In this document: positions 1-64,000 of the stretch, one piece after another
Position numbering within the stretch: the stretch's first letter is position 1
Layout: every line of letters begins with the position of its first letter
Assembly: GCF_029193595.2 (NCBI RefSeq)
Contig: NZ_CP135054.1
Location: forward strand, 1 to 64,000
DNA from: Providencia hangzhouensis
GTDB lineage: Bacteria > Pseudomonadota > Gammaproteobacteria > Enterobacterales > Enterobacteriaceae
Reading direction: 5' to 3'
DNA: 64,000 nucleotides
The notes under the pieces: generated by a model
What the model saw: the letters and a program-made list of their open reading frames with translations, nothing else
Databases searched by the model: none
Told to the model about the DNA's origin: nothing
Made by a program: the position numbers and the translations under genes

Positions 1-209
1 GGCTGAAGGCCGAGCAAGCCTGACAGGCCCGAAAAGCCCGGCACGGGCGTCGGCGGCGATGACGGCGGCGGCATTATCCAGGGTTGATGATGGAAGTGGA
101 GGATATCGACAACCTCTCGCGCAACCAAGACATCGCGGTCGGACTGCAAGTGATCTTGAAGCCACGGGCCCGTCCCACCCCGACATGGACCTCGATGCCC
201 GAACGGACG
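1..209. other. Sequence beyond orf5 of the 3' conserved segment
   Basis: This GC-rich stretch lies next to orf5, where class 1 integrons often carry a short orf6 or the join to an IS. Two short frames are open. One is on the plus strand (ATG at 87/90, stop at 225-227). The other is on the minus strand, from ATG at 186 out of the window. I recognise neither product. It is treated as integron or transposon flank rather than a confirmed gene. Confidence 0.35.
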
Positions 210-710
210 TTAGATTTCGAGTTCTAGGCGTTCTGCGATGAAGGTTGGATCCCAGCCGGGATTGAAAGTGTCGACGTGGGTGAATCCGAGCCGCTCGTAT
301 AGGCCACGCAGGTTCGGGTGGCAGTCGAGCCGCAGCTTGGCGCACCCCTGCGTTCGCGCGGCATGGCGGCAAGCCTCGATCAGCGCGGAGCTGACACCCC
401 GGCCCGCATGTGTCCGTCGCACCGCGAGCTTGTGCAGATATGCGGCCTCCCCCTTGAGGGCGTCGGGCCAGAACTCGGGATCCTCGGCCGACAAGGTGCA
501 ACAGCCGACGATGCCGTCGCTGCAACTCGCGACTAGGAGCTCGGATCTCAGGACGAAGGTCTCCGCGAATGTCCGGTCGATCCGCGCGACGTCCCAGGCG
601 GGCGTTCCCTTGGCGGACATCCACGCCGCAGCGTCGTGCATCAGCCGCACAACCTCGTCGATATCACCCGAGCAGGCGACCCGAACGTTCGGAGGCTCCT
701 CGCTGTCCAT
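210..710 (-). CDS. orf5: Orf5, GNAT-family acetyltransferase of the integron 3'-CS
   Basis: A 166-residue protein of the GCN5-related N-acetyltransferase family. The acetyl-CoA loop appears as RRTHAGRGVSSALIEA, followed by the usual GLYERLGF element near the C-terminus. It sits directly downstream of sul1, as orf5 does in the class 1 integron 3' conserved segment. The substrate is unknown, and orf5 is not an established resistance gene. The 127 bp between it and sul1 contain no other gene. Confidence 0.9.
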   Translation of the reverse strand: MDSEEPPNVRVACSGDIDEVVRLMHDAAAWMSAKGTPAWDVARIDRTFAETFVLRSELLVASCSDGIVGCCTLSAEDPEFWPDALKGEAAYLHKLAVRRTHAGRGVSSALIEACRHAARTQGCAKLRLDCHPNLRGLYERLGFTHVDTFNPGWDPTFIAERLELEI

Positions 711-837
711 TCGCTCCCCTGGCGCGGTATGAACCGCCGCCTCATAGTGCAGTTTGATCCTGACGAGCCCAGCATGTCTGCGCCCACCTTCGCGGAACCT
801 GACCAGGGTCCGCTAGCGGGCGGCCGGAAGGTGAATG

Positions 838-1677
838 CTAGGCATGATCTAACCCTCGGTCTCTGGCGTCGCGACTGCGAAATTTCGCGAGGGTTTCCGA
901 GAAGGTGATTGCGCTTCGCAGATCTCCAGGCGCGTGGGTGCGGACGTAGTCAGCGCCATTGCCGATCGCGTGAAGTTCCGCCGCAAGGCTCGCTGGACCC
1001 AGATCCTTTACAGGAAGGCCAACGGTGGCGCCCAAGAAGGATTTCCGCGACACCGAGACCAATAGCGGAAGCCCCAACGCCGACTTCAGCTTTTGAAGGT
1101 TCGACAGCACGTGCAGCGATGTTTCCGGTGCGGGGCTCAAGAAAAATCCCATCCCCGGATCGAGGATGAGCCGGTCGGCAGCGACCCCGCTCCGTCGCAA
1201 GGCGGAAACCCGCGCCTCGAAGAACCGCACAATCTCGTCGAGCGCGTCTTCGGGTCGAAGGTGACCGGTGCGGGTGGCGATGCCATCCCGCTGCGCTGAG
1301 TGCATAACCACCAGCCTGCAGTCCGCCTCAGCAATATCGGGATAGAGCGCAGGGTCAGGAAATCCTTGGATATCGTTCAGGTAGCCCACGCCGCGCTTGA
1401 GCGCATAGCGCTGGGTTTCCGGTTGGAAGCTGTCGATTGAAACACGGTGCATCTGATCGGACAGGGCGTCTAAGAGCGGCGCAATACGTCTGATCTCATC
1501 GGCCGGCGATACAGGCCTCGCGTCCGGATGGCTGGCGGCCGGTCCGACATCCACGACGTCTGATCCGACTCGCAGCATTTCGATCGCCGCGGTGACAGCG
1601 CCGGCGGGGTCTAGCCGCCGGCTCTCATCGAAGAAGGAGTCCTCGGTGAGATTCAGAATGCCGAACACCGTCACCAT
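838..1677 (-). CDS. sul1: Sul1, sulfonamide-insensitive dihydropteroate synthase
   Basis: This is a 279-residue drug-insensitive dihydropteroate synthase that replaces the chromosomal folate enzyme when sulfonamides block it. It starts [19 protein letters not shown] and keeps the pterin-binding motifs ([28 protein letters not shown]). The frame is open upstream to 1764, but the ATG at 1677 gives the standard 840-bp gene. It overlaps qacEdelta1 by 7 bp, the conserved junction of the 3'-CS. Transcription is expected from the integron Pc promoter or the internal 3'-CS promoter. Confidence 0.98.
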
Positions 1678-2018
1678 GGCGTCGGCCTCCGCAGCGACTT
1701 CCACGATGGGGATCGGGCGAGCAAAAAGGCAGCAATTATGAGCCCCATACCTACAAAGCCCCACGCATCAAGCTTTTGCCCATGAAGCAACCAGGCAATG
1801 GCTGTAATTATGACGACGCCGAGTCCCGACCAGACTGCATAAGCAACACCGACAGGGATGGATTTCAGAACCAGAGAAAGAAAATAAAATGCGATGCCAT
1901 AACCGATTATGACAACGGCGGAAGGGGCAAGCTTAGTAAAGCCCTCGCTAGATTTTAATGCGGATGTTGCGATTACTTCGCCAACTATTGCGATAACAAG
2001 AAAAAGCCAGCCTTTCAT
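1671..2018 (-). CDS. qacEdelta1: QacEdelta1, truncated SMR-family quaternary ammonium efflux protein
   Basis: A 115-residue small multidrug resistance protein of the inner membrane, with the conserved glutamate of TM1 ([11 protein letters not shown]) and the other helices. The native QacE C-terminus is replaced by a tail ([14 protein letters not shown]) created by the join to sul1. This defines the delta1 allele, which gives weak antiseptic resistance at most. It is the first gene of the 3' conserved segment after the last cassette. Confidence 0.97.
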
Positions 2019-2118
2019 GATATATCTCCCAATTTGTGTAGGGCTTATTATGCACGCTTAAAAATAATAAAAGCAGACTTGACCTGATAGTTTGGCTGTG
2101 AGCAATTATGTGCTTAGT

Positions 2119-2180
2119 GCATCTAACGCTTGAGTTAAGCCGCGCCGCGAAGCGGCGTCGGCTTGAACGAATTGTTAGAC
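2119..2180 (-). other. attC of the aadA1 cassette
   Basis: An imperfect inverted repeat of about 60 bp lies downstream of aadA1. It is bounded by the core sites GTCTAAC (2174-2180 on the minus strand) and GTTAGATGC (2119-2127), with the palindromic centre GCCGCTTCGCGGCG. This is the classic 59/60-bp element recognised as a folded strand by IntI1. Confidence 0.9.
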
Positions 2181-2181
2181 A

Positions 2182-2973
2182 TTATTTGCCGACTACCTTG
2201 GTGATCTCGCCTTTCACGTAGTGAACAAATTCTTCCAACTGATCTGCGCGGGAGGCCAAGCGATCTTCTTCTTGTCCAAGATAAGCCTGTCTAGCTTCAA
2301 GTATGACGGGCTGATACTGGGCCGGCAGGCGCTCCATTGCCCAGTCGGCAGCGACATCCTTCGGCGCGATTTTGCCGGTTACTGCGCTGTACCAAATGCG
2401 GGACAACGTAAGCACTACATTTCGCTCATCGCCAGCCCAGTCGGGCGGCGAGTTCCATAGCGTTAAGGTTTCATTTAGCGCCTCAAATAGATCCTGTTCA
2501 GGAACCGGATCAAAGAGTTCCTCCGCCGCTGGACCTACCAAGGCAACGCTATGTTCTCTTGCTTTTGTCAGCAAGATAGCCAGATCAATGTCGATCGTGG
2601 CTGGCTCGAAGATACCTGCAAGAATGTCATTGCGCTGCCATTCTCCAAATTGCAGTTCGCGCTTAGCTGGATAACGCCACGGAATGATGTCGTCGTGCAC
2701 AACAATGGTGACTTCTACAGCGCGGAGAATCTCGCTCTCTCCAGGGGAAGCCGAAGTTTCCAAAAGGTCGTTGATCAAAGCTCGCCGCGTTGTTTCATCA
2801 AGCCTTACGGTCACCGTAACCAGCAAATCAATATCACTGTGTGGCTTCAGGCCGCCATCCACTGCGGAGCCGTACAAATGTACGGCCAGCAACGTCGGTT
2901 CGAGATGGCGCTCGATGACGCCAACTACCTCTGATAGTTGAGTCGATACTTCGGCGATCACCACTTCCCTCAT
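2182..2973 (-). CDS. aadA1: AadA1, streptomycin/spectinomycin 3''-adenylyltransferase
   Basis: A 263-residue ANT(3'')-Ia enzyme that adenylates streptomycin and spectinomycin. The nucleotidyltransferase signature LYGSAVDGGLKPHSDIDLL is present near residue 35, including the metal-binding aspartates. The start at 2973 (MREVVIAEVSTQ) gives the standard 792-bp gene; a further in-frame extension upstream is not used. Only 16 bp separate it from the blaOXA-10 stop, consistent with the fused OXA-10/aadA1 cassette pair. It is the last cassette before the 3'-CS. Confidence 0.97.
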   Translation of the reverse strand: MREVVIAEVSTQLSEVVGVIERHLEPTLLAVHLYGSAVDGGLKPHSDIDLLVTVTVRLDETTRRALINDLLETSASPGESEILRAVEVTIVVHDDIIPWRYPAKRELQFGEWQRNDILAGIFEPATIDIDLAILLTKAREHSVALVGPAAEELFDPVPEQDLFEALNETLTLWNSPPDWAGDERNVVLTLSRIWYSAVTGKIAPKDVAADWAMERLPAQYQPVILEARQAYLGQEEDRLASRADQLEEFVHYVKGEITKVVGK

Positions 2974-2989
2974 GATGTTTAACTTTGTT

Positions 2990-3790
2990 TTAGCCACCAA
3001 TGATGCCCTCACTTTCCATGATTTTGGTGGGAATGGATTTTCTTAGCGGCAACTTACTTTCGTTGTCTATATCCATGTTAAAGGCGAAAAAGTAAACCTC
3101 TGTCTCCTTCTCAACCCACCCAACCCACCATGCGACACCAGGATTTGACTCAGTTCCCACACCAGAAAAACCAGTTTTTGAATGCACTAGATATTCAGGT
3201 GCCGCCTCCGTTACCAAAGCCTCTTTTACTATTAGCTGGTTTTCTTTAGATGCTGACAATTTATTTAAATATAGAGACTCTAGAAACTCCACTTGATTAA
3301 CTGCGGAAATTCTAAGCTGGCCTTCCAACCAGAATTTGTCAATGCCACCACTGATATTCTGGTTGCCATAGGAAAATTTTTTAAGGTATTTCTGCATTCT
3401 TACTTCGCCAACTTCTCTGGCGATTTGTTGAAATACGGGAACAGCTGAAACTTGTATTGCCCCTCTTAAGGTCAAGTCTCTTTCCCATTGCTTCATGGCT
3501 CTTGGCTTTCCGTCCCATTTGAAAACCTGATGCTCATTCTTTATGACACCAGTTTCTAGGCCGATAATTGCGTTGGGGATCTTAAATGTTGATGCTGGAA
3601 GATATTCCTTTGATGCACGAGCTAAGTCATTGGTAGCGCAGGATTTACTGCTACTTTTACAAAGCACGAAGACACCATTGACGGCTTCGGCAGAGAACTC
3701 TTTGTTCCAAGACGTATTTTCTGTAATTGAACCAGCTAATGCCGTACTCGAAAGACACGCGATAATTACATATGCGGCAAATGTTTTCAT
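2990..3790 (-). CDS. blaOXA-10: OXA-10-type class D beta-lactamase
   Basis: A 266-residue class D serine beta-lactamase with a signal peptide (cleavage near TALA-GS). It carries the active-site STFK, whose lysine is carboxylated in this family, the SAV triad, the FWLEG tryptophan region and KTG. By eye the sequence matches my memory of OXA-10 throughout; the allele should be confirmed by alignment. It hydrolyses penicillins and some cephalosporins in the periplasm. Its own attC is almost entirely lost, leaving a 16-bp gap to aadA1. Confidence 0.95.
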
Positions 3791-3964
3791 GGCACCTTCT
3801 TGGTGGCTAACGTTAATTCGACCTCAGAGGCGTTTAAGTCAAAATACCTCTGACGTCTAACATGATTAATCAAAGTCTGATTTTTTAACAAAATCAGAAA
3901 GATAGACGCGAAACTTTAAAACAAAGGCGTCAACACTTCAAGTAGCGATCTTTCGCTTCGGCGA

Positions 3965-4035
3965 GGCCTAACGCCTGAGCTCAGCCGACCGAAACCGCGT
4001 AGCGGTTTTGGGTCGGCTGCAGCGATTTGTTGGGC
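3965..4035 (-). other. attC of the cmlA cassette
   Basis: A recombination site of about 70 bp downstream of cmlA. Its core sites are GCCCAAC (4029-4035, minus strand) and GTTAGGC (3965-3971). Between them, a near-palindrome centred on the CGCGTAGCGG region folds on one strand as IntI1 requires. It marks the junction between the cmlA and blaOXA-10 cassettes. Confidence 0.85.
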
Positions 4036-4054
4036 GATAGCTTGCCACATTCTC

Positions 4055-5314
4055 TCAACGATTGGGATTTGATGTACTTTCCGCACTTTGTAGCGCGACC
4101 ACATCATGCTCCCCCTGGCCGCGAGAGCCCTTCACTCGGGAAACACAAGACAGACCGAGCACGACTGTTGCAAGGGTCAAACAGTACACGACAACCGGCC
4201 AAGCCGTGTTGCGCGGCAACAGCGAAATGATCAACGTTCCGATGCTTCCTAGCAGTACACCGCCCAAGCAGAAGTAGACTGCCGTGACCGTTCCAGCAAC
4301 ATGGTCGAATCCTCGAAGAGCGCCATTGGGCGACACAGATACCGCTGTGGCGACACCAATACCCACTAGCCACATTGGAGCAATAAAGCCTAACACGGAC
4401 TGCGAAGCCCATATTTCGGTGATGGCAAGCAATACTGCTCCAGCTATCAGGCATCCCATTCCCATTCGCAAGACACTTGGGCTGCCCCACTTGGGTATCA
4501 CACGCCCCATAAAACGAGCCGTAAACACCATGGCAATTGCCACTGTGGCGAACAGCAGGCTGAAGCCAAGCTGAGACACACCTTGCCTGCCCATCATTAG
4601 TCCGGGCGCAATGGAGAAAAAGACGAAGAAGCTACCCATTCCAGCGGCGTAACACAACGTGTACAACCAGAAGTTCAGGCACTTAACGGGGAGTAGCAGC
4701 TGCGACCATTGCAAGCCCGCAACTCGTTGCACCCGGGTTTCAGGCCAGAATCGCCACGCTGCTGCAGATGCAGCGATCATGCCCAAACCTAGAAACGCAA
4801 AGATAGCCCGCCACCCAAGCCACATGTCGACGAGCGCTCCGAGCAATGGGCCTACCGCCGGGACCATGGCCAGCATGGATCCGAGTATGCCGTAAATGAC
4901 ATTACTTTCCTCGCGACCTGCGTAAATGTCACGTACTGTTGCAAATGTGGAAACAAGGCACGCCGAGGCACCACAAGCCTGAAGAATCCGAAGCCCCAGA
5001 AAGACTTCAGCCGATGACGTAAGAGCGAGGCCCATTGACGCCACAACGTAGGCGAGGCCACCTCCCAGTAGAACGGGGCGGCGCCCCAGTCGGTCCGATA
5101 GCGGTCCAAACAAGAGCTGACCGGCACCAATCATGACCAAGTACGTTGTCAGCGTAAGCTGAATTGTGCTCGCTGTCGTACCAAGCGCGTTTGGCATAAA
5201 CGGCACTGCTGGCAAGTACATGTCCATGCCGAGTGATGCCAATAAATCGAACGGTGATAACAACAACACCGTGGCGGCAAGGGAGTACCGCCAACTAAAG
5301 TTTTTTGAGCGCAC
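4055..5314 (-). CDS. cmlA: CmlA, MFS chloramphenicol exporter
   Basis: A 419-residue, 12-helix major facilitator protein that exports chloramphenicol. The MFS loop motif GPLSDRLGRRPVLLGG follows TM2, and motif C (AVGPLLGALV) lies in TM5. The GTG at 5314 (VRSKNFSWRYS) is chosen over the longer open frame to 5362. It gives the known length, and the extension lies inside the attenuator region. The cassette order suggests the cmlA5 allele. Expression is set by a leader peptide and hairpin just upstream. Confidence 0.95.
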   Translation of the reverse strand: MRSKNFSWRYSLAATVLLLSPFDLLASLGMDMYLPAVPFMPNALGTTASTIQLTLTTYLVMIGAGQLLFGPLSDRLGRRPVLLGGGLAYVVASMGLALTSSAEVFLGLRILQACGASACLVSTFATVRDIYAGREESNVIYGILGSMLAMVPAVGPLLGALVDMWLGWRAIFAFLGLGMIAASAAAWRFWPETRVQRVAGLQWSQLLLPVKCLNFWLYTLCYAAGMGSFFVFFSIAPGLMMGRQGVSQLGFSLLFATVAIAMVFTARFMGRVIPKWGSPSVLRMGMGCLIAGAVLLAITEIWASQSVLGFIAPMWLVGIGVATAVSVSPNGALRGFDHVAGTVTAVYFCLGGVLLGSIGTLIISLLPRNTAWPVVVYCLTLATVVLGLSCVSRVKGSRGQGEHDVVALQSAESTSNPNR

Positions 5315-5379
5315 GAAACCATCTCCTTGAACAAAGGATTTGGCGGCGCTCCCGTAGAGCAAAAGGATTCATGAGAACG

Positions 5380-5412
5380 CCGCAACAACCGAAAAATGAA
5401 GGTTGCTGCGGC
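5380..5412 (-). promoter_or_regulatory. cmlA translational attenuator hairpin
   Basis: An inverted repeat (GCCGCAGCAACC with GGTTGTTGCGGC on the minus strand) lies between the leader peptide and cmlA. In the characterised cmlA system, a chloramphenicol-stalled ribosome on the leader changes the folding here and exposes the cmlA ribosome-binding site. Confidence 0.8.
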
Positions 5413-5442
5413 TTACTTGTCTGCGTTCTTGGAAGTGCTCAT
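5413..5442 (-). CDS. cmlA leader peptide
   Basis: A nine-codon open frame, MSTSKNADK, with an ATG at 5442-5440 and a TAA just before the attenuator hairpin. It is identical to the leader described for inducible cmlA genes. Ribosome stalling here in low chloramphenicol induces the exporter by translational attenuation. Confidence 0.85.
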   Translation of the reverse strand: MSTSKNADK

Positions 5443-5514
5443 CTGCTGACTATCTCATGATTGAATTTGAATCGTAACAACTTTCAAGCAACTCTGCGAG
5501 GAGCCTTATTGTGC

Positions 5515-5628
5515 GCCCAACGCCGCCATAAACGGCGACAGGGTGGCGCGCCTATTGCGCATAAAATGGCGAAGCCATGCGCAACAGGCGCGGAATCTCT
5601 GGCGTCCGGTTTGATGGCTTTGTTATGC
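5515..5628 (-). other. attC of the arr cassette
   Basis: A site of about 114 bp downstream of arr. Its core sites are GCATAAC (5622-5628, minus strand) and GTTGGGC (5515-5521). It has extended internal complementarity (for example GGCGCGCC near GCGCAATAGG) and separates the arr and cmlA cassettes. Confidence 0.8.
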
Positions 5629-5634
5629 AAAGGA

Positions 5635-6087
5635 CTAGTCTTCAATGACGTGTAAACCACGGCGCTTTAAGTCCTCTAACGAATCCAACATTCCCCTTAT
5701 TAATTCAACAGGATGCCCCTCCCAGTCTTCAACAACGCCAACAATTCTCAAGGGTTCGCAGGTTCTATAGGACTGTGTTGGATTACCGGGAAATTTTTTG
5801 TTCGTAAGATTCGGATCGTCTTCGAACGGTCCTGTTGGCTCAACTATGTATATGTAGCCGCGACCCTCGAGGCCAGACAGTGACATAGCAAGTTCAGCTC
5901 CCCAAACTGCTGGCTCCATCAAGGCTGAAAAGTAGATGTGCTTAAGAATACGACCGTCCTCGAAATGAGAGATGAACCCTGTGGTTAGCAAGTCACCAAT
6001 CGCCAAATTGGCTTTGGTTCCATGATAGAACGGTCCTTGCACCTGCTTGTAATTATCATGAGAGATGGGAATCCAATCTTTTACCAT
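5635..6087 (-). CDS. arr-2: Arr-2/Arr-3-type rifampin ADP-ribosyltransferase
   Basis: A 150-residue enzyme that inactivates rifampicin by ADP-ribosylation of the drug. It begins MVKDWIPISHDNYKQVQGP and contains the FYHGTKANL motif and the acidic C-terminal region typical of the small Arr family. The start at 6087 gives the standard 453-bp cassette gene. Arr-2 and Arr-3 differ by few residues, so the allele is inferred mainly from the veb-aadB-arr-2-cmlA-oxa10-aadA1 order. Confidence 0.92.
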   Translation of the reverse strand: MVKDWIPISHDNYKQVQGPFYHGTKANLAIGDLLTTGFISHFEDGRILKHIYFSALMEPAVWGAELAMSLSGLEGRGYIYIVEPTGPFEDDPNLTNKKFPGNPTQSYRTCEPLRIVGVVEDWEGHPVELIRGMLDSLEDLKRRGLHVIED

Positions 6088-6117
6088 TTTAAGACCCTTA
6101 ATTGTTGGGATTTGGCT

Positions 6118-6177
6118 GCATAACACCTGAGTTAAGCCGCGCCGCGAAGCGGCGTCGGCTTGGACGAATTGTTAGGC
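6118..6177 (-). other. attC of the aadB cassette
   Basis: A 60-bp element with core sites GCCTAAC (6171-6177, minus strand) and GTTATGC (6118-6124). It has nearly the same centre as the aadA1 attC (GCCGCTTCGCGGCG). It overlaps the last codons of aadB, as in known copies of this cassette. Confidence 0.9.
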
Positions 6178-6705
6178 CGCATATCGCGACCTGAAAGCGG
6201 CACGCAAGACCTCAACCTTTTCCGCCCCGAGTGAGGTGCATGCGAGCCTGTAGGACTCTATGTGCTTTGTAGGCCAGTCCACTGGTGGTACTTCATCGGC
6301 ATAGTAAAAGTAATCCCAGATGATCGCCTCCCAGCTGTTACAACGGACTGGCCGCCCGGCGATGACGCCCTCAGCCGCCTCTGGGCACGAGCCCTGCGGA
6401 GCCTCCGCGATTTCATACGCTTCGTCTGCCCACCAAGCAGGTTCGCAGTCAAGTAACTCATCCCCGATCTCCGCTAAGAATCCATAGTCCAACTCCTCCA
6501 TGACGCGCCCGCCGAGCATTTCAACTATTGCCTCGAGCTCGCCGCGCCTCTCGCCGGGAAACGTCAGATCAATATCATCGTGCTTGCGTGTTACACGCCC
6601 TAGCCGTGCATCGATCGCCCAGCCCCCACCGATCCAGAGCGGCAGATTTCGCTCATCTGCCGCAGCTAGAATTTTGTGTATCAATGTGACCTGCGTTGTG
6701 TCCAT
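6172..6705 (-). CDS. aadB: ANT(2'')-Ia aminoglycoside nucleotidyltransferase
   Basis: A 177-residue nucleotidyltransferase that adenylates gentamicin, kanamycin and tobramycin at the 2'' position. The motifs LWIGGGWAIDARLG and KHDDIDLTFPG include the metal-binding aspartate pair. The length and sequence match the aadB cassette gene. It is the second cassette from attI1 and is transcribed from Pc. Confidence 0.96.
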   Translation of the reverse strand: MDTTQVTLIHKILAAADERNLPLWIGGGWAIDARLGRVTRKHDDIDLTFPGERRGELEAIVEMLGGRVMEELDYGFLAEIGDELLDCEPAWWADEAYEIAEAPQGSCPEAAEGVIAGRPVRCNSWEAIIWDYFYYADEVPPVDWPTKHIESYRLACTSLGAEKVEVLRAAFRSRYAA

Positions 6706-6708
6706 GCG

Positions 6709-6841
6709 GCCTAACGGTTTGGGCTATGGGCAGTGGCGGTTTGCGTGAGCCTTTCCTGTCAAACCGAGAAAACGCTCGGGCGGGCTACCGACTTTGCAAA
6801 TTGCACTTCAACCCGCCATTGCCTATGAGCCAGTGTTAGCG
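6709..6841 (-). other. attC of the blaVEB cassette (133 bp)
   Basis: A long recombination site of 133 bp, the length reported for the VEB cassette. Its core sites are CGCTAAC (6835-6841, minus strand) and GTTAGGC (6709-6715). Its arms share long complementary blocks such as TATGGGCAGTGGCGG with CCGCCATTGCCTATG. Confidence 0.9.
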
Positions 6842-6849
6842 GTAGTTTT

Positions 6850-7749
6850 TTATTTATTCAAATAGTAATTCCACGTTATTTTTGCAATGTCTGAAATAAT
6901 CTTTTCATTAATTTCCGAAGTTTCTTTGGACTCTGCAACAAATACGCTTATAAAAATTAATTGTCCATTCGGTAAAGTAATTACCCCAACATCATTAGTG
7001 GCTGCTGCAATTCCATTATTTATTCCGGAAGTCCCTGTTTTATGAGCAACAATTGTATTCTTTGGTAATTGTCCTTTTAATCGGTTACTTCCTGTTGTTG
7101 TTTCTCTCATAATTTTCCAAATAAAATCATAACTTTTTTTAGAAAGTAATTGGTTCTTATTATTATAAGTATCTATTAACAGTTTGTTCATCGCTGTTGG
7201 GGTTGCCCAATTTTGATATTGGGTATTCCAATCCTTGTGCATTTGTTCTTCGTTTGCTTTGATTGAAATATCAGTGAAATGATTAGCATTCAAGAATTTT
7301 TGAACAGAATCAGTTCCTCCGATTAATTTTAGCAAAATATCACAACCAATATTGTCGCTCTCTGATACTGTATAATTTAGTATTTGTTCAATCGTCAAAG
7401 TTGTTCCATTAGGGAATTCCTCTTTAATCGGACTCCACGTTTTAGGCAAAAGGTCTTGAGGGGTAATCTCTATTTTTTGTTCAAAAGAAAGATTCCCTTT
7501 ATCTATCTCAGACAAAACGGCTAAAGCAATCGGAAATTTCATAACGCTTTGCATCGGGAAATGGAAGTCGTTATTAATCTTCAAAGTATCCTTCTCATTG
7601 CTGTTGAATATTGCTACTCCTATTCTGGCATTTTTTGCCTTTAAAACATTCTCAATTTTCAAAGTTAAGTTGTCAGTTTGAGCATTTGAATACACAATTG
7701 TAAAAAATAAACTTAACAATACTAATAATATCCTTTTTACGATTTTCAT
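6850..7749 (-). CDS. blaVEB: VEB-type class A extended-spectrum beta-lactamase
   Basis: A 299-residue class A enzyme with an N-terminal signal peptide (cleavage near SNAQ). The catalytic motifs are SVMK, SDN (in ESDNIGC) and KTG (in AHKTGTSG). It hydrolyses oxyimino-cephalosporins and aztreonam. By recall the sequence looks like VEB-1, but the allele number needs alignment. Its base composition is far more AT-rich than that of its cassette neighbours, pointing to a separate origin. It is the attI1-proximal cassette, so it is the most strongly expressed from Pc. Confidence 0.95.
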   Translation of the reverse strand: MKIVKRILLVLLSLFFTIVYSNAQTDNLTLKIENVLKAKNARIGVAIFNSNEKDTLKINNDFHFPMQSVMKFPIALAVLSEIDKGNLSFEQKIEITPQDLLPKTWSPIKEEFPNGTTLTIEQILNYTVSESDNIGCDILLKLIGGTDSVQKFLNANHFTDISIKANEEQMHKDWNTQYQNWATPTAMNKLLIDTYNNKNQLLSKKSYDFIWKIMRETTTGSNRLKGQLPKNTIVAHKTGTSGINNGIAAATNDVGVITLPNGQLIFISVFVAESKETSEINEKIISDIAKITWNYYLNK

Positions 7750-7778
7750 ATGTCTGTACTCCTATCTGGTTAAATTAC

Positions 7779-7845
7779 CGCTAACTTTGTTTTAGGGCGA
7801 CTGCCCTGCTGCGTAACATCGTTGCTGCTCCATAACATCAAACAT
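7779..7845 (-). other. attI1: attI1 recombination site
   Basis: The conserved attI1 sequence lies between intI1 and the first cassette and includes AAAACAAAGTTAG at the crossover point (7779-7791) and the upstream direct-repeat region. New cassettes are inserted here by IntI1. Confidence 0.92.
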
Positions 7846-7892
7846 CGACCCACGGCGTAACGCGCTTGCTGCTTGGATGCCCGAGGCATAGA

Positions 7893-7908
7893 CTGTACAA
7901 AAAAACAG
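7893..7908 (+). promoter_or_regulatory. LexA box upstream of intI1
   Basis: CTG-N10-CAG (CTGTACAAAAAAACAG) lies 13 bp before the intI1 start. This is the LexA-binding site described for intI1, which makes integrase expression part of the SOS response. The neighbouring P2 region (TTGTTA, TACAGT on the minus strand) has a 14-bp spacer and lacks the GGG insertion, so P2 should be inactive. Confidence 0.85.
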
Positions 7909-7920
7909 TCATAACAAGCC

Positions 7921-8934
7921 ATGAAAACCGCCACTGCGCCGTTACCACCGCTGCGTTCGGTCAAGGTTCTGGACCAGTTGCGTGAGCGCATACGCTACTT
8001 GCATTACAGTTTACGAACCGAACAGGCTTATGTCCACTGGGTTCGTGCCTTCATCCGTTTCCACGGTGTGCGTCACCCGGCAACCTTGGGCAGCAGCGAA
8101 GTCGAGGCATTTCTGTCCTGGCTGGCGAACGAGCGCAAGGTTTCGGTCTCCACGCATCGTCAGGCATTGGCGGCCTTGCTGTTCTTCTACGGCAAGGTGC
8201 TGTGCACGGATCTGCCCTGGCTTCAGGAGATCGGAAGACCTCGGCCGTCGCGGCGCTTGCCGGTGGTGCTGACCCCGGATGAAGTGGTTCGCATCCTCGG
8301 TTTTCTGGAAGGCGAGCATCGTTTGTTCGCCCAGCTTCTGTATGGAACGGGCATGCGGATCAGTGAGGGTTTGCAACTGCGGGTCAAGGATCTGGATTTC
8401 GATCACGGCACGATCATCGTGCGGGAGGGCAAGGGCTCCAAGGATCGGGCCTTGATGTTACCCGAGAGCTTGGCACCCAGCCTGCGCGAGCAGCTGTCGC
8501 GTGCACGGGCATGGTGGCTGAAGGACCAGGCCGAGGGCCGCAGCGGCGTTGCGCTTCCCGACGCCCTTGAGCGGAAGTATCCGCGCGCCGGGCATTCCTG
8601 GCCGTGGTTCTGGGTTTTTGCGCAGCACACGCATTCGACCGATCCACGGAGCGGTGTCGTGCGTCGCCATCACATGTATGACCAGACCTTTCAGCGCGCC
8701 TTCAAACGTGCCGTAGAACAAGCAGGCATCACGAAGCCCGCCACACCGCACACCCTCCGCCACTCGTTCGCGACGGCCTTGCTCCGCAGCGGTTACGACA
8801 TTCGAACCGTGCAGGATCTGCTCGGCCATTCCGACGTCTCTACGACGATGATTTACACGCATGTGCTGAAAGTTGGCGGTGCCGGAGTGCGCTCACCGCT
8901 TGATGCGCTGCCGCCCCTCACTAGTGAGAGGTAG
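7921..8934 (+). CDS. intI1: IntI1, class 1 integron integrase
   Basis: A full-length 337-residue tyrosine recombinase that excises and inserts cassettes at attI1 and attC. The catalytic residues are visible: Arg in [10 protein letters not shown], the HTLRHSFAT box, the His of GHSDVSTT and the nucleophile Tyr of MIYTHV. Arg32 and His39 identify the variant linked to a hybrid-1 Pc promoter. It is transcribed divergently from the cassettes, and a LexA box overlaps its promoter. Confidence 0.98.
8008..8036 (-). promoter_or_regulatory. Cassette promoter Pc, hybrid-1 type (PcH1)
   Basis: Inside intI1 and read on the minus strand, TGGACA is separated by 17 bp from TAAACT. This -35/-10 pair defines PcH1, one of the weaker Pc variants. 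It drives blaVEB and all downstream cassettes. Confidence 0.93.
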
Positions 8935-9111
8935 GGCAGCGCAAGTCAATCCTGGCGGATTCACTACCCCTGCGCGAAGGCCATCGGTGCCGCATCGAAC
9001 GGCCGGTTGCGGAAAGTCCTCCCTGCGTCCGCTGATGGCCGGCAGCAGCCCGTCGTTGCCTGATGGATCCAACCCCTCCGCTGCTATAGTGCAGTCGGCT
9101 TCTGACGTTCA

Positions 9112-9136
9112 GTGCAGCCGTCTTCTGAAAACGACA
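9112..9136. repeat. IRi, outer terminal repeat of the class 1 integron
   Basis: The 25-bp sequence beginning TGTCGTTTTCAGAAGACGGC on the minus strand is the integrase-side terminal inverted repeat of Tn402-type class 1 integrons. It marks the outer boundary of the 5' conserved segment. The other end (IRt) is not seen in this window. Confidence 0.93.
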
Positions 9137-9281
9137 AACGATGTCAGAATAGAGTTAAATTTCCTATTGATTGACATATTCCGTCAAAGGTAATAGATTT
9201 CATCCTGACACTTTTGCCTTTGGAGGCATCTTGCAAGGTCAACGCATCGGCTATGTCCGCGTCAGCAGCTTCGACCAGAAC
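9137..9281 (+). pseudogene. tnpR: Remnant of Tn21-family res site and 5' end of tnpR
   Basis: The integron abuts a partial resolution site and then the first 17 codons of a serine resolvase. These start with TTG at 9231 and read QGQRIGYVRVSSFDQN, close to the Tn21/Tn1696 group. The frame is destroyed at 9281 by the neighbouring IS91-like element, so all catalytic residues beyond the first serine region are gone. This shows that the integron targeted a transposon res site, a known preference of Tn402-type elements. Confidence 0.88.
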
Positions 9282-9364
9282 ATAAGCACGCCGTTGGCGT
9301 GAGCATCGCGGCAGAGCCGCTCTATTCCTAGGCAACTCCCTGTTCGTCTTTTATACTCTGCTCT

Positions 9365-10564
9365 ATGTATATTCCCAGACCCACTAAACTGCTCTTTCAA
9401 TACGATGACGGATGGAACCGCTTCATTGATAACAACACCGTCGATGAATGGCAACTCATCTCTGTCGAAAAGATGCTCGCCTGCAGCACCTGTGCGATGG
9501 GCGTTCGCCGTTATTGCTGTTCTTCTCCTGAATGCACCCATTCTCGTTTCTTTTGCCAAACCTGTAAATCCAAAGCCTGCAGTGCCTGTGGCCTCAAAGG
9601 CACCGAACAATGGATTGCCCAACAACGGCATATTTTGCCAGATTGCGAGTGGCAACACATCACTCTCACTATGCCTCACCTGCTTTGGCCTTTCTTTAAC
9701 AACAACTGGGCCTTACTTAATCAACTTTTTCGCTGCGCCACTCGTGCCATGCTCAAACACGCCAAGCGCCTTGGCCTCGAAATTGGTATTTTTTGTGCGC
9801 TACATACTTATGGTCGCCAACTCAATCAACATCCACACATTCATTTATCGGTGACACGAGGCGGACTCACAAAATATGACACCTGGAAACCCATTTTTTT
9901 CAAAAAGAAAGACGTCGAAAAAGTCTGGCGCAGCGCGGTCATTCGGCTTCTTCGAGATAGCTATTTTCAGCTACAACCCAACACATTACAGGGCTTCGGG
10001 CATATTCGGGATTATCCGACCTGGTGTCGTTACCTCAATGCCCAGTTTCAGCGTTATTGGAAACTCCATTTTGCCAAAAAGACACGAGGGGCTTGGCACA
10101 ATGTAAAATATCTGGGCCGATACCTAAAACGTCCGCCTATCTCGGCTTCCCAACTGAAACATTACAGCGGGGGCACAGTAGTGCATCATTATTATGACCA
10201 CCATAGCCAACAATACCGACGACAAACCTTATCCCAAGAAGAAATGATACGACGTTATGTCAATCATATCCCTGCCCGACATTTTAAGATGATCCGCTAT
10301 TACGGTTTTTTAGCCAATCGCAAACGCGGCAGTTTATTACCTAAAGTGTATGATGCGTTGGACATCATGTCCCCTAGCGTACCCGAAAAACCAGGCTTTG
10401 CCGCACTGATGAAAGGGTTTTTAAACACAGATCCGTACCAATGTATTTTATGTGGAAACCGACTGCGATTTATGAGTGCGGAAAAAGGCATACACGCAGC
10501 CACTTTACTGTCTGAAAGGCGGGATAAAATGGCCAAAAAACGATGGTTACAAACCGCGGCCTAG
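9365..10564 (+). CDS. IS91-family Y2-HUH transposase
   Basis: A 399-residue rolling-circle transposase. The N-terminal third has a cysteine-rich zinc-binding region (CSTCAMG, CCSSPEC, CQTCKSKACSACG). The HUH metal site is HPHIHLSVTRGG near residue 160. The two tyrosines lie in KYLGRYLKRP near residue 255. The length is close to that of IS91/IS801-type enzymes. It belongs to the family but is not one of the common ISCR proteins I know. The element probably moves adjacent DNA by one-ended transposition. Confidence 0.9.
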   Translation: MYIPRPTKLLFQYDDGWNRFIDNNTVDEWQLISVEKMLACSTCAMGVRRYCCSSPECTHSRFFCQTCKSKACSACGLKGTEQWIAQQRHILPDCEWQHITLTMPHLLWPFFNNNWALLNQLFRCATRAMLKHAKRLGLEIGIFCALHTYGRQLNQHPHIHLSVTRGGLTKYDTWKPIFFKKKDVEKVWRSAVIRLLRDSYFQLQPNTLQGFGHIRDYPTWCRYLNAQFQRYWKLHFAKKTRGAWHNVKYLGRYLKRPPISASQLKHYSGGTVVHHYYDHHSQQYRRQTLSQEEMIRRYVNHIPARHFKMIRYYGFLANRKRGSLLPKVYDALDIMSPSVPEKPGFAALMKGFLNTDPYQCILCGNRLRFMSAEKGIHAATLLSERRDKMAKKRWLQTAA

Positions 10565-10619
10565 GGTCAGTGTGCCTATTATTTCCATTTTTGGCTAAAA
10601 ATAGCGCAATTACACGTTA

Positions 10620-10721
10620 TCATGGTTAGGTTAAATACGAGATAGATCCTTTAGCAGACTCTAATACCGAAACATATCGTTATAGATCCGTTAAACCATT
10701 CATCCATTTTCCTAACCATGA
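10620..10721. repeat. 11-bp inverted repeat downstream of the IS91-like transposase
   Basis: TCATGGTTAGG (10620-10630) is repeated inverted as CCTAACCATGA (10711-10721). It flanks an 80-bp AT-rich segment without coding potential. It may belong to the element's right end or to the regulatory region of the next gene. Confidence 0.6.
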
Positions 10722-10746
10722 ACTAACGCTGTTAGCGTGGTTTTTT
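10714..10746 (+). terminator. Rho-independent terminator
   Basis: A hairpin (AACCA...TGGTT outside, CTAAC-GCT-GTTAG inside) is followed by TTTTTT on the plus strand. It would end the transposase transcript. Confidence 0.65.
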
Positions 10747-10780
10747 GCATCATTGGCCCTCAAACCCCAAAAGTGACATA

Positions 10781-10987
10781 ATGACACTTTTAACATTGAA
10801 AATAACATACAAGACTGGATTTGAATTGAAATTGTGGCGACGAGGAATGAATTGGGATCAGGAACGCGCGGCTGAAGAACTGGGCGTCAGTGTGCGAACC
10901 TATAAACGTTATGAAAAAGCGCAAAACATCGCTAAACTCATTGAGCTAGCGACGTTTGCGTTAAGCACAAAAATGACAAAGGAATAG
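10781..10987 (+). CDS. Small XRE-type helix-turn-helix protein
   Basis: A 68-residue protein whose central part (WDQERAAEELGVSVRTYKRYEKA) is a Cro/CI-type helix-turn-helix. It is probably a DNA-binding regulator. The ATG at 10781 is used because the frame upstream lies in the terminator region. The start is embedded in a 23-bp inverted repeat (AAAAGTG, 9-bp centre, CACTTTT; 10770-10792), which may be an autoregulatory operator. The target genes are unknown. Confidence 0.7.
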   Translation: MTLLTLKITYKTGFELKLWRRGMNWDQERAAEELGVSVRTYKRYEKAQNIAKLIELATFALSTKMTKE

Positions 10988-10994
10988 GGTGATA

Positions 10995-11945
10995 CTACTG
11001 AAGGGAAATGAGCTCTTCGCGGCTTAAACCGGTACTTTCAATGATAAGATCAAGGCTAACACCGTTCTTGAGCAAGCTACGAGCCATTGTAATTTTAGCC
11101 TCTCGCATGCCTTTCTCAATACCTTGCTCAATGCCTTTCTCTATGCCTTTCTCTAGGCCTTTTTCCCAGCCGATTTTCTCGCCTTTATCTTGTAAGCGTT
11201 GTGCAATATTCATGATTGCCTCCTTGTGCCTTTCTGCCTGTTCACTCAATTGCTCGACAATATGTTCAAAGTTGGGGGAGTCCAGTGCAATGAACAGATA
11301 ATTGAGGATAGTGACGATGTCGTTATCACTATTATAGTGTTGATTGATGGCTTGTGCCAATAGCGGGATAACACGGTCAAATTCATCCCGCAAATATTTG
11401 TGCTTCATCGCCAGCTCCATCACGGCCACTTTGCGATGATTGACCAACTCATCATCATCAATCACCGTTACATCAACCAACGGGAACGGCTGGGTATATA
11501 ATTCATTAGCCATATCCGGTAACGGGAAACAATCGGTCCACAATTGAGAATAGGGGTAGGGTGAACGGCCACCGTGATAAAACAGTACCGGCACGACTAA
11601 CGGTAACGTTTTATGCCCTTGCTGAAGATGTTGGTTCATGGCTAAGAAAGCATAGTGCATGAGTCTCCAGGCCATGAGTTTATCGGGCGTGGACTGGTGC
11701 TCGACGAGAAGATAGATATACCCTTCACCTTCGGTGGTTTGCACCGAATAGAGCACATCGGATAATCGAGACCGCAGCTGTTTATCGATAAACGAGGAAT
11801 TTGTCAGTGCCAATGTGCTGAAATCACACAACGCTTTGATGTGATCAGGCAGGTGAATGTCAAAAAAGTCCTTTGCGCTGTCAATCTGCGTCATAAACCC
11901 TTTAAAAGCCGCATCATGTGCCGTCGGCGTGTGCTTAGGTTTCAT
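10995..11945 (-). CDS. Rpn family recombination-promoting nuclease (YhgA-like)
   Basis: A 316-residue member of the Rpn/YhgA family (formerly transposase_31), which are PD-(D/E)XK DNA endonucleases linked to recA-independent recombination. The N-terminus has HDAAFKGFMTQIDSAKDFF. The nuclease core includes GYIYLLVEHQST and VPVLFYHGG. The C-terminal tail carries a series of EKG(I/L)E repeats, a common feature of the family. A GTG start at 11960 is also possible. It is convergent with the HTH gene and separated from it by only 7 bp. Confidence 0.85.
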   Translation of the reverse strand: MKPKHTPTAHDAAFKGFMTQIDSAKDFFDIHLPDHIKALCDFSTLALTNSSFIDKQLRSRLSDVLYSVQTTEGEGYIYLLVEHQSTPDKLMAWRLMHYAFLAMNQHLQQGHKTLPLVVPVLFYHGGRSPYPYSQLWTDCFPLPDMANELYTQPFPLVDVTVIDDDELVNHRKVAVMELAMKHKYLRDEFDRVIPLLAQAINQHYNSDNDIVTILNYLFIALDSPNFEHIVEQLSEQAERHKEAIMNIAQRLQDKGEKIGWEKGLEKGIEKGIEQGIEKGMREAKITMARSLLKNGVSLDLIIESTGLSREELISLQ

Positions 11946-11960
11946 TATTCGGTTACTCAC

Positions 11961-12258
11961 TCCTCACGAAAGAATGTGCATCATAACGCAGAATTAATTT
12001 TCTGTCTGTTTTTCGGATTTCAATGTTCGTGTGAAGTCTAATTTGCATTTTCGTCCACAGACTCAATGCATTTAATGACACAATTTCAATGAATTAGTTA
12101 GCTAATGGACGATAAATAAAAAATTAAATGCGTTTTAGTCTAAGTCACCATGTCAATCAAATCATGGTAAATGTTAACCTTATTCACCAAACGGTCAGGG
12201 GATTTAACAAAATTGACACTGATTCATGTCTAAGTGACAAACCATTCAAGGATTAGCT
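11961..12258. other. Intergenic AT-rich segment without recognised genes
   Basis: About 300 bp upstream of the Rpn gene. It presumably holds its promoter and the end of the next transcript. I see no convincing open frame, repeat or terminator. Confidence 0.4.
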
Positions 12259-12447
12259 TTACATTTCATTCCATAAACGGGGAGCTGGCGATTGCGTGAT
12301 AATGAGAGTTACCGTTAATAAAATAAAACAAAAAATCAATGTATTTAAATATTTATCTGACCCACCATGAAGACGCGAACGCAGATACACAAATAACATC
12401 AAGCAAAACACAATGACTTGCGTCGTCATTAAAATGATAAACACCAT
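12259..12447 (-). CDS. Small two-helix membrane protein
   Basis: A 62-residue protein with two hydrophobic segments (residues about 2-22 and 36-52) and nothing else recognisable. Its ATG overlaps the stop of the gene before it (TAATG), and a good AGGAG site precedes it, so the two are probably translationally coupled. Function unknown. Confidence 0.6.
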   Translation of the reverse strand: MVFIILMTTQVIVFCLMLFVYLRSRLHGGSDKYLNTLIFCFILLTVTLIITQSPAPRLWNEM

Positions 12448-12998
12448 TAACTCCTCACATTAAAGCATGCCTTCCCGGCCGCCATAACATTCACTAAGCA
12501 TTCCGTGACATAGTCCGCGTATTGATTTAATGCCGGTCCTGCATTGTTTAATGATTGCTTTGAATAGTGTTCAGCCAAAATACCTTTAATCTGAGTCACA
12601 TTCAATCGAGGCATGTCAATATTGAGCGTCACCAACAACGTATCAATACGACGTAATCGTAGGACATATTCTCGTACTGAACTCGGCTTCATGGATAAAT
12701 CGACTAATAAATAGTGCTGAAAACCCACCAAATCAAAAAAGACAGATAAGGGTGGCGTATGCAATTCACGGCAAAAGCGGCACAGCACCTTCAATCGCGT
12801 CGTTTGCAGGGTATGCCACTCCTCGACATTCAGCTGTTGTGACAAGTGACTGATATCCTCTTTATTAATCGCAACACCATCAAGCATTAACGACACCCGA
12901 TTTAGCTTAACCTGACAACACGAGCAACGATGTGGCTGGTCTTTAAACTCAATCAAATACTGCCTTAACGTACGTATTTTGGATTTTTTTCTGGCCAT
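12447..12998 (-). CDS. Hypothetical zinc-binding protein with SAM-like integrase N-domain
   Basis: A 183-residue protein of unknown function. Residues 24-73 hold paired cysteines (CSCC, CRFC), probably a zinc site. The second half (SVREYVLRLRRIDTLL ... GPALNQYADYV) resembles the core-binding domain of tyrosine recombinases, but no catalytic domain follows. It lies in a group of backbone genes between the replicon and the Rpn gene. The recombinase resemblance is by eye and tentative. Confidence 0.55.
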   Translation of the reverse strand: MARKKSKIRTLRQYLIEFKDQPHRCSCCQVKLNRVSLMLDGVAINKEDISHLSQQLNVEEWHTLQTTRLKVLCRFCRELHTPPLSVFFDLVGFQHYLLVDLSMKPSSVREYVLRLRRIDTLLVTLNIDMPRLNVTQIKGILAEHYSKQSLNNAGPALNQYADYVTECLVNVMAAGKACFNVRS

Positions 12999-13044
12999 CT
13001 GCCTTTCCCCTTATCGATAAAAACAGGAAAACGAGTGACGCCAA

Positions 13045-13662
13045 CTACAACGGCAATAAACGATAGCGCGGTAAAACGTTATCAAATTCGCCCTGAAGAT
13101 GGTGTTGTTTGATGACGTCACTAAATTGTGCTTTATCACCCAGTACCCAAAACGCCACTGAGTCTATCTGTTTTCCGTCATCACTGAACCCCGTAGTTAA
13201 AGCAGAGGCAGTCACATAGAAGGTAGGAATTGCAGTGACTATCGGCTTTTTCATTATCAGTTTTTGCCAGCGGTCTTCACTGAGTACCACACTGTCCCAG
13301 CCCAAATCTTTAAGCAGCTCGGTCGCGTAGGTTAAGCGAAACAAATCACTTTGGCTGGCCATATCACAACAACACGAACGCCACAGATATTCTAACCGTG
13401 ATTTTAATTTTGAGGTCATTAATCGTTGTTGGCCCAGGCGGATTAGCCATTCAAAGTCATGAACGACACAGCGGTGAAATCGTTTTTGTTTCAGGGCCGT
13501 TTGTAGCCAGCGAAGCAGAAAAAGATTTTCAGACTGGGCGTTTCGGGCGGCTTTTCCATCCCACTGCGCCAGTTTGAGCGCAATTAAGGCAGCAAACGCT
13601 AATTTACCTAACCAATGATTTTTTTCTTCAACAGTAACAGGGGAAGTGATTGTTTTTGTCAT
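13045..13662 (-). CDS. DUF2913-family protein
   Basis: A 205-residue soluble protein. The motifs HWLGKLAFAALIALKLAQ, ENLFLLRWL and LFRLTYATELLKDLGW match my memory of the DUF2913 family found on enterobacterial and vibrio plasmids. No function is known. Its ATG overlaps the stop of the FinO-like gene (ATGA), so the two form an operon. Confidence 0.65.
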   Translation of the reverse strand: MTKTITSPVTVEEKNHWLGKLAFAALIALKLAQWDGKAARNAQSENLFLLRWLQTALKQKRFHRCVVHDFEWLIRLGQQRLMTSKLKSRLEYLWRSCCCDMASQSDLFRLTYATELLKDLGWDSVVLSEDRWQKLIMKKPIVTAIPTFYVTASALTTGFSDDGKQIDSVAFWVLGDKAQFSDVIKQHHLQGEFDNVLPRYRLLPL

Positions 13663-14222
13663 GCGGGTCGTGATTGTTGTTTAACCAGTTTTTGAATGCG
13701 TTTTAACGTATCGGCCACATCCGATTCCGTGACAGTCCCGTTCGGTTGACCGTCTTTATCATAGCGTACTGCATCCGGCATAATCGTGGTGCGGTATTTG
13801 ACACTGTGACTAATGGCCGCCAGGCTGCGTTTCAGTTTTTTAGTTGAAATAGGCAGTTCACGGACTTTTTTGTCCGCAAATAAGGCTTCACGCGTGCCAA
13901 CCGCCATGGGTCGAAGTTGCCCATTGGGAAAGAGTTGTGGCCAATGGGCTGAAATATTGGCAATCGCCTCCTCTAACGGCAGATGTTGTTTTGGTGGCGT
14001 TGGCGGAATGACTTTCTTTTCTAACGGGATGACAACCGCTTTCTGTTTTTTCGCAGGGGTTACTTTTTTAGTTGATTGAGTTGGCGCTGTTTTGGCGGGT
14101 TTATGGGGTTTACGCTGTGTATTAACCACCACCTGTTTACGGCGACGTTGAATAACCGGTTCAGTACTTTCCGAGTCTTTTTCTATCGCCGGACGTTTTA
14201 ACGTCAGTGTTTTGCGTTCCAT
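13659..14222 (-). CDS. finO: FinO/ProQ-family RNA chaperone
   Basis: A 187-residue protein with a basic, low-complexity N-terminus (KK/KP-rich, residues 1-75), typical of FinO. It is followed by a ProQ/FinO domain (HWPQLFPNGQLRPMAVGTREALFADK; KLKRSLAAISHSVKYRT). FinO proteins stabilise FinP antisense RNA and promote its pairing with traJ mRNA, repressing transfer. A FinP-like RNA is predicted over the traJ leader in this window. It sits beyond traI, close to the replicon, as in F-like plasmids. A ProQ-like role on other RNAs remains possible. Confidence 0.85.
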   Translation of the reverse strand: MERKTLTLKRPAIEKDSESTEPVIQRRRKQVVVNTQRKPHKPAKTAPTQSTKKVTPAKKQKAVVIPLEKKVIPPTPPKQHLPLEEAIANISAHWPQLFPNGQLRPMAVGTREALFADKKVRELPISTKKLKRSLAAISHSVKYRTTIMPDAVRYDKDGQPNGTVTESDVADTLKRIQKLVKQQSRPA

Positions 14223-14927
14223 TCCAACCTCACACCAAAATCGTGTTTATCATCAATGCATTAATCGCAGATTATCATGAAATTTCACCGAAATCACCCG
14301 CCCGTAGGGCTGTAGACGGCAAAAATAGTCACAAAGAACGAATAGTGGTTAGGGCCGTCGAGACCCGCGTGAGCGGTTACGTGCTGTTTAATACCCCAAT
14401 CTCCCCCCTGTCCTGGTAGAGCCAAATGATATTAACACCATTATTTAGGTTATTTGTCCCTTTGAAAAACGCAGTGAGACGGGCAAGAGGCGTAGCCTCG
14501 ATGAACGGCTGTAGCTGCGCGTTAAGGTGGCCAGAGGCCAGCTTTACGGGGGCAATGGTACGATATTGACACCGTAATCTGAGCGACAGCCATTTATGGC
14601 TTGTAAGCGAAGGCTTTATTGGGTTTATCTCTTTAGAGTGTGCGGCTTGAAAAAGCAGAGCCGCAACTCCTTTTATTAAAAAGGACGTTTAGTTCAGAAC
14701 CTAAAAACGAATTTAACCATAAAATACCAAACTTATTCGAAGTTAATTGCAGAGAATAAACGCATTCGAAGTTAATGGGGTAAATATTTAGCGAAAATGT
14801 TCCCACAGTCATCATCGAGATGAATGGAGAGATTGAGATAACGATTTTACTGTTCAAAAAACACGCTATCCAGATTTAGGGCGAACGAAACCACCGCCAG
14901 TCAAGGCGGTAAATTTAGGGGGATGAA
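14223..14927. other. Non-coding region downstream of repA, candidate oriV
   Basis: About 700 bp without a credible gene lie directly downstream of repA. Replicons of this superfamily keep the origin downstream of the initiator gene. It contains GC-rich patches, AT-rich stretches (14690-14870) and a hairpin at 14893-14910. I found no good DnaA box by eye. The assignment rests on position only. Confidence 0.4.
14893..14910 (-). terminator. Hairpin downstream of repA
   Basis: ACCGCC-N6-GGCGGT lies 17 bp after the repA stop and is followed on the minus strand by GGTTTCGTTC. It may terminate repA or take part in the origin. The T-run is weak. Confidence 0.45.
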
Positions 14928-15866
14928 TTAGGAGTCTGGCAAATGTTCCAAGTAATGCAGGTAAATAGCCTGCCCTTGAACACTCGGGTACAGGGTCTTC
15001 ATTTTACGCTCAAAGGCCATGACTGCTGCTATGGGCTGCGTCACCTTCCACGATTCAAAACGACGCCAGGCGGCATGCTCGGCGCTTTCTGGTGCTTCCA
15101 AACTTTTGGCTAACGCTTTCTTTTCCTTCAGGGCTTTAGCTAAATGCTTCTTCTCTTGTTTGAGCGCTTCATCTTTCCCAACCACGAGGGTTTTGAGCTT
15201 GTTGAGTAGGTTGCGAAGTTTGTGCTTAGTGTCCAGTGACGCCACATTCGCGCGCGCAAGTCGCAAGACATGTTGGGCGTAGCGTTTTTGGTAGCTCTCT
15301 TTTAATCCCTTTTTTTCCATCCAACGGCTAAAGCTGGCGACCACTTCCCGCAGCTCTAACGCGGAAAATCCGAGTCCATGGAAAAATTCAGGACGTATCC
15401 AAATGCGCATCGCTTTGTATTGTTTGGCCTCAATATCAAAATCACGGTCAATCACAATCAGGTTGGCTTGTTCCCAATCACGCAAGGCATGCAATATCGG
15501 GTCGTAACTTTTACGCCCACTGTCATAGCGATACAGTTGACCGCACAACTCCGCCAGTTTTTCCACTGAGCACATCACTTCAAACAACGCGTCACTTTCA
15601 GGGTTGTAATCCGCATAGGCAATCATCGCCATCGCTAACGCATCAAACGTTTCGCGACGCTCTGAACGCACGGATATCCGCTGTTTTCGGCTGTAGCGCA
15701 GTTGGTAAATATGGGGGTTTCGGTTCCAATCGTGACGCTTTAACGCCGCCGCAAAGCGACGCACAGGCACTAATTTCGGTAATTGCCCTAAAAATTTTGG
15801 CGCATAATGCCGATGAATTTTACCGACGGAACAAGGAATTGCAGGAATTGAGTTCCCATTAGACAT
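14928..15866 (-). CDS. repA: RepA replication initiator, IncFII/IncI/IncL-M superfamily
   Basis: A 312-residue plasmid initiator. The N-terminal block (PAIPCSVGKIHRHYAPKF, LVPVRRFAAALKR, RSERRETFDALAMAM) is characteristic of the IncFII_repA family as found in IncI-complex and IncL/M-type replicons. The C-terminal third is lysine/alanine-rich and helical. The ATG at 15866 is preceded by GGAG at good spacing; a GTG at 15878 is rejected. Translation is probably controlled by the upstream hairpin pair and antisense RNA. I cannot assign an exact incompatibility group by reading. Confidence 0.88.
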   Translation of the reverse strand: MSNGNSIPAIPCSVGKIHRHYAPKFLGQLPKLVPVRRFAAALKRHDWNRNPHIYQLRYSRKQRISVRSERRETFDALAMAMIAYADYNPESDALFEVMCSVEKLAELCGQLYRYDSGRKSYDPILHALRDWEQANLIVIDRDFDIEAKQYKAMRIWIRPEFFHGLGFSALELREVVASFSRWMEKKGLKESYQKRYAQHVLRLARANVASLDTKHKLRNLLNKLKTLVVGKDEALKQEKKHLAKALKEKKALAKSLEAPESAEHAAWRRFESWKVTQPIAAVMAFERKMKTLYPSVQGQAIYLHYLEHLPDS

Positions 15867-15893
15867 GTCTCTCCGCACTTATGTTGTACGGAA

Positions 15894-15958
15894 GGAGTTG
15901 AATTTTTTTGCGCATAATTCTATACTCCCCGCTAGGAGTTCAACATTACCCCTAGCGG
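15894..15958 (-). promoter_or_regulatory. repA leader stem-loop with pseudoknot potential
   Basis: On the minus strand a stem (CCGCTAGG/CCTAGCGG, 15951-15958 with 15929-15936) presents a 14-nt loop containing GTTGAA. A perfect complement, TTCAAC, lies at 15897-15902, about 30 nt before the repA start. IncI/IncL-M relatives activate initiator translation through such a loop-to-leader pseudoknot. Confidence 0.6.
15898..15926 (+). promoter_or_regulatory. Promoter of the antisense replication-control RNA
   Basis: TTGAAT (15898-15903), a 17-bp spacer and TATACT (15921-15926) read on the plus strand, opposite to repA. It points into the predicted antisense RNA. Its -35 overlaps the distal pseudoknot element. 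Confidence 0.7.
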
Positions 15959-16025
15959 AATTGCTCTGAATGCCCCTGATAATCTTTCGATCCCGCCAAG
16001 AATTGAGAAGATGTCAGGGGTTTTC
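15933..16025 (+). ncRNA. Antisense RNA controlling repA (CopA/Inc-RNA type)
   Basis: The predicted RNA is about 90 nt and opposite to the repA leader. It starts some 7 nt after the -10 box. It ends in a stem (CCCCTGA/TCAGGGG, 15974-16020) followed by TTTTC. The loop of this stem contains CCCGCCAAG, so the sense-strand loop carries CTTGGCGG, like the target loops of the IncFII/IncI family. Pairing would block leader translation and the activating pseudoknot. The 400-bp repA/traI interval holds no other gene. Confidence 0.75.
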
Positions 16026-16275
16026 TATTTGGGTTCACAGCACATGTTTGTGTGTTACATCCCATCACTTGCCACCTTTCGGCGTGGCGACCACAAAATT
16101 CACATCAATTGTCGGCTAATTTAGCACTCTATGCGCATTCAAGCAACGTCTTCACGATAAAGACGCGATTTATTCACAAAATTTGTAATAAAACTTGAGG
16201 TTCGACGCGAGAGAAAACTAAACGAAACTGGCGGAAATCGCCGACAATGCGGGTTAAAACATAAATAACAGGGTG

Positions 16276-19200
16276 TTAATCACCAAATTCACGGTCACGG
16301 GATTTTTCCATCACCATTTCACGCTCTTGTTGACGCAAAACGTCTCGTTGTTGTTGCTGATGTTCACGCTCAAGCTGAACGGCCTTTTCAATGACGCGCT
16401 CTTTCGCCTCCATTAAGTCATGTTCCCCTTTCAGCAAGCTATCACGCTCTTGCGCCATCACATGCCGCAGTTCGTCCTCACTCAGTTCTGGCACTTTAGG
16501 CTCGCTGTTTGCTTGCTGACGTAGGGCAGCTTCAGCCTCTTTTAAGGCTTTATCAATCGCCTGCTCCTCGGGGGTTTGCAGGTTTTTCGGGTCACTGTCC
16601 GCTTTATCGGTTTGCGCAGTATTTGGGTTGGAATAGGCGTTATCCACTTCCCCTTGCGTGATTTTCTCAATCATGGCCGTGTGTAAACGTTCATCAGGAT
16701 TGAGTTGCACCACCACACCCTGTTCAGGTTGCTGTGCCATCGTCTCAAAGGCGGATTCTAGACTGTTCACAATCACGGTTTGCCCGTTTTGACTGGGTTT
16801 CACAACAATAAATTGTGCCTGCTCGCTCCCCAGTAAACGCCCTTCAGCGCGAAGCCCCTGCAATTTATCCCCGTCGAGTTCAATGGCTTGTAATACCGTA
16901 CCTTGGGCTTTGCCGTGTTCATTAAAAGCAGGCCACGCGACATGCGGTTCGGGGTGCTTGGTGGACGGGTAAACAAATTTTCCTTCGTGTGACTCCCCCA
17001 ACCCCATTTGGCGGCTTAATGCGCGACCAATCGCCGTATCATTAAGGGGTTTCGCATGGTCAAACAATTGATTACCCACTTTAGCCGCGCGGTCTTGTTC
17101 AGCTAACAACACATCGTGGGCGGTCTTCCGGTTGCCGGGGTTCTCAATGGCTTTTGTCCATTTATCCAAGTCATCACTGTAAGTTTGGACATGTGCCTTA
17201 GTACGCGAAAGACTGACATACGCATCACGCAAGGTGGCGAGCATACGCCGCCCTGATTCGACACCGCCGAGGACAATCACATACAAACTGCTTGCCCCTT
17301 GCGCTTTGTATGCCGTGCCCGCATAGCCGTAATCCAGATGTTGGTCTGTCAATTCGCTATTCGGGTTAAGTACACGAGATTCATCGCCCTTAGTCAGGGT
17401 GATTTGCCCGTGTTCGCTGACCTCACTGACAGTCCAATCGCTGTTCATCACGCGCCCCCGCTCTTTGTCTGTGCGCGTAAAGTTAATTTTTTCCCCTGCG
17501 GCGATATGACGGGTTTCTTGGCGGTAAATACCAATATCCAGCAAGCTACTTTCAAAGGCCGAAAGTAAATGCCCTTTGCCGTGTTCATCAACCAGCGTCA
17601 CCACCCCGTCACTGACTCCCTCACGGGTCACTTCAATCCGATAGTACTGCTCTTGGATAAGCGCCACTTTACCGGCATGCTTTGCGAGCCCTGCAGTTGA
17701 TAACAAGGCCTCTGTGCGCGTACTCTCACGCACCAATATCGGGACGTCTTTCCCCCCTTGTAATTGCCCTTGCTCAACTAAGATTTGATGAATACCGCGA
17801 TTAAGTTCATCTTTATCACGGTTGGTTTGCACCACAATCAGTGTTTCTTTTTGCGCTTCAGCCGTTCGCCCGCGATAGTCATCGAGAATATGTGTGATGA
17901 CCTTGTCGCCTGAATTTATCACCGACTGTTCGGGTAATTCCGCCCCCGCACGACGAGGCACCACATCGGGCGTCACGCGATTCATTGTATCCATAGCCGT
18001 TTGAACTTGACCCGCGATGATGGCTTCAATGGCAGGACGAAGCTCGGGTCTTTGCCGCACGATTTCGTTCACAACCGCAGTCGTCAGCGCTGAACGGTCT
18101 TGTGCGAGGGCTAATGGGTCACCACTGTCCACCGACAATAACTGCGCCCTATCCCCTGAAATGGGCGCTCGCCCGCCACCGCGCCCAATCACGTCTAACA
18201 CCTCAGTCATGATTTTGTTACCGACCATCGAGCCTTCATCCACTAAAAACAGGGTGTTTTTAAAATCCAGTACCTCCCCTTGCTGTTGGCGTTGGTTGGC
18301 ATCCATCAAAAAGGCATGCAAAGTTTGTGATTTCACCCCCACTGCCGCCATTTCCCCTACGGCTCTGTGCGTAGGTGCAAGGCCTATCACTTCCGGTCGC
18401 TGCGCCGCAGGGAGTGTGTCCAGAGCCTTAAGAACGGCTTTCAGCTGGGTCGTTTTCCCCACCCCGGCATAGCCTTGTATACCAACAAATTGGTCACGCG
18501 TGGTTAAAATCAATGTGGTCGCTGCCTTTTGCCCCTCCGTTAATCCCGCCAATACGGCATCGGGAACAGACTCCATCAGTGGGGTTTGCGTCCCTTTACC
18601 GGCTAAAATGGTGGTCAGGATTTGCTTTTCCATCTCCCAGGTACTCGCCGTCACGTAATGTTGTTGAGCGGCACCTTTGCCACTGGTCACGGGAATGATG
18701 GCTTTTTGGGCGACTAAGCGGTCAAAGGCTTTCCCCAGCGATTGACTGTCGAGCAAGTTGTGTAATGGTAACGCTTTGGCAATTGCATCGATGCGCGAGA
18801 AAAAAACCTGACTCTCTTGTGCTAACGCCATGCCTTGTTGCAAGGCTTTTTCGGGCTTAGACAATAACGCTTCCGTGGCTTTATCGGCCGCTTGCTCAAT
18901 CGCTTTCGCATCCGTCCCCTCAACCCCCGCTAACTGTCGCGCTTGCTGATAGACTGGCGAACGCGATAAACGACGCTCAGTTTCCATCTTATCCAGTGGC
19001 GTATACACGGTAATATGTTCACCACTGCGTGCAGCGGTATTCAGTAAGGTCGGCTGCGTATCCCGCGCAGACGCGACCAATAACACCGTACCCGTATCGT
19101 TAGCCTGTTGCCCTGGTGCGGTAACATAACCATAATCGGCTTTGACACCGTCCCGCACATCAATACGGTGCGTTTTTCCGTTGAAATTAACCATAATGGC

Positions 19201-21402
19201 GTTTGGCATAAATCCCGATACCGTGACCCTGTCACGTGCAGAGAGCTTATTTTGCTTCGCCAGTATGGTTAACTGTTCACCTTGGGCAATTTCCATCGTT
19301 TGATGCTGATAGGCACTCCACTGGCCATCAAATTGCTGCGGTTTCATCACCTGTTTTTGCCCTTGACTATCAAGCAAGGTGACCGACCTAGTTTCCGGCG
19401 TCACACGATCAATGGTGTAGCGTTCAACTTCTTTTTTATCCGCGTTCCAACGCTCCATCACCATGCCTTCACGGTAACTGTCGATTTGCTTGCGCGAATG
19501 GCTGTCGAGCCACACGGGTTTGAGCTGTGTCACTGTCACCGTTTTTTCACTGAGCATTCCGCGCTCGGTGAGCGTTTGGCGAATGGTATCGGTCACGATT
19601 TTTTGCTCCCGAACGCCACTGACCTGCGCAACCACGGGTTTCATGTCGCTGTGCAGCTGTGCATAGTCCGCCGCCAGTGCCGCATAACGATGATTTTTAT
19701 CGGGTATATGCGCGGTTTTCACCGTCAAGACAGATGAAGCCTCGCCTTGAAAACGCGGCACTCCCGCATCTTGTAAGGTGGCCAACACGTTTCCCGTGCC
19801 TTTACGTCCACCACTGTCCATCATGAGCACCTGCACATTGGCAGATTGCGCACTTTCCAGTAGGGATAAGGCCGATTTCAAGGACAGTTTTTCGGCATTG
19901 GCAACCACCAAGGTACTGTTGGGTTTAAGCGGTTGACCGTCACCCAGCGTCATTTTCGGTACAGTGGCAAAGCGATTATCATTGGTAAAGGCTTTACCGC
20001 TGGTCGCATCGAGGGTCATCACCGCCACGTCACGTCCTTGTGACTGCGCCATCGTGACACCGTCTAATACCCCATCCCGCTGTGCTTTACCCAGTCCTTG
20101 ACTGGCCACAATCGCAATATTGGGTAAGGTGTCCGCGACTTTCTCCATTACGGGGCTGAAGGTTTCTGTCCGCGCCTGAAAACTGACGGTGCGATTATGT
20201 TGCTTCATGTCAGTAGCAATTTGTTGCAGCTTCAGCTCGTCCATTAAATGAATCGAGGAGGTAAACAGCCCTTTTTTCTCATCCAGTGGGATAAGTTGAC
20301 GCTGTTCAATCGCCACATCAATCGCTTCACGTACCTGTGCTATCATGCCCGCACGAGCTTCCAATCCCCCAAGCGTTTTAGCCAATACTTGGCTGTAGGT
20401 CATACTAAGCTGCTTATCACTGAGTAACGCTATCGCATCGGTGACAGCGCGGGTGATATCGGCCTGTATCTCTCGAGAGGTATCCCCCAACTCGCCTTTG
20501 GCAAGGCGCTGCTCCGCTTCGGCATAAAATGCTTTACGTTCTTCAGAGCCAAAACCATTTTTCTCCAAACGGTCAAACCAGTCGGTTAACAACTCACTTT
20601 TTTCAGGGGTTGTTTTCGCCTGACGAGTATCGAGGGCGGCCACATCACGGGATTTGAGTGAAGCTTCATGCCCCACCGCATCCATGATTTGGTAATGGCG
20701 CTGAGAAAAAGGCACAACGGGCACACCCACGATTTCCCATAACCCATTTTTTCCCGTTTCATGGGTTTGCATGCCAAAGCTTTCCACTCGCTCACGTAAA
20801 GCATGGCGGTAGATTTGGCCAAGTGATACTTGCAATGCATAAACGGCCTCGCTGAAGCCGCTTTTTTGTTGTGTATCACTGGATAACGTGCGCCACTCGC
20901 CATTATGCTCGGTCATGTTCATCACCAGTGCGTGCGTGTGCAGTTGTGGGTCATGCTCCCGAGACGTATCATGGTTAAATGCCGCGACAACCAGATTTTT
21001 GGTCATTTCTAATGAGGTTTTGCCGTCAACCATTAAACGCGTTGAGGCCAGGCTCTCGACCTCTTTCAGGGCGACCTCGACCGCATAATTATGTGCGTCA
21101 ATCATCCGCTTATCACCCAGCACAATACCGAGCACGGACACACTTTTCGGGGCTGAAAAGGTTAAATCTTGCCCTTCACGGTGGACGTTTTTACCATTTT
21201 CCATGCGCTCTAGACTTTGGCCATTGGGTAAGCGCCCCTCAAGGATCTCACCTAATTGGTCTTTAGTGACTTCGCCTTCTAATCCCAGGGATTTAGCACC
21301 TTCGCCCATCCAGCGGGCTTCAAGGTTGCCGAGGAAATAATAATTGTCTTCATGGGTATAATAATTTGCCGCATTATTGGCAATCGGTGCAACCGTCAGC
21401 AT
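16276..21402 (-). CDS. traI: TraI relaxase/helicase
   Basis: A 1708-residue F-type TraI that nicks oriT, stays on the 5' end and unwinds the plasmid. The N-terminal relaxase has the paired tyrosines (Tyr14/15 and Tyr21/22) and the metal site His144, His155, His157 (HDTSREHDPQLHTH). An inactive RecD-like vestigial domain follows. The active helicase has Walker A GYAGVGKTTQ and motif II FLVDEGSMV. The C-terminal tail is rich in charged coiled segments. The ATG at 21402 overlaps the traD stop by one base (TGATG). Length and sequence follow F TraI (1756 aa). Confidence 0.97.
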   Translation of the reverse strand: MLTVAPIANNAANYYTHEDNYYFLGNLEARWMGEGAKSLGLEGEVTKDQLGEILEGRLPNGQSLERMENGKNVHREGQDLTFSAPKSVSVLGIVLGDKRMIDAHNYAVEVALKEVESLASTRLMVDGKTSLEMTKNLVVAAFNHDTSREHDPQLHTHALVMNMTEHNGEWRTLSSDTQQKSGFSEAVYALQVSLGQIYRHALRERVESFGMQTHETGKNGLWEIVGVPVVPFSQRHYQIMDAVGHEASLKSRDVAALDTRQAKTTPEKSELLTDWFDRLEKNGFGSEERKAFYAEAEQRLAKGELGDTSREIQADITRAVTDAIALLSDKQLSMTYSQVLAKTLGGLEARAGMIAQVREAIDVAIEQRQLIPLDEKKGLFTSSIHLMDELKLQQIATDMKQHNRTVSFQARTETFSPVMEKVADTLPNIAIVASQGLGKAQRDGVLDGVTMAQSQGRDVAVMTLDATSGKAFTNDNRFATVPKMTLGDGQPLKPNSTLVVANAEKLSLKSALSLLESAQSANVQVLMMDSGGRKGTGNVLATLQDAGVPRFQGEASSVLTVKTAHIPDKNHRYAALAADYAQLHSDMKPVVAQVSGVREQKIVTDTIRQTLTERGMLSEKTVTVTQLKPVWLDSHSRKQIDSYREGMVMERWNADKKEVERYTIDRVTPETRSVTLLDSQGQKQVMKPQQFDGQWSAYQHQTMEIAQGEQLTILAKQNKLSARDRVTVSGFMPNAIMVNFNGKTHRIDVRDGVKADYGYVTAPGQQANDTGTVLLVASARDTQPTLLNTAARSGEHITVYTPLDKMETERRLSRSPVYQQARQLAGVEGTDAKAIEQAADKATEALLSKPEKALQQGMALAQESQVFFSRIDAIAKALPLHNLLDSQSLGKAFDRLVAQKAIIPVTSGKGAAQQHYVTASTWEMEKQILTTILAGKGTQTPLMESVPDAVLAGLTEGQKAATTLILTTRDQFVGIQGYAGVGKTTQLKAVLKALDTLPAAQRPEVIGLAPTHRAVGEMAAVGVKSQTLHAFLMDANQRQQQGEVLDFKNTLFLVDEGSMVGNKIMTEVLDVIGRGGGRAPISGDRAQLLSVDSGDPLALAQDRSALTTAVVNEIVRQRPELRPAIEAIIAGQVQTAMDTMNRVTPDVVPRRAGAELPEQSVINSGDKVITHILDDYRGRTAEAQKETLIVVQTNRDKDELNRGIHQILVEQGQLQGGKDVPILVRESTRTEALLSTAGLAKHAGKVALIQEQYYRIEVTREGVSDGVVTLVDEHGKGHLLSAFESSLLDIGIYRQETRHIAAGEKINFTRTDKERGRVMNSDWTVSEVSEHGQITLTKGDESRVLNPNSELTDQHLDYGYAGTAYKAQGASSLYVIVLGGVESGRRMLATLRDAYVSLSRTKAHVQTYSDDLDKWTKAIENPGNRKTAHDVLLAEQDRAAKVGNQLFDHAKPLNDTAIGRALSRQMGLGESHEGKFVYPSTKHPEPHVAWPAFNEHGKAQGTVLQAIELDGDKLQGLRAEGRLLGSEQAQFIVVKPSQNGQTVIVNSLESAFETMAQQPEQGVVVQLNPDERLHTAMIEKITQGEVDNAYSNPNTAQTDKADSDPKNLQTPEEQAIDKALKEAEAALRQQANSEPKVPELSEDELRHVMAQERDSLLKGEHDLMEAKERVIEKAVQLEREHQQQQRDVLRQQEREMVMEKSRDREFGD

Positions 21403-23621
21403 CACCATTTCTCCCAATTAGGATCATCATGTTCAAACTCTTGTGAAGAACTCGAATGATTTGCATGAGGATCACCCAAAATTTCCTTTTCTTCCTGCCG
21501 CATCCGGGTATAGCTGTCATACAGGTCTTGTGGGTTTTCTTCGTGCCCTGTGGTCGCCCCCAACACTTCCCCCGTATCGGTGTTGACGCGCAAATTATCA
21601 ACAACCACTTCTCGCCCCCCTTGGCTTTCCGTTAGGTTTTCGGATGATGCGGTTCCCGTTGCTATCTGACTGTTTTTGGGCGTCGTTGAATTCGGTGTTG
21701 GTTGAACGATAGGTTGAGGTTGAGCAACGTCTGTAACGGTATTATTAGGTGTGGTCTCAACAGGCAATTCAATCGGATGACCGCTTATCAAGCTATCAAT
21801 GACCTGATTGACACCGTCAGGGATAGCGCCCATTTTTAATCGCTCGTTAATTTCAGCTTCAATCTCTTGGTCTAAGCTGTCATTAATCGCACGAGCCGTG
21901 AATTCGGCCGCAACGGGTTTGATTTTTTCGTAGCGCATTGCATGTTTAACAACAGGATATTGGCCTGGTAATGTGATATAACACGTCAAATCGGGTAGCG
22001 ATTGCACATCGGAGTAGTTAACTAAGTCACTGTCTTCTTGCTGTTTATTAAACGAAACCCCATCGCGTACCGTCTCTTTACCGTAACTGTATTGCTCACT
22101 GAACCGTTTGATCCGTTCTTGCCCGAGCTGGTCACGTACCCACTTCGCCACATTTTCATCCGGTGAACGAAAGAAAAAACGGGTATTGAGTAAATCCATC
22201 ATCGCATCGGCATAATCTCGGCCGTAGGTATAGTCCAGCTGCGGTTTATTTTGAAAACCAAGCGTGAAACATCCGCCAAACTTACGGGCTTCAGACAATA
22301 CTTGCGGTAATTCAGGGAGTTTATGCAGTGAGGCTAATTCATCGTATATAAACCACACACGACGCTCCGGATTTTCCCCCATCTCCAGCAAACAGTTGGC
22401 GGCCTGTGCTAACCACATGGAAATTAACGGTTTTAAGGATTCATGTTGACGGGCATTACTGGTGATCCACAACCAGCCGTGACGCGCCTTTTTCTCATTG
22501 ACGGTTTTCATCCATTCACGGATCGCAAATGGCTCTTTACCGTTGCGCTCAATCCCTTGCAGGTAGCGTAATGCTTTGACGTAGTTAGTCAGAACACCAC
22601 GGATTGAAATCGCGGTTTTTTCAACTTTCTCTTCCATCAAGTTGCTAGCTTCCGTCCCCGCCACATACGCGCGTAACGTTTTGAGGTCAATGGCCAATAA
22701 AGTCCGCAATAACTTGTTATAACTGCGTTTATCATCAGAGCCGAGTTTAGCCGACACGGCGGTAAAGATAGTGCGCGCCGAGCCTGTCCAAAACGGGTCT
22801 TCTGACGTACTTTGGGGAATAAGCGTATTCGCCATGCTGTCAAAATCGGGTGTTGTGAGACACTCTCGCCACAAATCCCAATTTTCACAACGTTCATCTA
22901 ATGGATTGAGTAATTTATCGATGTTTTCGTTATAGTGCTTTTTGACCAAAGAACAGCCCTTATCGAACACAATCACCATATCGCCCCGCTGCCGTAATTG
23001 AATAAGCAGCTTATTCATCGCATTGGATTTTCCTGACCCTGGTGTACCGTGCATCAACATGTTTTGCACTTCACTGTTGAGTTTTAACGGGAGCCCATCA
23101 AAGGTAATCGGGGAGGCTTCCCTGCGAGCATGAAGCATATTACGGACAAGCTTAATATCTTCAGTTAATGTCCGTCCTCCAATCACATCGTCTTTGGCTT
23201 GACGCTGACCTAAACGGTGCAAAAAACGGTAAATAACAAAGGCGAGAATGCCGACAAACACGGAGGCCCACACAAAAGAGAGCCAGAGTTCTTGCAGAAA
23301 GATATCGCCTGCATACATCATGTAGGGATCTTTTAAAATATTGGCCGACGTAAATCGAAAGAGTTGGCCATCAAAATGCACATCATAAAGTGGCGGAACT
23401 CGATATAAGGCTTTCTCGCCCGCCGACGTGAAATAAAGCCACCAATACAGACCGCCATTTTTAATTTCTTGTAGAGGGACTTTTAAATAAAAAATTAAGG
23501 GTAATAGAATTAAATAAAAATTAACGAGCCAAAACGAAATCCGCTTATTTACCTGCATGAACATGCCGAGCATATAGCTAAAGACTTGTCCACCCTGCGT
23601 AATATGCTTGGTTGAACTCAT
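21402..23621 (-). CDS. traD: TraD coupling protein
   Basis: A 739-residue type IV coupling ATPase that brings the relaxosome to the secretion channel. Two N-terminal transmembrane helices are followed by an ATPase domain with Walker A GTPGSGKSN (near residue 195) and Walker B VWFIYDELASLHKLPEL. A low-complexity acidic tail ends EHDDPNWEKW; in F TraD the C-terminus binds TraM. It precedes traI with translational overlap, as in F. Length is close to F TraD. Confidence 0.96.
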   Translation of the reverse strand: MSSTKHITQGGQVFSYMLGMFMQVNKRISFWLVNFYLILLPLIFYLKVPLQEIKNGGLYWWLYFTSAGEKALYRVPPLYDVHFDGQLFRFTSANILKDPYMMYAGDIFLQELWLSFVWASVFVGILAFVIYRFLHRLGQRQAKDDVIGGRTLTEDIKLVRNMLHARREASPITFDGLPLKLNSEVQNMLMHGTPGSGKSNAMNKLLIQLRQRGDMVIVFDKGCSLVKKHYNENIDKLLNPLDERCENWDLWRECLTTPDFDSMANTLIPQSTSEDPFWTGSARTIFTAVSAKLGSDDKRSYNKLLRTLLAIDLKTLRAYVAGTEASNLMEEKVEKTAISIRGVLTNYVKALRYLQGIERNGKEPFAIREWMKTVNEKKARHGWLWITSNARQHESLKPLISMWLAQAANCLLEMGENPERRVWFIYDELASLHKLPELPQVLSEARKFGGCFTLGFQNKPQLDYTYGRDYADAMMDLLNTRFFFRSPDENVAKWVRDQLGQERIKRFSEQYSYGKETVRDGVSFNKQQEDSDLVNYSDVQSLPDLTCYITLPGQYPVVKHAMRYEKIKPVAAEFTARAINDSLDQEIEAEINERLKMGAIPDGVNQVIDSLISGHPIELPVETTPNNTVTDVAQPQPIVQPTPNSTTPKNSQIATGTASSENLTESQGGREVVVDNLRVNTDTGEVLGATTGHEENPQDLYDSYTRMRQEEKEILGDPHANHSSSSQEFEHDDPNWEKW

Positions 23622-23684
23622 GATAAGATCACTCCTTCGAAATAACGAATAGCGAATAAATTATAAGAGATAAATAATTCGATT

Positions 23685-24077
23685 TTATTGCATTAATATA
23701 TCATTGACTGACTGTTTAGATTTAAGCGCACAAAATGTGATACCTTGCTCTCGACTCAAATTGTTCGTTTTAATATATACAGGAATGTCAGCTATTATCT
23801 TTTTTGAACTCATCTTCTCGAGTTCATTAAGAATGAACTCTAAATCAGGTGAGAGCACATGAAGGTAATTCAAATATTGATTCACATTTTCTTGATTTGA
23901 TTGATTAGGATACTGATAGCCAACAACGTATTGGCTGCAACTGATAATGACATCCCGTTGCGTATGATAATTTAGCATCTCTTTATTGAGTTTATTTATT
24001 TCATGAGAATAGGAAAATTGACTCAAAAATAATAAAGACAAGGTAATACCCACTTTATTCAGTGTTGATTTATTCAT
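23685..24077 (-). CDS. Small secreted protein of unknown function in the traT position
   Basis: A 130-residue protein with a signal peptide (hydrophobic residues 8-20, likely cleavage after SYS). The mature part has two cysteines and no lipobox. It lies just upstream of traD, where F carries the surface-exclusion lipoprotein gene traT, but it shares neither the size (about 244 aa) nor the lipoprotein signal of TraT. The DNA is very AT-rich. I do not recognise the family; a role in surface exclusion is only a positional guess. Confidence 0.6.
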   Translation of the reverse strand: MNKSTLNKVGITLSLLFLSQFSYSHEINKLNKEMLNYHTQRDVIISCSQYVVGYQYPNQSNQENVNQYLNYLHVLSPDLEFILNELEKMSSKKIIADIPVYIKTNNLSREQGITFCALKSKQSVNDILMQ

Positions 24078-24134
24078 AATAACCTCAATTTAATAGTCGA
24101 TATAAAAGTAGGAAGGGATAATTTAAAAACGTGA

Positions 24135-24341
24135 TTATCTTAGGCGAGAACACTCTTGGTGCTTGATACAATTAACACAATGCTGCACACCAGGTAATGC
24201 AAGTCGGCGTGCCAGCGGAATACTCTCACCGCACTCGATACAAACTTTTGCACTTTGACCTTGATATTTAGCACGTTGACTCAACCTTAAAGACAGCAAA
24301 AACTCGCTCTCAGCTTGAGAGACATCAATTTCATCCGCCAT
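24135..24341 (-). CDS. traR: TraR, DksA-like RNA polymerase regulator
   Basis: A 68-residue protein of the DksA/TraR family. The C4 zinc finger is CIECG...CVNC, and the conserved GESIPLARRLALPGV core matches F TraR (73 aa). TraR enters the RNA polymerase secondary channel and mimics DksA with ppGpp. In F the gene lies between traV and traC; here it has moved to the interval between the traS-like gene and traD. Confidence 0.88.
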   Translation of the reverse strand: MADEIDVSQAESEFLLSLRLSQRAKYQGQSAKVCIECGESIPLARRLALPGVQHCVNCIKHQECSRLR

Positions 24342-24363
24342 TAGAAACCTCTAGAAACGAGAG

Positions 24364-24405
24364 GGTCTATTCCCCTGAAAAATTTATTATTTAGGGGAAT
24401 AGACC
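24364..24405. repeat. 13-bp perfect inverted repeat between traR and the traS-like gene
   Basis: GGTCTATTCCCCT and AGGGGAATAGACC flank a 16-nt loop. There is no run of T after it, so it is not a standard terminator. It may be a processing or pausing signal in the tra transcript. Confidence 0.6.
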
Positions 24406-24430
24406 GTTAACAAACGAAGTGCGTTAGGGT

Positions 24431-24856
24431 TTAATTAGATTTTTGATTACTAAAGATTTCACTCATAAGCTCTTTCACTTTTTGTGAGTCTAAATTAGAT
24501 TTGAAATTAATTAATATCGCACCTATAAAATATACACAATCAACTTGTGCAAGAACAAAAAGAAGTGTATTTAACTTTGTGAATAACCTATCCATTAACA
24601 AGTCAATTACTGGAGCTATAAATATAATAATACTTAAAAAAACTTGAACATATGCCTTTTCCTTCATTTTTGAAGTTGGAACTATTTTAAATGACACATA
24701 ACTCCAAAAAATAGCCACGCCAAAAAAGAATGAATTAAAAATAAACGCATATCTTTCAAAATTAATAACTTTGTATTCAGCATTGAATGCTAAATATAAG
24801 CACAATAGCAGCAATCCTATATTTTTAATGAAAATTATTTTTTTGTATTTATTCAT
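24431..24856 (-). CDS. Multi-helix membrane protein, candidate entry-exclusion protein (TraS position)
   Basis: A 141-residue, very hydrophobic protein with about four transmembrane segments, encoded 12 bp after traG. F TraS is an inner-membrane protein of about 150 residues in exactly this place, and it blocks entry from cells carrying the same TraG. TraS proteins diverge strongly between plasmids, so lack of visible sequence similarity is expected. The call rests on position, size and topology. Confidence 0.6.
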   Translation of the reverse strand: MNKYKKIIFIKNIGLLLLCLYLAFNAEYKVINFERYAFIFNSFFFGVAIFWSYVSFKIVPTSKMKEKAYVQVFLSIIIFIAPVIDLLMDRLFTKLNTLLFVLAQVDCVYFIGAILINFKSNLDSQKVKELMSEIFSNQKSN

Positions 24857-24868
24857 AAATGTTCCCTT

Positions 24869-27742
24869 TTAATCACTATTCTTTTTATAATACTTTTCTT
24901 TACTCATAAGTCCATTAGAGTCTGGTGTTTTTTCAACCCTTCGAGTATCCGTAATTAATCCTGCATCCATGTGCTTTTCTCTTTCTTTTTCCATTTTCAC
25001 TTCATGCTCTTGTATTTTTTCTTGGTGATTTAATTTGAGTTCATCATGACGTCGTTGAATTCCCACCGTGCCTTCATTTATTTTTCCTTTTACTGTACCA
25101 ATTTTATCTTGATATTCCTTTTCTTTTTCGGTGACTTTTTGAGCAGCGTCATGTTTTATTCCAGCATTCTGACTGAGCGTATTAACATCCTGTACATGAC
25201 CATCATATTCAGCCATTAAACTCTCTCCTGAAGGGATATTTCCTGCTGATGCCGTTTTATCCATGGCAACGATACTCGCCCGATTTTGTGCGTAATCATT
25301 TTTAACATTTGGAAGTAATCGGTCATTAATAAAATCTTTTGCCAACGCTTCACGTTCTCTTGCTATTGCTAAATCACTCGTATTACTTAATATCGCATCA
25401 GCGCGACTTGGCACGGCTTGTCGTACATAATTAGCAAACTCTTGGTCTAAGTTACTGTCAATCTGCGCACTATTATTCGTCACATAGCTGGCCATATCAC
25501 TGTACTCTTGGCTTTCGGTCGTACTGCGAGAATACTGCTCATATTGATTTTTAGCTGTATTCAGCGTTGCACTGAGCTGACTGATTTCCGAGCTAGCCTC
25601 ATTATCGTGACGATTTGTACCATCTGATATTTTACTGCTATTGAGTAGCTCAAGCCCTTCATTAAATTCCCGTGTCCGTTGAGCACTTTCTTCACTTCCT
25701 GCATCTTGATTTCTAGCACCTCTTTCTTGGGTACTATTTTGTGTGCTATCCGTATTTCTGGCATTACTATCAAGGTATCCCTGCACACCTCCAAATACTG
25801 GTAAAGAGAATCCCCCTTCAGCTTTTGCTCCTGCTGTTTTAGAGAAATCTACGCTATTACTGAATAATTTCGATAGTGCCTCTTCCGTTGTACTGTTATC
25901 CGCTTTTCGCTGAGAGTCCACTGCATTCTTGATTTTTCTGTAACCTTCACTCTGATTGCTACTTATCCCAGAATCTGTCATAGCGGATACAGTTGCACTG
26001 TTACCAAAGTTTTTACTAAATTGAGCTAATTGATTGGTTGCCACATTGACCGAACTTTGGAAAGCACTCATGGCTTGCGCAGCCGTTGCCTGTGCATGTT
26101 TAGCACTTTGCTGCAACGAACTCACCATCGCCTCACTGCCTTTAATGGATATTGGTAAGCGTGACATGGCACCACTGGTATCCATAATTTCTTGACCGCC
26201 ACTGGTCACCGTATTCATGGCACCGCTGGCGAGTTGTCGTGTCATTTGACCATCACGGAAACTCGAGTTGGTATCCCACTTATTGCCCGCCACATTATCC
26301 GTTTGCATATTATTAAACGCCCACGTTCCATCTGCGGCTTGCGATGAACTTGCTGATGCCGAACTGTTAATGGCCGTACCGAGATAATTTCCAGCCTGTG
26401 CGACAGCAGGACCTAACCCTTTCACAATCGCCATGGCAATAAACGGAATAGACAACGTTAACCAACCCGCAATTAATCCGATATCACTGTGGATTTGCTG
26501 AATATGCGCCTGATTCGCTAGGTTAAAGTCCAATCCATTGGTTTGCCCGCGCAAATAAAAGCTCGTTGCATGATTGAGTATGGCGAACATCGGTGCCCAG
26601 GATTGCAGATAAATAATTGACATGATGTAGTTAAATAACATACGTGTCGTCAGCGCATGAACCGTCATCAGCAGTATAAAAATGGGGAACAACGCCACAA
26701 TTAACGAAAACAAAATGGTATATAACAACGGCGTAAAACTAGTCGCCACTCTAGTCGATGTGGCCCATGAAAGCCGCATTTTATTATACGATGATGTGGA
26801 GGCTAAATTTACTAAACTGGCAGTATCGCCACTTTGTGCGCTGTACCCTGCAATCCCTTGTTTAAGGGCATTCCTGACAACAGAGCTACGCATTAATTGA
26901 CTGGCGGTTTCACTGCCTGAGTAGTAATAATTGTAGCTATCTCCAAGCATCGAAGCAAAAAGCACATCCGAATTTGGACGTCCACCAAAAATGCGCCTAA
27001 CAGTATATCGCCATGTTTGCCCTGTTGAACCAGTATCCGTATTAATCGCGTTCATCAGTACATTTTTAGCTAAATCTTGGCACGTCCAAAAGCCCGCAGG
27101 TGAAGCTTCGTTATTACCCTCTGGCACCATTACACCCCGAAGCGGACTTGGATTTCGAAAAATTACAGTGTAAGGGTCTCGACTGTTCATCAATTCTTGG
27201 AATGAGTACTTATGGTTAATTAGGATGTCGCCGATGACACAGTTTTTGGTGTATAAACTCATCAATTCAGCTATATCACCATTCACTGACATGACATCAC
27301 TGACATTTCCGACTAAATTTGCCCCAAATAACATGCCCGTTTTACTGTAACTTAATGAGTCTGGCATATGGAAAATTGACTCATACAATTCCGTTAAACT
27401 TGTACCAATGGAACTTATCATATGCGCAGGGGCAGCTAACCCGAGCGGAACATTATCGACAAGATAAACCCCTGTGGGGTCGGTTCGGTCGATTATCTGC
27501 ACAGAACGCTTAGGGCCAAGGAGTACACTGGAAACCAAAATAATGTAAGCGGCAAACTTGATGACCTCCTTCGGGTCATGCCCTCGTAGATACACCACAA
27601 AGAAAGAGGCAGCAGAAATAAGCAAAGCAATACGGAACATGGATTCCCATGATGAAGAGCCCACAATCGCCGCGACGCCATTGAAGACCTGCATCATGTA
27701 TTCACCACCGCCTAAGACATACACGGTATCGATAGAAGCCAT
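24869..27742 (-). CDS. traG: TraG mating-pair stabilisation protein
   Basis: A 957-residue inner-membrane protein needed for pilus assembly (N-terminal half) and for mating-pair stabilisation and exclusion specificity (C-terminal half). It has several transmembrane helices in residues 1-110 and 330-450, followed by a long periplasmic region rich in Ser, Asn and Gln. Length and order (traH-traG) match F TraG (938 aa). The C-terminal part is expected to recognise the cognate exclusion protein. Confidence 0.93.
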   Translation of the reverse strand: MASIDTVYVLGGGEYMMQVFNGVAAIVGSSSWESMFRIALLISAASFFVVYLRGHDPKEVIKFAAYIILVSSVLLGPKRSVQIIDRTDPTGVYLVDNVPLGLAAPAHMISSIGTSLTELYESIFHMPDSLSYSKTGMLFGANLVGNVSDVMSVNGDIAELMSLYTKNCVIGDILINHKYSFQELMNSRDPYTVIFRNPSPLRGVMVPEGNNEASPAGFWTCQDLAKNVLMNAINTDTGSTGQTWRYTVRRIFGGRPNSDVLFASMLGDSYNYYYSGSETASQLMRSSVVRNALKQGIAGYSAQSGDTASLVNLASTSSYNKMRLSWATSTRVATSFTPLLYTILFSLIVALFPIFILLMTVHALTTRMLFNYIMSIIYLQSWAPMFAILNHATSFYLRGQTNGLDFNLANQAHIQQIHSDIGLIAGWLTLSIPFIAMAIVKGLGPAVAQAGNYLGTAINSSASASSSQAADGTWAFNNMQTDNVAGNKWDTNSSFRDGQMTRQLASGAMNTVTSGGQEIMDTSGAMSRLPISIKGSEAMVSSLQQSAKHAQATAAQAMSAFQSSVNVATNQLAQFSKNFGNSATVSAMTDSGISSNQSEGYRKIKNAVDSQRKADNSTTEEALSKLFSNSVDFSKTAGAKAEGGFSLPVFGGVQGYLDSNARNTDSTQNSTQERGARNQDAGSEESAQRTREFNEGLELLNSSKISDGTNRHDNEASSEISQLSATLNTAKNQYEQYSRSTTESQEYSDMASYVTNNSAQIDSNLDQEFANYVRQAVPSRADAILSNTSDLAIAREREALAKDFINDRLLPNVKNDYAQNRASIVAMDKTASAGNIPSGESLMAEYDGHVQDVNTLSQNAGIKHDAAQKVTEKEKEYQDKIGTVKGKINEGTVGIQRRHDELKLNHQEKIQEHEVKMEKEREKHMDAGLITDTRRVEKTPDSNGLMSKEKYYKKNSD

Positions 27743-27748
27743 AATGGA

Positions 27749-29137
27749 TTAACCTCCCTGCTGTGTTTTTTGTTCTGGGGTAAACATATTGAAATGATAG
27801 TTACGCTGGTAACGCTCTTGTAATTGACTGGATGTCTGCTGACGCAAGTAACTCATTTGCCGTTCCATTTCCATCAACACATTGGCTTTCACATCAACTT
27901 GACGTTGTAAGTCTTCTAATTGTCGGCTCGCCTCTGAAACGTTTTCTCGTAACAATTTCATCGGTTCTTCAGGAAAGTTTCGATTAGCCATTGCTATTTT
28001 GGCTTGGTCAATCAGCTCTAAAAGATACTGAAGTAAAATGTCATACGCGATGTAATCTGACAGCGCAGGTAATATTGACACATTTAGATTGAGTTGCATC
28101 GGGTCGACCAAATATCGCAAAATTGGAATTGACGTACTTTGAATAAACCCTTTTTCCGCAGGCGTTAAGGCTGTGTCGTCTTTTAACTTGCTTTGTATTT
28201 GACTAATGGTTTTCGATACCAATGAATTTAAGCCATTTGCTTTTGTGACTGTTACCGTTTTCTTTTTAAGCTCTAAGCAACCATTGACCGAGACACATCC
28301 TTCAATATTAATCGTTCCGCCATACATTAACGCCTTAATAAGCTCTTGCCGATTAACCTTGGGTATTGTTGTCGTGACCTGATTATCTTTTCCAAAAATT
28401 AAGGTGCCAGTAAGATTCATAATCAGCTCTTTGAGCTCATTATCCCCATCCAACATCTTGTTGCTATTGAGTACTTCCCACATCAAATTTTTATTTTGGA
28501 TAACCTGATCTTTCATATTATCTGGAGCACGATTAAAGGCGTTATTCATTTGCCCGCCAACAGTACACCCCTGACGCGATGCCGCCCAGTCCGAAAACAT
28601 ATTGGTTTGCCCTGCAATATCTTGGCAAATTTTTTGTGATTGAACAGTATTGGTTGGCCATAAGCCGCCCACAATACCTTGTGCCGCTTGGCAGGAAGAA
28701 ATATTCATACTATTCACATCAGAAGCTAATTGCTGTAAAAAATCTTTAGCCGACTTTAATTCCGGAACGGTAGTCTGCAATGCTAAATCGAAGAAATAAC
28801 CGGTGGAATTTTGCATTAACTGTTTCACAAACTGCTGAAGCTGCTCACCGTTAATATGAGAGAATGAACCTAAATAGGCATCAATTCCCCCGCATCCTGC
28901 ATTAAGTGATGGCGGCGTGAATGACGCAATTTGCAGCTGTTTGACTTGATTTCGGATAAACAGATTCCCGCCTGTGGCATAACCTGCGGCTTGTCCTTGC
29001 CACGCCCTAGCATCGGTGGCATTCCCTTCAAATCCCAATTTATTGAAGAAATTGTTCATATCACTGTTCACATTGGCAACAGCCACCGTGTGACTGAATA
29101 ACGCCGAACACATGACAGCAATGAGTCCTTTACGCAT
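27749..29137 (-). CDS. traH: TraH pilus assembly protein
   Basis: A 462-residue periplasmic protein of the F-type pilus assembly complex, about the size of F TraH. It has a signal peptide (residues 1-21), several cysteine motifs (AGCGGIDAYLGSF, CQDIAGQ, GCVSVNGC) and a C-terminal coiled coil (QLEDLQRQVDVKANVLMEMERQ, described by its first and last residues). It is followed after 6 bp by traG. Confidence 0.94.
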   Translation of the reverse strand: MRKGLIAVMCSALFSHTVAVANVNSDMNNFFNKLGFEGNATDARAWQGQAAGYATGGNLFIRNQVKQLQIASFTPPSLNAGCGGIDAYLGSFSHINGEQLQQFVKQLMQNSTGYFFDLALQTTVPELKSAKDFLQQLASDVNSMNISSCQAAQGIVGGLWPTNTVQSQKICQDIAGQTNMFSDWAASRQGCTVGGQMNNAFNRAPDNMKDQVIQNKNLMWEVLNSNKMLDGDNELKELIMNLTGTLIFGKDNQVTTTIPKVNRQELIKALMYGGTINIEGCVSVNGCLELKKKTVTVTKANGLNSLVSKTISQIQSKLKDDTALTPAEKGFIQSTSIPILRYLVDPMQLNLNVSILPALSDYIAYDILLQYLLELIDQAKIAMANRNFPEEPMKLLRENVSEASRQLEDLQRQVDVKANVLMEMERQMSYLRQQTSSQLQERYQRNYHFNMFTPEQKTQQGG

Positions 29138-29175
29138 TAGGGCCTCCGGATTGAAGATAAATAGGCCAACACGAA

Positions 29176-29201
29176 AATAAGGCAGGGTTTATCGCCTTAT
29201 T
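29176..29201 (-). repeat. Hairpin upstream of traH
   Basis: AATAAGGC and GCCTTATT flank a 10-nt loop in the 196-bp gap before traH. It could be a weak internal terminator that RfaH-modified polymerase would pass. No gene is seen in this gap. Confidence 0.5.
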
Positions 29202-29333
29202 CCAGCAAGGAATAGGGTTAATTAAATCATTCATTGTGGGTAAACCTTATTGAGTGCCATCACCCGCAACGTTGCTGCGTGTCGGCATTAAATTTAAACG
29301 TGAGATTAAAGGGAGATAACGAGCAAAATAGCG

Positions 29334-29429
29334 TTATTTCATTGAAGAATGAGAACCAAACTCGGTGATGAACGCTTTCACTAACGGCTCAATCAGTGGG
29401 TCGATTATGTGATAATCTGGCTTTTTCAT
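29334..29429 (-). CDS. 31-residue peptide overlapping the trbF-position gene
   Basis: An ATG at 29429 overlaps the stop of the preceding gene (ATGA) and opens a 31-codon frame (MKKPDYHIIDPLIEP...). The tight coupling argues for translation. No signal sequence or known family is seen. It could also be chance. Confidence 0.35.
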   Translation of the reverse strand: MKKPDYHIIDPLIEPLVKAFITEFGSHSSMK

Positions 29430-29830
29430 TTGACTAACTTCTTTTTTAACCGAGTGATTTTAAACTGCGCAAAGTAATATTCGATCCAAGAAAATACCCC
29501 TATCACAAGGTGTTTTATCGCAATACCCCAAAAACAAAAGGGCACAACATACATAGCCACATTCCACAGTCCTTTTGTTCCTAAATAGTTAGGGTCAGCG
29601 TCGAGTTTACTCTCTGGCCAACACGCCATCTCAAAAACCTGACGCATCACAAACCAAAGAACCAAACCGGCGATAACAAACCCAAGAAACTCAGAGGTGC
29701 TCTGGTCTTGGCGTTTCGCTTCACAGGATTGGTATTTTCTTAATTCACGAATTCTTTTTTGAAATTTTGCATTTTGCTCACAACTTAATTCATCATGATT
29801 TTCGGTATCGACTTGATTATCACTCATCAT
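29426..29830 (-). CDS. Two-helix membrane protein in the trbF position
   Basis: A 134-residue protein with a charged N-terminal region (residues 1-45), two hydrophobic segments (about 48-68 and 88-112) and a basic C-terminus. It sits between trbB and traH, where F carries trbJ and trbF. TrbF of F is a membrane protein of similar size, but I see no clear sequence match. Function unknown. Confidence 0.55.
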   Translation of the reverse strand: MMSDNQVDTENHDELSCEQNAKFQKRIRELRKYQSCEAKRQDQSTSEFLGFVIAGLVLWFVMRQVFEMACWPESKLDADPNYLGTKGLWNVAMYVVPFCFWGIAIKHLVIGVFSWIEYYFAQFKITRLKKKLVK

Positions 29831-29960
29831 ACGACCTCTATTTTAAAAAGTTAAAGATAGGCCAGGAGTTAAAGTACCTATCCCCACAGACCTAACACTA
29901 AAAAAAGCACTTATTACACATCTTTTTGCGCTTTACGCATTTTCAGTCACCAACTCTCCT

Positions 29961-30500
29961 TTATTGTGTCGCCAACATTAAGTTACTGTTGATTCGGTTC
30001 ATCACGTCCTGCATGTCCGTTAGCCCTTGTAGCAGCGGATAAGTTCGTAGCGTATTCACGTCCACCAAAAAAACCGTGGGCGTGATGACTTGTAACCCTG
30101 TTCCAAAAAAAGACTGCACGACCTCAGGCGGAGCGGGAATGGCATTCGGAAAAGCCATATCCCCTTTCCCATCGAGGGTATACGGGAATACACTTAACCC
30201 CGTTTGTGCAGATAACAACGCAAGTTGTGGGTCAAATTGATGACAATACGGACAACTCGACTGCATAAAGAGAACCAACGTATAATCATTCAAATTCACC
30301 ACGTTGCCATTGGGTAACGAATACGGTTTCACTGGCGGCTTAGCGGGAATAACGGTTTCAGGCTTGGATGTTTCAGTACTCATATTGGATTGGGCGTTTG
30401 CTTCCATTTTATGGGACTCAAGCGCGGCAATTTCATCCATCACACTAGCCTGAGCTACACTGAAACTAAACAGCAAAAAGGAAAAAAGTAACGCTCTCAT
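29961..30500 (-). CDS. trbB: TrbB thiol-disulfide isomerase
   Basis: A 179-residue periplasmic thioredoxin-fold protein with a signal peptide (cleavage near AQA) and the active site SSCPYC. A cis-proline region is visible near VITPTVF. In F, TrbB acts as a disulfide isomerase for cysteine-rich transfer proteins such as TraH, TraU and TraN, all present here. It overlaps the next upstream gene by 4 bp. Confidence 0.92.
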   Translation of the reverse strand: MRALLFSFLLFSFSVAQASVMDEIAALESHKMEANAQSNMSTETSKPETVIPAKPPVKPYSLPNGNVVNLNDYTLVLFMQSSCPYCHQFDPQLALLSAQTGLSVFPYTLDGKGDMAFPNAIPAPPEVVQSFFGTGLQVITPTVFLVDVNTLRTYPLLQGLTDMQDVMNRINSNLMLATQ

Positions 30501-30787
30501 GGGTGCTTCTCCTTATTTCCTCCGCCCTGAAAGGCTTGCCAGGCACGAACAGCCGCATACAAAAATCCGGCCACACCCACTGCGACACCGACGGCAAAGA
30601 TAAAGACCGTACCCATATCTTGTACCCATTGAAGGGTTAACAGTAAATCGTCAGTGATACTGGCTTTACGCACTTTCAGTAACATTTCAATCAAGCACCA
30701 AAACACCACGGCCGCTATCATGAGCGCAATGCCAACATACAATAACGCATTCTCAATTAATCGAGCTTTTAAGGTTCTTTCCATCAT
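30497..30787 (-). CDS. Small two-helix membrane protein between traF and trbB (TraQ position)
   Basis: A 96-residue protein with two hydrophobic segments and a polar C-terminal tail (QGGGNKEKHP). F carries trbA, artA and traQ between traF and trbB. TraQ, the pilin chaperone, is 94 residues with a similar layout. The sequence match is not convincing, so a TraQ role is inferred from place and size only. The start at 30787 or 30784 avoids most of the overlap with traF. Confidence 0.55.
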   Translation of the reverse strand: MMERTLKARLIENALLYVGIALMIAAVVFWCLIEMLLKVRKASITDDLLLTLQWVQDMGTVFIFAVGVAVGVAGFLYAAVRAWQAFQGGGNKEKHP

Positions 30788-30794
30788 TCTATTC

Positions 30795-31583
30795 TCAATA
30801 GTTCGGGGTAAAATCGGTCGCAATATCTAAAAAGCGACGTTCTAGCGCATCTTGGGTCATAAACCCGTAGGCCAACGGCTGGTAAGATTCGTTTTTCGGA
30901 TCAACCAAGAACAGGGCAGGAAAATGGGTGATTTGCATTTTTGCCACTTGCCCGTTGTCTGGCTTGGTGTTCGGCAATTGCTGGCTACGCTGACCATCCA
31001 CCGATATCGGGATAAGCACAACCCCGTGTTGTTCAGCAAACTGCGCCACCACACTGGCTAACTGGTTATCCAACGGCTCACCGCCCCGATAGAAGAAAAA
31101 CAATCCGTACTGTGATGCTAACTGCGAAATAGCCTGTTTTTCTTTATTGCGTAATGTGGATAGCTGCTGAGGCACCGTGCTGTTATAAAAGGAATGCTCC
31201 AAGTTGTAATCAAGTGCAGGGTGTAGCAGCAGAGCTTTTTGCACAGAGCGTTCAAACTTTCCAGATTGATTGAGCCAATACCGCTGAAGTGCCACGAATT
31301 TCGCGGCATTCTCAGGGGTTGGCTGCATAATCGCCGTGTCTAACGCTTCTGCCGTTAACTTTTGCATCACCTTTTTTTGTAAGGTCGGTGATAACGTCGA
31401 CAGCGGGATTTGTTCTGGCTCAGGCGGCTCCTCTTCGTCTTCCGGTTGCGGCTCGTTATACCAGTGCCAACCGACGATGGGTTCATCTACATACGTTCGT
31501 GTTTCGACCCTTTCCGCATTGTTGGCCAATCCCGCGACAGGTATCACCAAACTGATGAATAACATAAAAATCCGTCTTGTCAT
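30795..31583 (-). CDS. traF: TraF pilus assembly protein
   Basis: A 262-residue periplasmic protein with a signal peptide (cleavage near GLA) and a C-terminal thioredoxin-like fold lacking the CXXC pair (HFPALFLVDP), as in F TraF (247 aa). The N-terminal motif VGWHWYNEP is typical. An acidic proline-rich stretch (EDEEEPPEPEQ) follows. It overlaps traN by 4 bp. Confidence 0.95.
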   Translation of the reverse strand: MTRRIFMLFISLVIPVAGLANNAERVETRTYVDEPIVGWHWYNEPQPEDEEEPPEPEQIPLSTLSPTLQKKVMQKLTAEALDTAIMQPTPENAAKFVALQRYWLNQSGKFERSVQKALLLHPALDYNLEHSFYNSTVPQQLSTLRNKEKQAISQLASQYGLFFFYRGGEPLDNQLASVVAQFAEQHGVVLIPISVDGQRSQQLPNTKPDNGQVAKMQITHFPALFLVDPKNESYQPLAYGFMTQDALERRFLDIATDFTPNY

Positions 31584-33418
31584 CCTTGTCCCCCTTGCCC
31601 TTGCAGGCCATTGGCGATTTGATTTTTCACGCGGTCAATCAGTTCTTGGTCAGCGGGGATATCCGTGCCCGACTCCAAATCGGAATAGAAATCCGCAAAA
31701 TTCAGTCGGTCAAAGTTAATGGCCTGCAATTCATCGACGGTGATACCGCGACAATCACTGCTTTTGGCGCTACCAAACCCAATCCGTAACTGCCCCCCAC
31801 GCCCTTGCTCTTGCACGATTTTGGCGAGCTTACTGTCAAACACGCAGTAGGCTTCTTTCTTCTGAAGACACACCCCGAGGACTTTATTCGAGCAATAGGA
31901 ACCGACATAAATGGTCAGATTGCGACTTTTGGCTTTACCGAGAGCTTTTTCTTCACTGTCACAGTGCGCCAGCCCCACATCACTCCCCCAACCACCACTT
32001 TTGCAGCAGTTATTAAACCCCGCGGCAGCTTTACGACAGGTATAACGCTGACCCGTAAAGGCCCTGACGTTCACGTCATTGAGCTCTGCCACATCTTCCC
32101 CTGCGGCGGCCACTGCGGCTAAAGCCGATACCGCTTTTTGGAAACTGTTCGCCTTGTCATTCTTGATTTGGTCACACTCACCGCTGGCACAAATCAGCTC
32201 AACACCGCACATTTTCCCCCCCCCCGTCAGCCCTTTTTCACAGGAAAACACCGCTTGCTCACGCAAACACGTACTGCCAACGGATTCAATACAGGTGGTT
32301 TTCACAATGGTACACGCGGGATTTTTCATGTAGTCACCACAACTGCCACTATCCGCCGACTGCTTGGCGTAATAATCGGTGTACTGCCAACATTCACTGT
32401 AAACATCGTATTTTTTACCACCCACAGTGACCGTTTTGGTGCCCCCTTTTTCCGTACATTGGGTTTCCACCTTCACTTCTTCGGATTTATCAAACGGACA
32501 ATGTTCAACCCATTCAATTTTGGGCGATGGCGTTTTAACTTTAACTGTCACCATCATATTTAAGGTTAAGGTCGCCGTTTTTGTTGACGCAAAGGCTTGA
32601 TAAACCAATTCTTGAATACCCACTCGACACAACTCGCCATTGTTACCGACACAAATCCGATTGGAGGCAATAATTTCCCCCTCTTTCAACGCCATATTTC
32701 GTGCATTTAATGTGTAACGACTTGCATTTAACATTTGAAATGTCGTATTCATAAAAATGACATGCTGATTAAATAAAAACCCCGAGTTCAGTGTTAAGGT
32801 TGCACTTTGAATGGTGCCTGTGACGGGAGATTTGAACGAAAACGACCATCGGTCACCATGCCAGTGGTAAGCAAAATCAGAGGGCGGCACAACAATCGTT
32901 TGATTTTCCCACCCGTCAACCTCCTCCCACGTAATTTTGGCTGTGCGAGTACAGGCTAAACTGGCTGCGGGCGTTCGCTCACATTGATGTGACGTGATTT
33001 CAGTTTTATCCAGCATCACATCCTGACACGGCACCGTAATTTTCCCGCTTTCTGACTCCGCCTTTTCCCGCATATCAATGCCGGCTTTTAAGAACGGCGC
33101 GTCCAAATCTAACTTATCCGGTGGGCGATTTTTCATGACCTCCATCGTGGTTTGCCCCGCCTCCGTGTCATTCATCGCTTTCATGCCCGCATTTTCCAGC
33201 CCCGAGGCTGCGCCTGACGTCACTCCACCGTAATAGCCACTTTCTGACGGATTAGCGGTATAGTTCGGAATGATATTGGCGGGGTTGGTGTTTTTTATCG
33301 TATCTGTGCCCGTGTTTTTCAGGCTATTCGCAAATTCCGACCCGGCTTTATAATCATTGGCAGCAAACCCCAGTGACAGAGCCCCCACGCCACATAATGC
33401 AATCAATAACCGTTTCAT
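31580..33418 (-). CDS. traN: TraN outer-membrane mating-pair stabilisation protein
   Basis: A 612-residue cysteine-rich outer-membrane protein that contacts the recipient surface and sets host preference in F-like plasmids. It has a signal peptide MKRLLIALCGVGALSLGFA, more than 20 cysteines in the C-terminal half, and motifs such as CCKSGGWGSDVGLAHC. The ATG at 33418 overlaps the trbC stop (TAATG); longer frames are not used. The receptor-binding tip (roughly residues 170-330) would predict the receptor class, but I cannot type it by reading. Confidence 0.94.
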   Translation of the reverse strand: MKRLLIALCGVGALSLGFAANDYKAGSEFANSLKNTGTDTIKNTNPANIIPNYTANPSESGYYGGVTSGAASGLENAGMKAMNDTEAGQTTMEVMKNRPPDKLDLDAPFLKAGIDMREKAESESGKITVPCQDVMLDKTEITSHQCERTPAASLACTRTAKITWEEVDGWENQTIVVPPSDFAYHWHGDRWSFSFKSPVTGTIQSATLTLNSGFLFNQHVIFMNTTFQMLNASRYTLNARNMALKEGEIIASNRICVGNNGELCRVGIQELVYQAFASTKTATLTLNMMVTVKVKTPSPKIEWVEHCPFDKSEEVKVETQCTEKGGTKTVTVGGKKYDVYSECWQYTDYYAKQSADSGSCGDYMKNPACTIVKTTCIESVGSTCLREQAVFSCEKGLTGGGKMCGVELICASGECDQIKNDKANSFQKAVSALAAVAAAGEDVAELNDVNVRAFTGQRYTCRKAAAGFNNCCKSGGWGSDVGLAHCDSEEKALGKAKSRNLTIYVGSYCSNKVLGVCLQKKEAYCVFDSKLAKIVQEQGRGGQLRIGFGSAKSSDCRGITVDELQAINFDRLNFADFYSDLESGTDIPADQELIDRVKNQIANGLQGQGGQG

Positions 33419-34035
33419 TATTGTGCCCTCGATACCAGCCAATCTCGGGCAACCTGATGGCAATCGCCACTGCTGGCAATCCGTTCAATGGCAGATATCA
33501 AACGAATATTGCCGTATATCACATCAAAATCGTGCTCACAGCGCACCACCAGTGCGGGCACTTGCGTAATGCCGTATTGTGCAAAGGTTTTCGGGTCGAT
33601 TTGTACGCCGCCTTCACCACTGTCTTTGGTCAGTTCAAACACGGCACTGGCCGTTTTGCGAAAGTCATTGTCAATCAAGCCATTAATCAAGGTGGGGATA
33701 CCAAGCTGCGTGGCTTCAGGCACCATCTGTTTGAGTCCCGCTTCAGGAATAGAAAACGACACAAAATAGATAAACGGAGTTTCCTGAACTGCTTGAGCTT
33801 TAGCCGCATCGGCAACTTGTTGCTGCGCTTGCTGCTGTTTGGCTAATAAGCTATCAATCCAGGCTTTATCCTTGGCCGAGATTTCCGGTGGCTTAAAGCC
33901 ATCCGGCGGCAAGGAGTGTTCGAGCAAGGCCGCGCTTTGGTCGCGCAGCTGTTCTAAAAACTGTTGGTCATCCGTTAAGGCATGACTCGTCGGCGCAAGC
34001 AGCACGCTTGCGAATAAAAAGAAAACGGATTTCAT
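33418..34035 (-). CDS. trbC: TrbC pilus assembly protein
   Basis: A 205-residue periplasmic protein with a signal peptide (cleavage near SHA) and the conserved YFVSFSIPEAGLKQM block of F-type TrbC (212 aa). It works with TraW in pilus assembly. The ATG at 34035 is chosen because the signal peptide starts there. A longer frame to 34122 overlaps traU. Confidence 0.93.
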   Translation of the reverse strand: MKSVFFLFASVLLAPTSHALTDDQQFLEQLRDQSAALLEHSLPPDGFKPPEISAKDKAWIDSLLAKQQQAQQQVADAAKAQAVQETPFIYFVSFSIPEAGLKQMVPEATQLGIPTLINGLIDNDFRKTASAVFELTKDSGEGGVQIDPKTFAQYGITQVPALVVRCEHDFDVIYGNIRLISAIERIASSGDCHQVARDWLVSRAQ

Positions 34036-34051
34036 GAAAAAGGACCTCGTG

Positions 34052-35038
34052 TTAGAGGAAAACGCAGTTACGTTTACGCCAGATGAGATAACCGAAGTTT
34101 TTACGACTGTTGGGTGAAGCATGCCCCGTTTGCCAGCGCATCACCGAGCGCCCAAAGGGATGACATTGTGCGGTATCCGGGTACATATTCACCATTTGAT
34201 AGCGATAACGGTCTTTCGGGATAATGGGCGACGGATAGGTGTAGCACACCTCCTGATTCTTCCCGACGCTGTTCATCACCAAACCTTGCCGATGTAACTT
34301 AAACGCCATTCGCTCAGACAGCAGAACCGAGGAAGCCTGCGGACTAAATTCATTGCCCGTATATCCCGTAAACGGATACATACTGCCTTGTGAACCGGCA
34401 CACCAAAAGAGTGCATTTAACGGCTTACTGCCAATACTGGCAATCGCATCGGCGGCGCACGCCCCTTGCGCGATGGGATTGGCAAAGACAAAGGCTTCAG
34501 GGGCAATAATCGACGACAACGAACTGTCATTCCACAGTGGGTCTAGCTCCGACAAATAGGCGATATCCATATCCCCACGCTCTAAACAGCCTGCCGAGGT
34601 AATGATATTGAGCCAATAGGTCAGTGGGTATTTGTACCAATGGACATGGTAAAACGCCCCTTGGGTGGCAGGGTCATTTTGCGTGCCTTTTCCCGCGCCC
34701 ATTTTACCGACATTGATGTTAAAGCCACCTAAATTCACCATGCAATACGGTGAACGGGTCACATCGGTCAGGGCAAAGGGCTCCCAATAGCCAATCGCTA
34801 AACCAATGCGGTATAAAATCCCCATCGGGCAAATTTGTATCGGCATCGAGGGGTTTTCTGTATCCGGTGCCACACCAGGGAAAACAGGCACATTACCAAT
34901 CGTCATGGGAAACAGGCAATCCCAACAAATATCGGTGATCGGATTAACAAAATTTCCCTCACATAACGCATCGGCTTTCGTGGGGGCTGACAGAAAAACA
35001 CTGCCGAGTAAACACGCACTGACAAGCCATTTTTTCAT
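34052..35038 (-). CDS. traU: TraU mating-pair stabilisation protein
   Basis: A 328-residue periplasmic cysteine-rich protein almost the length of F TraU (330 aa). It has a signal peptide (cleavage near TKA) and the motifs CWDCLFPMTIGN and HVHWYKYPLTYWL. It is needed for DNA transfer rather than pilus formation in F. It overlaps traW by one base. Confidence 0.96.
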   Translation of the reverse strand: MKKWLVSACLLGSVFLSAPTKADALCEGNFVNPITDICWDCLFPMTIGNVPVFPGVAPDTENPSMPIQICPMGILYRIGLAIGYWEPFALTDVTRSPYCMVNLGGFNINVGKMGAGKGTQNDPATQGAFYHVHWYKYPLTYWLNIITSAGCLERGDMDIAYLSELDPLWNDSSLSSIIAPEAFVFANPIAQGACAADAIASIGSKPLNALFWCAGSQGSMYPFTGYTGNEFSPQASSVLLSERMAFKLHRQGLVMNSVGKNQEVCYTYPSPIIPKDRYRYQMVNMYPDTAQCHPFGRSVMRWQTGHASPNSRKNFGYLIWRKRNCVFL

Positions 35039-35670
35039 TAGCGCCCCTCCTGCATTGCCGCCGACACGATTTTGAGTTTGTCGCCCTCTTGTGTGACCAC
35101 CGCCGGAATGTACTGAAGCCCGAGTTGGCGACTTAAACTGCCCCCTTGGTCAAAGAACACGCGCGTATTCAGTGCCTGCGTCGCCTCTTTGATATTGCCG
35201 TTGGTTAAAATAACTTTATAACGCAAGGTCGCAGGCTGCTGTGCGTTCATCCATGCGATTTGGCGCGGATCATCTGCATCCAGAAAGTACAGGGTTTGCC
35301 CCAGTGCCACATGACTCAGCGGATTTATTTTGTCGCCTTGACGGGCAAACATCACACCATTGTGGTCAGCATAATCCCCTTGAACCGTAAACGTCGGGTC
35401 GTACCACACCGTATGTGCTTCGGTATCGGTACTGAGCCAATCCACAGGCGGTGGACGCAGGGTATTTTCAATCACACGATCTTTAAAATCTTGCTGCATC
35501 TGCGCAATTTCCCCTGTACCCTCCATTTGTTTTAACCGCCCCTGGATAAAGTCCAACATGCTTTGCTCTTGAACGGGGTAGACATCGCCCCATACACCGA
35601 GATCTTTGGCAGTAACAAGGCAGGGTAAACAGAACAATACCGCTAACGTAGACTGTCGAATTCGCTTCAT
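35038..35670 (-). CDS. traW: TraW pilus assembly protein
   Basis: A 210-residue periplasmic protein, the same length as F TraW. It has a signal peptide (cleavage near VTA) and the motifs DLGVWGDVYPVQEQ and FFDQGGSLSRQLGLQYIPAV. It interacts with TrbC. Confidence 0.95.
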   Translation of the reverse strand: MKRIRQSTLAVLFCLPCLVTAKDLGVWGDVYPVQEQSMLDFIQGRLKQMEGTGEIAQMQQDFKDRVIENTLRPPPVDWLSTDTEAHTVWYDPTFTVQGDYADHNGVMFARQGDKINPLSHVALGQTLYFLDADDPRQIAWMNAQQPATLRYKVILTNGNIKEATQALNTRVFFDQGGSLSRQLGLQYIPAVVTQEGDKLKIVSAAMQEGR

Positions 35671-35680
35671 CTACCCTCCT

Positions 35681-36106
35681 TTATTGCGCCATTTTGTCGG
35701 CGATCGCGGCTTGAATATCGACCGTGATATCTTCTGCGCCCATCACCACCGCAGGTGTGACTAAAATCAGAGCCTGATGTTCATGTTGGTACTCAGATAA
35801 ACTGTCACTGAGCGCCATTTGAAAACGGTGAGTGGCATCGGCAATTTGTTGCTCACTCAGCGGATTTTCGGCGTTAAACTGCATGGCCATTTGTTGCTGA
35901 TATTGGTTAACCGTGCCCGCCATGTCGAAAGTGACGGTAACGGGAGCAAGCCAACGCACCACGAACACCGAAATACTGAAACTCAGGACCACGGCAATCA
36001 CCATAAAAAAACTCATGGCCTTCAAGCAGGCTTTGCGCCGACGGCTCACGCCCCGTGCAGGCGTTTTTTCTGCTTTTTCGACTAATGTCGTGTTTGGGTC
36101 TGCCAT
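35681..36106 (-). CDS. trbI: TrbI membrane protein
   Basis: A 141-residue protein with one transmembrane helix (about residues 31-53) after a basic N-terminus, then a periplasmic part. F TrbI is 128 residues and affects pilus retraction. It starts 25 bp inside the end of traC, as expected for the traC-trbI-traW order. Confidence 0.88.
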   Translation of the reverse strand: MADPNTTLVEKAEKTPARGVSRRRKACLKAMSFFMVIAVVLSFSISVFVVRWLAPVTVTFDMAGTVNQYQQQMAMQFNAENPLSEQQIADATHRFQMALSDSLSEYQHEHQALILVTPAVVMGAEDITVDIQAAIADKMAQ

Positions 36107-38775
36107 TGGGATAAGGCCTCCATTTCTCTTGGGAATTTTTGTTGGGCTAACGCCAATAACGTGGCTTGCTGGGAAAGTCCCTGTGCCGCGGCATTTTCAC
36201 GGAACTGGTAGTCTTTCCCATCGGTGGAAAACAAGGTGCGACTGATGGGATCAATCAACAATCGGTGATAAGACACTTGCCCTGCCACCCGTAACATAAA
36301 GGCACTAAAGTGCGCCTCTTTTGCCGAGGGGAAGCCTTCCACCACGGTACGTTCCAACACGTTAAACTGGTCGGGGTTTTTCTGGTTATATTTACGGAAC
36401 GACTCCAAGTTTTGACGCAAGATAATTTTGTACGACGAGTTACTCCATGCGGCTTTCGCAGCCACACTTGCATCCTCACCATCGAAATCCTCAATCCCTT
36501 GAGAAATGGTAATGTAGGCACCACGATGTTTACGGGCGGTACGATAGCCTCCTTCAATAAAGTTACCGACAAAGCTATTTTCACTGTCGAGTAGTTTCCA
36601 ACCTTCATCGATGATGGCGGCTTTTTTAATGTCCCGTGGAGATAAGTACATGCGCTGTTCAATAAAGATCATCATGGAAAACATGACGGCGGCTAACAAG
36701 TCAGGTTTATTTTGCAGACCGCCCATTTCCAGTACGGTAAACCGCACATTGTCATTAAGGGCAGGATTAGGGCTATTGAAATACTCCCCGTACAGCCCCT
36801 TAGTCGTGTATTTTTGTAATGAAACAACAATCTCGTGCATCTTATTACGCACAGAGTCAGCGTCTTCAAAAACACCGTGCTCTAATTGCCACGTTAAGTA
36901 CTCTGAAATATCATCGATAAGCACCGCATTACCCTGACGTTTACTCGGTGCCGCCCCCTCCCAAACATCTTGAACCGCGTTCAACAAGATAGATTTAGAG
37001 GTGTCATCCATGTCCCCTGACGGATTGGCCAGCACCAATAGCAAGTCGCGAATGCTCTCCGCCGCCTCTTTAATATTGACGACCCCCGCAAACGGGTTGA
37101 ATTTAAGGTCACGAGCATCCACGTAAACGCCCCCAACACTTTCACACAATCCTTTGTAGGATGCGCCCATATCCAAGACATAGGCCCAACCGCCACTGTC
37201 GAGAATTTGGCGAATAATGGCTTGCACTAAGAAGGACTTACCGCCCCCCGAGGTGCCACACACCCCCATGTTGTAGTTATCGTTCCCAAGCCCCGAATCA
37301 TCATCAAAGATATCGAGATAAGACAACTGGTTACGATACGAGGGAATAGGTAACCCACTGCGACAAATGCGGTTATCAGCAACCACAGGCAACAAGTTGG
37401 CCACGTTAAAAGCATTAGCCCGTAGTGTGCCATTCGAACGTTTCATATCGCCCCACAAGCCCTCTTGCATAACAAACGGAAACAACGCCATGTAATTACG
37501 CAATTGCATAAAACTCGGGGGTGATAGGGTTAACCCATTGCTATTAAAGGTATTCATTAGGGCCATTTCAGCATTCAGGGCTTTATCGTCATCATCTTCA
37601 CAAAATAACGTAATACCATAACTGTATCGTGCGAGCGCCGATTGCCCTTTACTCAGCTGTTCTCGGATCTCAGTCCACTCTTTCGCCTGTTGTTTCACAC
37701 CTGGCACCCAACTGGAGAACTTGGATTCTGCACGTTTGTTAAAGGTGGCTGATTTGGTCATCGATTCATTTTGGGTTCGGACTAAATCTTCGACTTCCAA
37801 CGTCAACGTAATAGCAAACGGGCATGACACGGAAGCCGCAGGGTCAAGTAAATTGCTGAGATTATCGCCCCCTTGCCAGAGTGCAAACCGCTGCGGGTTT
37901 TTGGCTAGGCTGTAGTTAAGTATCCGCGTATGTGATTTTTTCCCCTTTTCATCCATTAAGCTCTGATGCATGGCTTCGGGTTTCAGCTCCATCACGAACG
38001 AACGGTCAACACACTGCGCATTGAGTTCTTCATACGGTTCGATTTCGTCGGACGGCTCGGCAATATTGTGATGACGAAAATTCACCATTTCACGCACCAA
38101 CTTGATTAAGCCTTTATCATCCAATCGCTCCGAACCGATACTGGCGCCGAGGAGGGATTGCTGCACCACACTCAAGGTTTGATTCAAATTTTGCAGCGTC
38201 AACGCATCCGCCCGTTTAACGGGTTCGGCATAGATGACAAACAGGCGATAGTTCCGCAGTGTTAATGGCAAGCCTTGTTTATTGGCTAAACCATTCATCG
38301 CTCCATTTTCATAGTAAGCACGAGTAATGGCATTGAATTTTGATGCCAACTCCCCATCCCAGCTAAAGTCCTTGAGGCCGTAATCCAACATGCCGCTGAT
38401 GCATTTACTGCCGAGCAACAAAAAGGTGAGTGGGGTTTTGCGCGGCAATTTGTTGCGCAGGAAATAATCCAGTGCATCGACAATTTTATCGTTCGCACCA
38501 ATCAAGGGAGCACATTCCAACACAAACCCAGCCGTCTCTTTGTTAATAAAAAGCCCTGAGTCGGCGTCATAATAGCGATAGGGTAAGACGCTGCTAAAGG
38601 AGGGATAGTCCATCTCCTCCAGTGCTTCATGGGCTTTGCGTGCCCCATCAGGTTGTTTCCAGTTAGAGAGGAGTCCTTTGAATAGGCTCTCCATAAACGG
38701 GGATTCACCCGCATCTTTTGCATGGGGATTGCCGAGTTGCTTCAATTTTTGCAAGAAGCCACGTTTTTGGGTCAT
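36082..38775 (-). CDS. traC: TraC ATPase of the F-type secretion system
   Basis: An 897-residue VirB4-like ATPase that powers pilus assembly. Walker A is GTSGGGKSFL and Walker B is AAIIDEGWKLL. The N-terminal VirB4 domain shows YRYYDADSGLFINKE. The ATG at 38775 follows AGGAG at 8 nt and overlaps the traV stop (ATGA); a GTG at 38793 is rejected. F TraC is 875 residues. Confidence 0.97.
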   Translation of the reverse strand: MTQKRGFLQKLKQLGNPHAKDAGESPFMESLFKGLLSNWKQPDGARKAHEALEEMDYPSFSSVLPYRYYDADSGLFINKETAGFVLECAPLIGANDKIVDALDYFLRNKLPRKTPLTFLLLGSKCISGMLDYGLKDFSWDGELASKFNAITRAYYENGAMNGLANKQGLPLTLRNYRLFVIYAEPVKRADALTLQNLNQTLSVVQQSLLGASIGSERLDDKGLIKLVREMVNFRHHNIAEPSDEIEPYEELNAQCVDRSFVMELKPEAMHQSLMDEKGKKSHTRILNYSLAKNPQRFALWQGGDNLSNLLDPAASVSCPFAITLTLEVEDLVRTQNESMTKSATFNKRAESKFSSWVPGVKQQAKEWTEIREQLSKGQSALARYSYGITLFCEDDDDKALNAEMALMNTFNSNGLTLSPPSFMQLRNYMALFPFVMQEGLWGDMKRSNGTLRANAFNVANLLPVVADNRICRSGLPIPSYRNQLSYLDIFDDDSGLGNDNYNMGVCGTSGGGKSFLVQAIIRQILDSGGWAYVLDMGASYKGLCESVGGVYVDARDLKFNPFAGVVNIKEAAESIRDLLLVLANPSGDMDDTSKSILLNAVQDVWEGAAPSKRQGNAVLIDDISEYLTWQLEHGVFEDADSVRNKMHEIVVSLQKYTTKGLYGEYFNSPNPALNDNVRFTVLEMGGLQNKPDLLAAVMFSMMIFIEQRMYLSPRDIKKAAIIDEGWKLLDSENSFVGNFIEGGYRTARKHRGAYITISQGIEDFDGEDASVAAKAAWSNSSYKIILRQNLESFRKYNQKNPDQFNVLERTVVEGFPSAKEAHFSAFMLRVAGQVSYHRLLIDPISRTLFSTDGKDYQFRENAAAQGLSQQATLLALAQQKFPREMEALSQWQTQTRH

Positions 38776-39341
38776 TGTAACTGCTCCTTCCACTGGCCCT
38801 CTTTCACGACAAAGGAAACGACGGCCGGTTGATAAAAGTTTTGCTCTTCATCAATCCACGGAGCTATCCATAACCGCGCGGTACTCGCGGGAAGTCGAAC
38901 TGGGGGCGCCATACCAATATCAGCCCAACCCGACCACGTTTGGGTTGGCTGTGAAATGGGAGGTAATGAATTAGCCGGAACCGATTTTTTTACGGGCGCA
39001 GATATCGTTTCAAATGCCCCCAACGCGTTCACTGTCTGTGAGGAGGCGCGATTATCCTGCACCACAGTCCGAACTGTTTGAGCCGGAGACGCAGTTGTTA
39101 CAACAGGTATGGTAGGTGTTGCCAACGGCGCTAACCGCGGCAGCTCTGCTCGCTTTTGGGATGTGCCCTCACCATTAGCAGGATGGTTCCAAGACACATT
39201 TTGCTGTGCCGCTTTTTGGTTGGCTTCTTCCATCGTCATACAGCTGTCTTGCGCCGTGGCATTGCAATCAAAGGAATCTTTCATGCCCGCAGTACAACCA
39301 GCGAGCAGGGTTAATACGCCTAGAATGAGGAGCTTTTTCAT
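38772..39341 (-). CDS. traV: TraV outer-membrane lipoprotein
   Basis: A 189-residue lipoprotein (lipobox LLAGC, Cys16) forming the VirB7-like part of the outer core with TraB and TraK. Two further cysteines follow (DCNATAQDSC), as in F TraV, and the middle is rich in Pro, Thr and Ala. The ATG at 39341 gives the normal signal peptide; the open frame to 39389 is not needed. Confidence 0.93.
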   Translation of the reverse strand: MKKLLILGVLTLLAGCTAGMKDSFDCNATAQDSCMTMEEANQKAAQQNVSWNHPANGEGTSQKRAELPRLAPLATPTIPVVTTASPAQTVRTVVQDNRASSQTVNALGAFETISAPVKKSVPANSLPPISQPTQTWSGWADIGMAPPVRLPASTARLWIAPWIDEEQNFYQPAVVSFVVKEGQWKEQLQ

Positions 39342-39413
39342 AATTAAACCTTTTTGAATACGAAGTGGGTAAAAAGAAGAGAACAACAAGAAATATCGAA
39401 TAAAAAACGTGAG

Positions 39414-39737
39414 TTAACTGAATTTAATGGCGAGTCCTACGGAAAAGAAAAACACATAAACACTAAGACATTTGATGATAAATAGGACCATTTTCTTGCG
39501 TGAAGGAAATCCGACTTTCCCTGAAATAAAGCTGGCTTTTCTATCGTCACCAATCATCAATACGACGATAATTGCACTGACGGAAACCAATATAGAAATA
39601 TAGGGAATATCCCTGAATGACAAAGTAAAATAATCAACTAGGCATCCCACGAGGTTAATGACTACGATGCACAAATTAACTATCACAAAACAACGCATCA
39701 CTTTAAATTGAAACAGTCGTTCTTCAGGACTGGTCAT
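39414..39737 (-). CDS. Three-helix membrane protein, unknown, in the tra accessory cluster
   Basis: A 107-residue protein with three hydrophobic segments (about residues 15-35, 46-63 and 85-105) and a basic loop. The ATG at 39737 follows GGAGG at 5 nt. It starts right after the GNAT gene and is probably co-translated with it. I do not recognise it among F tra proteins. Confidence 0.55.
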   Translation of the reverse strand: MTSPEERLFQFKVMRCFVIVNLCIVVINLVGCLVDYFTLSFRDIPYISILVSVSAIIVVLMIGDDRKASFISGKVGFPSRKKMVLFIIKCLSVYVFFFSVGLAIKFS

Positions 39738-39749
39738 GATCCCCTCCAT

Positions 39750-40442
39750 TTAAGTCAAGTTATTAACCCGATACCAGACTCGAACCCCAAAGAATGGGTT
39801 ATTGTTATTCGCCAACAACCATTCTGGTGCCGTATTATCGACTGACTCAATATTGATGATGTGAATATCCACATCACTATTTTGATAGAGCCACCAATTT
39901 ACCGTTTCAGACATCAATTGGGCTTTCTGTTCATCGGGCAATGTGGCTATTGTATTTTCAAGGGTGAACATTTTCGTTCTCACCGCATCGTAAAACCGTT
40001 TGTTTAAAAAGATTTTTGCATGCTCAACTTTATCGTAAGAAAGCCGACGCTTTATTGAGCCACTGTTTTGAACATCAAACCCACACGCCCTAAAAAAGCT
40101 CACACTCACGTTGTCAGTCGCACGCCCTGCAATGGCTGTGGTGAACGATCCCGAAAACTCATTAACGATACGTTCTATCATTTTTCGTCCAATTCCTGCT
40201 TGCCGAAAAAAAGGATGTATCGAAATACTGTGAATATGTGCGATATCCGTGTGGCTGGTAATTTTTGCAACACCTAGAACGGAATTTTTATATAATGCCT
40301 GACAAACACATTCACCGAGTTCGCTTGAGAATGAAATATGATAGTTATTGAGGATATGTTGTCTTTTCATCATCAACGCAATATCGGTCATTCTATTTTT
40401 AGTTGAAAAATGCGGTTGAGTAATTTGAGTTAAAAGTGTCAT
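39750..40442 (-). CDS. GNAT-family acetyltransferase inside the tra operon
   Basis: A 230-residue protein. Residues 70-130 form a GNAT domain: SISIHPFFRQAGIGRKMIERIV holds the acetyl-CoA loop RQAGIG, and SVSFFRACGF is the typical beta6-alpha4 segment. The C-terminal 100 residues are not part of GNAT and are unrecognised. F has no such gene between traB and traV. The substrate is unknown; modification of pilin, host protein or a toxin are all open. An AGGAG site precedes the next gene. Confidence 0.7.
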   Translation of the reverse strand: MTLLTQITQPHFSTKNRMTDIALMMKRQHILNNYHISFSSELGECVCQALYKNSVLGVAKITSHTDIAHIHSISIHPFFRQAGIGRKMIERIVNEFSGSFTTAIAGRATDNVSVSFFRACGFDVQNSGSIKRRLSYDKVEHAKIFLNKRFYDAVRTKMFTLENTIATLPDEQKAQLMSETVNWWLYQNSDVDIHIINIESVDNTAPEWLLANNNNPFFGVRVWYRVNNLT

Positions 40443-40462
40443 TAGGAGGTTACTCCATTCGC

Positions 40463-40720
40463 TTAATTATCCAATGTTGGAATTTTTTCCAAGTGAGACT
40501 GAATTTGGTCAAATAATTCCTCTACCGATAGGTTTAATTTAATATAACTTCCGGTTATCAAATCTATAAACGCACCGCCATTAAAGGTCGAAATCATATG
40601 AATAAGTTCAATTTGAAGCACTGTGACCTTGCCATTCCTATCGGTAACTTTCACTAAATGCCTTGGGTTATGGGCTGAATTATTGACTACCGATTGATTT
40701 GTCTCGTGTTTATCAAACAT
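40463..40720 (-). CDS. Hypothetical protein
   Basis: An 85-residue protein with no signal or membrane segment. The central part alternates beta-like segments (VKVTDRNGKVTVLQ, FIDLITGSYIKL), and a helical end follows. No family is recognised. It lies in the accessory cluster of small genes between traV and traB. Confidence 0.5.
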   Translation of the reverse strand: MFDKHETNQSVVNNSAHNPRHLVKVTDRNGKVTVLQIELIHMISTFNGGAFIDLITGSYIKLNLSVEELFDQIQSHLEKIPTLDN

Positions 40721-40834
40721 TAAATATCTCCGTAATCTCACTGATTAAAGTCATCAAATTGAGCAAAGTGACAGGTACATAATTAAATGGATGGGATAGA
40801 ATGACTGAATACGAACCCGAAGGCTGAAATGAAT

Positions 40835-41068
40835 TTAATCCTTCTCTTCGCATTGTTCGGGTATTTCCCTGATTTCAGGGGTATTCCAAATTGCATAGGC
40901 AACATCATTTTCAACGACTACAAGGCCTTGATGAGTACAGCCTGCACAGGTAATTTTATCTTTTTCAAATAGGAAATCTTCTGAGCCAAACTCGGTTTCG
41001 ACAATACTGTTCTCACTGCCACATACCACGCAGCGCCCTAGCCAGTTAATCTTTAATTTGCGTTTCAT
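40835..41068 (-). CDS. Zinc-ribbon-like hypothetical protein
   Basis: A 77-residue protein with CVVCG near residue 13 and CAGC near residue 41, suggesting a four-cysteine zinc ribbon, and an acidic C-terminus. Function unknown. It sits in the traB-traV accessory cluster. Confidence 0.55.
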   Translation of the reverse strand: MKRKLKINWLGRCVVCGSENSIVETEFGSEDFLFEKDKITCAGCTHQGLVVVENDVAYAIWNTPEIREIPEQCEEKD

Positions 41069-41076
41069 ATTAACTT

Positions 41077-41439
41077 TTAATTTAGCTTATTCATTTGAAC
41101 ATTGCTGTTCTGGTAGGCTTCAATGGCTTCTTTGTAATCACTCACAGTGACATTTTCAATCACATCACCGCACTTGAGCTTATTGGTGTTTGACTGAAAT
41201 AATCCATTATCGTTATTAGTTTCAATGAGTTGACATTGTGTTGAGTAATATTCACCTTTACTCACAACCTCTGACTTATCTTCTTCATTTAATATTGCAG
41301 CCCCGAAAATCACTGCAGCGATAAGTAAAATCATCAACGCAAATACAGATGTCGCTTCACTCGCTTTACTTGTCGCAACAATGATTAACCCTAAACATAA
41401 AATGACAACCACGAAGACAATGAATATTGTACTTAACAT
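41077..41439 (-). CDS. Two-helix membrane protein with periplasmic or cytoplasmic tail
   Basis: A 120-residue protein with two hydrophobic segments in residues 2-50 and a polar tail containing two cysteines (CQLIE, LKCGDV). An AGGAAG site precedes the ATG at 41439. No known family. It follows the RfaH gene by 19 bp. Confidence 0.55.
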   Translation of the reverse strand: MLSTIFIVFVVVILCLGLIIVATSKASEATSVFALMILLIAAVIFGAAILNEEDKSEVVSKGEYYSTQCQLIETNNDNGLFQSNTNKLKCGDVIENVTVSDYKEAIEAYQNSNVQMNKLN

Positions 41440-41458
41440 CACTAGCTTCCTTATCCCG

Positions 41459-41950
41459 TTATTTTATGGCTTCAAAATTACGATTATCGACAACACGAGG
41501 CACTTCTTTGTTAAGGATCTTGAGAAGTAACACCGAACGAGCCTCCCCGTCAGGTTCACTGTAAATCGCGCGCACACCTTGGAAGATACCGTCATAAATG
41601 ACCACTTCATCCCCTTTTTGCGGTAACTGCTCACTCACCTCTTTCATAAAATTCGGCACCATCAGAGTCGCAATGATTTCATCGGGCACCACCACAGGCA
41701 ATTTGCCAAATCGCACAAAGTAGCTCACACCCCGCGTTGAGTTAATGGTCGAAAAATGGATCACTTCATAATCGAATTTCACAAATAAATAATTGGGGAA
41801 TAAGGGCTCCATCACTTTGCGTCTCCGATTTCGCACCATTTTCTCCGCCTCATAACGCGGGGAAAAACTGTTCACACCTTGGCGTTCAAGATGTTCAATC
41901 GCTCGTAAATCTTGCCCTGTTTTGCAATACAATAAATACCATTTATCCAT
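41459..41950 (-). CDS. rfaH: Plasmid-borne RfaH/ActX-type transcription antiterminator
   Basis: A 163-residue NusG paralogue very like chromosomal RfaH (162 aa): WYLLYCKTGQDLRAIEHLERQGVN, MEPLFPNYLFVKFD, STRGVSYFVRFG and GEARSVLLLKILNKE are near-identical blocks (given in part). RfaH binds an ops element in the non-template strand of paused transcription complexes and suppresses polarity over long operons. An ops sequence is present in the traA leader (45760-45771). The ATG at 41950 aligns with the RfaH start; a GTG at 41962 is possible. Confidence 0.92.
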   Translation of the reverse strand: MDKWYLLYCKTGQDLRAIEHLERQGVNSFSPRYEAEKMVRNRRRKVMEPLFPNYLFVKFDYEVIHFSTINSTRGVSYFVRFGKLPVVVPDEIIATLMVPNFMKEVSEQLPQKGDEVVIYDGIFQGVRAIYSEPDGEARSVLLLKILNKEVPRVVDNRNFEAIK

Positions 41951-41958
41951 CTGTTCAT

Positions 41959-42153
41959 TCACTTTTGTTGAGAGTCGTTATTTAAGATTTGAGTCACCCA
42001 AGCACTCAAACCGGTATAGATAGCGAGAAAAAGCAATCCATCCCAGCTGATGTCGGCACATACCAATATCACCGCAGGTGAAATGATGAGCCCCATAAGA
42101 AGGACCGCTTTTAATCGCGTTTTAGTGTTGTTTTTTGTGGGTAGAGTTAACAT
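41959..42153 (-). CDS. Small two-helix membrane protein upstream of rfaH
   Basis: A 64-residue protein with two hydrophobic segments (about residues 16-33 and 38-54). It ends at 41959, just before the rfaH start. In F this place, after traB, holds traP and trbD. Neither is recognised here. Confidence 0.5.
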   Translation of the reverse strand: MLTLPTKNNTKTRLKAVLLMGLIISPAVILVCADISWDGLLFLAIYTGLSAWVTQILNNDSQQK

Positions 42154-42205
42154 AACTGCTCCTTAGGGTTGCCCTGGTATTGGCGATAAGGAGGCGTGAA
42201 AGACG

Positions 42206-43576
42206 TTATTGTTGTGTTGGGTATTGCGGGTAATTTGTGGATGGCACCGCATCCCCGAGTGAGATTTCTTGTAGCGCTTGTTTTGTCACCGTAATGCCTT
42301 GATTGAGCGTTTGCTGAACAGGCTCAGCTACAGCATCTTTGCTTTTCTTTTTGCGCATCTGTTCAATAAATTCCAATTGGAAGCCTTCTTGGAAAACGAC
42401 CGTGATTTCAATTCCAGCACCAATCGGGATCACCGGATGATATTGCTCAGCACGTTTAATGAAGTATTCAGACAACATTTTTCCGGATTGTTGAACACCG
42501 CCACCGACTCCGCCTCGTATCACATCTGCCATCGTGGTCGTACTACTGGCCCCGATACCAACGGTTTCGCTCCCCACTTTGGAAAAGCCTGAGCCGACTG
42601 CTTCGATAAATCCGCCACCAAAGGCATAACCGACTAGCTCACCATTTCGAATGACCGGTTCTCCCTTAATCCCATTTTTCCCCATAAAGGAAACATGACC
42701 TTTAAAGGGCATATCAATCGTATGGCCAAACAGCTTACAAGACAGACGGTCAGTACGAACAAGCCCGCGCTCACTGGAAATATCGCCATACACCCCCGCC
42801 GTCACCGCACACCCACTTAAATCATACTCTTCGTTATTTGGCATAATCAGCTTGCCTGTTAATCGAAACTGCATGGGCGAGGGATTACTGTTCCCCGTCA
42901 CGGACGCATTGGCATCCGCGCCTTCAATCACCATCGCTTTGGCAAAACTCCCTGACGGGATATAGGGTAAAGCAGGTAAGTTGTTATCCACCTTGTCCTC
43001 TTCATACTCGATAGTCATCGAATGCAAGCCTTGCTTTAATGCTGGATTTACATTGATTTGAGGCTGACCGATGGGGTATTGCCCGCTTTGATAAAATGCT
43101 GTTGGCGGCGGGATAATCGGCTGACTGGCTTGACCATTGGGTGTCGGTATCGTGCCAACAGGCAGCGTTTGAGGTTGAGGTAAGGTATTGTCGCCATGGA
43201 TCAAACCATTACTCACCTCATTCAGCTGGTCTTGCAACGTCGTTAAGTCTTTATCTTGTTGCTCAATTTTGTCGCGATACGCTTTATTTTCCTGCTCTAA
43301 ACGTTCGATTCGGGCGTTTACGCTTTTCATCTGCTTGTCCACTTGTGATGCAGTGGATTGCAAATCCGCCATAGCCGCTTGCCCGACTTTACGGTCAAAG
43401 GTGGAAGAGACAACCCCCGTCATGTTCGGGACAGGCTTTTGTACCGTTTGTTTGGTTTTAGGTTTTGAGGGTTTGCTGAACCACCATGCAACCCCACCAA
43501 TGGCACTGGCACCTAACGCCACCATTAAAAAAACCACGAGTTGTTTACGACGCGTTTTCACATTTAAATTAGCCAT
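42206..43576 (-). CDS. traB: TraB, VirB10-like channel protein
   Basis: A 456-residue protein that spans the envelope and forms the F-type core with TraK and TraV. It has one N-terminal transmembrane helix, a coiled coil (residues 75-120), a proline-rich linker (IPTPNGQASQPIIPPPT) and the C-terminal VirB10 domain (LIMPNNEEYDLSGC, GIEITVVFQEG). F TraB is 475 residues. It overlaps traK by 8 bp. Confidence 0.95.
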   Translation of the reverse strand: MANLNVKTRRKQLVVFLMVALGASAIGGVAWWFSKPSKPKTKQTVQKPVPNMTGVVSSTFDRKVGQAAMADLQSTASQVDKQMKSVNARIERLEQENKAYRDKIEQQDKDLTTLQDQLNEVSNGLIHGDNTLPQPQTLPVGTIPTPNGQASQPIIPPPTAFYQSGQYPIGQPQINVNPALKQGLHSMTIEYEEDKVDNNLPALPYIPSGSFAKAMVIEGADANASVTGNSNPSPMQFRLTGKLIMPNNEEYDLSGCAVTAGVYGDISSERGLVRTDRLSCKLFGHTIDMPFKGHVSFMGKNGIKGEPVIRNGELVGYAFGGGFIEAVGSGFSKVGSETVGIGASSTTTMADVIRGGVGGGVQQSGKMLSEYFIKRAEQYHPVIPIGAGIEITVVFQEGFQLEFIEQMRKKKSKDAVAEPVQQTLNQGITVTKQALQEISLGDAVPSTNYPQYPTQQ

Positions 43577-44339
43577 GCGTCACCTCATTACTCACCGTTA
43601 ACCACACGGTTGCGGTCGCACCCGGTAACACCTGTTCGCTATACGGCGAAATCAATACTGCCCTTACCCCCTGCGCATTAAACAATCGCTCAGTGATCGG
43701 TTTAGCGTTGGCCGTGGTATTACGCACCGCCAGTTTGTATACCCGAACTTCGCCGCCATTCCACATTTCATCCGCAGACACCAGATACCCCGACGGTAAT
43801 GACAAGGTTGGCGTAACGGTGACAGGTGCTTTAGCAAAACCTTGCGGGACTTCGCCGTTGAGTAATGCTTTATGCAGTCCAATCAGCATTTGGGGATAAG
43901 GCAGAGAACGCTCCCATTGCTTGGCGGCTGGCCGCTTCGCAGGGACTGACGACACCAACTGCAACACGCGACCATCCCGTTTTTGCGGAACCGCCACCAC
44001 GGACACGGTCAAACCGCCTGCGGTACGGACATAAAAGGTAAACGGTTTAGTTTGCGTGGTCATCAACACGACCCCGCCACTGAGCTGCCCTGTTGCCCCT
44101 TTTTGATTGCCATTGATAAACATGCCTTGCGCACTGTCAATCGCGACAATCCGGTCGCCTGGCACCACCAACATATTCGGTTCACTGTTACTAAAGGGCA
44201 CACGCACTTGCGAATCAGGCGAGACAGGAATTTGTACAGGTAAAGTTGCAGCGGGCTCCGCTAAACTGAAGGCAGAAAAGAGGCCCAAACTCAGGGCCAA
44301 TAACGCCAGTTGACTTAACTTACTTTTTCTTCTTTTCAT
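43569..44339 (-). CDS. traK: TraK, VirB9-like secretin-type protein
   Basis: A 256-residue periplasmic protein with a signal peptide (cleavage near SLA) and the VirB9/TraK pattern (VPGDRIVAIDSAQGMFI, PFTFYVRTAGG). It forms the outer core ring with TraV and TraB. The ATG at 44339 lies inside the end of traE (20-bp overlap), as in F. F TraK is 242 residues. Confidence 0.94.
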   Translation of the reverse strand: MKRRKSKLSQLALLALSLGLFSAFSLAEPAATLPVQIPVSPDSQVRVPFSNSEPNMLVVPGDRIVAIDSAQGMFINGNQKGATGQLSGGVVLMTTQTKPFTFYVRTAGGLTVSVVAVPQKRDGRVLQLVSSVPAKRPAAKQWERSLPYPQMLIGLHKALLNGEVPQGFAKAPVTVTPTLSLPSGYLVSADEMWNGGEVRVYKLAVRNTTANAKPITERLFNAQGVRAVLISPYSEQVLPGATATVWLTVSNEVTHG

Positions 44340-44892
44340 CGACTTGTACCTCAAAGCCCCCTATTGTCGTGAGCCCATTTGCGTACTTCAGAGTTAATCG
44401 TAATGTCACCCGTTCAGGTAGCGATTTACGGTTGCCAATCCACGTTTGGATATCACCGTGAATATCGACAATGCCAGAATTGGGATACACATCCATTCCG
44501 GACAAATAAAAGGCACTGGTGACATTGTTTTCAATGATTTGTTTCGCTTCTTCAGCCAAAATCTCTTGCATCTGCGGTCGCTGACTATTATCAAAAAATC
44601 GTAATAAGGCTTTGTGATTAGCTTTAACCGATTCTGGTGATACGTTGTAACGCAAGAAAATCAGCGACTGGGCGGTTTGTTCGAGGTAGTTGGCATCCGC
44701 ATGCGAACGACTTAAGGTAAACGGGGTTTCAAAGAACTGCGGGATATAGGTCATTTCACGGCTATCAATTAAAGTGGCAATATTCGACCACGCCAGAATA
44801 TTCCCTGTAATGCTTCCTCCTAATAAGCAAACTAATATAATGAAAATGAGTGATGTGAATTTGTGGGCAGATTTGGCTGCGCTCAGTTTCAC
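44320..44892 (-). CDS. traE: TraE, VirB5/VirB8-position pilus assembly protein
   Basis: A 190-residue protein (F TraE 188) with one N-terminal transmembrane helix (residues 12-36) and a periplasmic domain (FLRYNVSPESV, GDIQTWIGNRKSLPERV). It corresponds to the VirB8 role in F-type systems. Confidence 0.94.
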   Translation of the reverse strand: MKLSAAKSAHKFTSLIFIILVCLLGGSITGNILAWSNIATLIDSREMTYIPQFFETPFTLSRSHADANYLEQTAQSLIFLRYNVSPESVKANHKALLRFFDNSQRPQMQEILAEEAKQIIENNVTSAFYLSGMDVYPNSGIVDIHGDIQTWIGNRKSLPERVTLRLTLKYANGLTTIGGFEVQVDEKKKK

Positions 44893-44904
44893 CGTGACCT
44901 CCTG

Positions 44905-45210
44905 TTATTTTAACCAGAGCCTGAACGCGGAGTCGGGAAGTCGTTTGTACATTCCCTGAAAACAGAAGGAAGGCAAATACCAGTAACACGCATTAATCAG
45001 CCAATCTGTTCCCCTCCCTTTTTTGAAATACCTCAGTGCAAACCAGAGCAAAGCGCCAACGACAACCCCTGCAATATATTGCTTGTCCATGACTCCCCAG
45101 CATAATGGGAGAGCAATGGCACAGGTTTCATCGAGCGGTAAGCCGATTGGACGGCTTTGCTCCGTCAGCGTCTGAGGAAAGATGAATCGCTTAGCGCGCT
45201 CTTCTTCCAT
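44905..45210 (-). CDS. traL: TraL pilus assembly protein
   Basis: A 101-residue VirB3-like inner-membrane protein, close to F TraL. The motifs FPQTLTEQSRPIGLPLDE and KKGRGTDWLINACYWYLP are conserved. It sits between traA and traE. Confidence 0.95.
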   Translation of the reverse strand: MEEERAKRFIFPQTLTEQSRPIGLPLDETCAIALPLCWGVMDKQYIAGVVVGALLWFALRYFKKGRGTDWLINACYWYLPSFCFQGMYKRLPDSAFRLWLK

Positions 45211-45242
45211 TACGCTGTTCCTTCAATACCAAATGACGTATC

Positions 45243-45617
45243 TTATGGTGTCACGCCTGGTGCACGGGCACGGATAATGGCAAAGATAATACCGGTGATC
45301 ACAAAGAACACAGGGATTAACACGAATGTCGCCGGGTTGTGATTACGCAGATACATTAAGAAGACCAACACCACTTCCGCTAACATGAAGTAATAAATCA
45401 GTGTTGAATCTTCCCCGAAGCTGGCTTCTGCATCTTCACGCCCCGCGGCCATTAAGTCATCCGCCGCCATTGCCCCTTTAGAGACTAAAAATGCCATCAT
45501 CGGCAAACCGATTAAACGGAATAAAGTTTTACCCAGTTTAAAGTTCATCGCATCAATAGCACGTTTAAATAATCCCTTCTTACGGGCTGGCGTATTTTCG
45601 ATAGTCAGTTGTGACAT
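45243..45617 (-). CDS. traA: TraA propilin
   Basis: A 124-residue propilin with a 51-residue leader ending GAMA, the same leader length as F TraA, leaving a mature pilin of 73 residues (F: 70). The mature sequence begins ADDLMAAGREDAEASFG and has two hydrophobic helices around a short basic loop (YLRNHNP). F pilin aligns by eye in this region (DLMASG, TFGKDS). It forms the conjugative pilus with phospholipid. Confidence 0.95.
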   Translation of the reverse strand: MSQLTIENTPARKKGLFKRAIDAMNFKLGKTLFRLIGLPMMAFLVSKGAMAADDLMAAGREDAEASFGEDSTLIYYFMLAEVVLVFLMYLRNHNPATFVLIPVFFVITGIIFAIIRARAPGVTP

Positions 45618-45759
45618 AGCAATTTCCTTGTTAATAGATGTTTCATTATTTTCAAAATAAACCCTTAAAGAGTATTAGATAGTAATTGAGCTTTTAGCTC
45701 GCTTTATTCCTTCATTAAACACAAAGAAATAAAGCGTGATAAAAACATGATGAATTGAA

Positions 45760-45771
45760 TGCGCTACCGCC
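45760..45771 (-). promoter_or_regulatory. ops element in the tra operon leader
   Basis: GGCGGTAGCGCA, preceded by GCTGGG, matches the ops core (GGCGGTAGNNT-like) of JUMPstart sequences. It lies in the untranslated leader between traY and traA. It is the recognition site for RfaH, which this plasmid encodes at 41459-41950. Confidence 0.75.
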
Positions 45772-45864
45772 CCAGCCCGACAAATCCATTTTTTAATGGC
45801 AAAGTCTTCCCGCTGTCTTTTTATTTAACAGTTTATAAAATCATGAAATTAGAATTTAAATAAT

Positions 45865-46050
45865 TTATTTAGCTATGTCCCAGTAACTTCCTGTAATTTC
45901 ATGTTCATTGTATAGGCTATAGACAAGTCTTAATAATGCTTCGTCTTGTTTAGAGCGACCAGCTGATTTAGCTGAATTAGCTAACAATTCATGAATTCTA
46001 GAAGAAATAGGGATAGTTAATCTTATCGCCTTAAATTTTTCAGTTGTCAT
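45865..46050 (-). CDS. traY: TraY-like ribbon-helix-helix protein
   Basis: A 61-residue ribbon-helix-helix protein (KAIRLTIPISSRIHELLANSAKSAGRSKQDEALLRL). TraY binds oriT near nic, helps TraI and activates the tra promoter. The place, first gene before traA and after traJ, is that of traY. It has one RHH unit, whereas F TraY has two fused ones, so it would act as a dimer like R1 TraY. Confidence 0.88.
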   Translation of the reverse strand: MTTEKFKAIRLTIPISSRIHELLANSAKSAGRSKQDEALLRLVYSLYNEHEITGSYWDIAK

Positions 46051-46118
46051 TAACGTGAATTCCTAAGTGAAATTTTAAACACTATATCTAATAAAAAAAA
46101 TAATGGAATTAGACAACT

Positions 46119-46152
46119 GCCCCATATTTACAGATTGTTACAAATATGGGGC
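46119..46152 (-). terminator. Hairpin between traJ and traY
   Basis: GCCCCATATTT (46119-46129) pairs perfectly with AAATATGGGGC (46142-46152), just after the traJ stop. On the minus strand a T-rich run follows about 25 nt later. It probably separates traJ from the traY operon. Confidence 0.6.
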
Positions 46153-46167
46153 GTTCGTCCAATTTCA

Positions 46168-46857
46168 TTAGAACAGATGTATAAAGAAGTCTTTTAATAA
46201 ATCACGAGGAATATATTTTTTCCATGAATAAACTTCAGCAACATATTTAAAGTTTCCCTCACCTAACAATTCCATTTTTCCATATACAGATTTCATTTTA
46301 TTTTCAACAGTAGTTCTAGAAACATTTAGAAATGATGCTATTTGTCTATATGACATACCAGAAATAAACAACCATGCTATTTTCCATTCATCCTCTAATA
46401 ACTCGTCAGATGGATTAACATTTTTAAACCTTTCCAAAGGAATTTTTTCAATATCTTTATCCTTACAAATTATATTAATATCATAAAGACTTAAATTATT
46501 TGTAAATAAACTAATAGCTTTTAAAAAAAATAAATCATCATTGAATCTTGAAATTTGAATAAAATAAATAGGAGGTTCTTTTAATTGACGATTAAGCGAA
46601 TAAGAAGGAAAAGAAACCACAATGTCCTTTGAGGTTACATCCCCAAAATCACTTTTAAGAAGATTAGAAAAAGAAGGGTAAAAAATGTTATATAAAAATT
46701 GTTCAATACCTGTTAGCTTGAACAGGTTAGAAGCTAAAAAAACAGAGTTTTCGTTTAATATGGCCCATACTTCTTCATTTTTAAGATGAAAATCAAAAAA
46801 ATCGATCAAAACCTCTTGTTTTATTACGCTTAGATCAATAGGATCACATGCAGACAT
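46168..46857 (-). CDS. traJ: TraJ-like activator of the tra operon
   Basis: A 229-residue regulator, the same length as F TraJ. The N-terminal half fits a sensor-like domain. The C-terminal part contains a LuxR-type helix-turn-helix (WLFISGMSYRQIASFLNVSRTTVENKM, given in part). Position between traM and traY is diagnostic. TraJ counters H-NS at the traY promoter in F. Its leader is overlapped by a predicted FinP-type antisense RNA, and its AAGGAG site is covered by the first FinP loop. Confidence 0.88.
   Translation of the reverse strand: MSACDPIDLSVIKQEVLIDFFDFHLKNEEVWAILNENSVFLASNLFKLTGIEQFLYNIFYPSFSNLLKSDFGDVTSKDIVVSFPSYSLNRQLKEPPIYFIQISRFNDDLFFLKAISLFTNNLSLYDINIICKDKDIEKIPLERFKNVNPSDELLEDEWKIAWLFISGMSYRQIASFLNVSRTTVENKMKSVYGKMELLGEGNFKYVAEVYSWKKYIPRDLLKDFFIHLF
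46816..46844 (+). promoter_or_regulatory. Promoter of the FinP-like RNA
   Basis: TTGTTT (46816-46821), a 17-bp spacer and TAGGAT (46839-46844) lie inside the 5' end of traJ, read on the opposite strand. The placement matches the finP promoter of F-like plasmids. The -10 is only moderately good. Confidence 0.55.
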
Positions 46858-46940
46858 TTAACCATCTCCTTTAGGCTAGGTTATCTGTTTAGCTCAATAA
46901 GGGAGGTCGTAACTCCTTTATTGAGCGATTCATATTTTTT
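46851..46940 (+). ncRNA. finP: FinP-like antisense RNA against traJ
   Basis: The predicted RNA is about 85-90 nt (F FinP is 79 nt) and opposite to the traJ leader. Stem-loop I (TAACC/GGTTA) exposes CTCCTTT, the complement of the traJ ribosome-binding site. Stem-loop II is a 14-bp stem with one G-U pair (46892-46905 with 46913-46926), followed by ATATTTTTT. With FinO it should block traJ translation. Confidence 0.7.
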
Positions 46941-47087
46941 CTATATACCAATCATGTTGGCATTGTTAAATAATAACTTTAATTAAATAAACAATCAATT
47001 ATTAATTTTAATTAATGTGATGTTTATTATCAAAATTACATAATAAAATAATATTCTAGAGAAAATAGGTACCATATTGATTTTAAA

Positions 47088-47477
47088 TTAATCTTCTGGG
47101 AAGAAATTATTAATTAGCATTTCTGTCTCACGTTTCATCTCAGCTATACCCTCCCTAAAATCATATCGGCTATCTTCTTTTATTTCATTAATATTAAATA
47201 ACATCTGAAAAATCATTTGAATACATTGTCGTGTCTTTGTCGAATCTTCTAACATTTGCTTTTTATAAAGCTCCTCCCATGTCATTCCATTGTCATCTGT
47301 TTCATCTGATTTCTTTTTTAAATTCATCGTGACACGAACGCCAATATCCAGCATTTCTGAGCAGACGCTCGACATATTTGCATCTGCATGACTTGCCCCA
47401 TCAGCCCGTCGTTCATCAACAATCGTTCTAATTGCATCATAAACTTTTTGTGACATATATACGTTTTGTCTTGCCAT
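47088..47477 (-). CDS. traM: TraM relaxosome protein
   Basis: A 129-residue DNA-binding protein (F TraM 127) that binds repeats at oriT and contacts the TraD C-terminus. It has an N-terminal RHH-like segment (QNVYMSQKVYDAIRTIVDERRADGASHADA, given in outline) and a C-terminal helical tetramer domain ending NNFFPED, like the F end RFFPKNDDE. It is the gene next to oriT. Confidence 0.92.
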   Translation of the reverse strand: MARQNVYMSQKVYDAIRTIVDERRADGASHADANMSSVCSEMLDIGVRVTMNLKKKSDETDDNGMTWEELYKKQMLEDSTKTRQCIQMIFQMLFNINEIKEDSRYDFREGIAEMKRETEMLINNFFPED

Positions 47478-47778
47478 TTATTTAACCTATTTATTTGAGT
47501 GCTAATTGAGTGCCTATTAAAATCGATAGTATCATATTCTTAGTGCTTTAGAAGTGCTAATCTTAACTTTTTTAAGCACTCCATTAGTGCTAACATCTAG
47601 GCACTAATAGAGCACTGCAATTTTCAACTTATTGTTTTAACTTAATTAGCCACAAGATAGCCACAAAACAGCACTAACTTAGCCACATCTCAGCACTCTT
47701 TTAGCACTTAACATAAAGATTTTTAAAATTTTCACCTATTTATTTTTAATTAACGCCCTGATTTAATGATAAATTCTA
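47478..47778. repeat. oriT arm with clustered TraM-type binding repeats
   Basis: Eleven copies of the half-site AGTGC(T/C), in both orientations, lie between 47498 and 47710, many extended to AGTGCTAA or TTAGCACT. Three copies of TAGCCACA also occur (47647, 47659, 47680). They sit between traM and nic, like the sbm sites of F, and should bind TraM and autoregulate traM. Confidence 0.8.
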
Positions 47779-47812
47779 GCAAAATGAAATTTTGCGTGGG
47801 GTGTGAGTTCTT
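47779..47812 (+). other. oriT: oriT nic region (F-type)
   Basis: An inverted repeat GCAAAAT-N3-ATTTTGC (47779-47795) runs into GCGTGGGGTGTG. TTTGCGTGGGGTGT is identical to the F nic region, where TraI cuts after GTGT. Here nic is between 47804 and 47805 on the plus strand. The 5' end points to higher coordinates, so the region from 47.8 kb upward enters the recipient first and the tra genes last. Confidence 0.9.
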
Positions 47813-47935
47813 TCTTTCAGAGGAGCATATTTATTGCTCCTCCTTTCTTTTGGCTTGCATTTAAATATTGCTTTATTTTTTAATTAAAATGGGCGATTCT
47901 GAGTTAAGAGAGATTATTATTAAATGGGGTTTTAT

Positions 47936-48382
47936 ATGCGAATAATCTGTATTCTCATTGCGTTATTTTTTTCACCGTTTTCATTTTCGTTTGATTGCTA
48001 TGATAAAGCAGGAAATGATTATCAAATAGACCCTGATTTATTACGCGCGGTTGCCTTTCGTGAAAGCTCATTTCAACCAAATGCGATTAACCAAGCTTCA
48101 CCGACGCGATACGCTATTGGCTTAATGCAAATTCATTCGCAAAACTTTAATGAATTAGCGCAGTATGGCATTACCGAAAATCAATTAAGGTTAGATCCGT
48201 GTATGAATATTTATACTGGCGCGTTTTATCTCGCGAAGTTTATTCGTATACAAGGGGATATCTGGAAAGGCGTAGGGGCTTATAATGCAGGGTTGAAAAA
48301 ATCCGAGGCTCAAGAACAAAAAAGAAATCAATACGCGCTTGAGGTCTATCACATTTATCTTAACATTAAAAAAAATAACTAA
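47936..48382 (+). CDS. Lytic transglycosylase (Orf169/P19 type)
   Basis: A 148-residue periplasmic protein with a signal peptide (cleavage near FSF). The goose-lysozyme-like SLT domain has the catalytic glutamate in AFRESSFQPNAIN, the GLMQIH motif and GAYNAG. It opens peptidoglycan for the transfer machine and corresponds to Orf169 (gene X) beside F oriT. The ATG at 47936 follows GGGG at 6 nt. It is the only leading-region gene on the plus strand. Confidence 0.92.
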   Translation: MRIICILIALFFSPFSFSFDCYDKAGNDYQIDPDLLRAVAFRESSFQPNAINQASPTRYAIGLMQIHSQNFNELAQYGITENQLRLDPCMNIYTGAFYLAKFIRIQGDIWKGVGAYNAGLKKSEAQEQKRNQYALEVYHIYLNIKKNN

Positions 48383-48463
48383 ACTTACTCCTTTTACTTT
48401 CTATTTTTAACGCTATAATCACGTTTAATATTAAGTAATGCATGTGGCTTAGTATTAAAACGA

Positions 48464-48489
48464 GAAACGCGCCTTTATGGCGCGTTTTC
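48464..48489. terminator. Bidirectional terminator
   Basis: GAAACGCGCC-TTTAT-GGCGCGTTTTC lies between the ends of the convergent transglycosylase and LPD29 genes, with T-runs on both strands. Confidence 0.85.
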
Positions 48490-48490
48490 T

Positions 48491-49357
48491 TTAATAACTT
48501 GTTTTCCTTAGTACGCGATTAATTTCTCCGCCTATACCGTCATTTCCAATAATTTGTTCTCGTCCAATTTTGTATAATTTACCTTGATTAAAATTTTCAA
48601 CGGTCATTAACGCGGTATCAAACTCATAAGACTCGCCATATTTTTCAATCAGTGATTCTATTGCTAATGCTTTTATTTCATCACTGTAATGACGATGTGT
48701 AAAAACATAATCAGCTCCACCATAAACTACGTTAAAAGGTGATGTATCACTATAATGATAATCAGTATAACTATCAAAACGCGATGTTTCGTATTTATTG
48801 ATAATTGATTCGACTTCATCCACTGTTGGGCCATCTGTCCATGATACATGGTAAGTACTGTGATGTTGTTTACGTACTGAAAATTTTGTTTTTGGAAAAT
48901 GTTTTTTTAATTCAGCGCGGATATTTTTACCGACTATTTTAATTTCCTTATCTGAATTAGAGGTTATCTGTGTTAAGTGCGAATATTCTGTGTTGTTTTT
49001 TTGGAATTCGACACCTTGTTTAAATTCATTTTTCTTTCGTTCTTCTTCGGCTTTTTCTGCTTGTTCATGTGCCTCAGCTTTTTCAATTAATGATTTAATG
49101 GTTTCTTGTTCAACCATTTCATCTTCAATTTTCCATTGTATGCCGTGCAAAATACTTTCCGGCAAACGATTAGTTTTATTCCCATTAAAGAATACGATAT
49201 CAAATTCAGCATTGCCCCCTGTGACCATAACATTATACATATTCTTTATGCTTTGTGGTTTTTGCTCGCCATGAATATTAACAATAACCCCCTTGCCGAG
49301 ATTATATAAATTAGTATAAACCACTTGACCAACCGATAATAATGTTTGCTGTTCCAT
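48491..49357 (-). CDS. Leading-region protein with LPD29-like domain
   Basis: A 288-residue soluble protein. Residues 1-75 form a small beta-rich domain. A charged helix follows (residues 80-120). The C-terminal part (FPKTKFSVRKQHHSTYHVSW, then a TDYHYSDT segment) resembles the large-polyvalent-protein-associated domain LPD29 of mobile elements. Function unknown. It is last in the unit that starts with the KlcA gene and is made from the transferred strand. Confidence 0.65.
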   Translation of the reverse strand: MEQQTLLSVGQVVYTNLYNLGKGVIVNIHGEQKPQSIKNMYNVMVTGGNAEFDIVFFNGNKTNRLPESILHGIQWKIEDEMVEQETIKSLIEKAEAHEQAEKAEEERKKNEFKQGVEFQKNNTEYSHLTQITSNSDKEIKIVGKNIRAELKKHFPKTKFSVRKQHHSTYHVSWTDGPTVDEVESIINKYETSRFDSYTDYHYSDTSPFNVVYGGADYVFTHRHYSDEIKALAIESLIEKYGESYEFDTALMTVENFNQGKLYKIGREQIIGNDGIGGEINRVLRKTSY

Positions 49358-49433
49358 ATTCGTTTACCTTTTTCTGATTTATTGATTGATGGTGTTTAAT
49401 GAAGCGCAAGCCTGAGACTTGCGCGGGATAGTG

Positions 49434-49913
49434 TTAATCAATGGCGTTTAATATTTTGGTTTGTGATTCAGGGGATAATGTGAAAATAAAATCCCGTAAT
49501 TGATGAAAATAAGCAGAAATACGCTCACAATCTTCGTGATGCTCTTTTTCATAGGTCACAAATGAAAAATGACTTAACATCATTAAGGTGACAATAATTC
49601 CCGCTTCTTGAGCACTTACATCGTCCATAAATCCATTCGGTGAAGTGAGCATATAGCCTTTTGTCGGTTGCAGATAAAAACCACCATTCGACAACGTATA
49701 AAAATCCCAATAGCCGCCGTTATAGGCTACGGCGTTCCGAGTCATCCAGTGATAGATTGCATTTTCAAACGCAATACAGTAGCGACCTAATTTTGAAGGT
49801 AAAAACGTTAAACGAGCTTGAGCATTCTTCACCTCAATAGCCGTGATGACAATTTCGTCTTTTCCATTTCTTTCGTTAGATTCTCTCGCTGCAAGGTTTT
49901 GTTGTTGAGTCAT
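49434..49913 (-). CDS. klcA: ArdB/KlcA-family antirestriction protein
   Basis: A 159-residue protein with the ArdB/KlcA signature (FLPSKLGRYCIAFENAIYHW, NGGYWDFYTLSNGGFYL, FMDDVSAQEAGIIVTLM). These proteins protect incoming DNA from type I restriction. Unusually, the first 18 or so residues (QNLAARESNERNGKD) are encoded by a repeated leader element and recur in the unrelated gene at 56303-56593. The place in the leading region fits early protection of transferred DNA. Confidence 0.88.
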   Translation of the reverse strand: MTQQQNLAARESNERNGKDEIVITAIEVKNAQARLTFLPSKLGRYCIAFENAIYHWMTRNAVAYNGGYWDFYTLSNGGFYLQPTKGYMLTSPNGFMDDVSAQEAGIIVTLMMLSHFSFVTYEKEHHEDCERISAYFHQLRDFIFTLSPESQTKILNAID

Positions 49914-50350
49914 TTTAGTGCCTCCTTTTGGGTTAATGATTTCTTTCGTCGAGTTCCTGCGCTGCAAAGGGCGTGCATAGAGGAAATGAGGAAGGAAGCA
50001 AGGGCGGAGGCAAAATTGTTGGAAAGCGCAGCGACAAGAATTTTGCTGGAGTGCACTTTACCCTTGCTGGATGACGAATTGAGTCTATGTTTAAGCCCGA
50101 GCGGAGGGGCTTGGCGAAAGATTAACAGCACAGTGGCTGAAAATGACGCAACTCGACTTGCGGCGAGAGAATCGAACCGCAAGGCGTCCTTTGAGCTTAA
50201 CAACGTTAAGCGGTTAATCAGGGGCTGCTCCCGCAGGGAGCTTGCATCCCTGCCCTTTGCGCCACGCGTCAGCGTAAAAAGGCGCAGGGGTTGGTGTTGT
50301 CGGATTGAGCCTGGCTCGATGCCAGGATTAAGCCGATGCGCAAAAAAGGG
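49858..50350 (-). repeat. Leading-region repeat copy A, candidate single-strand promoter
   Basis: About 490 bp with strong similarity to 56534-57155. It runs from inside the klcA start codon region through many hairpins: CTTGCGG/CCGCAAG (50157-50183), GCTTAAC/GTTAAGC (50195-50211), GCAGGGA/TCCCTGC (50233-50253) and CCTGGC/GCCAGG near 50310. No credible gene is inside. It lies upstream of klcA and on the transferred strand would fold like the Frpo/ssi promoters of F. Confidence 0.75.
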
Positions 50351-50377
50351 GAATAAATCCCCTTGAAATAACGTGAA

Positions 50378-51187
50378 TTAGGCGGTTAAAAAGGATTTAA
50401 AGCGGAATGAATTTAACATTAACATCGGGGTATATAGCGTTTGACGAACGTCCAGCGTTAAACTGTTACCAATATTCACAATCGCAGGTATTCCCAATAA
50501 TGCCAGTTGGACGTAGCACATTCGGGCAGCAACCTCATCAATATCGGTACACACTGCAATCATTTGTGTTTGCGGATTAAAACCTTGCTGTAACACAGAA
50601 TTAGCACAGGCAATCACCATTCCACCTGCGCCACACGTAGGCTCGCACACACTGATATAGCCATTTTGTTCAATTATCGCCCCACAATCCCCGATGATGA
50701 GATCACTCATGAGCTGGCTAACGTGAAATGGGGTGAAAAATTGCCCCCATGCCCCTTCGCCTAATTCAAGTGACATAAACACCGAGCCTAAAAAATCGGT
50801 GGCTTGTTGGTCTAAGCCGTTAACACAAAGGGCTAATAGTTTCGCAAACGCATCCAAATCCGCTCTTTCATAACGCGCAATCACGTTAAAGTAAGTTTGT
50901 TCCAATTCAGGGCACTGTTTCACGCTGTTTTCTAATGAAATCGCAGTAACATGAATAAAATCGCGAAACACCTCTACACGACTGTGATAACGTGCCGTTT
51001 GATTAAATAATTGAATAAATTCCTTGTGAAAATCGCGCTTTGATTTGGCGTTAACTGTGGTTAGATTTACTTTCTCGACTGTTTTATCTGTCTTTGTGTC
51101 TATCTTACTGGGCGAACCTGAGATAATAGGATTGGCTACTTTCACGGGTTGGCTTAAATCCACATCAAAAAAACTCAATTGTGACAT
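50378..51187 (-). CDS. N6-adenine methylase-like protein
   Basis: A 269-residue protein with a type I HsdM-like fold. It has GQFFTPFHVSQLMSDL and the SAM-binding motif I CEPTCGAGGM, then motif II around AVCTDIDEVAARM. The catalytic NPPY/F motif is absent; the protein ends shortly after motif III (GNSL). Similar short methylase-like proteins occur in leading regions. It may be a non-catalytic SAM or DNA binder. The ATG at 51187 follows GGAG at 7 nt. Confidence 0.75.
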   Translation of the reverse strand: MSQLSFFDVDLSQPVKVANPIISGSPSKIDTKTDKTVEKVNLTTVNAKSKRDFHKEFIQLFNQTARYHSRVEVFRDFIHVTAISLENSVKQCPELEQTYFNVIARYERADLDAFAKLLALCVNGLDQQATDFLGSVFMSLELGEGAWGQFFTPFHVSQLMSDLIIGDCGAIIEQNGYISVCEPTCGAGGMVIACANSVLQQGFNPQTQMIAVCTDIDEVAARMCYVQLALLGIPAIVNIGNSLTLDVRQTLYTPMLMLNSFRFKSFLTA

Positions 51188-51239
51188 ATCGACGCTCCAG
51201 AACTGCCCCTGAAACAAAAAACAGGGGCAGTGAGTTAAC

Positions 51240-51482
51240 TTAAATCCACGATTTACGCAGTTCTAAACAGCGCAAGAGTTGCCCCAAACACTGGTTATTC
51301 ATTGCAGGAATGCGAACGGGCTTTTTGCGTTTAAGTTGTTTGTCGATATGCCGCGCCATTGCCCGATAGGTCGGTTCAATATCACGAATCGCGATATCGT
51401 GACGCACGACCCGACGTTTTGACACGGTGGGTATTTGGGGCTTTACAGGGTTGGCAGCGTATGCCATGATATTTGCGTTCAT
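51240..51482 (-). CDS. Small basic hypothetical protein
   Basis: An 80-residue basic protein (KKPVRIPAMNNQCLGQLLRCLELRKSW at the end, given in outline). A clear AAAGGAG site precedes its ATG. It is in the same direction and unit as the methylase-like gene. Family not recognised. Confidence 0.6.
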   Translation of the reverse strand: MNANIMAYAANPVKPQIPTVSKRRVVRHDIAIRDIEPTYRAMARHIDKQLKRKKPVRIPAMNNQCLGQLLRCLELRKSWI

Positions 51483-51571
51483 AGGAGCTACTCCTTTGAG
51501 TGAGTTGATGCCTTGAGTTCCTCGCTAAAGTCATTCAAGGCACGGATTAAGCAGGCGAAAGCCTGCTTTTT

Positions 51572-51910
51572 TCATTGTTGCGCTAGCAATCCAGCACAAC
51601 GCACACGCGAAATAATTTGCGCGTGAGATAACGTTGATACATCCCGAAACGTGAAATAGCGCCCGTCCACTTTGACAAAAATGTCCGTCACGTTCCCCAA
51701 AAACATCTCTTGCAATTTAAAGGACTCCGTATTGTTATTGCCTTGCCAATCCAACGGGGGCATAACGGATAACGCATCCATAAATTGCATTAAGGTGATT
51801 TCTGTCGGGGCAGTTTTAGCCGCTTGTTCACGTCCTATCCAATACATCAATTCCGCGCTTTGGGTTTCTTGGTAACTGTCTGTTTCGTACTGCTCTAATG
51901 CGTGATACAT
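51572..51910 (-). CDS. Hypothetical leading-region protein
   Basis: A 112-residue acidic protein starting MYHALEQYETDSYQE after an AGGAGAAAGAGT site. A longer frame to 51997 lacks a good start. No known domain. It is the second gene of the unit that begins at 52258. Confidence 0.6.
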   Translation of the reverse strand: MYHALEQYETDSYQETQSAELMYWIGREQAAKTAPTEITLMQFMDALSVMPPLDWQGNNNTESFKLQEMFLGNVTDIFVKVDGRYFTFRDVSTLSHAQIISRVRCAGLLAQQ

Positions 51911-52006
51911 ACTCTTTCTCCTTTTATGATTTAGTAGTTGGCTCAATATCGAACAGGCTCGATATTGAATAGCGCGTTTAGATTTCGCGCTATTCAATAG
52001 GTCGCT

Positions 52007-52258
52007 TTAACGGTATTGGCGAACCTGTTTTTTAAACGTTTTAAGGTGGTTGGCGCTTTCAATTTCGCGGTAAGTTAAATCGGTGTTTTTTGTTCCATCG
52101 GTTAAGGCATAGTGGTAATTCATGTTCATTTTTTCCGCGAATTTCGTTTTTTTCAGAAAAGCGAAGAATTCAGCAATGGAATTGAAGTGATAAACGTCAT
52201 CCGCTTGCCCTGTCACATTTTTCTTATGGGTTTCTGCAATAAAAACTTGATAATTCAT
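52007..52258 (-). CDS. Hypothetical leading-region protein
   Basis: An 83-residue protein (MNYQVFIAETHKKNVTG...) with an AGGAGT site before the ATG. It has an alpha/beta-like pattern and no known domain. It is the first gene after the structured region at 52350-52740, so it would be the first product made from any promoter there. Confidence 0.6.
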   Translation of the reverse strand: MNYQVFIAETHKKNVTGQADDVYHFNSIAEFFAFLKKTKFAEKMNMNYHYALTDGTKNTDLTYREIESANHLKTFKKQVRQYR

Positions 52259-52349
52259 GTTGATACTCCTTTTTTTGGCTTTTAACTCATCTTTCTGGAG
52301 GTTTTGGCGTGGCGGTGTTGACGTTCACCGATGGCCTCGTAGTTCTCTT

Positions 52350-52740
52350 TGAAAGTGTTAATTCATCTTACTGTCAGTTCAGTCGCGGCAAGGGCGATGA
52401 AGCCATCAAGGGAAAGGTTTTGCAGGGGCGCAACGCGGCGAAGCGAACCCTTGCAAGTTCTTGAGCTTGAGGGCGTAATCAATAGCCCTAGCGAATGGGC
52501 TGATAGTAAGAAAATAACCGTCGGGTGAGGAGGCAATCGGCCGACACGCAACGCGTGGCGTCTTTAACGGCCGTGCGAAGCACGAAATGCCGTGCCGTTA
52601 GGTTTCGCTTGCTATCCGAAGGACAGAGACGCTTGCGGCTCTGCGGAAACCCATTCGTAAAACGAATGGCGTTGGAGTGTAGGCGACAGCTCGAAGATAT
52701 CGAGCTGCCGTAGGAACCCATAAGGGGTTATTGTGTTTTT
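52350..52740 (-). other. Structured non-coding region B in the leading region
   Basis: About 390 bp packed with hairpins. They include CGTGC-GAA-GCACG (52572-52584), CCATTCG-TAAAA-CGAATGG (52651-52669), CAGCTCGA-AGATA-TCGAGCTG (52687-52707) and CACGC/GCGTG near 52537. Composition is GC-rich compared with its flanks. It precedes a four-gene unit on the minus strand. It does not align by eye with repeats A and C. Open frames inside it have no supporting features. Confidence 0.55.
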
Positions 52741-53195
52741 TTAATAACTAAATTTTATAAATTTTAATTTAAGCTTTTTGTTAAAAAGCATTATCTCATT
52801 GTTTTAAACTCTAAAAACCAACGATACGTCATCGTGCTCTCAGGAAAATCCCATTTTTTTTTAACAAACCCCAAGGCTTTTACACTCAAACACTCGCTGG
52901 TTATGCCTGTTTCAAGAGAAATAAAGGGCAGTTCGGGTTTACCCGAACTGCCCTTTATTTCTCTCATTATTCAACGGTTCCTCAAGGTCGATGACACTGT
53001 CCACAGTAGGCAATTTTAATCGCACACCATCCCACAGTGTACTGTTATCAACCATTTACCCACTAAAGTCATCAATGACGCCCACTCGACCCGAAGCGAT
53101 ATACAGTAGAAAAAATGTTCCATTGTAATAACAATGAACACATTGTGTTTGTTTGCTTTTTAATTGCATCGTGAACTCACTAACTGTCTTGCATC
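52741..53195. other. Intergenic region between the PsiA and 52-kb units
   Basis: About 455 bp with no gene I can support on either strand. It contains the long hairpin at 52915-52964 and a small palindrome (CATTGT-AATA-ACAATG, 53120-53135). No hok/sok-like toxin was found, although F has one downstream of psiA. Confidence 0.5.
52915..52964. repeat. Perfect 23-bp hairpin
   Basis: Two 23-base arms are exactly complementary, starting AGAGAAATAAAGGGCAG and closing around GTTCGGG-TTTA-CCCGAAC. A terminator for the PsiA unit is possible, but the flanks have no long T-run and the stem is longer and more perfect than usual. Confidence 0.85.
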
Positions 53196-53462
53196 CTAAA
53201 ATAGCTCAAGACACGTCGCTAAAAATGCGCCTTTAACGTCCTGACTGGAGGGGTAATAATAGGTTGCATACCCATCTCTAGGCACCGCCTTGTAATATCC
53301 TACATTGATATCTTCACAAGCTAACCACGTTTCGCGGTCACTCTGTGAAATTTCATTCGCGGCAATTGCTGAGTTAATCACCGTTTCTTTTGAGTGCTCA
53401 CCGCGCATCATTAACAACAAACTGTCTTCAGTTTCGAGTAAAACCACATTTGATTCGTTCAT
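53196..53462 (-). CDS. Small acidic hypothetical protein after psiA
   Basis: An 88-residue protein starting MNESNVVLLETEDSLLLMM. It has no signal or membrane helix. The C-terminal region is tyrosine-rich (GYATYYYPSSQDV). The ATG at 53462 lies 8 nt after AAGGG and 13 nt after the psiA stop. It occupies the last place of the ParB-like/psiA unit. Function unknown. Confidence 0.6.
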   Translation of the reverse strand: MNESNVVLLETEDSLLLMMRGEHSKETVINSAIAANEISQSDRETWLACEDINVGYYKAVPRDGYATYYYPSSQDVKGAFLATCLELF

Positions 53463-53475
53463 CGTCAACGCCCTT

Positions 53476-54198
53476 TTAACCGATTAATTTATTGGGAATG
53501 GCATAATTATCCAGTAATTGCTCACCGTATGATCGGGTATCGATATCCTCATTGAAATCCAAGAGAGCCGACCAAAACGGGGCAAAATCAAGGTATTTTC
53601 GCAAGTTTAAATTGTTAAATCTCGACGTCCAGTTCACAAGCAATTCAATCAAATCATACTCTTCAATCCCATCATGATTAAACCGGTTGTACCACGATTT
53701 AAACTCACTGGGGGTAATAAAGGCTAACTCAATTTCGGCTTGGGCTAATCGGTTTTGATACTGTTGCTGCGCTTTAATTTGGGCTTTTTGTCGTGCTCGG
53801 CTCACAACATGCACGTGAGACTGAATTTTTCGTTCCTGCCGTTCACGGTCACGGTAATCCAGTTCAGGAAAAAAATCACGCACATGATGATCACACAACG
53901 GCAACGGACAAAGATAACCACGGGAGTGAATAAACGTATCAAGGGCGGCAAGATAGCGATTTTTTGATGGCATTTCACGTTTATCGTCAAAAGATAACAC
54001 TAACGTAAAGTGCAAATCTTTTGCGGTTATTGCCCCTTTATTCCCCGTAAAAAATCGAATTAACGCACACGCATAGGGATAGCGTTTTTGGTATTGCCCT
54101 TTTTGCATTTTATCTTCGACAAAGAGAATAGCTTTTGCGGCAGCATATTGACGGTCATTAAAAGGCACAAGGGCTAAATGGTTTGGAATAGTTGTCAT
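53476..54198 (-). CDS. psiA: PsiA, plasmid SOS-inhibition-region protein
   Basis: A 240-residue protein, nearly the length of F PsiA (239). It shares the pattern ALVPF..RQYAAAKAI, RYPYACALIRFFTGNK and the basic central helix (SRARQKAQIKAQQQYQNRLAQAEIELAF, given in outline). PsiA is encoded beside psiB in F leading regions. Here psiB is missing, and the gene before it is the large ParB-like protein. Its own biochemical role is not established. Confidence 0.8.
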   Translation of the reverse strand: MTTIPNHLALVPFNDRQYAAAKAILFVEDKMQKGQYQKRYPYACALIRFFTGNKGAITAKDLHFTLVLSFDDKREMPSKNRYLAALDTFIHSRGYLCPLPLCDHHVRDFFPELDYRDRERQERKIQSHVHVVSRARQKAQIKAQQQYQNRLAQAEIELAFITPSEFKSWYNRFNHDGIEEYDLIELLVNWTSRFNNLNLRKYLDFAPFWSALLDFNEDIDTRSYGEQLLDNYAIPNKLIG

Positions 54199-54239
54199 GA
54201 TTATTCACACTGCCCTTTCGGGCAGTGTCTCCATATTGA

Positions 54240-56240
54240 TTATTGCGCGTTATCGGTGTGGTGAGTGTCAGCATTTACATCGAGAAAACAGCTCGGCAAC
54301 CAATGGGTATCTTTAAGGGTATTTTCAGCCAACTCCGCAGCATCCCCTTTTTTCATTTTGACGGCTTCAAGGGCTTTATCTGATGCGCCTGCCTCGGCTA
54401 AACAATCGCTGATTTGGTCTTTACTGATACGCCCAAAGAAGTTGGTTTTGGTTGGCTGCCACCACTGGCGAAAATCAAAGGCAATCGCCTGTTCAATTGG
54501 ACGCAAGGCTTTAGCTAACGTGTTATCGTGCGGAGTATGATGGTTCACTTCACTCAACGTTTGCGCGGAACAAAACGCCAGTAATGCGACTAAATCCGCT
54601 TGCTCCCACGTCAATAACCATGAGAAGTCGGCTTGCCATGCGTCAGGGAGACGCGCTGACCATGACTCAAATTGCGTATTGAGTAATTGCAATGCTTCAC
54701 TGTCTTGGGCGGTCGGGGCATTTTTGAGTAACTCGTCCTGAGAAAGCGAAAATTTAATGTTAAATGCGGTTTTGGTATACGGTGAACCAAATACCTGAAT
54801 ACACGCATCATGAACCAAAATCGCCAGTGCCACGTTTGGATGTTGTGTTAATGCCGCTTGAACGGCTAACGTGCGCTCAGAAGAGAGACTTTTGCACAAC
54901 GCTGCGCTGTAAGTAGAAACCGTCTCAACTTGAGTCGTAGATTGCTCACTCACACTTTCAGTTTCGCTTTTTGCTTCACTGCACTGTGACTCTTGCTGTG
55001 CTAAGTCAATGACGCCGCGGATGACACACGGTTCTCCATCACGGTCAAGGTAGACAACAACGCCTTTTGTTGCTTTTCTATCGGCTGTCCACGCTTGATT
55101 TTGGGTACGAGCTTTAATGTCTTCGATTTGCTTTTCGCAATCAGCCACGACTTGGCAAAGGTCAGCTTGTTCATTTTCGTCATCGGTTTCCCATGATTGC
55201 TGACGTAAATCAGTTTCACGAGTACGCAATTCAGCCAGTAAATCCGCAAATTCAGGGGGAATGACCGCCTCGGGCGCATGACTGAGAGACAAGGTTTCTG
55301 CGTCATTACCATAAAAGCTCGGACGCTCTAAACGTGCAGTACCGAACTGCCAACCCTCAAACTCGGCTAATAGTTCCGCACAAACAGTGAGTTTATCGAG
55401 TGCTAATTTTTCTAATAGTGGGGCATTTTCAATGAAGCCGGCTTCGGTAAAGAGGTCAATTTCAAGGGTTCCCCCTGCTTGCTCGTAAGCGTCCAACCCA
55501 ACAAAATTCACCAGTCGGTTATTTTCGACGGGGGTTTTGGTTTCTTCAACCGCTTCACGCAAGTAGCATGGCTCTTTTTTCCACCCAATGGCATTGTTCC
55601 ATACCATGACTTGACGGTCGTGGTCAGGTGTTCCGGCTAACGCTTGCAGTTGGTCAAGGGTAATATTGTCGGCATCCAACTCCGCTAACAGCTCGGGAGC
55701 CATGTTTGCTAAACGCAGACATTTTTTCACGTGGTGAGTGCTGAACCCTAATAAGTCACCGATTTCAGCCGCATTTTTGCCTGTTTTTTGTAGCTCGATA
55801 AACGCATGAAGTTGGTCGGCTGGATGCATGGCTTCACGTTGGCTGTTCTCCGTCAGGGAAATAATCAGCGCATCAGACTCCGAAACCATTTTAACAGGAA
55901 CCGGAAAACTTGACGCTAAATGCCCTTTTGTCACCAATTGTTGTAACGCCAGTAAACGACGTTGACCCGCAGCAACCCCGTAGACGTCATTGTCCATCGG
56001 GTAAACCACCAAGTTTTGTAACACCCCGACCGCTTGAATACTGTCTGCCAGTTCGGACAAGGCTTTTTCATCCATTGGACGTTTACGCACATTGAGTTCA
56101 CTCTGTACCAATGCCGATAACGGCAATACGTGCGCTTCCATGTTGTCCAATGCCTGATAAATCGCGTCGGCCTGAGCCGATTTTGTGCCTTTTTTTGCTT
56201 TACGTTGTTTTGGGTTAATGATAGTTTCTAATGTAGACAT
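54240..56240 (-). CDS. Large leading-region ParB/Spo0J-like protein (YubM type)
   Basis: A 666-residue protein. Residues 40-115 form a ParB N-terminal domain (LNVRKRP, YGVAAGQRRLLAL, the GQRR box), followed by a helix-turn-helix (HPADQLHAFIELQKTGKNAAEIGDLLGF, in outline). The long C-terminal part has no known domain. Such proteins lie next to psiAB in leading regions of F and IncI plasmids and are not part of the partition pair. The ParB N-domain may act as a CTPase or nuclease. The ATG at 56240 follows AGGTGA at 6 nt. Confidence 0.85.
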   Translation of the reverse strand: MSTLETIINPKQRKAKKGTKSAQADAIYQALDNMEAHVLPLSALVQSELNVRKRPMDEKALSELADSIQAVGVLQNLVVYPMDNDVYGVAAGQRRLLALQQLVTKGHLASSFPVPVKMVSESDALIISLTENSQREAMHPADQLHAFIELQKTGKNAAEIGDLLGFSTHHVKKCLRLANMAPELLAELDADNITLDQLQALAGTPDHDRQVMVWNNAIGWKKEPCYLREAVEETKTPVENNRLVNFVGLDAYEQAGGTLEIDLFTEAGFIENAPLLEKLALDKLTVCAELLAEFEGWQFGTARLERPSFYGNDAETLSLSHAPEAVIPPEFADLLAELRTRETDLRQQSWETDDENEQADLCQVVADCEKQIEDIKARTQNQAWTADRKATKGVVVYLDRDGEPCVIRGVIDLAQQESQCSEAKSETESVSEQSTTQVETVSTYSAALCKSLSSERTLAVQAALTQHPNVALAILVHDACIQVFGSPYTKTAFNIKFSLSQDELLKNAPTAQDSEALQLLNTQFESWSARLPDAWQADFSWLLTWEQADLVALLAFCSAQTLSEVNHHTPHDNTLAKALRPIEQAIAFDFRQWWQPTKTNFFGRISKDQISDCLAEAGASDKALEAVKMKKGDAAELAENTLKDTHWLPSCFLDVNADTHHTDNAQ

Positions 56241-56302
56241 ATTAATCACCTATGTAGTTTATTGTGTCTAAGCTAAGGGAGGCTCAACAACTCCCTTAGC
56301 AC

Positions 56303-56593
56303 CTAAGATGCCTGAATCAATTCAGGACGCAGATAGAACATGTTGTTTAAATTGTCACTAAATCCAATCGGATAGCCGTCTTTCATAAAAATACTGTTGG
56401 AATCGAACGCATCACTGTGCAGCGTGATTTCTTCGTCGTATAACTCCGGTGAAATACCCCCCTCGAATAACTCCAATAACCGTGTTAATGGCGCAATGTA
56501 ATGCAATAAATCCGCTTTCTGGTCATGCGTCAGTAGGTCTTTCCCCCTTCTTTCGTTAGATTCTGGAGCTGCAAGATTTTGATGTGATGACAT
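56303..56593 (-). CDS. Hypothetical protein sharing its first codons with klcA
   Basis: A 96-residue acidic protein. Its start (MSSHQNLAAPESNERRGKD) matches the start of KlcA because both start regions lie in the repeated leader. The rest (residues 20-96) shows no known domain. It is the first gene of the unit that continues with the ParB-like gene and psiA, so it would be produced first in a recipient. Confidence 0.65.
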   Translation of the reverse strand: MSSHQNLAAPESNERRGKDLLTHDQKADLLHYIAPLTRLLELFEGGISPELYDEEITLHSDAFDSNSIFMKDGYPIGFSDNLNNMFYLRPELIQAS

Positions 56594-57155
56594 TTTTGAA
56601 TCCTCCTTTGTATTAATGATTTCTTTCGTCGAGTTCCTCCGCTGCAAAGGCCGTACATAGCCGAGACGAGGAAGCAAGCAAGGGCGGAGACAAAATTGTT
56701 GGAAAGCGCAGCGACAAGAATTTTGGTGGAGTGCACTTTACGCTTGCTGTATGACGAGATGAGGCTATGTTTTAGGCCAAGCGGAGGGGCTCGATGAAAG
56801 ATTAATCACACAGGTGATGAAAATGGCAGCACCCGACTTGCAGCGAGAGAAGCGAACGGCAAGTCGCCATTAACGCTTAGCGCAGCTAAGCAGTGAACCA
56901 GGGGCGGTCCCGCAGGGAGCTGCACCCCTGCCCTTTGCGCCACGTTGAAAACGGTAAAAGGCGCAGTGGTTGACCTTTCAAGCCGGTTGTCCCCATTTTC
57001 CACATTTGGCGAGCCAGTGAGCGCGCCCCAAACAGGCGCGAGAACGGGAGTGTACGGGGAACCTGCGCCAACTGTGTGTAAATGGGGTCAATCCGGCGTT
57101 CGGCTTAAGCCTGGCTCAATGCCAGCATGAAGCCGTTGCCCCGAAACGCAAAAAA
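56534..57155 (-). repeat. Leading-region repeat copy C, candidate single-strand promoter
   Basis: A second, diverged copy of the element at 49858-50350, with an extra segment of about 110 bp (near 56970-57100). Stems are kept: CGACTTGC/GCAAGTCG (56834-56866), GCTTAGC/GCTAAGC (56875-56891), GCAGGG/CCCTGC (near 56915) and TGGC/GCCA near 57112. In the second stem both strands changed relative to copy A, keeping the pairing. It precedes the unit with the ParB-like protein and psiA. Confidence 0.75.
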
Positions 57156-57266
57156 AGCGTATCCACAAAATCAGTGGATAACTTGAAATAGCCCTGTTAA
57201 TAACAAGGTTAATAGCCTGATTAATGAATGAATATCAACACTGCTCAAAAAAACATCACCCAATGA

Positions 57267-58535
57267 TTAGCATTTTACGATAGGAATATCCGAGAATTGC
57301 GTTGTCCATCGGGGCGAGAGAAATTGCTGCTTCATTTTCCATAAAGCCGATTGCGATTGAACCCCCTGACCTGCAAACCAGATAGCGCCTTTTCCGCGAT
57401 TAATCTGGTCAATCGTCTGCATCAGTTCACCACTTTTGCGAAAAGCATGGCCACTTTCAAACAAATTCAGCTGCACTTGCCCTGAAGGGGAAAATTCACT
57501 GAGTAATATGCCACTTTTGCTGTATTTCACATTCGGAAGCCAAAGTCGGTCAAATAACCCCACAGCCGCCTGAAGAATCTCGCGTGTATCTTGGGTCGGA
57601 TAAATGAGAGCTTGGGTTTCTTGACGATAATAGTGCGGCTCATGATGGGAAAAATGGCTACTCTGCACCCACAAGGTCACTAATCGACAATACTGTTTTT
57701 CTTCCCGCAGTTTTTCTGCTGCACGTTCAGCAAAGGCACATACCGATTGGCGAACCAATTCGTAGTCCATGACTTTATGGCCAAAAGAGCGAGAGCAAAT
57801 AATTTGTTGCTTGGCGGGCGCGACTTCTTCAAGTTCCAGACAGGATTCACCATTCAACTCTCGCACGGTTCGTTCTAATACCACGGAGTACATTTGGCGC
57901 GCCTGGGTCGTTGACAACCGACTTAAATCCAAGGCAGTTTCAATTCCGCTTTGATTCAGGCGTTTTGCCAGTTTACGCCCTATTCCCCAAACGTCCCCAA
58001 CGGGCACGAGGGCCATAAGTTTCTTCTGACGACTGGGCGAACTTAAATCGACGACACCACCTGTTTTCTTCCACGTTTTGGCGGCATGATTCGCCAACTT
58101 AGCTAGCGTTTTGGTACTGGAAATCCCCACCCCCACAGGCAAATGCGCACACTGGAATACATCCTCTTTTAATTTATGGCCAAGTTCATGCCAGGAATAC
58201 AATGAATCCATACCTGTCAGGTTACAAAAACATTCATCAATACTGTAAACCTCAATTTGAGGCACAATTTGAGCAACCACCGCCATAAATCGATTACTAA
58301 AATCGGCATACAAGGGATAATTTGAAGAAAAAACAGTGACTTGTTTTTGCTTGATTATCTGCTTAATTTCAAAATAAGGGGCTCCCATACGGATATAAGG
58401 TTTAGCCGCCGCCGAACGCGCAATCACACAGCCATCATTATTCGAAAGGCAAACAATCGGCTTTCCTTTTAAATCAGGCCTAAAGACAGATTCACAGGAG
58501 GTGTACATGGAATTGACATCGATAAGCGCAAACAT
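57267..58535 (-). CDS. umuC: UmuC-type DNA polymerase V subunit
   Basis: A 422-residue Y-family polymerase, the same length as E. coli UmuC. It has [15 protein letters not shown] with the metal-binding Asp, YSIDECF with the catalytic Asp-Glu, and the helix-hairpin-helix region ([12 protein letters not shown]). It copies past DNA damage with UmuD'2. The ATG at 58535 lies inside the umuD end region, so the two genes are coupled; a GTG at 58544 is possible. Confidence 0.96.
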
Positions 58536-58540
58536 ACTTT

Positions 58541-58924
58541 TCACCGACAGGTATGCACGGCATAACGAACGACACCGAAGATTTGCACGTCTGTATCGTC
58601 ATTGATTGGGATAGCGGGAAATTGACTGTTAGCAGGAATAAGGGCTTTAGTCGGTGTGATTTGCAGGTACTTGCAGGTGAATTCGCCATCGTATTCAGCA
58701 ACGACAATTTCCCCATGACGGGCAGTAAGGTGACTTTCGACTACCAATAAGTCACCGTCAAAAATCCCCGCATCCTTCATCGAATCCCCTGAAGCTCGAA
58801 GAAAATAAGTACTTTCAGGATATCGAATTAATTCAGCATCGAGGGATAGCCTGCGCTCAATGTGATCTTGAGCGGGACTGGGAAAACCACAGGCAACTAG
58901 ACTTTCGAAAATAGGAATTTGCAT
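58541..58924 (-). CDS. umuD: UmuD-type SOS mutagenesis peptidase
   Basis: A 127-residue LexA/UmuD-like protein that self-cleaves with RecA filaments to give UmuD'. The cleavage site is Cys12-Gly13 (VACGFPSPA), and the dyad is Ser48 (ASGDSMKD) and Lys85 (FTCKYL). It lies under a LexA box and overlaps or abuts umuC. It is slightly shorter at the N-terminus than E. coli UmuD (139). Confidence 0.95.
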
Positions 58925-58936
58925 AGGGCACCAACA

Positions 58937-58952
58937 CTGTATAAATACACAG
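58937..58952 (-). promoter_or_regulatory. LexA box of umuDC
   Basis: CTGTATAAATACACAG (CTG-N10-CAG) lies 13 bp before the umuD start, within a longer palindrome CACTG...CAGTG. A TATACT sequence on the minus strand next to it can serve as -10. SOS control is expected. Confidence 0.9.
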
Positions 58953-59013
58953 TGTGAGTATACTTTACTCCATTTTAAAAAACAAACATGTGAATTTATA
59001 ATTCACATCTACT

Positions 59014-59029
59014 ATTTCGCATGCGAAAT
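59014..59029. repeat. parS: parS site 1
   Basis: A 16-bp perfect palindrome, ATTTCGCATGCGAAAT, 7 bp after the end of the 59036-59365 gene. It is one of four identical copies in this partition region. Confidence 0.85.
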
Positions 59030-59035
59030 GGTTTT

Positions 59036-59365
59036 CTAATTCCTTCTATACAAACGTAATACATCAGATGTTAATTTATAATGCTGCTTACCCCACCGTC
59101 CAAAAATGTTCTCCTCAATATAATCTCGGTTATTTTTGTCACCTTGATCTCTATAGTAGTATATTAAAATGATTCCTTTATCTTTTAGATAGTTTGCAAC
59201 TTGAGTTATATTTGTCCTTACATAACCAGTATTTGATTGGAACAAATCAAGATCAATACCATCGAATCCGTTATCAAAAGCATCAAGTAAATATGCTAGC
59301 AAGGATGATGATATTGAACGACGTCCTGAAGATGTAATTATTTTTTCTAGTCCCGAAAAAGTCAT
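59036..59365 (-). CDS. Hypothetical protein at the end of the par operon
   Basis: A 109-residue protein with a possible winged-helix pattern (SSSLLAYLLDAF, RTNITQVANYLKDKGIILIYYYR). That fits a small DNA-binding protein, but the family is not recognised. It overlaps the upstream gene by 4 bp and ends near parS site 1, so it belongs to the parAB transcript. Confidence 0.55.
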   Translation of the reverse strand: MTFSGLEKIITSSGRRSISSSLLAYLLDAFDNGFDGIDLDLFQSNTGYVRTNITQVANYLKDKGIILIYYYRDQGDKNNRDYIEENIFGRWGKQHYKLTSDVLRLYRRN

Positions 59366-59802
59366 TTTCTTTTTTTATGCCTTCTAAAATTTGCATCTTC
59401 CTCTATGGCTGCAGTAATCCAGCCTGCTGCAATATCTTTATTTATATGTTTAGGTAGATAACTTAACATCTCAGCTATACTATTTTTCTTATATAACCGT
59501 TGCAATAGCGATGCCATTCCGCACCATTCTACATGTGTGCTTGGTTTCCATTCATTAGCAAATAATAATAGAAGAGCGCTTTGTGCAGCCCAAAGTGGCG
59601 TGTTTGTCGGTGTTGTTTTTGTCCATTGGATTAATGCAGAACCTGGAATTGATTTAGACCTTTCAGTAAGACCGAGCTCAATTGCTGTTTGACATAATAT
59701 TTTTGATTTTTCTGTTGCTGTACCAGATAGTTGCAATAACCATGTTTTAATAATCTGGCCACGAAACTCTGTGGCCATAGTTGAAAATGGCGTACCTATC
59801 AT
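59362..59802 (-). CDS. Hypothetical protein downstream of parB
   Basis: A 146-residue, mostly helical protein with a basic end (RRHKKRK). Its ATG overlaps the parB stop (ATGA) and its own stop overlaps the next gene, so all four genes parA-parB-this-next are one operon. Function unknown; a part in partition or in copy control is possible. Confidence 0.6.
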   Translation of the reverse strand: MIGTPFSTMATEFRGQIIKTWLLQLSGTATEKSKILCQTAIELGLTERSKSIPGSALIQWTKTTPTNTPLWAAQSALLLLFANEWKPSTHVEWCGMASLLQRLYKKNSIAEMLSYLPKHINKDIAAGWITAAIEEDANFRRHKKRK

Positions 59803-60809
59803 TTGATCTGTACTAACCCTTTTACTATTAATTTATCAACATTGACAGAGTTGATGCTATTTTCAAGCTTTACCCATACAACCCCGTCACTTTCAGGCTT
59901 TTTATCCGTGAGAATAATACCTATCTTGTTATCAAACTCCACCTGAACATGCCACACATCATTTGTATTAACTTGAGATTTTGAATGAGAAACTTGTTTT
60001 GATTTCGCATGCGAAATTTTTTCTTTATCTCTATTTTTTATTTTACTTAATTCATCTTTTGCTTCATTACGAGAAACACCATTTTTTCTTGCTTTTTCAA
60101 CAAGTTTTTCAGCAATTTTGGGGTTAATTTCATTTATCTGAGTAAGTGTATATGCTAAGTCTACATCTAAAGTTACTTTATCTTTTAGTAATGTGGTAAC
60201 ACTTTCAGGAGCACTTATTAATTTTAAATGTTTACTCACAAATGATGTAGGTTTACCTACAGTTTTTGCTATTTCTTCTCCAGTCATTCCATGAACTGTT
60301 TTAAGCTCATTAAATGCTATTGCTGTTGCTAAAGGTTTAAGGCCGGATTGTTGTAGGTTTTCTATCAACTGACCAATAATTCGAAATTTATCGTTTTTAG
60401 GTGGAGAACCGACATAAATATCAATAAAGGTATCTCCTCTTTTTTTTGCTGTTCGCCAACGAGTTTCACCCATCCAAATTCTATAACCAGCCCTATCTTT
60501 TGGATAACAACGCGGTGGTGTTAATATCCCTACAGTGTTAAATGTATCAGCCATTCCCTCTATTATGGAGTCATCAAAATCTTCCTCTGGACGAACTTGA
60601 CTTTCTGCATAAACTTCATCTATTGGAACTCTAATTATTTGCCCTTCCGTTTCTAATTCAGGGCGGGCAATATCAGTCATAATTTGGTGAGCATCAATAT
60701 CTCTGATTTCCTCATTAGGTGACTTAGTTTCAATAACTTTGTTAATTGCTTCGGTTGCCGATTTACGATTTTGATCACGTAGTCGACTCAAAAATTGTTT
60801 TTTAGCCAT
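59799..60809 (-). CDS. parB: ParB partition protein
   Basis: A 336-residue ParB/Spo0J-type protein with a C-terminal KorB-like part. The N-terminal domain contains QVRPEEDFDDSIIEGMADTF and the GETRWRTAKKRG box (the CTP-binding element). The helix-turn-helix is MTGEEIAKTVGKPTSFVSKHLKLI, in outline. The region after residue 240 is lysine/serine-rich and contains a parS palindrome in its coding DNA. It should bind the four parS copies. Confidence 0.9.
   Translation of the reverse strand: MAKKQFLSRLRDQNRKSATEAINKVIETKSPNEEIRDIDAHQIMTDIARPELETEGQIIRVPIDEVYAESQVRPEEDFDDSIIEGMADTFNTVGILTPPRCYPKDRAGYRIWMGETRWRTAKKRGDTFIDIYVGSPPKNDKFRIIGQLIENLQQSGLKPLATAIAFNELKTVHGMTGEEIAKTVGKPTSFVSKHLKLISAPESVTTLLKDKVTLDVDLAYTLTQINEINPKIAEKLVEKARKNGVSRNEAKDELSKIKNRDKEKISHAKSKQVSHSKSQVNTNDVWHVQVEFDNKIGIILTDKKPESDGVVWVKLENSINSVNVDKLIVKGLVQIK
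60002..60017. repeat. parS: parS site 2, inside parB
   Basis: The same 16-bp palindrome lies within the parB coding sequence, where it encodes Ile-Ser-His-Ala-Lys of the linker. A site inside the parB gene means ParB spreading would cover its own gene. Confidence 0.85.
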
Positions 60810-60814
60810 TTAAT

Positions 60815-61678
60815 TTATCCTACCTGTTTCACAATTCGTTTTGCTAATTCTTCATATTGAATTGCTGGTTTAGATTTAGGCTCATATTCTTTAAATGTCA
60901 TACCTAATTCTATAGCTTCTTTTGCTGTTGCTTGAGCAAACGAAATATAAGCTAAGATATAATCTTGGGTATAACCTTTATCTTCAAGTATTTCGACTAG
61001 CATATTAAGGTTATGAGTATCCACAGCCCCCAAATAACCATCAAAAAGTGGTTTTGAATAGTTCGCAACTGTAGCTTGAGTCACATAGGTTCCCAAAAAT
61101 TGTAACGATGGATTATAGTTTTTCTTTATTTTTTGCATGTAAGTTAATTGTTTAGCTACAGCATTCCTTGATTGTTTTTCTAGTAAGGTTGGAATTAATA
61201 AATAATCAGCAGCCATATGACTTGCTACCATTACATTAGAATATGAAGGGGCTGAGTCTATAAAAATAAAATCATATTTTTCCTTCAATTCTAATATACG
61301 ATCTCGGAAATCAAACATACAATCAGAGTGTCTATAGTTAACCTCATTAAGTTCACTCGTTGTGCCTATGAAGTCACGTCCATCATCTAGAGTTATCGGT
61401 TTAATGTCAGTATTAGAAAAAAACAATTGATAGGTATTAGCCTCACCAGGGGTGAACTCATGCTTTAATGGTTCTTTTTCAATTTCCAATGGAAGTTCAT
61501 TCGGAAAGGTACGTTCTGTTAACCCTGTAGTCCAATCCGCATCAATTTCTAGAACTGAATACCCCATTTTTTGCAAGTTGAAAGATATTTCATTAGTAGA
61601 TTGAGACTTAACTACACCACCTTTCTGGCTGCACACTACTATTAGCTTGCCAAGTTTTTTTCCTGTTTTGAGTTCCAT
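60815..61678 (-). CDS. parA: ParA partition ATPase with unusual Walker A motif
   Basis: A 287-residue deviant-Walker ATPase. Residues 19-27 are KGGVVKSQS: the signature lysine and the P-loop lysine are present, but the second glycine of KGGVGKST is Val and the residue after Ser is Gln. Walker A' (FIFIDSAPS) is normal. There is no N-terminal HTH, so it is of the small ParA type. The ATG at 61678 follows AAGGA; an ATG at 61702 lies inside a parS site. Confidence 0.88.
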   Translation of the reverse strand: MELKTGKKLGKLIVVCSQKGGVVKSQSTNEISFNLQKMGYSVLEIDADWTTGLTERTFPNELPLEIEKEPLKHEFTPGEANTYQLFFSNTDIKPITLDDGRDFIGTTSELNEVNYRHSDCMFDFRDRILELKEKYDFIFIDSAPSYSNVMVASHMAADYLLIPTLLEKQSRNAVAKQLTYMQKIKKNYNPSLQFLGTYVTQATVANYSKPLFDGYLGAVDTHNLNMLVEILEDKGYTQDYILAYISFAQATAKEAIELGMTFKEYEPKSKPAIQYEELAKRIVKQVG

Positions 61679-61693
61679 ATTAGAATCCTTAGT

Positions 61694-61709
61694 ATTTCGC
61701 ATGCGAAAT
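61694..61709. repeat. parS: parS site 3, at the parA start
   Basis: The third copy of ATTTCGCATGCGAAAT lies 15 bp upstream of the parA start, where ParB binding would repress the parAB operon. Confidence 0.85.
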
Positions 61710-61863
61710 GTTGAGAAAGGTGTGGTGTGACAAGAATATACTTATATTAATATCAATTTTCATATCCACTCCTATGAGTCAGGCGTTTCGCCTAAAAAGA
61801 CACAACTTCATGTATCTTTGAAAGCTATGAATCTAAATTCATATCTTGAGGGGATTATATCAT

Positions 61864-61901
61864 AAATTCATTGCATATCAATATTGATATGCAATGAATT
61901 T
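61864..61901. repeat. 38-bp perfect palindrome next to parS site 4
   Basis: A perfect palindrome whose half begins AAATTCATTGCATATCAAT. It shares four bases with the adjoining parS site 4. It is too long for a simple operator half-site pair and would form a cruciform or a very stable hairpin in single strands. Confidence 0.85.
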
Positions 61902-61913
61902 CGCATGCGAAAT
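61898..61913. repeat. parS: parS site 4
   Basis: The fourth copy of ATTTCGCATGCGAAAT, directly joined to the 38-bp palindrome. It lies about 220 bp upstream of parA. Confidence 0.85.
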
Positions 61914-62094
61914 TTTCTAAAAGATTATCTTATGCTTACATTAAGAACCTTCAACATACCATTTAAGTATAACTATATGATAAGTATATTTTAGTTATCG
62001 ATTTTTATATCATTGAAATGATATTTGTGATTTAAACGATACACTATCATTTAAATCACAATGGAAGGCTCTTAAATTATGTTACCTATTCTTT

Positions 62095-63177
62095 TTACTC
62101 TTCTAGCAGTGAAACACCTATCGGCAACCCGCTCGCTTCATCGTAATCTACCACATATTTTCCAAAACCACCCTCAAGTGCTTTTTGCGAAATAGAAACT
62201 TCATTGGTTGTTTCATTAGCCACATGCACACCTGCCTTAATAAATAGTTGCCTTATATAACCAAGATAGCTATTTAATTCCATCAAGTACCCAGCAACTG
62301 TTTTAGTCATGAGACAACTAACTGGATTGTCATCAGAGATTCTTGTCAACTCATCTAACCGTTTGTGTTCTATATGTCTAGCTGAAAGATCTCTAGGCTC
62401 AAATGGCCTTGTTGTATTAGGGTTTGTTAAAAATACGCCCTTATTTTTTTTGTTCTTAACATGCTCATAAATCACCTCTGCCAGTCCATAATCTTCCCTT
62501 AACGTTAGAACAAAGACACCTGAAATTGAATTGTAACGATCGGTTCTGAATCTGTTTGTATCTACAGATGAATTATTTTGGTTAATGATGAAATCGTTAT
62601 TGGCTCTTACTATCTGGTGATTATTATCACTCTGATTCTTAATCCAATGAGCTTGCCCTATACCCATTAAAGCCTCGATAATTAAAGGAAGTCCGCTACA
62701 GCCTTCTGCAATTTCACAATTTAGCCCTATGGTGGGGAGGTCTAAAGGGAAAAACAGCGAGTCATTAATAACTATTATTGTAGCATCTCCCTCACTTATG
62801 ATTCCGTCGTTTATATAAGTGACTATTTTTTTATTTTTCTCTCTAACCGCTGCAGTGGTTTTTAATAGCGTTGTATATGATGCTAAACGAGCTCCTTCTT
62901 GTGTGGGGTTTAGTCTATAATTTGGGTCTTTAAATTGTTTCTCCAATTTCGGCACGGGGCTTGGGGTTATGACTTCAAACCACGTAACTTTACCATTTTT
63001 TTCTGCTTTAAAATCTGGCCCTTCCTTGTCACTGCTTAACTTATAACCATCACGAATTAGCCGATCGGAGAATAAAATCTCTGACATTCTTTGTTCGTAT
63101 TTGTATGGTTCTTTAGAGAGAATTTCAGAAGTAAAGGTAGGATCATTTAATCCTAACTCATAAAACCTGTTCGCCAT
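62095..63177 (-). CDS. Putative PD-(D/E)XK nuclease-like protein
   Basis: A 360-residue protein of no recognised family. Residues 35-70 show a restriction-nuclease-like pattern (RLIRDGYKLSSDKEGPDFKAE, then WFEVITPSP): PD...(E)x(V)xT, with Thr in place of the usual Lys. The remaining part has no known domain. It stands alone, facing the par region. A defence, repair or mobile-element role is possible but not shown. IS26 lies only 73 bp upstream, so its promoter may have changed. Confidence 0.5.
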   Translation of the reverse strand: MANRFYELGLNDPTFTSEILSKEPYKYEQRMSEILFSDRLIRDGYKLSSDKEGPDFKAEKNGKVTWFEVITPSPVPKLEKQFKDPNYRLNPTQEGARLASYTTLLKTTAAVREKNKKIVTYINDGIISEGDATIIVINDSLFFPLDLPTIGLNCEIAEGCSGLPLIIEALMGIGQAHWIKNQSDNNHQIVRANNDFIINQNNSSVDTNRFRTDRYNSISGVFVLTLREDYGLAEVIYEHVKNKKNKGVFLTNPNTTRPFEPRDLSARHIEHKRLDELTRISDDNPVSCLMTKTVAGYLMELNSYLGYIRQLFIKAGVHVANETTNEVSISQKALEGGFGKYVVDYDEASGLPIGVSLLEE

Positions 63178-63250
63178 TAACTTAAGTCTGCCGACAGCTT
63201 CGTTGATTAGAAAGAAACCATCACCATACCTTTTCTATAGAGTTTTTTTC

Positions 63251-64000
63251 GGCACTGTTGCAAATAGTCGGTGGTGATAAACTTATCATCCCCTTTTGCT
63301 GATGGAGCTGCACATGAACCCATTCAAAGGCCGGCATTTTCAGCGTGACATCATTCTGTGGGCCGTACGCTGGTACTGCAAATACGGCATCAGTTACCGT
63401 GAGCTGCAGGAGATGCTGGCTGAACGCGGAGTGAATGTCGATCACTCCACGATTTACCGCTGGGTTCAGCGTTATGCGCCTGAAATGGAAAAACGGCTGC
63501 GCTGGTACTGGCGTAACCCTTCCGATCTTTGCCCGTGGCACATGGATGAAACCTACGTGAAGGTCAATGGCCGCTGGGCGTATCTGTACCGGGCCGTCGA
63601 CAGCCGGGGCCGCACTGTCGATTTTTATCTCTCCTCCCGTCGTAACAGCAAAGCTGCATACCGGTTTCTGGGTAAAATCCTCAACAACGTGAAGAAGTGG
63701 CAGATCCCGCGATTCATCAACACGGATAAAGCGCCCGCCTATGGTCGCGCGCTTGCTCTGCTCAAACGCGAAGGCCGGTGCCCGTCTGACGTTGAACACC
63801 GACAGATTAAGTACCGGAACAACGTGATTGAATGCGATCATGGCAAACTGAAACGGATAATCGGCGCCACGCTGGGATTTAAATCCATGAAGACGGCTTA
63901 CGCCACCATCAAAGGTATTGAGGTGATGCGTGCACTACGCAAAGGCCAGGCCTCAGCATTTTATTATGGTGATCCCCTGGGCGAAATGCGCCTGGTAAGC
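63251..64000 (+). mobile_element. IS26: IS26, left part (cut by the window end)
   Basis: The terminal inverted repeat GGCACTGTTGCAAA starts at 63251, and the internal sequence is that of IS26. The element is 820 bp in full, so about 70 bp lie beyond the window. The neighbouring sequence before 63251 is plasmid backbone. No target duplication can be judged with one end. Confidence 0.96.
63314..64000 (+). CDS. tnpA: IS26 transposase (partial at window end)
   Basis: An IS6-family DDE transposase beginning MNPFKGRHFQRDIILWAVRW. The window contains 229 of the usual 234 codons. The acidic catalytic residues are visible in HMDETYVKVNG, INTDKAPAYG and VIECDHGKLK. IS26 moves by cointegration and collects resistance genes next to its copies. 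The stop codon lies outside the window. Confidence 0.96.
   Translation, partial: MNPFKGRHFQRDIILWAVRWYCKYGISYRELQEMLAERGVNVDHSTIYRWVQRYAPEMEKRLRWYWRNPSDLCPWHMDETYVKVNGRWAYLYRAVDSRGRTVDFYLSSRRNSKAAYRFLGKILNNVKKWQIPRFINTDKAPAYGRALALLKREGRCPSDVEHRQIKYRNNVIECDHGKLKRIIGATLGFKSMKTAYATIKGIEVMRALRKGQASAFYYGDPLGEMRLVS

Follow-up and report, generated by a model that had tools for sequence, protein, structure and literature searches.

The closest described systems are the Frpo/ssi elements of conjugative plasmids. In F, Frpo1 serves ygeA and Frpo2 serves the genes from ssb to psiA (described in PMC9849209); both lie in the leading region, where the transferred strand of each forms an imperfect hairpin of ~300 nt followed by small 3′ hairpins. 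R100 carries further copies. Using a box consensus and BLAST, Samuel et al. (2024; PMC11541004) proposed single-strand promoters, termed Frpo′, that precede leading genes on plasmids other than F. We compared Frpo′ with our elements by passages of the main text, in which we met no mention of hairpin start codons or shared leaders; the word "Providencia" is absent from that text. Frpo′ may overlap with the start-inside elements described below. ColIb-P9 (IncI1) carries ssi/Frpo-like elements as well, at three places that match our profile, one preceding ssb and the others two further leading genes.

We analyzed a 64-kb stretch of Providencia hangzhouensis DNA (contig NZ_CP135054.1, positions 1–64,000; GCF_029193595.2), hereafter the window. 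Sequence comparison identified A (49857–50366) and C (56537–57180) as diverged copies of one structured element. An earlier note on this DNA had stated that the two align along their length, and this is supported by an ungapped direct repeat of 300 nt (49857–50156 versus 56537–56836; 82% identity) and by blastn, which aligned query positions 1–437 (81.8%, E 6e-118) and a second segment of 40 nt (50300–50339/57100–57139; 85%). The homologous core, defined by repeat, blastn, fold and profile, spans 49857–50199 in A and 56537–56879 in C on the plus (transferred) strand. It is followed on the same strand by a 3′ tail of small hairpins, which in A (50200–50348) are of the GCTTAAC, GCAGGG/GGAGC, GGCGC and CTGGC types and in C (56880–57155) are accompanied by a hairpin-forming insertion of ~120 nt (about 56978–57098) missing from A. 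The note named two copies, and both are real; it overlooked a third, diverged copy, B (52279–52572, plus strand), which emerged from a profile search and has lost the AT-rich tip.

Pairwise comparison with F would have wrongly rejected homology, since blastn of A or C against F returned only weak pieces, with E 0.014 at best, and four distinct F/R100 sequences combined into a profile failed to recover A, B or C (lowest E 0.21, at B). A held-out profile was built from 30 relatives without Providencia, F and R100; members of this and the other held-out profiles had been picked through an iterated search that had already met F. In the window this profile matched A, B and C (E 1e-30 to 1e-35; next match E 4.4), and in the searched F and R100 stretches it matched Frpo1 (E 3e-35), Frpo2 (E 9e-35) and three R100 copies, with no others listed at E up to 5. 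F/R100-free profiles aligned with almost the whole length of both Frpo1 and Frpo2 (E about 1e-31 to 1e-30), and a profile from 16 Providencia A/C copies alone matched Frpo1 at E 1.5e-6 and Frpo2 at 0.002. As a control, two profiles were searched against F/R100 sequence after reversal and after shuffling; the sole match had E 2.5. Because profiles free of F and R100 recover Frpo1 and Frpo2 nearly full-length, we conclude on sequence grounds that A, B and C are Frpo homologs, beyond mere likeness of role; the homology with Frpo1, Frpo2 and the R100 copies extends over ~340 nt. The suggestion that A and C fit an Frpo/ssi role is in this way borne out as homology (Frpo1 at E about 1e-31 with an F/R100-free profile). 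Rfam gave no match at A, B or C, its sole gathering-score match in the window being at 7765–7831. The ColIb-P9 elements share an AT-rich tip with this family, and their match to a 54-sequence profile is confined to the apical part (E 9e-9 to 2e-6), whereas the Providencia-only profile reached at best E 0.035; their basal arms differ and lack TTGACG, which the third copy has in its tip.

The genetic context also resembles that of F. The window encodes a full-length MOBF relaxase/helicase, traI (16276–21417, minus strand; 1713-aa frame, PF08751 E 2e-74), and the interval from traM to the transglycosylase gene (47478–47923) is where oriT is expected from gene order here and in F. The elements lie beyond these two genes in the same order as in F, with oriT placed by synteny only, and the genes downstream of them are templated on the transferred strand. 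The orientation of the genes, the F-like order and the relaxase gene fit the claim of the earlier note that the elements stand upstream of minus-strand leading-region genes. A adjoins an antirestriction-family gene (49434–49913; PF03230 E 2e-19, domain from residue 64), directly followed by an LPD29/LPD30 gene found by domain search (48491–49357). B adjoins a gene (52007–52258) homologous to ygeA of F, which there is served by Frpo1 (BLASTP E 4e-11, 34% identity over 80 columns), and the last gene of the same-direction run after B is N6-methylase-like (50378–51187; PF02384). C adjoins a gene for 96 aa with no Pfam match (56303–56593); next come a ParB-like gene (54240–56249; domain search) and psiA (53476–54198; PF06952), all of these genes being on the minus strand. 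The F Frpo2 run likewise includes a ParB gene and psiA; unlike F, there are three copies here, and ssb and psiB genes are absent beside C. PADLOC, applied to five of the genes, matched the methylase mostly to methyltransferase models and gave the LPD29 gene one weak match (PbeB, E 4.5e-4).

Given that Frpo primes DNA synthesis in vitro (reviewed in PMC7690428), the hairpins could be priming-only ssi sequences or single-strand origins that recruit RNA polymerase or a primosome for complementary-strand synthesis, with expression as a by-product. The extra hairpins in the tails of A and C, including the ~120-nt insertion in C, would suit such a role. We nevertheless regard it as improbable, because each of A, B and C directly precedes the first gene of a same-direction run, with the start codon inside the element or ~20 nt away, and because each of 9 positive genomes carries 2 to 6 copies. 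Moreover, PMC9849209 reports that deleting Frpo1 or Frpo2 from F left three reporter fusions without a significant early rise. Priming and promoter roles can coexist.

The transferred strands of A and C fold into an imperfect hairpin of ~300 nt with small hairpins on its 3′ side. The long hairpin (A, 49875–50177; C, 56554–56858; about 52307–52549 in B) is the main structure and is larger than the stems listed in the earlier note, although those stems exist. The folds were more stable than expected in A (z −7.9; equally stable shuffles 0/100), C (z −6.5; 0/20) and B (z −5.6; 0/100). Of 37 elements from across the family, 8 had z above −3, and the other 29 reached −3 or lower. The GCAGGG- and CTGGC-type stems form in the tails of both A and C, the former with somewhat different pairing in the two minimum-energy folds, and the CTTGCGG-type local hairpin occurs in about 22 of 37 elements (judged by eye, with A's own row clipped there), its pairs varying by group. 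This last hairpin and the basal part of the long one are competing folds. The 7-bp hairpin reads GCTTAAC/GTTAAGC in A and GCTTAGC/GCTAAGC in C, just as the note had described. Its argument for structural selection from these two copies is too weak on its own, and the stem represents one change: among 15 Providencia A/C copies the variable pair is G-C in 9 and A-T in 6, with all other pairs invariant, and the difference probably reflects one event separating the A lineage from the C lineage.

It is covariation in the wider family, which the note had proposed to look for, that establishes structural selection; the A/C pair alone is insufficient. Among 35 representatives, 14 of 16 consensus pairs showed compensatory change and 89% of cells were paired, and in 200 tree-null simulations, whose maxima were 13 compensatory pairs and 69.7% paired cells, none reached the observed values. 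These 16 pairs occupy the central part of the long hairpin, outside the small stems named before. Within Providencia A/C copies, pairing was retained (0/200 nulls as high), but the compensatory count of 8 was unremarkable, as 32 of 200 consensus-rooted nulls reached it; this fairer null replaced a cruder random-root null whose maximum was 7 (0/200).

A feature of A and C that the earlier note left unmentioned is that in both copies the start codon of the downstream gene lies inside the hairpin. The start codon is at 49911–49913 in A, 57 nt inside the element, and at 56591–56593 in C (identical copies of both occur in record L003), whereas that of B is ~20 nt outside, and those in F are 22–23 nt outside. 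Among 58 distinct elements, 34 have the downstream start codon inside the hairpin. The rule used, a ribosome-binding site match and a frame of at least 50 aa, is crude, and 3 of 19 outside starts that it called are >100 nt away. The count is probably an underestimate, because record annotation places three further starts inside (L026:6078 and L031:9001, outside by the rule, and L026:9015, for which the rule found none). Proteins of 14 unrelated groups bear a common N-terminal leader encoded by the 5′ side of the hairpin; the leader peptide is MTQQQNLAARESNERNGK in A and MSSHQNLAAPESNERRGK in C. ParB and LPD29 proteins (6 and 3 proteins compared) carry the leader only when their gene directly adjoins an element, and those encoded by later operon genes, such as the ParB-like protein here, lack it. 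Since the ribosome site and the start codon are within the hairpin, the element travels as a cassette of promoter plus first codons, giving unrelated proteins one leader. In searches of openly licensed literature and in passages of PMC11541004, PMC9849209, PMC7690428, PMC3817090, PMC7736820 and PMC12826799, we met neither a start codon inside Frpo nor a shared leader. The case for selection on the leader peptide itself was unconvincing: pN/pS was mildly below the wrong-frame values in 19 non-Providencia sequences (0.70 versus 0.91 and 1.28) and inconsistent in 15 Providencia sequences (0.78 versus 0.87 and 0.60).

We scanned both strands of the 35 representatives for promoter boxes, using sigma70 letter frequencies. 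The family-average score had two peaks, at TTGACG in the 5′ arm and at TTG..16..TA in the 3′ arm. Of the five elements scored one by one (A, B, C, Frpo1 and Frpo2), none scored above shuffled sequence. TTGACG is present in 39 of 58 elements. B has it at the corresponding place (52318–52323), while unlike in F it is degenerate in A, which has TTGTTG (49899–49904), and in C, which has TTGATG (56579–56584); by family alignment and box scan these are candidate −35 boxes on the plus strand. A second placement of candidate boxes, TTGCTG-16-TATGTT on the plus strand of the 3′ arm, falls at 50064–50091 in A and 56744–56771 in C and scored no better than shuffled sequence. On the minus strand, a terminator scan found two terminator-like hairpins with a T run, one bordering A where the upstream methylase gene ends (50349–50362) and one bordering C downstream of umuC (57160–57180), and a weak terminator-like site inside A (50162–50147).

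A ribosome-binding site and start codon on the 5′ side would also be expected of an RNA element, that is, a riboregulator or attenuator working in the minus-strand mRNA leader under an ordinary double-stranded promoter, and the complement strand does fold too. In 34 of 35 representatives, however, the transferred strand gives the more stable fold of the two, and in 33 of 35 it does so beyond composition. G.T exceeded A.C among pairs predicted from either strand, by 44 to 16 in the 35 representatives and by 103 to 56 in 16 Providencia copies (a union richer in pairs of the transferred-strand fold), and by 24 to 8 among pairs predicted by both strands in the representatives; contrary to this, the 33 both-strand pairs of Providencia A/C had 7 A.C against 3 G.T. 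In addition, no sigma70-like site was found on the minus strand inside A, B or C, a missing consensus match being weak evidence, and Rfam matches are absent at the elements. Taken with these points, the RNA reading seems very unlikely to us. We give practically no credence to functionless repeats, decayed or recently duplicated and spread through gene conversion, for although one element (in L016) is degenerate (z +1.1) and an A copy with a C-type leader (in L015) indicates that conversion occurs, covariation exceeds the tree nulls, z is −3 or lower in most elements, and several genera place elements beside leading genes, as seen from annotations and start positions.

Homology, structure, strand preference and position by synteny thus place A, B and C in the Frpo/ssi family, and we consider it highly probable that they are diverged single-stranded DNA promoters that drive the adjoining genes during plasmid entry and are off once the DNA is double-stranded. 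By analogy with F, each element on the entering plus strand would fold into its long hairpin and be read by RNA polymerase as a duplex promoter, such that the adjoining genes would be active until the second strand is made and silent in double-stranded DNA. Judged from gene order, the putative operons comprise the antirestriction and LPD29 genes (A), the genes from the YgeA-like gene to the methylase (B), and the small gene, ParB and PsiA (C). In A, C and other start-inside elements, where the ribosome site and start codon lie within the 5′ side of the hairpin, this placement may provide a second, translational lock. Read-through RNA from double-stranded DNA would fold the start site away, while hairpin-initiated RNA would leave it open. 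In computed folds of the full read-through RNA, the ribosome-binding site and start were less open in 32 of 34 start-inside elements versus 9 of 16 start-outside elements.

These results probably extend the F mechanism to Providencia plasmids, where blastn with the F sequence misses it, and the family profile offers a means of finding further hidden copies. What goes beyond the F precedent is the start codon inside the hairpin and the common leader on unrelated proteins. More broadly, and with slightly less than even confidence, we propose that widespread conjugative single-strand promoters are coding cassettes, with the first ~20 codons in the 5′ side of the hairpin, which spread by leader fusion to unrelated establishment proteins, the start in the stem doubling as a translational lock that would limit these proteins to the single-stranded minutes. 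Such a two-level switch confining leader proteins to plasmid entry is a testable prediction. The cassette explains the common starting peptide of unrelated leading-region proteins, and the leader would serve as a marker by which anti-defence genes that are expressed early could be recognized. For plasmid evolution, it would mean that promoter, ribosome site and first codons are exchanged as a single block.

The repeat common to copies A (49857–50366) and C (56537–57180) spans 300 nt at 82% identity, plus further pieces, and both copies have the same architecture: a single imperfect hairpin, ~300 nt long, with small hairpins on its 3′ side. Folded as single-stranded DNA, the + strand of A reached −116 kcal/mol (z −7.9; matched by 0 of 100 shuffles) and that of C −139 kcal/mol (z −6.5; 0 of 20). 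The earlier note had described A and C as two diverged copies sharing a stem with compensatory changes. The repeat and the stem both exist, the latter representing just one change (G-C in 9 of 15 Providencia copies, A-T in 6), and the count of copies rises to three: a profile devoid of Providencia sequences revealed copy B at 52279–52572 (E 1.6e-32; fold z −5.6). Against a profile of A and C only, B scored E 0.93, and it is more diverged than the middle copies of three other Providencia plasmids (L011, L012, and L019), which match that profile at E 9.4e-52 or better. The tail of C contains a ~120-nt insertion (56978–57098), absent from A, that is itself a long imperfect hairpin and possibly a separate initiation signal. 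The base of the 3′ arm (50157–50183 in A, with a counterpart in C) has two potential partners, the 5′ arm or a local sequence, and is a possible two-state switch; the local pairing would be CTTGCGG/CCGCAAG in A and CACG/CGTG or CAACG/CGTTG in relatives. A perfect 24-bp inverted repeat with a 2-nt spacer (52915–52964), terminator-like, lies between B and the psiA side.

Since iteration can draw in unrelated sequence, we compared these copies with the single-stranded DNA promoters of F (Frpo1 and Frpo2) and their three relatives in R100 by means of held-out profiles, searching 20.5 kb of F and 50 kb of R100. A 54-sequence profile lacking F and R100, its members picked, as in the other held-out sets, by iterated search, detected all five at E 1e-31 to 4e-30, with no other match below E 0.9 in these regions. 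A Providencia-only profile (24 sequences) detected them at E 1e-11 to 7e-7; reversed and shuffled controls for these two profiles gave a sole match at E 2.5. Of the narrower profiles, the one built from 16 Providencia A/C copies matched Frpo1 at 1.5e-6 and Frpo2 at 0.002, with the R100 copies at 0.003 to 0.04, and the one built from B copies alone matched F at 2.9e-7 and 4.4e-6 and R100 at 7e-5 to 3e-4. When Providencia, F, and R100 were all left out, a 30-sequence profile found A (1.5e-30), B (1.6e-32), and C (1.1e-35) in the window, the next match there having E 4.4; it also recovered the five F and R100 elements at E 3e-35 to 6e-32. In the reverse direction, a four-sequence F/R100 profile missed the window copies (best E 0.21). 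The 5,000 top-scoring records listed by blastn with Frpo2 of F included none from Providencia. ColIb-P9 matched the family profile at three places, in the apical part only. The Frpo/ssi-like role that the earlier note assigned is thus well supported as membership of this element type, judged by homology in the held-out profiles.

Iterated nhmmer collected 64 element copies (58 distinct) from 27 records, with hosts including Providencia, Klebsiella, Salmonella, Citrobacter, Enterobacter, Rahnella, Prodigiosinella/Brenneria, Erwinia, Pantoea, and Serratia, besides F and R100. By blastn with three relatives (E up to 0.001), 392, 1,383, and 1,415 of 72,556 plasmid records matched. The plasmid records that match A (53) and those that match C (53) are all from Providencia. 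Among 394 genomes sampled evenly across the order, 9 (counting that of the window) carried the element at an E of 1e-5 or lower, each in 2 to 6 copies; a sample of 274 genomes from the class had that of the window as its sole positive. The filters used here lose weak matches, and the model included sequences from one of the nine (G024) as well as close relatives from Providencia.

The window covers 64 kb of a 79,375-bp contig. Its tra genes are on the minus strand, and traM (47088–47477, minus) and the transglycosylase gene (47924–48382, +) are ordered as in F, whose oriT lies between them; by this synteny, the leading region should extend toward higher coordinates and the + strand should be the transferred strand. 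MOB-suite typed 50 of 53 related plasmids as non-mobilizable, yet the window plasmid has a complete MOBF relaxase gene (16276–21417; 1713 aa), which may have diverged beyond what the typing scheme recognizes. The tra operon includes a NusG/RfaH-like gene (41459–41962) and a GNAT-like acetyltransferase gene (39750–40442), homologs of which are annotated at the equivalent place in plasmid record L003. An Rfam match to the aminoglycoside riboswitch/attI family (RF02912), a sign of an integron, lies at 7765–7831.

Covariation, which the earlier note had proposed to check in a wider alignment, was found there. RNAalifold, applied to a sequence alignment (not structure-fitted) of 35 representatives, gave 16 consensus pairs, which all belong to the central part of the long hairpin; compensatory change occurred in 14, and 89.3% of cells paired. 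In 200 simulations that evolved the consensus along the tree, the maxima were 13 and 69.7%. Sliding the partners by 1 or 2 columns left 8 to 10 compensatory pairs and 43 to 52% pairing. Among the 16 Providencia A/C copies, 97.5% of cells paired (null maximum 89.4%), and their 8 compensatory pairs were not unusual (equaled or exceeded in 32 of 200 nulls). Single folds had z −3 or lower in 29 of 37 elements (12 shuffles each); one copy (L016, 6001–6337), with z +1.1 and no downstream start by our ribosome-binding-site (RBS) rule, is perhaps a naturally decayed element. In 34 of 35 elements, the transferred strand gave a more stable fold than the complement, and in 33 of 35, which are related and hence not independent, its energy preference exceeded that expected from composition. 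G.T cells outnumbered A.C cells in the union of both strands' pairs (44 to 16 in the 35 representatives, 103 to 56 in Providencia); for pairs predicted by both strands, the counts were 24 to 8 among the representatives but reversed in Providencia, at 3 to 7. Taken together, these results favor a structure that acts in single-stranded DNA over one that acts in mRNA.

Of the 58 distinct elements, 34 have the downstream start codon 57–67 nt within them and 19 have it outside, with no start found for the other 5; the simple RBS rule, with which annotated starts in several records agree, probably undercounts inside starts. We compared the computed openness of the RBS/start in RNA covering the whole element with that in RNA starting 70 nt before the start codon. 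It was lower in whole-element RNA for 32 of 34 start-inside elements (means 0.39 vs 0.58) but for only 9 of 16 start-outside ones (0.56 vs 0.55); 15 of the 34 are Providencia relatives of A and C. A start inside the hairpin is a possible second lock on translation, a prediction that is no evidence of use because the effect follows from the hairpin itself. Scanning both strands of 48400–59100 yielded 14 sigma70-like sites (19.1 expected), with none on the minus strand inside A, B, or C. Terminator-like sites 3′ of the methylase gene and of umuC adjoin A and C, respectively, and a weak one lies inside A. TTGACG occurs in 39 of 58 elements, among them 14 of the 16 whose start is 19–29 nt outside, where it is non-coding; the best F match is TTGACG + 17 nt + TTTTGT. 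A and C have lost TTGACG, their best score being TTGCTG-16-TATGTT in the 3′ arm, and candidate boxes scored singly in five elements exceeded shuffles in none. Several relatives (L027:9000-9351, L033:9001-9346, L030:9003-9365, and others) carry TTGACG in tandem (TTGACGTTGACGTT), in frame with the N-terminal leader peptide encoded by the 5′ side of the hairpin (NVNVK).

Trimmed of 22 residues, the 34 start-inside proteins fell into 14 groups, between which BLASTP found no similarity at E 1e-3, and unrelated members nevertheless begin alike (for example, MNTQNVNTAASESSERW, MSQQNVNTTASESKESS, and MTQQQNLAARESNER). Of the 27 elements in the order sample, 16 have the start inside and 8 outside, and 3 gave no start. 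Eight belonged to the first set; among the remaining 19 (12 inside, 6 outside, and 1 without a start found), the leaders are mostly recognizably related. The element type itself is already known; in the main text of openly licensed papers, we have not met the form in which the start lies in the hairpin and the leader is passed to unrelated proteins. ParB bears the leader when encoded directly after the element (L030 and L032) but not when its gene comes later (the window, F, L028, and L026). LPD29 likewise has it in L022, directly after the element, and lacks it in the window and L026, and the antirestriction protein of L015 bears a leader of the C type, a naturally occurring exchange. The leader is thus tied to the element rather than to the protein.
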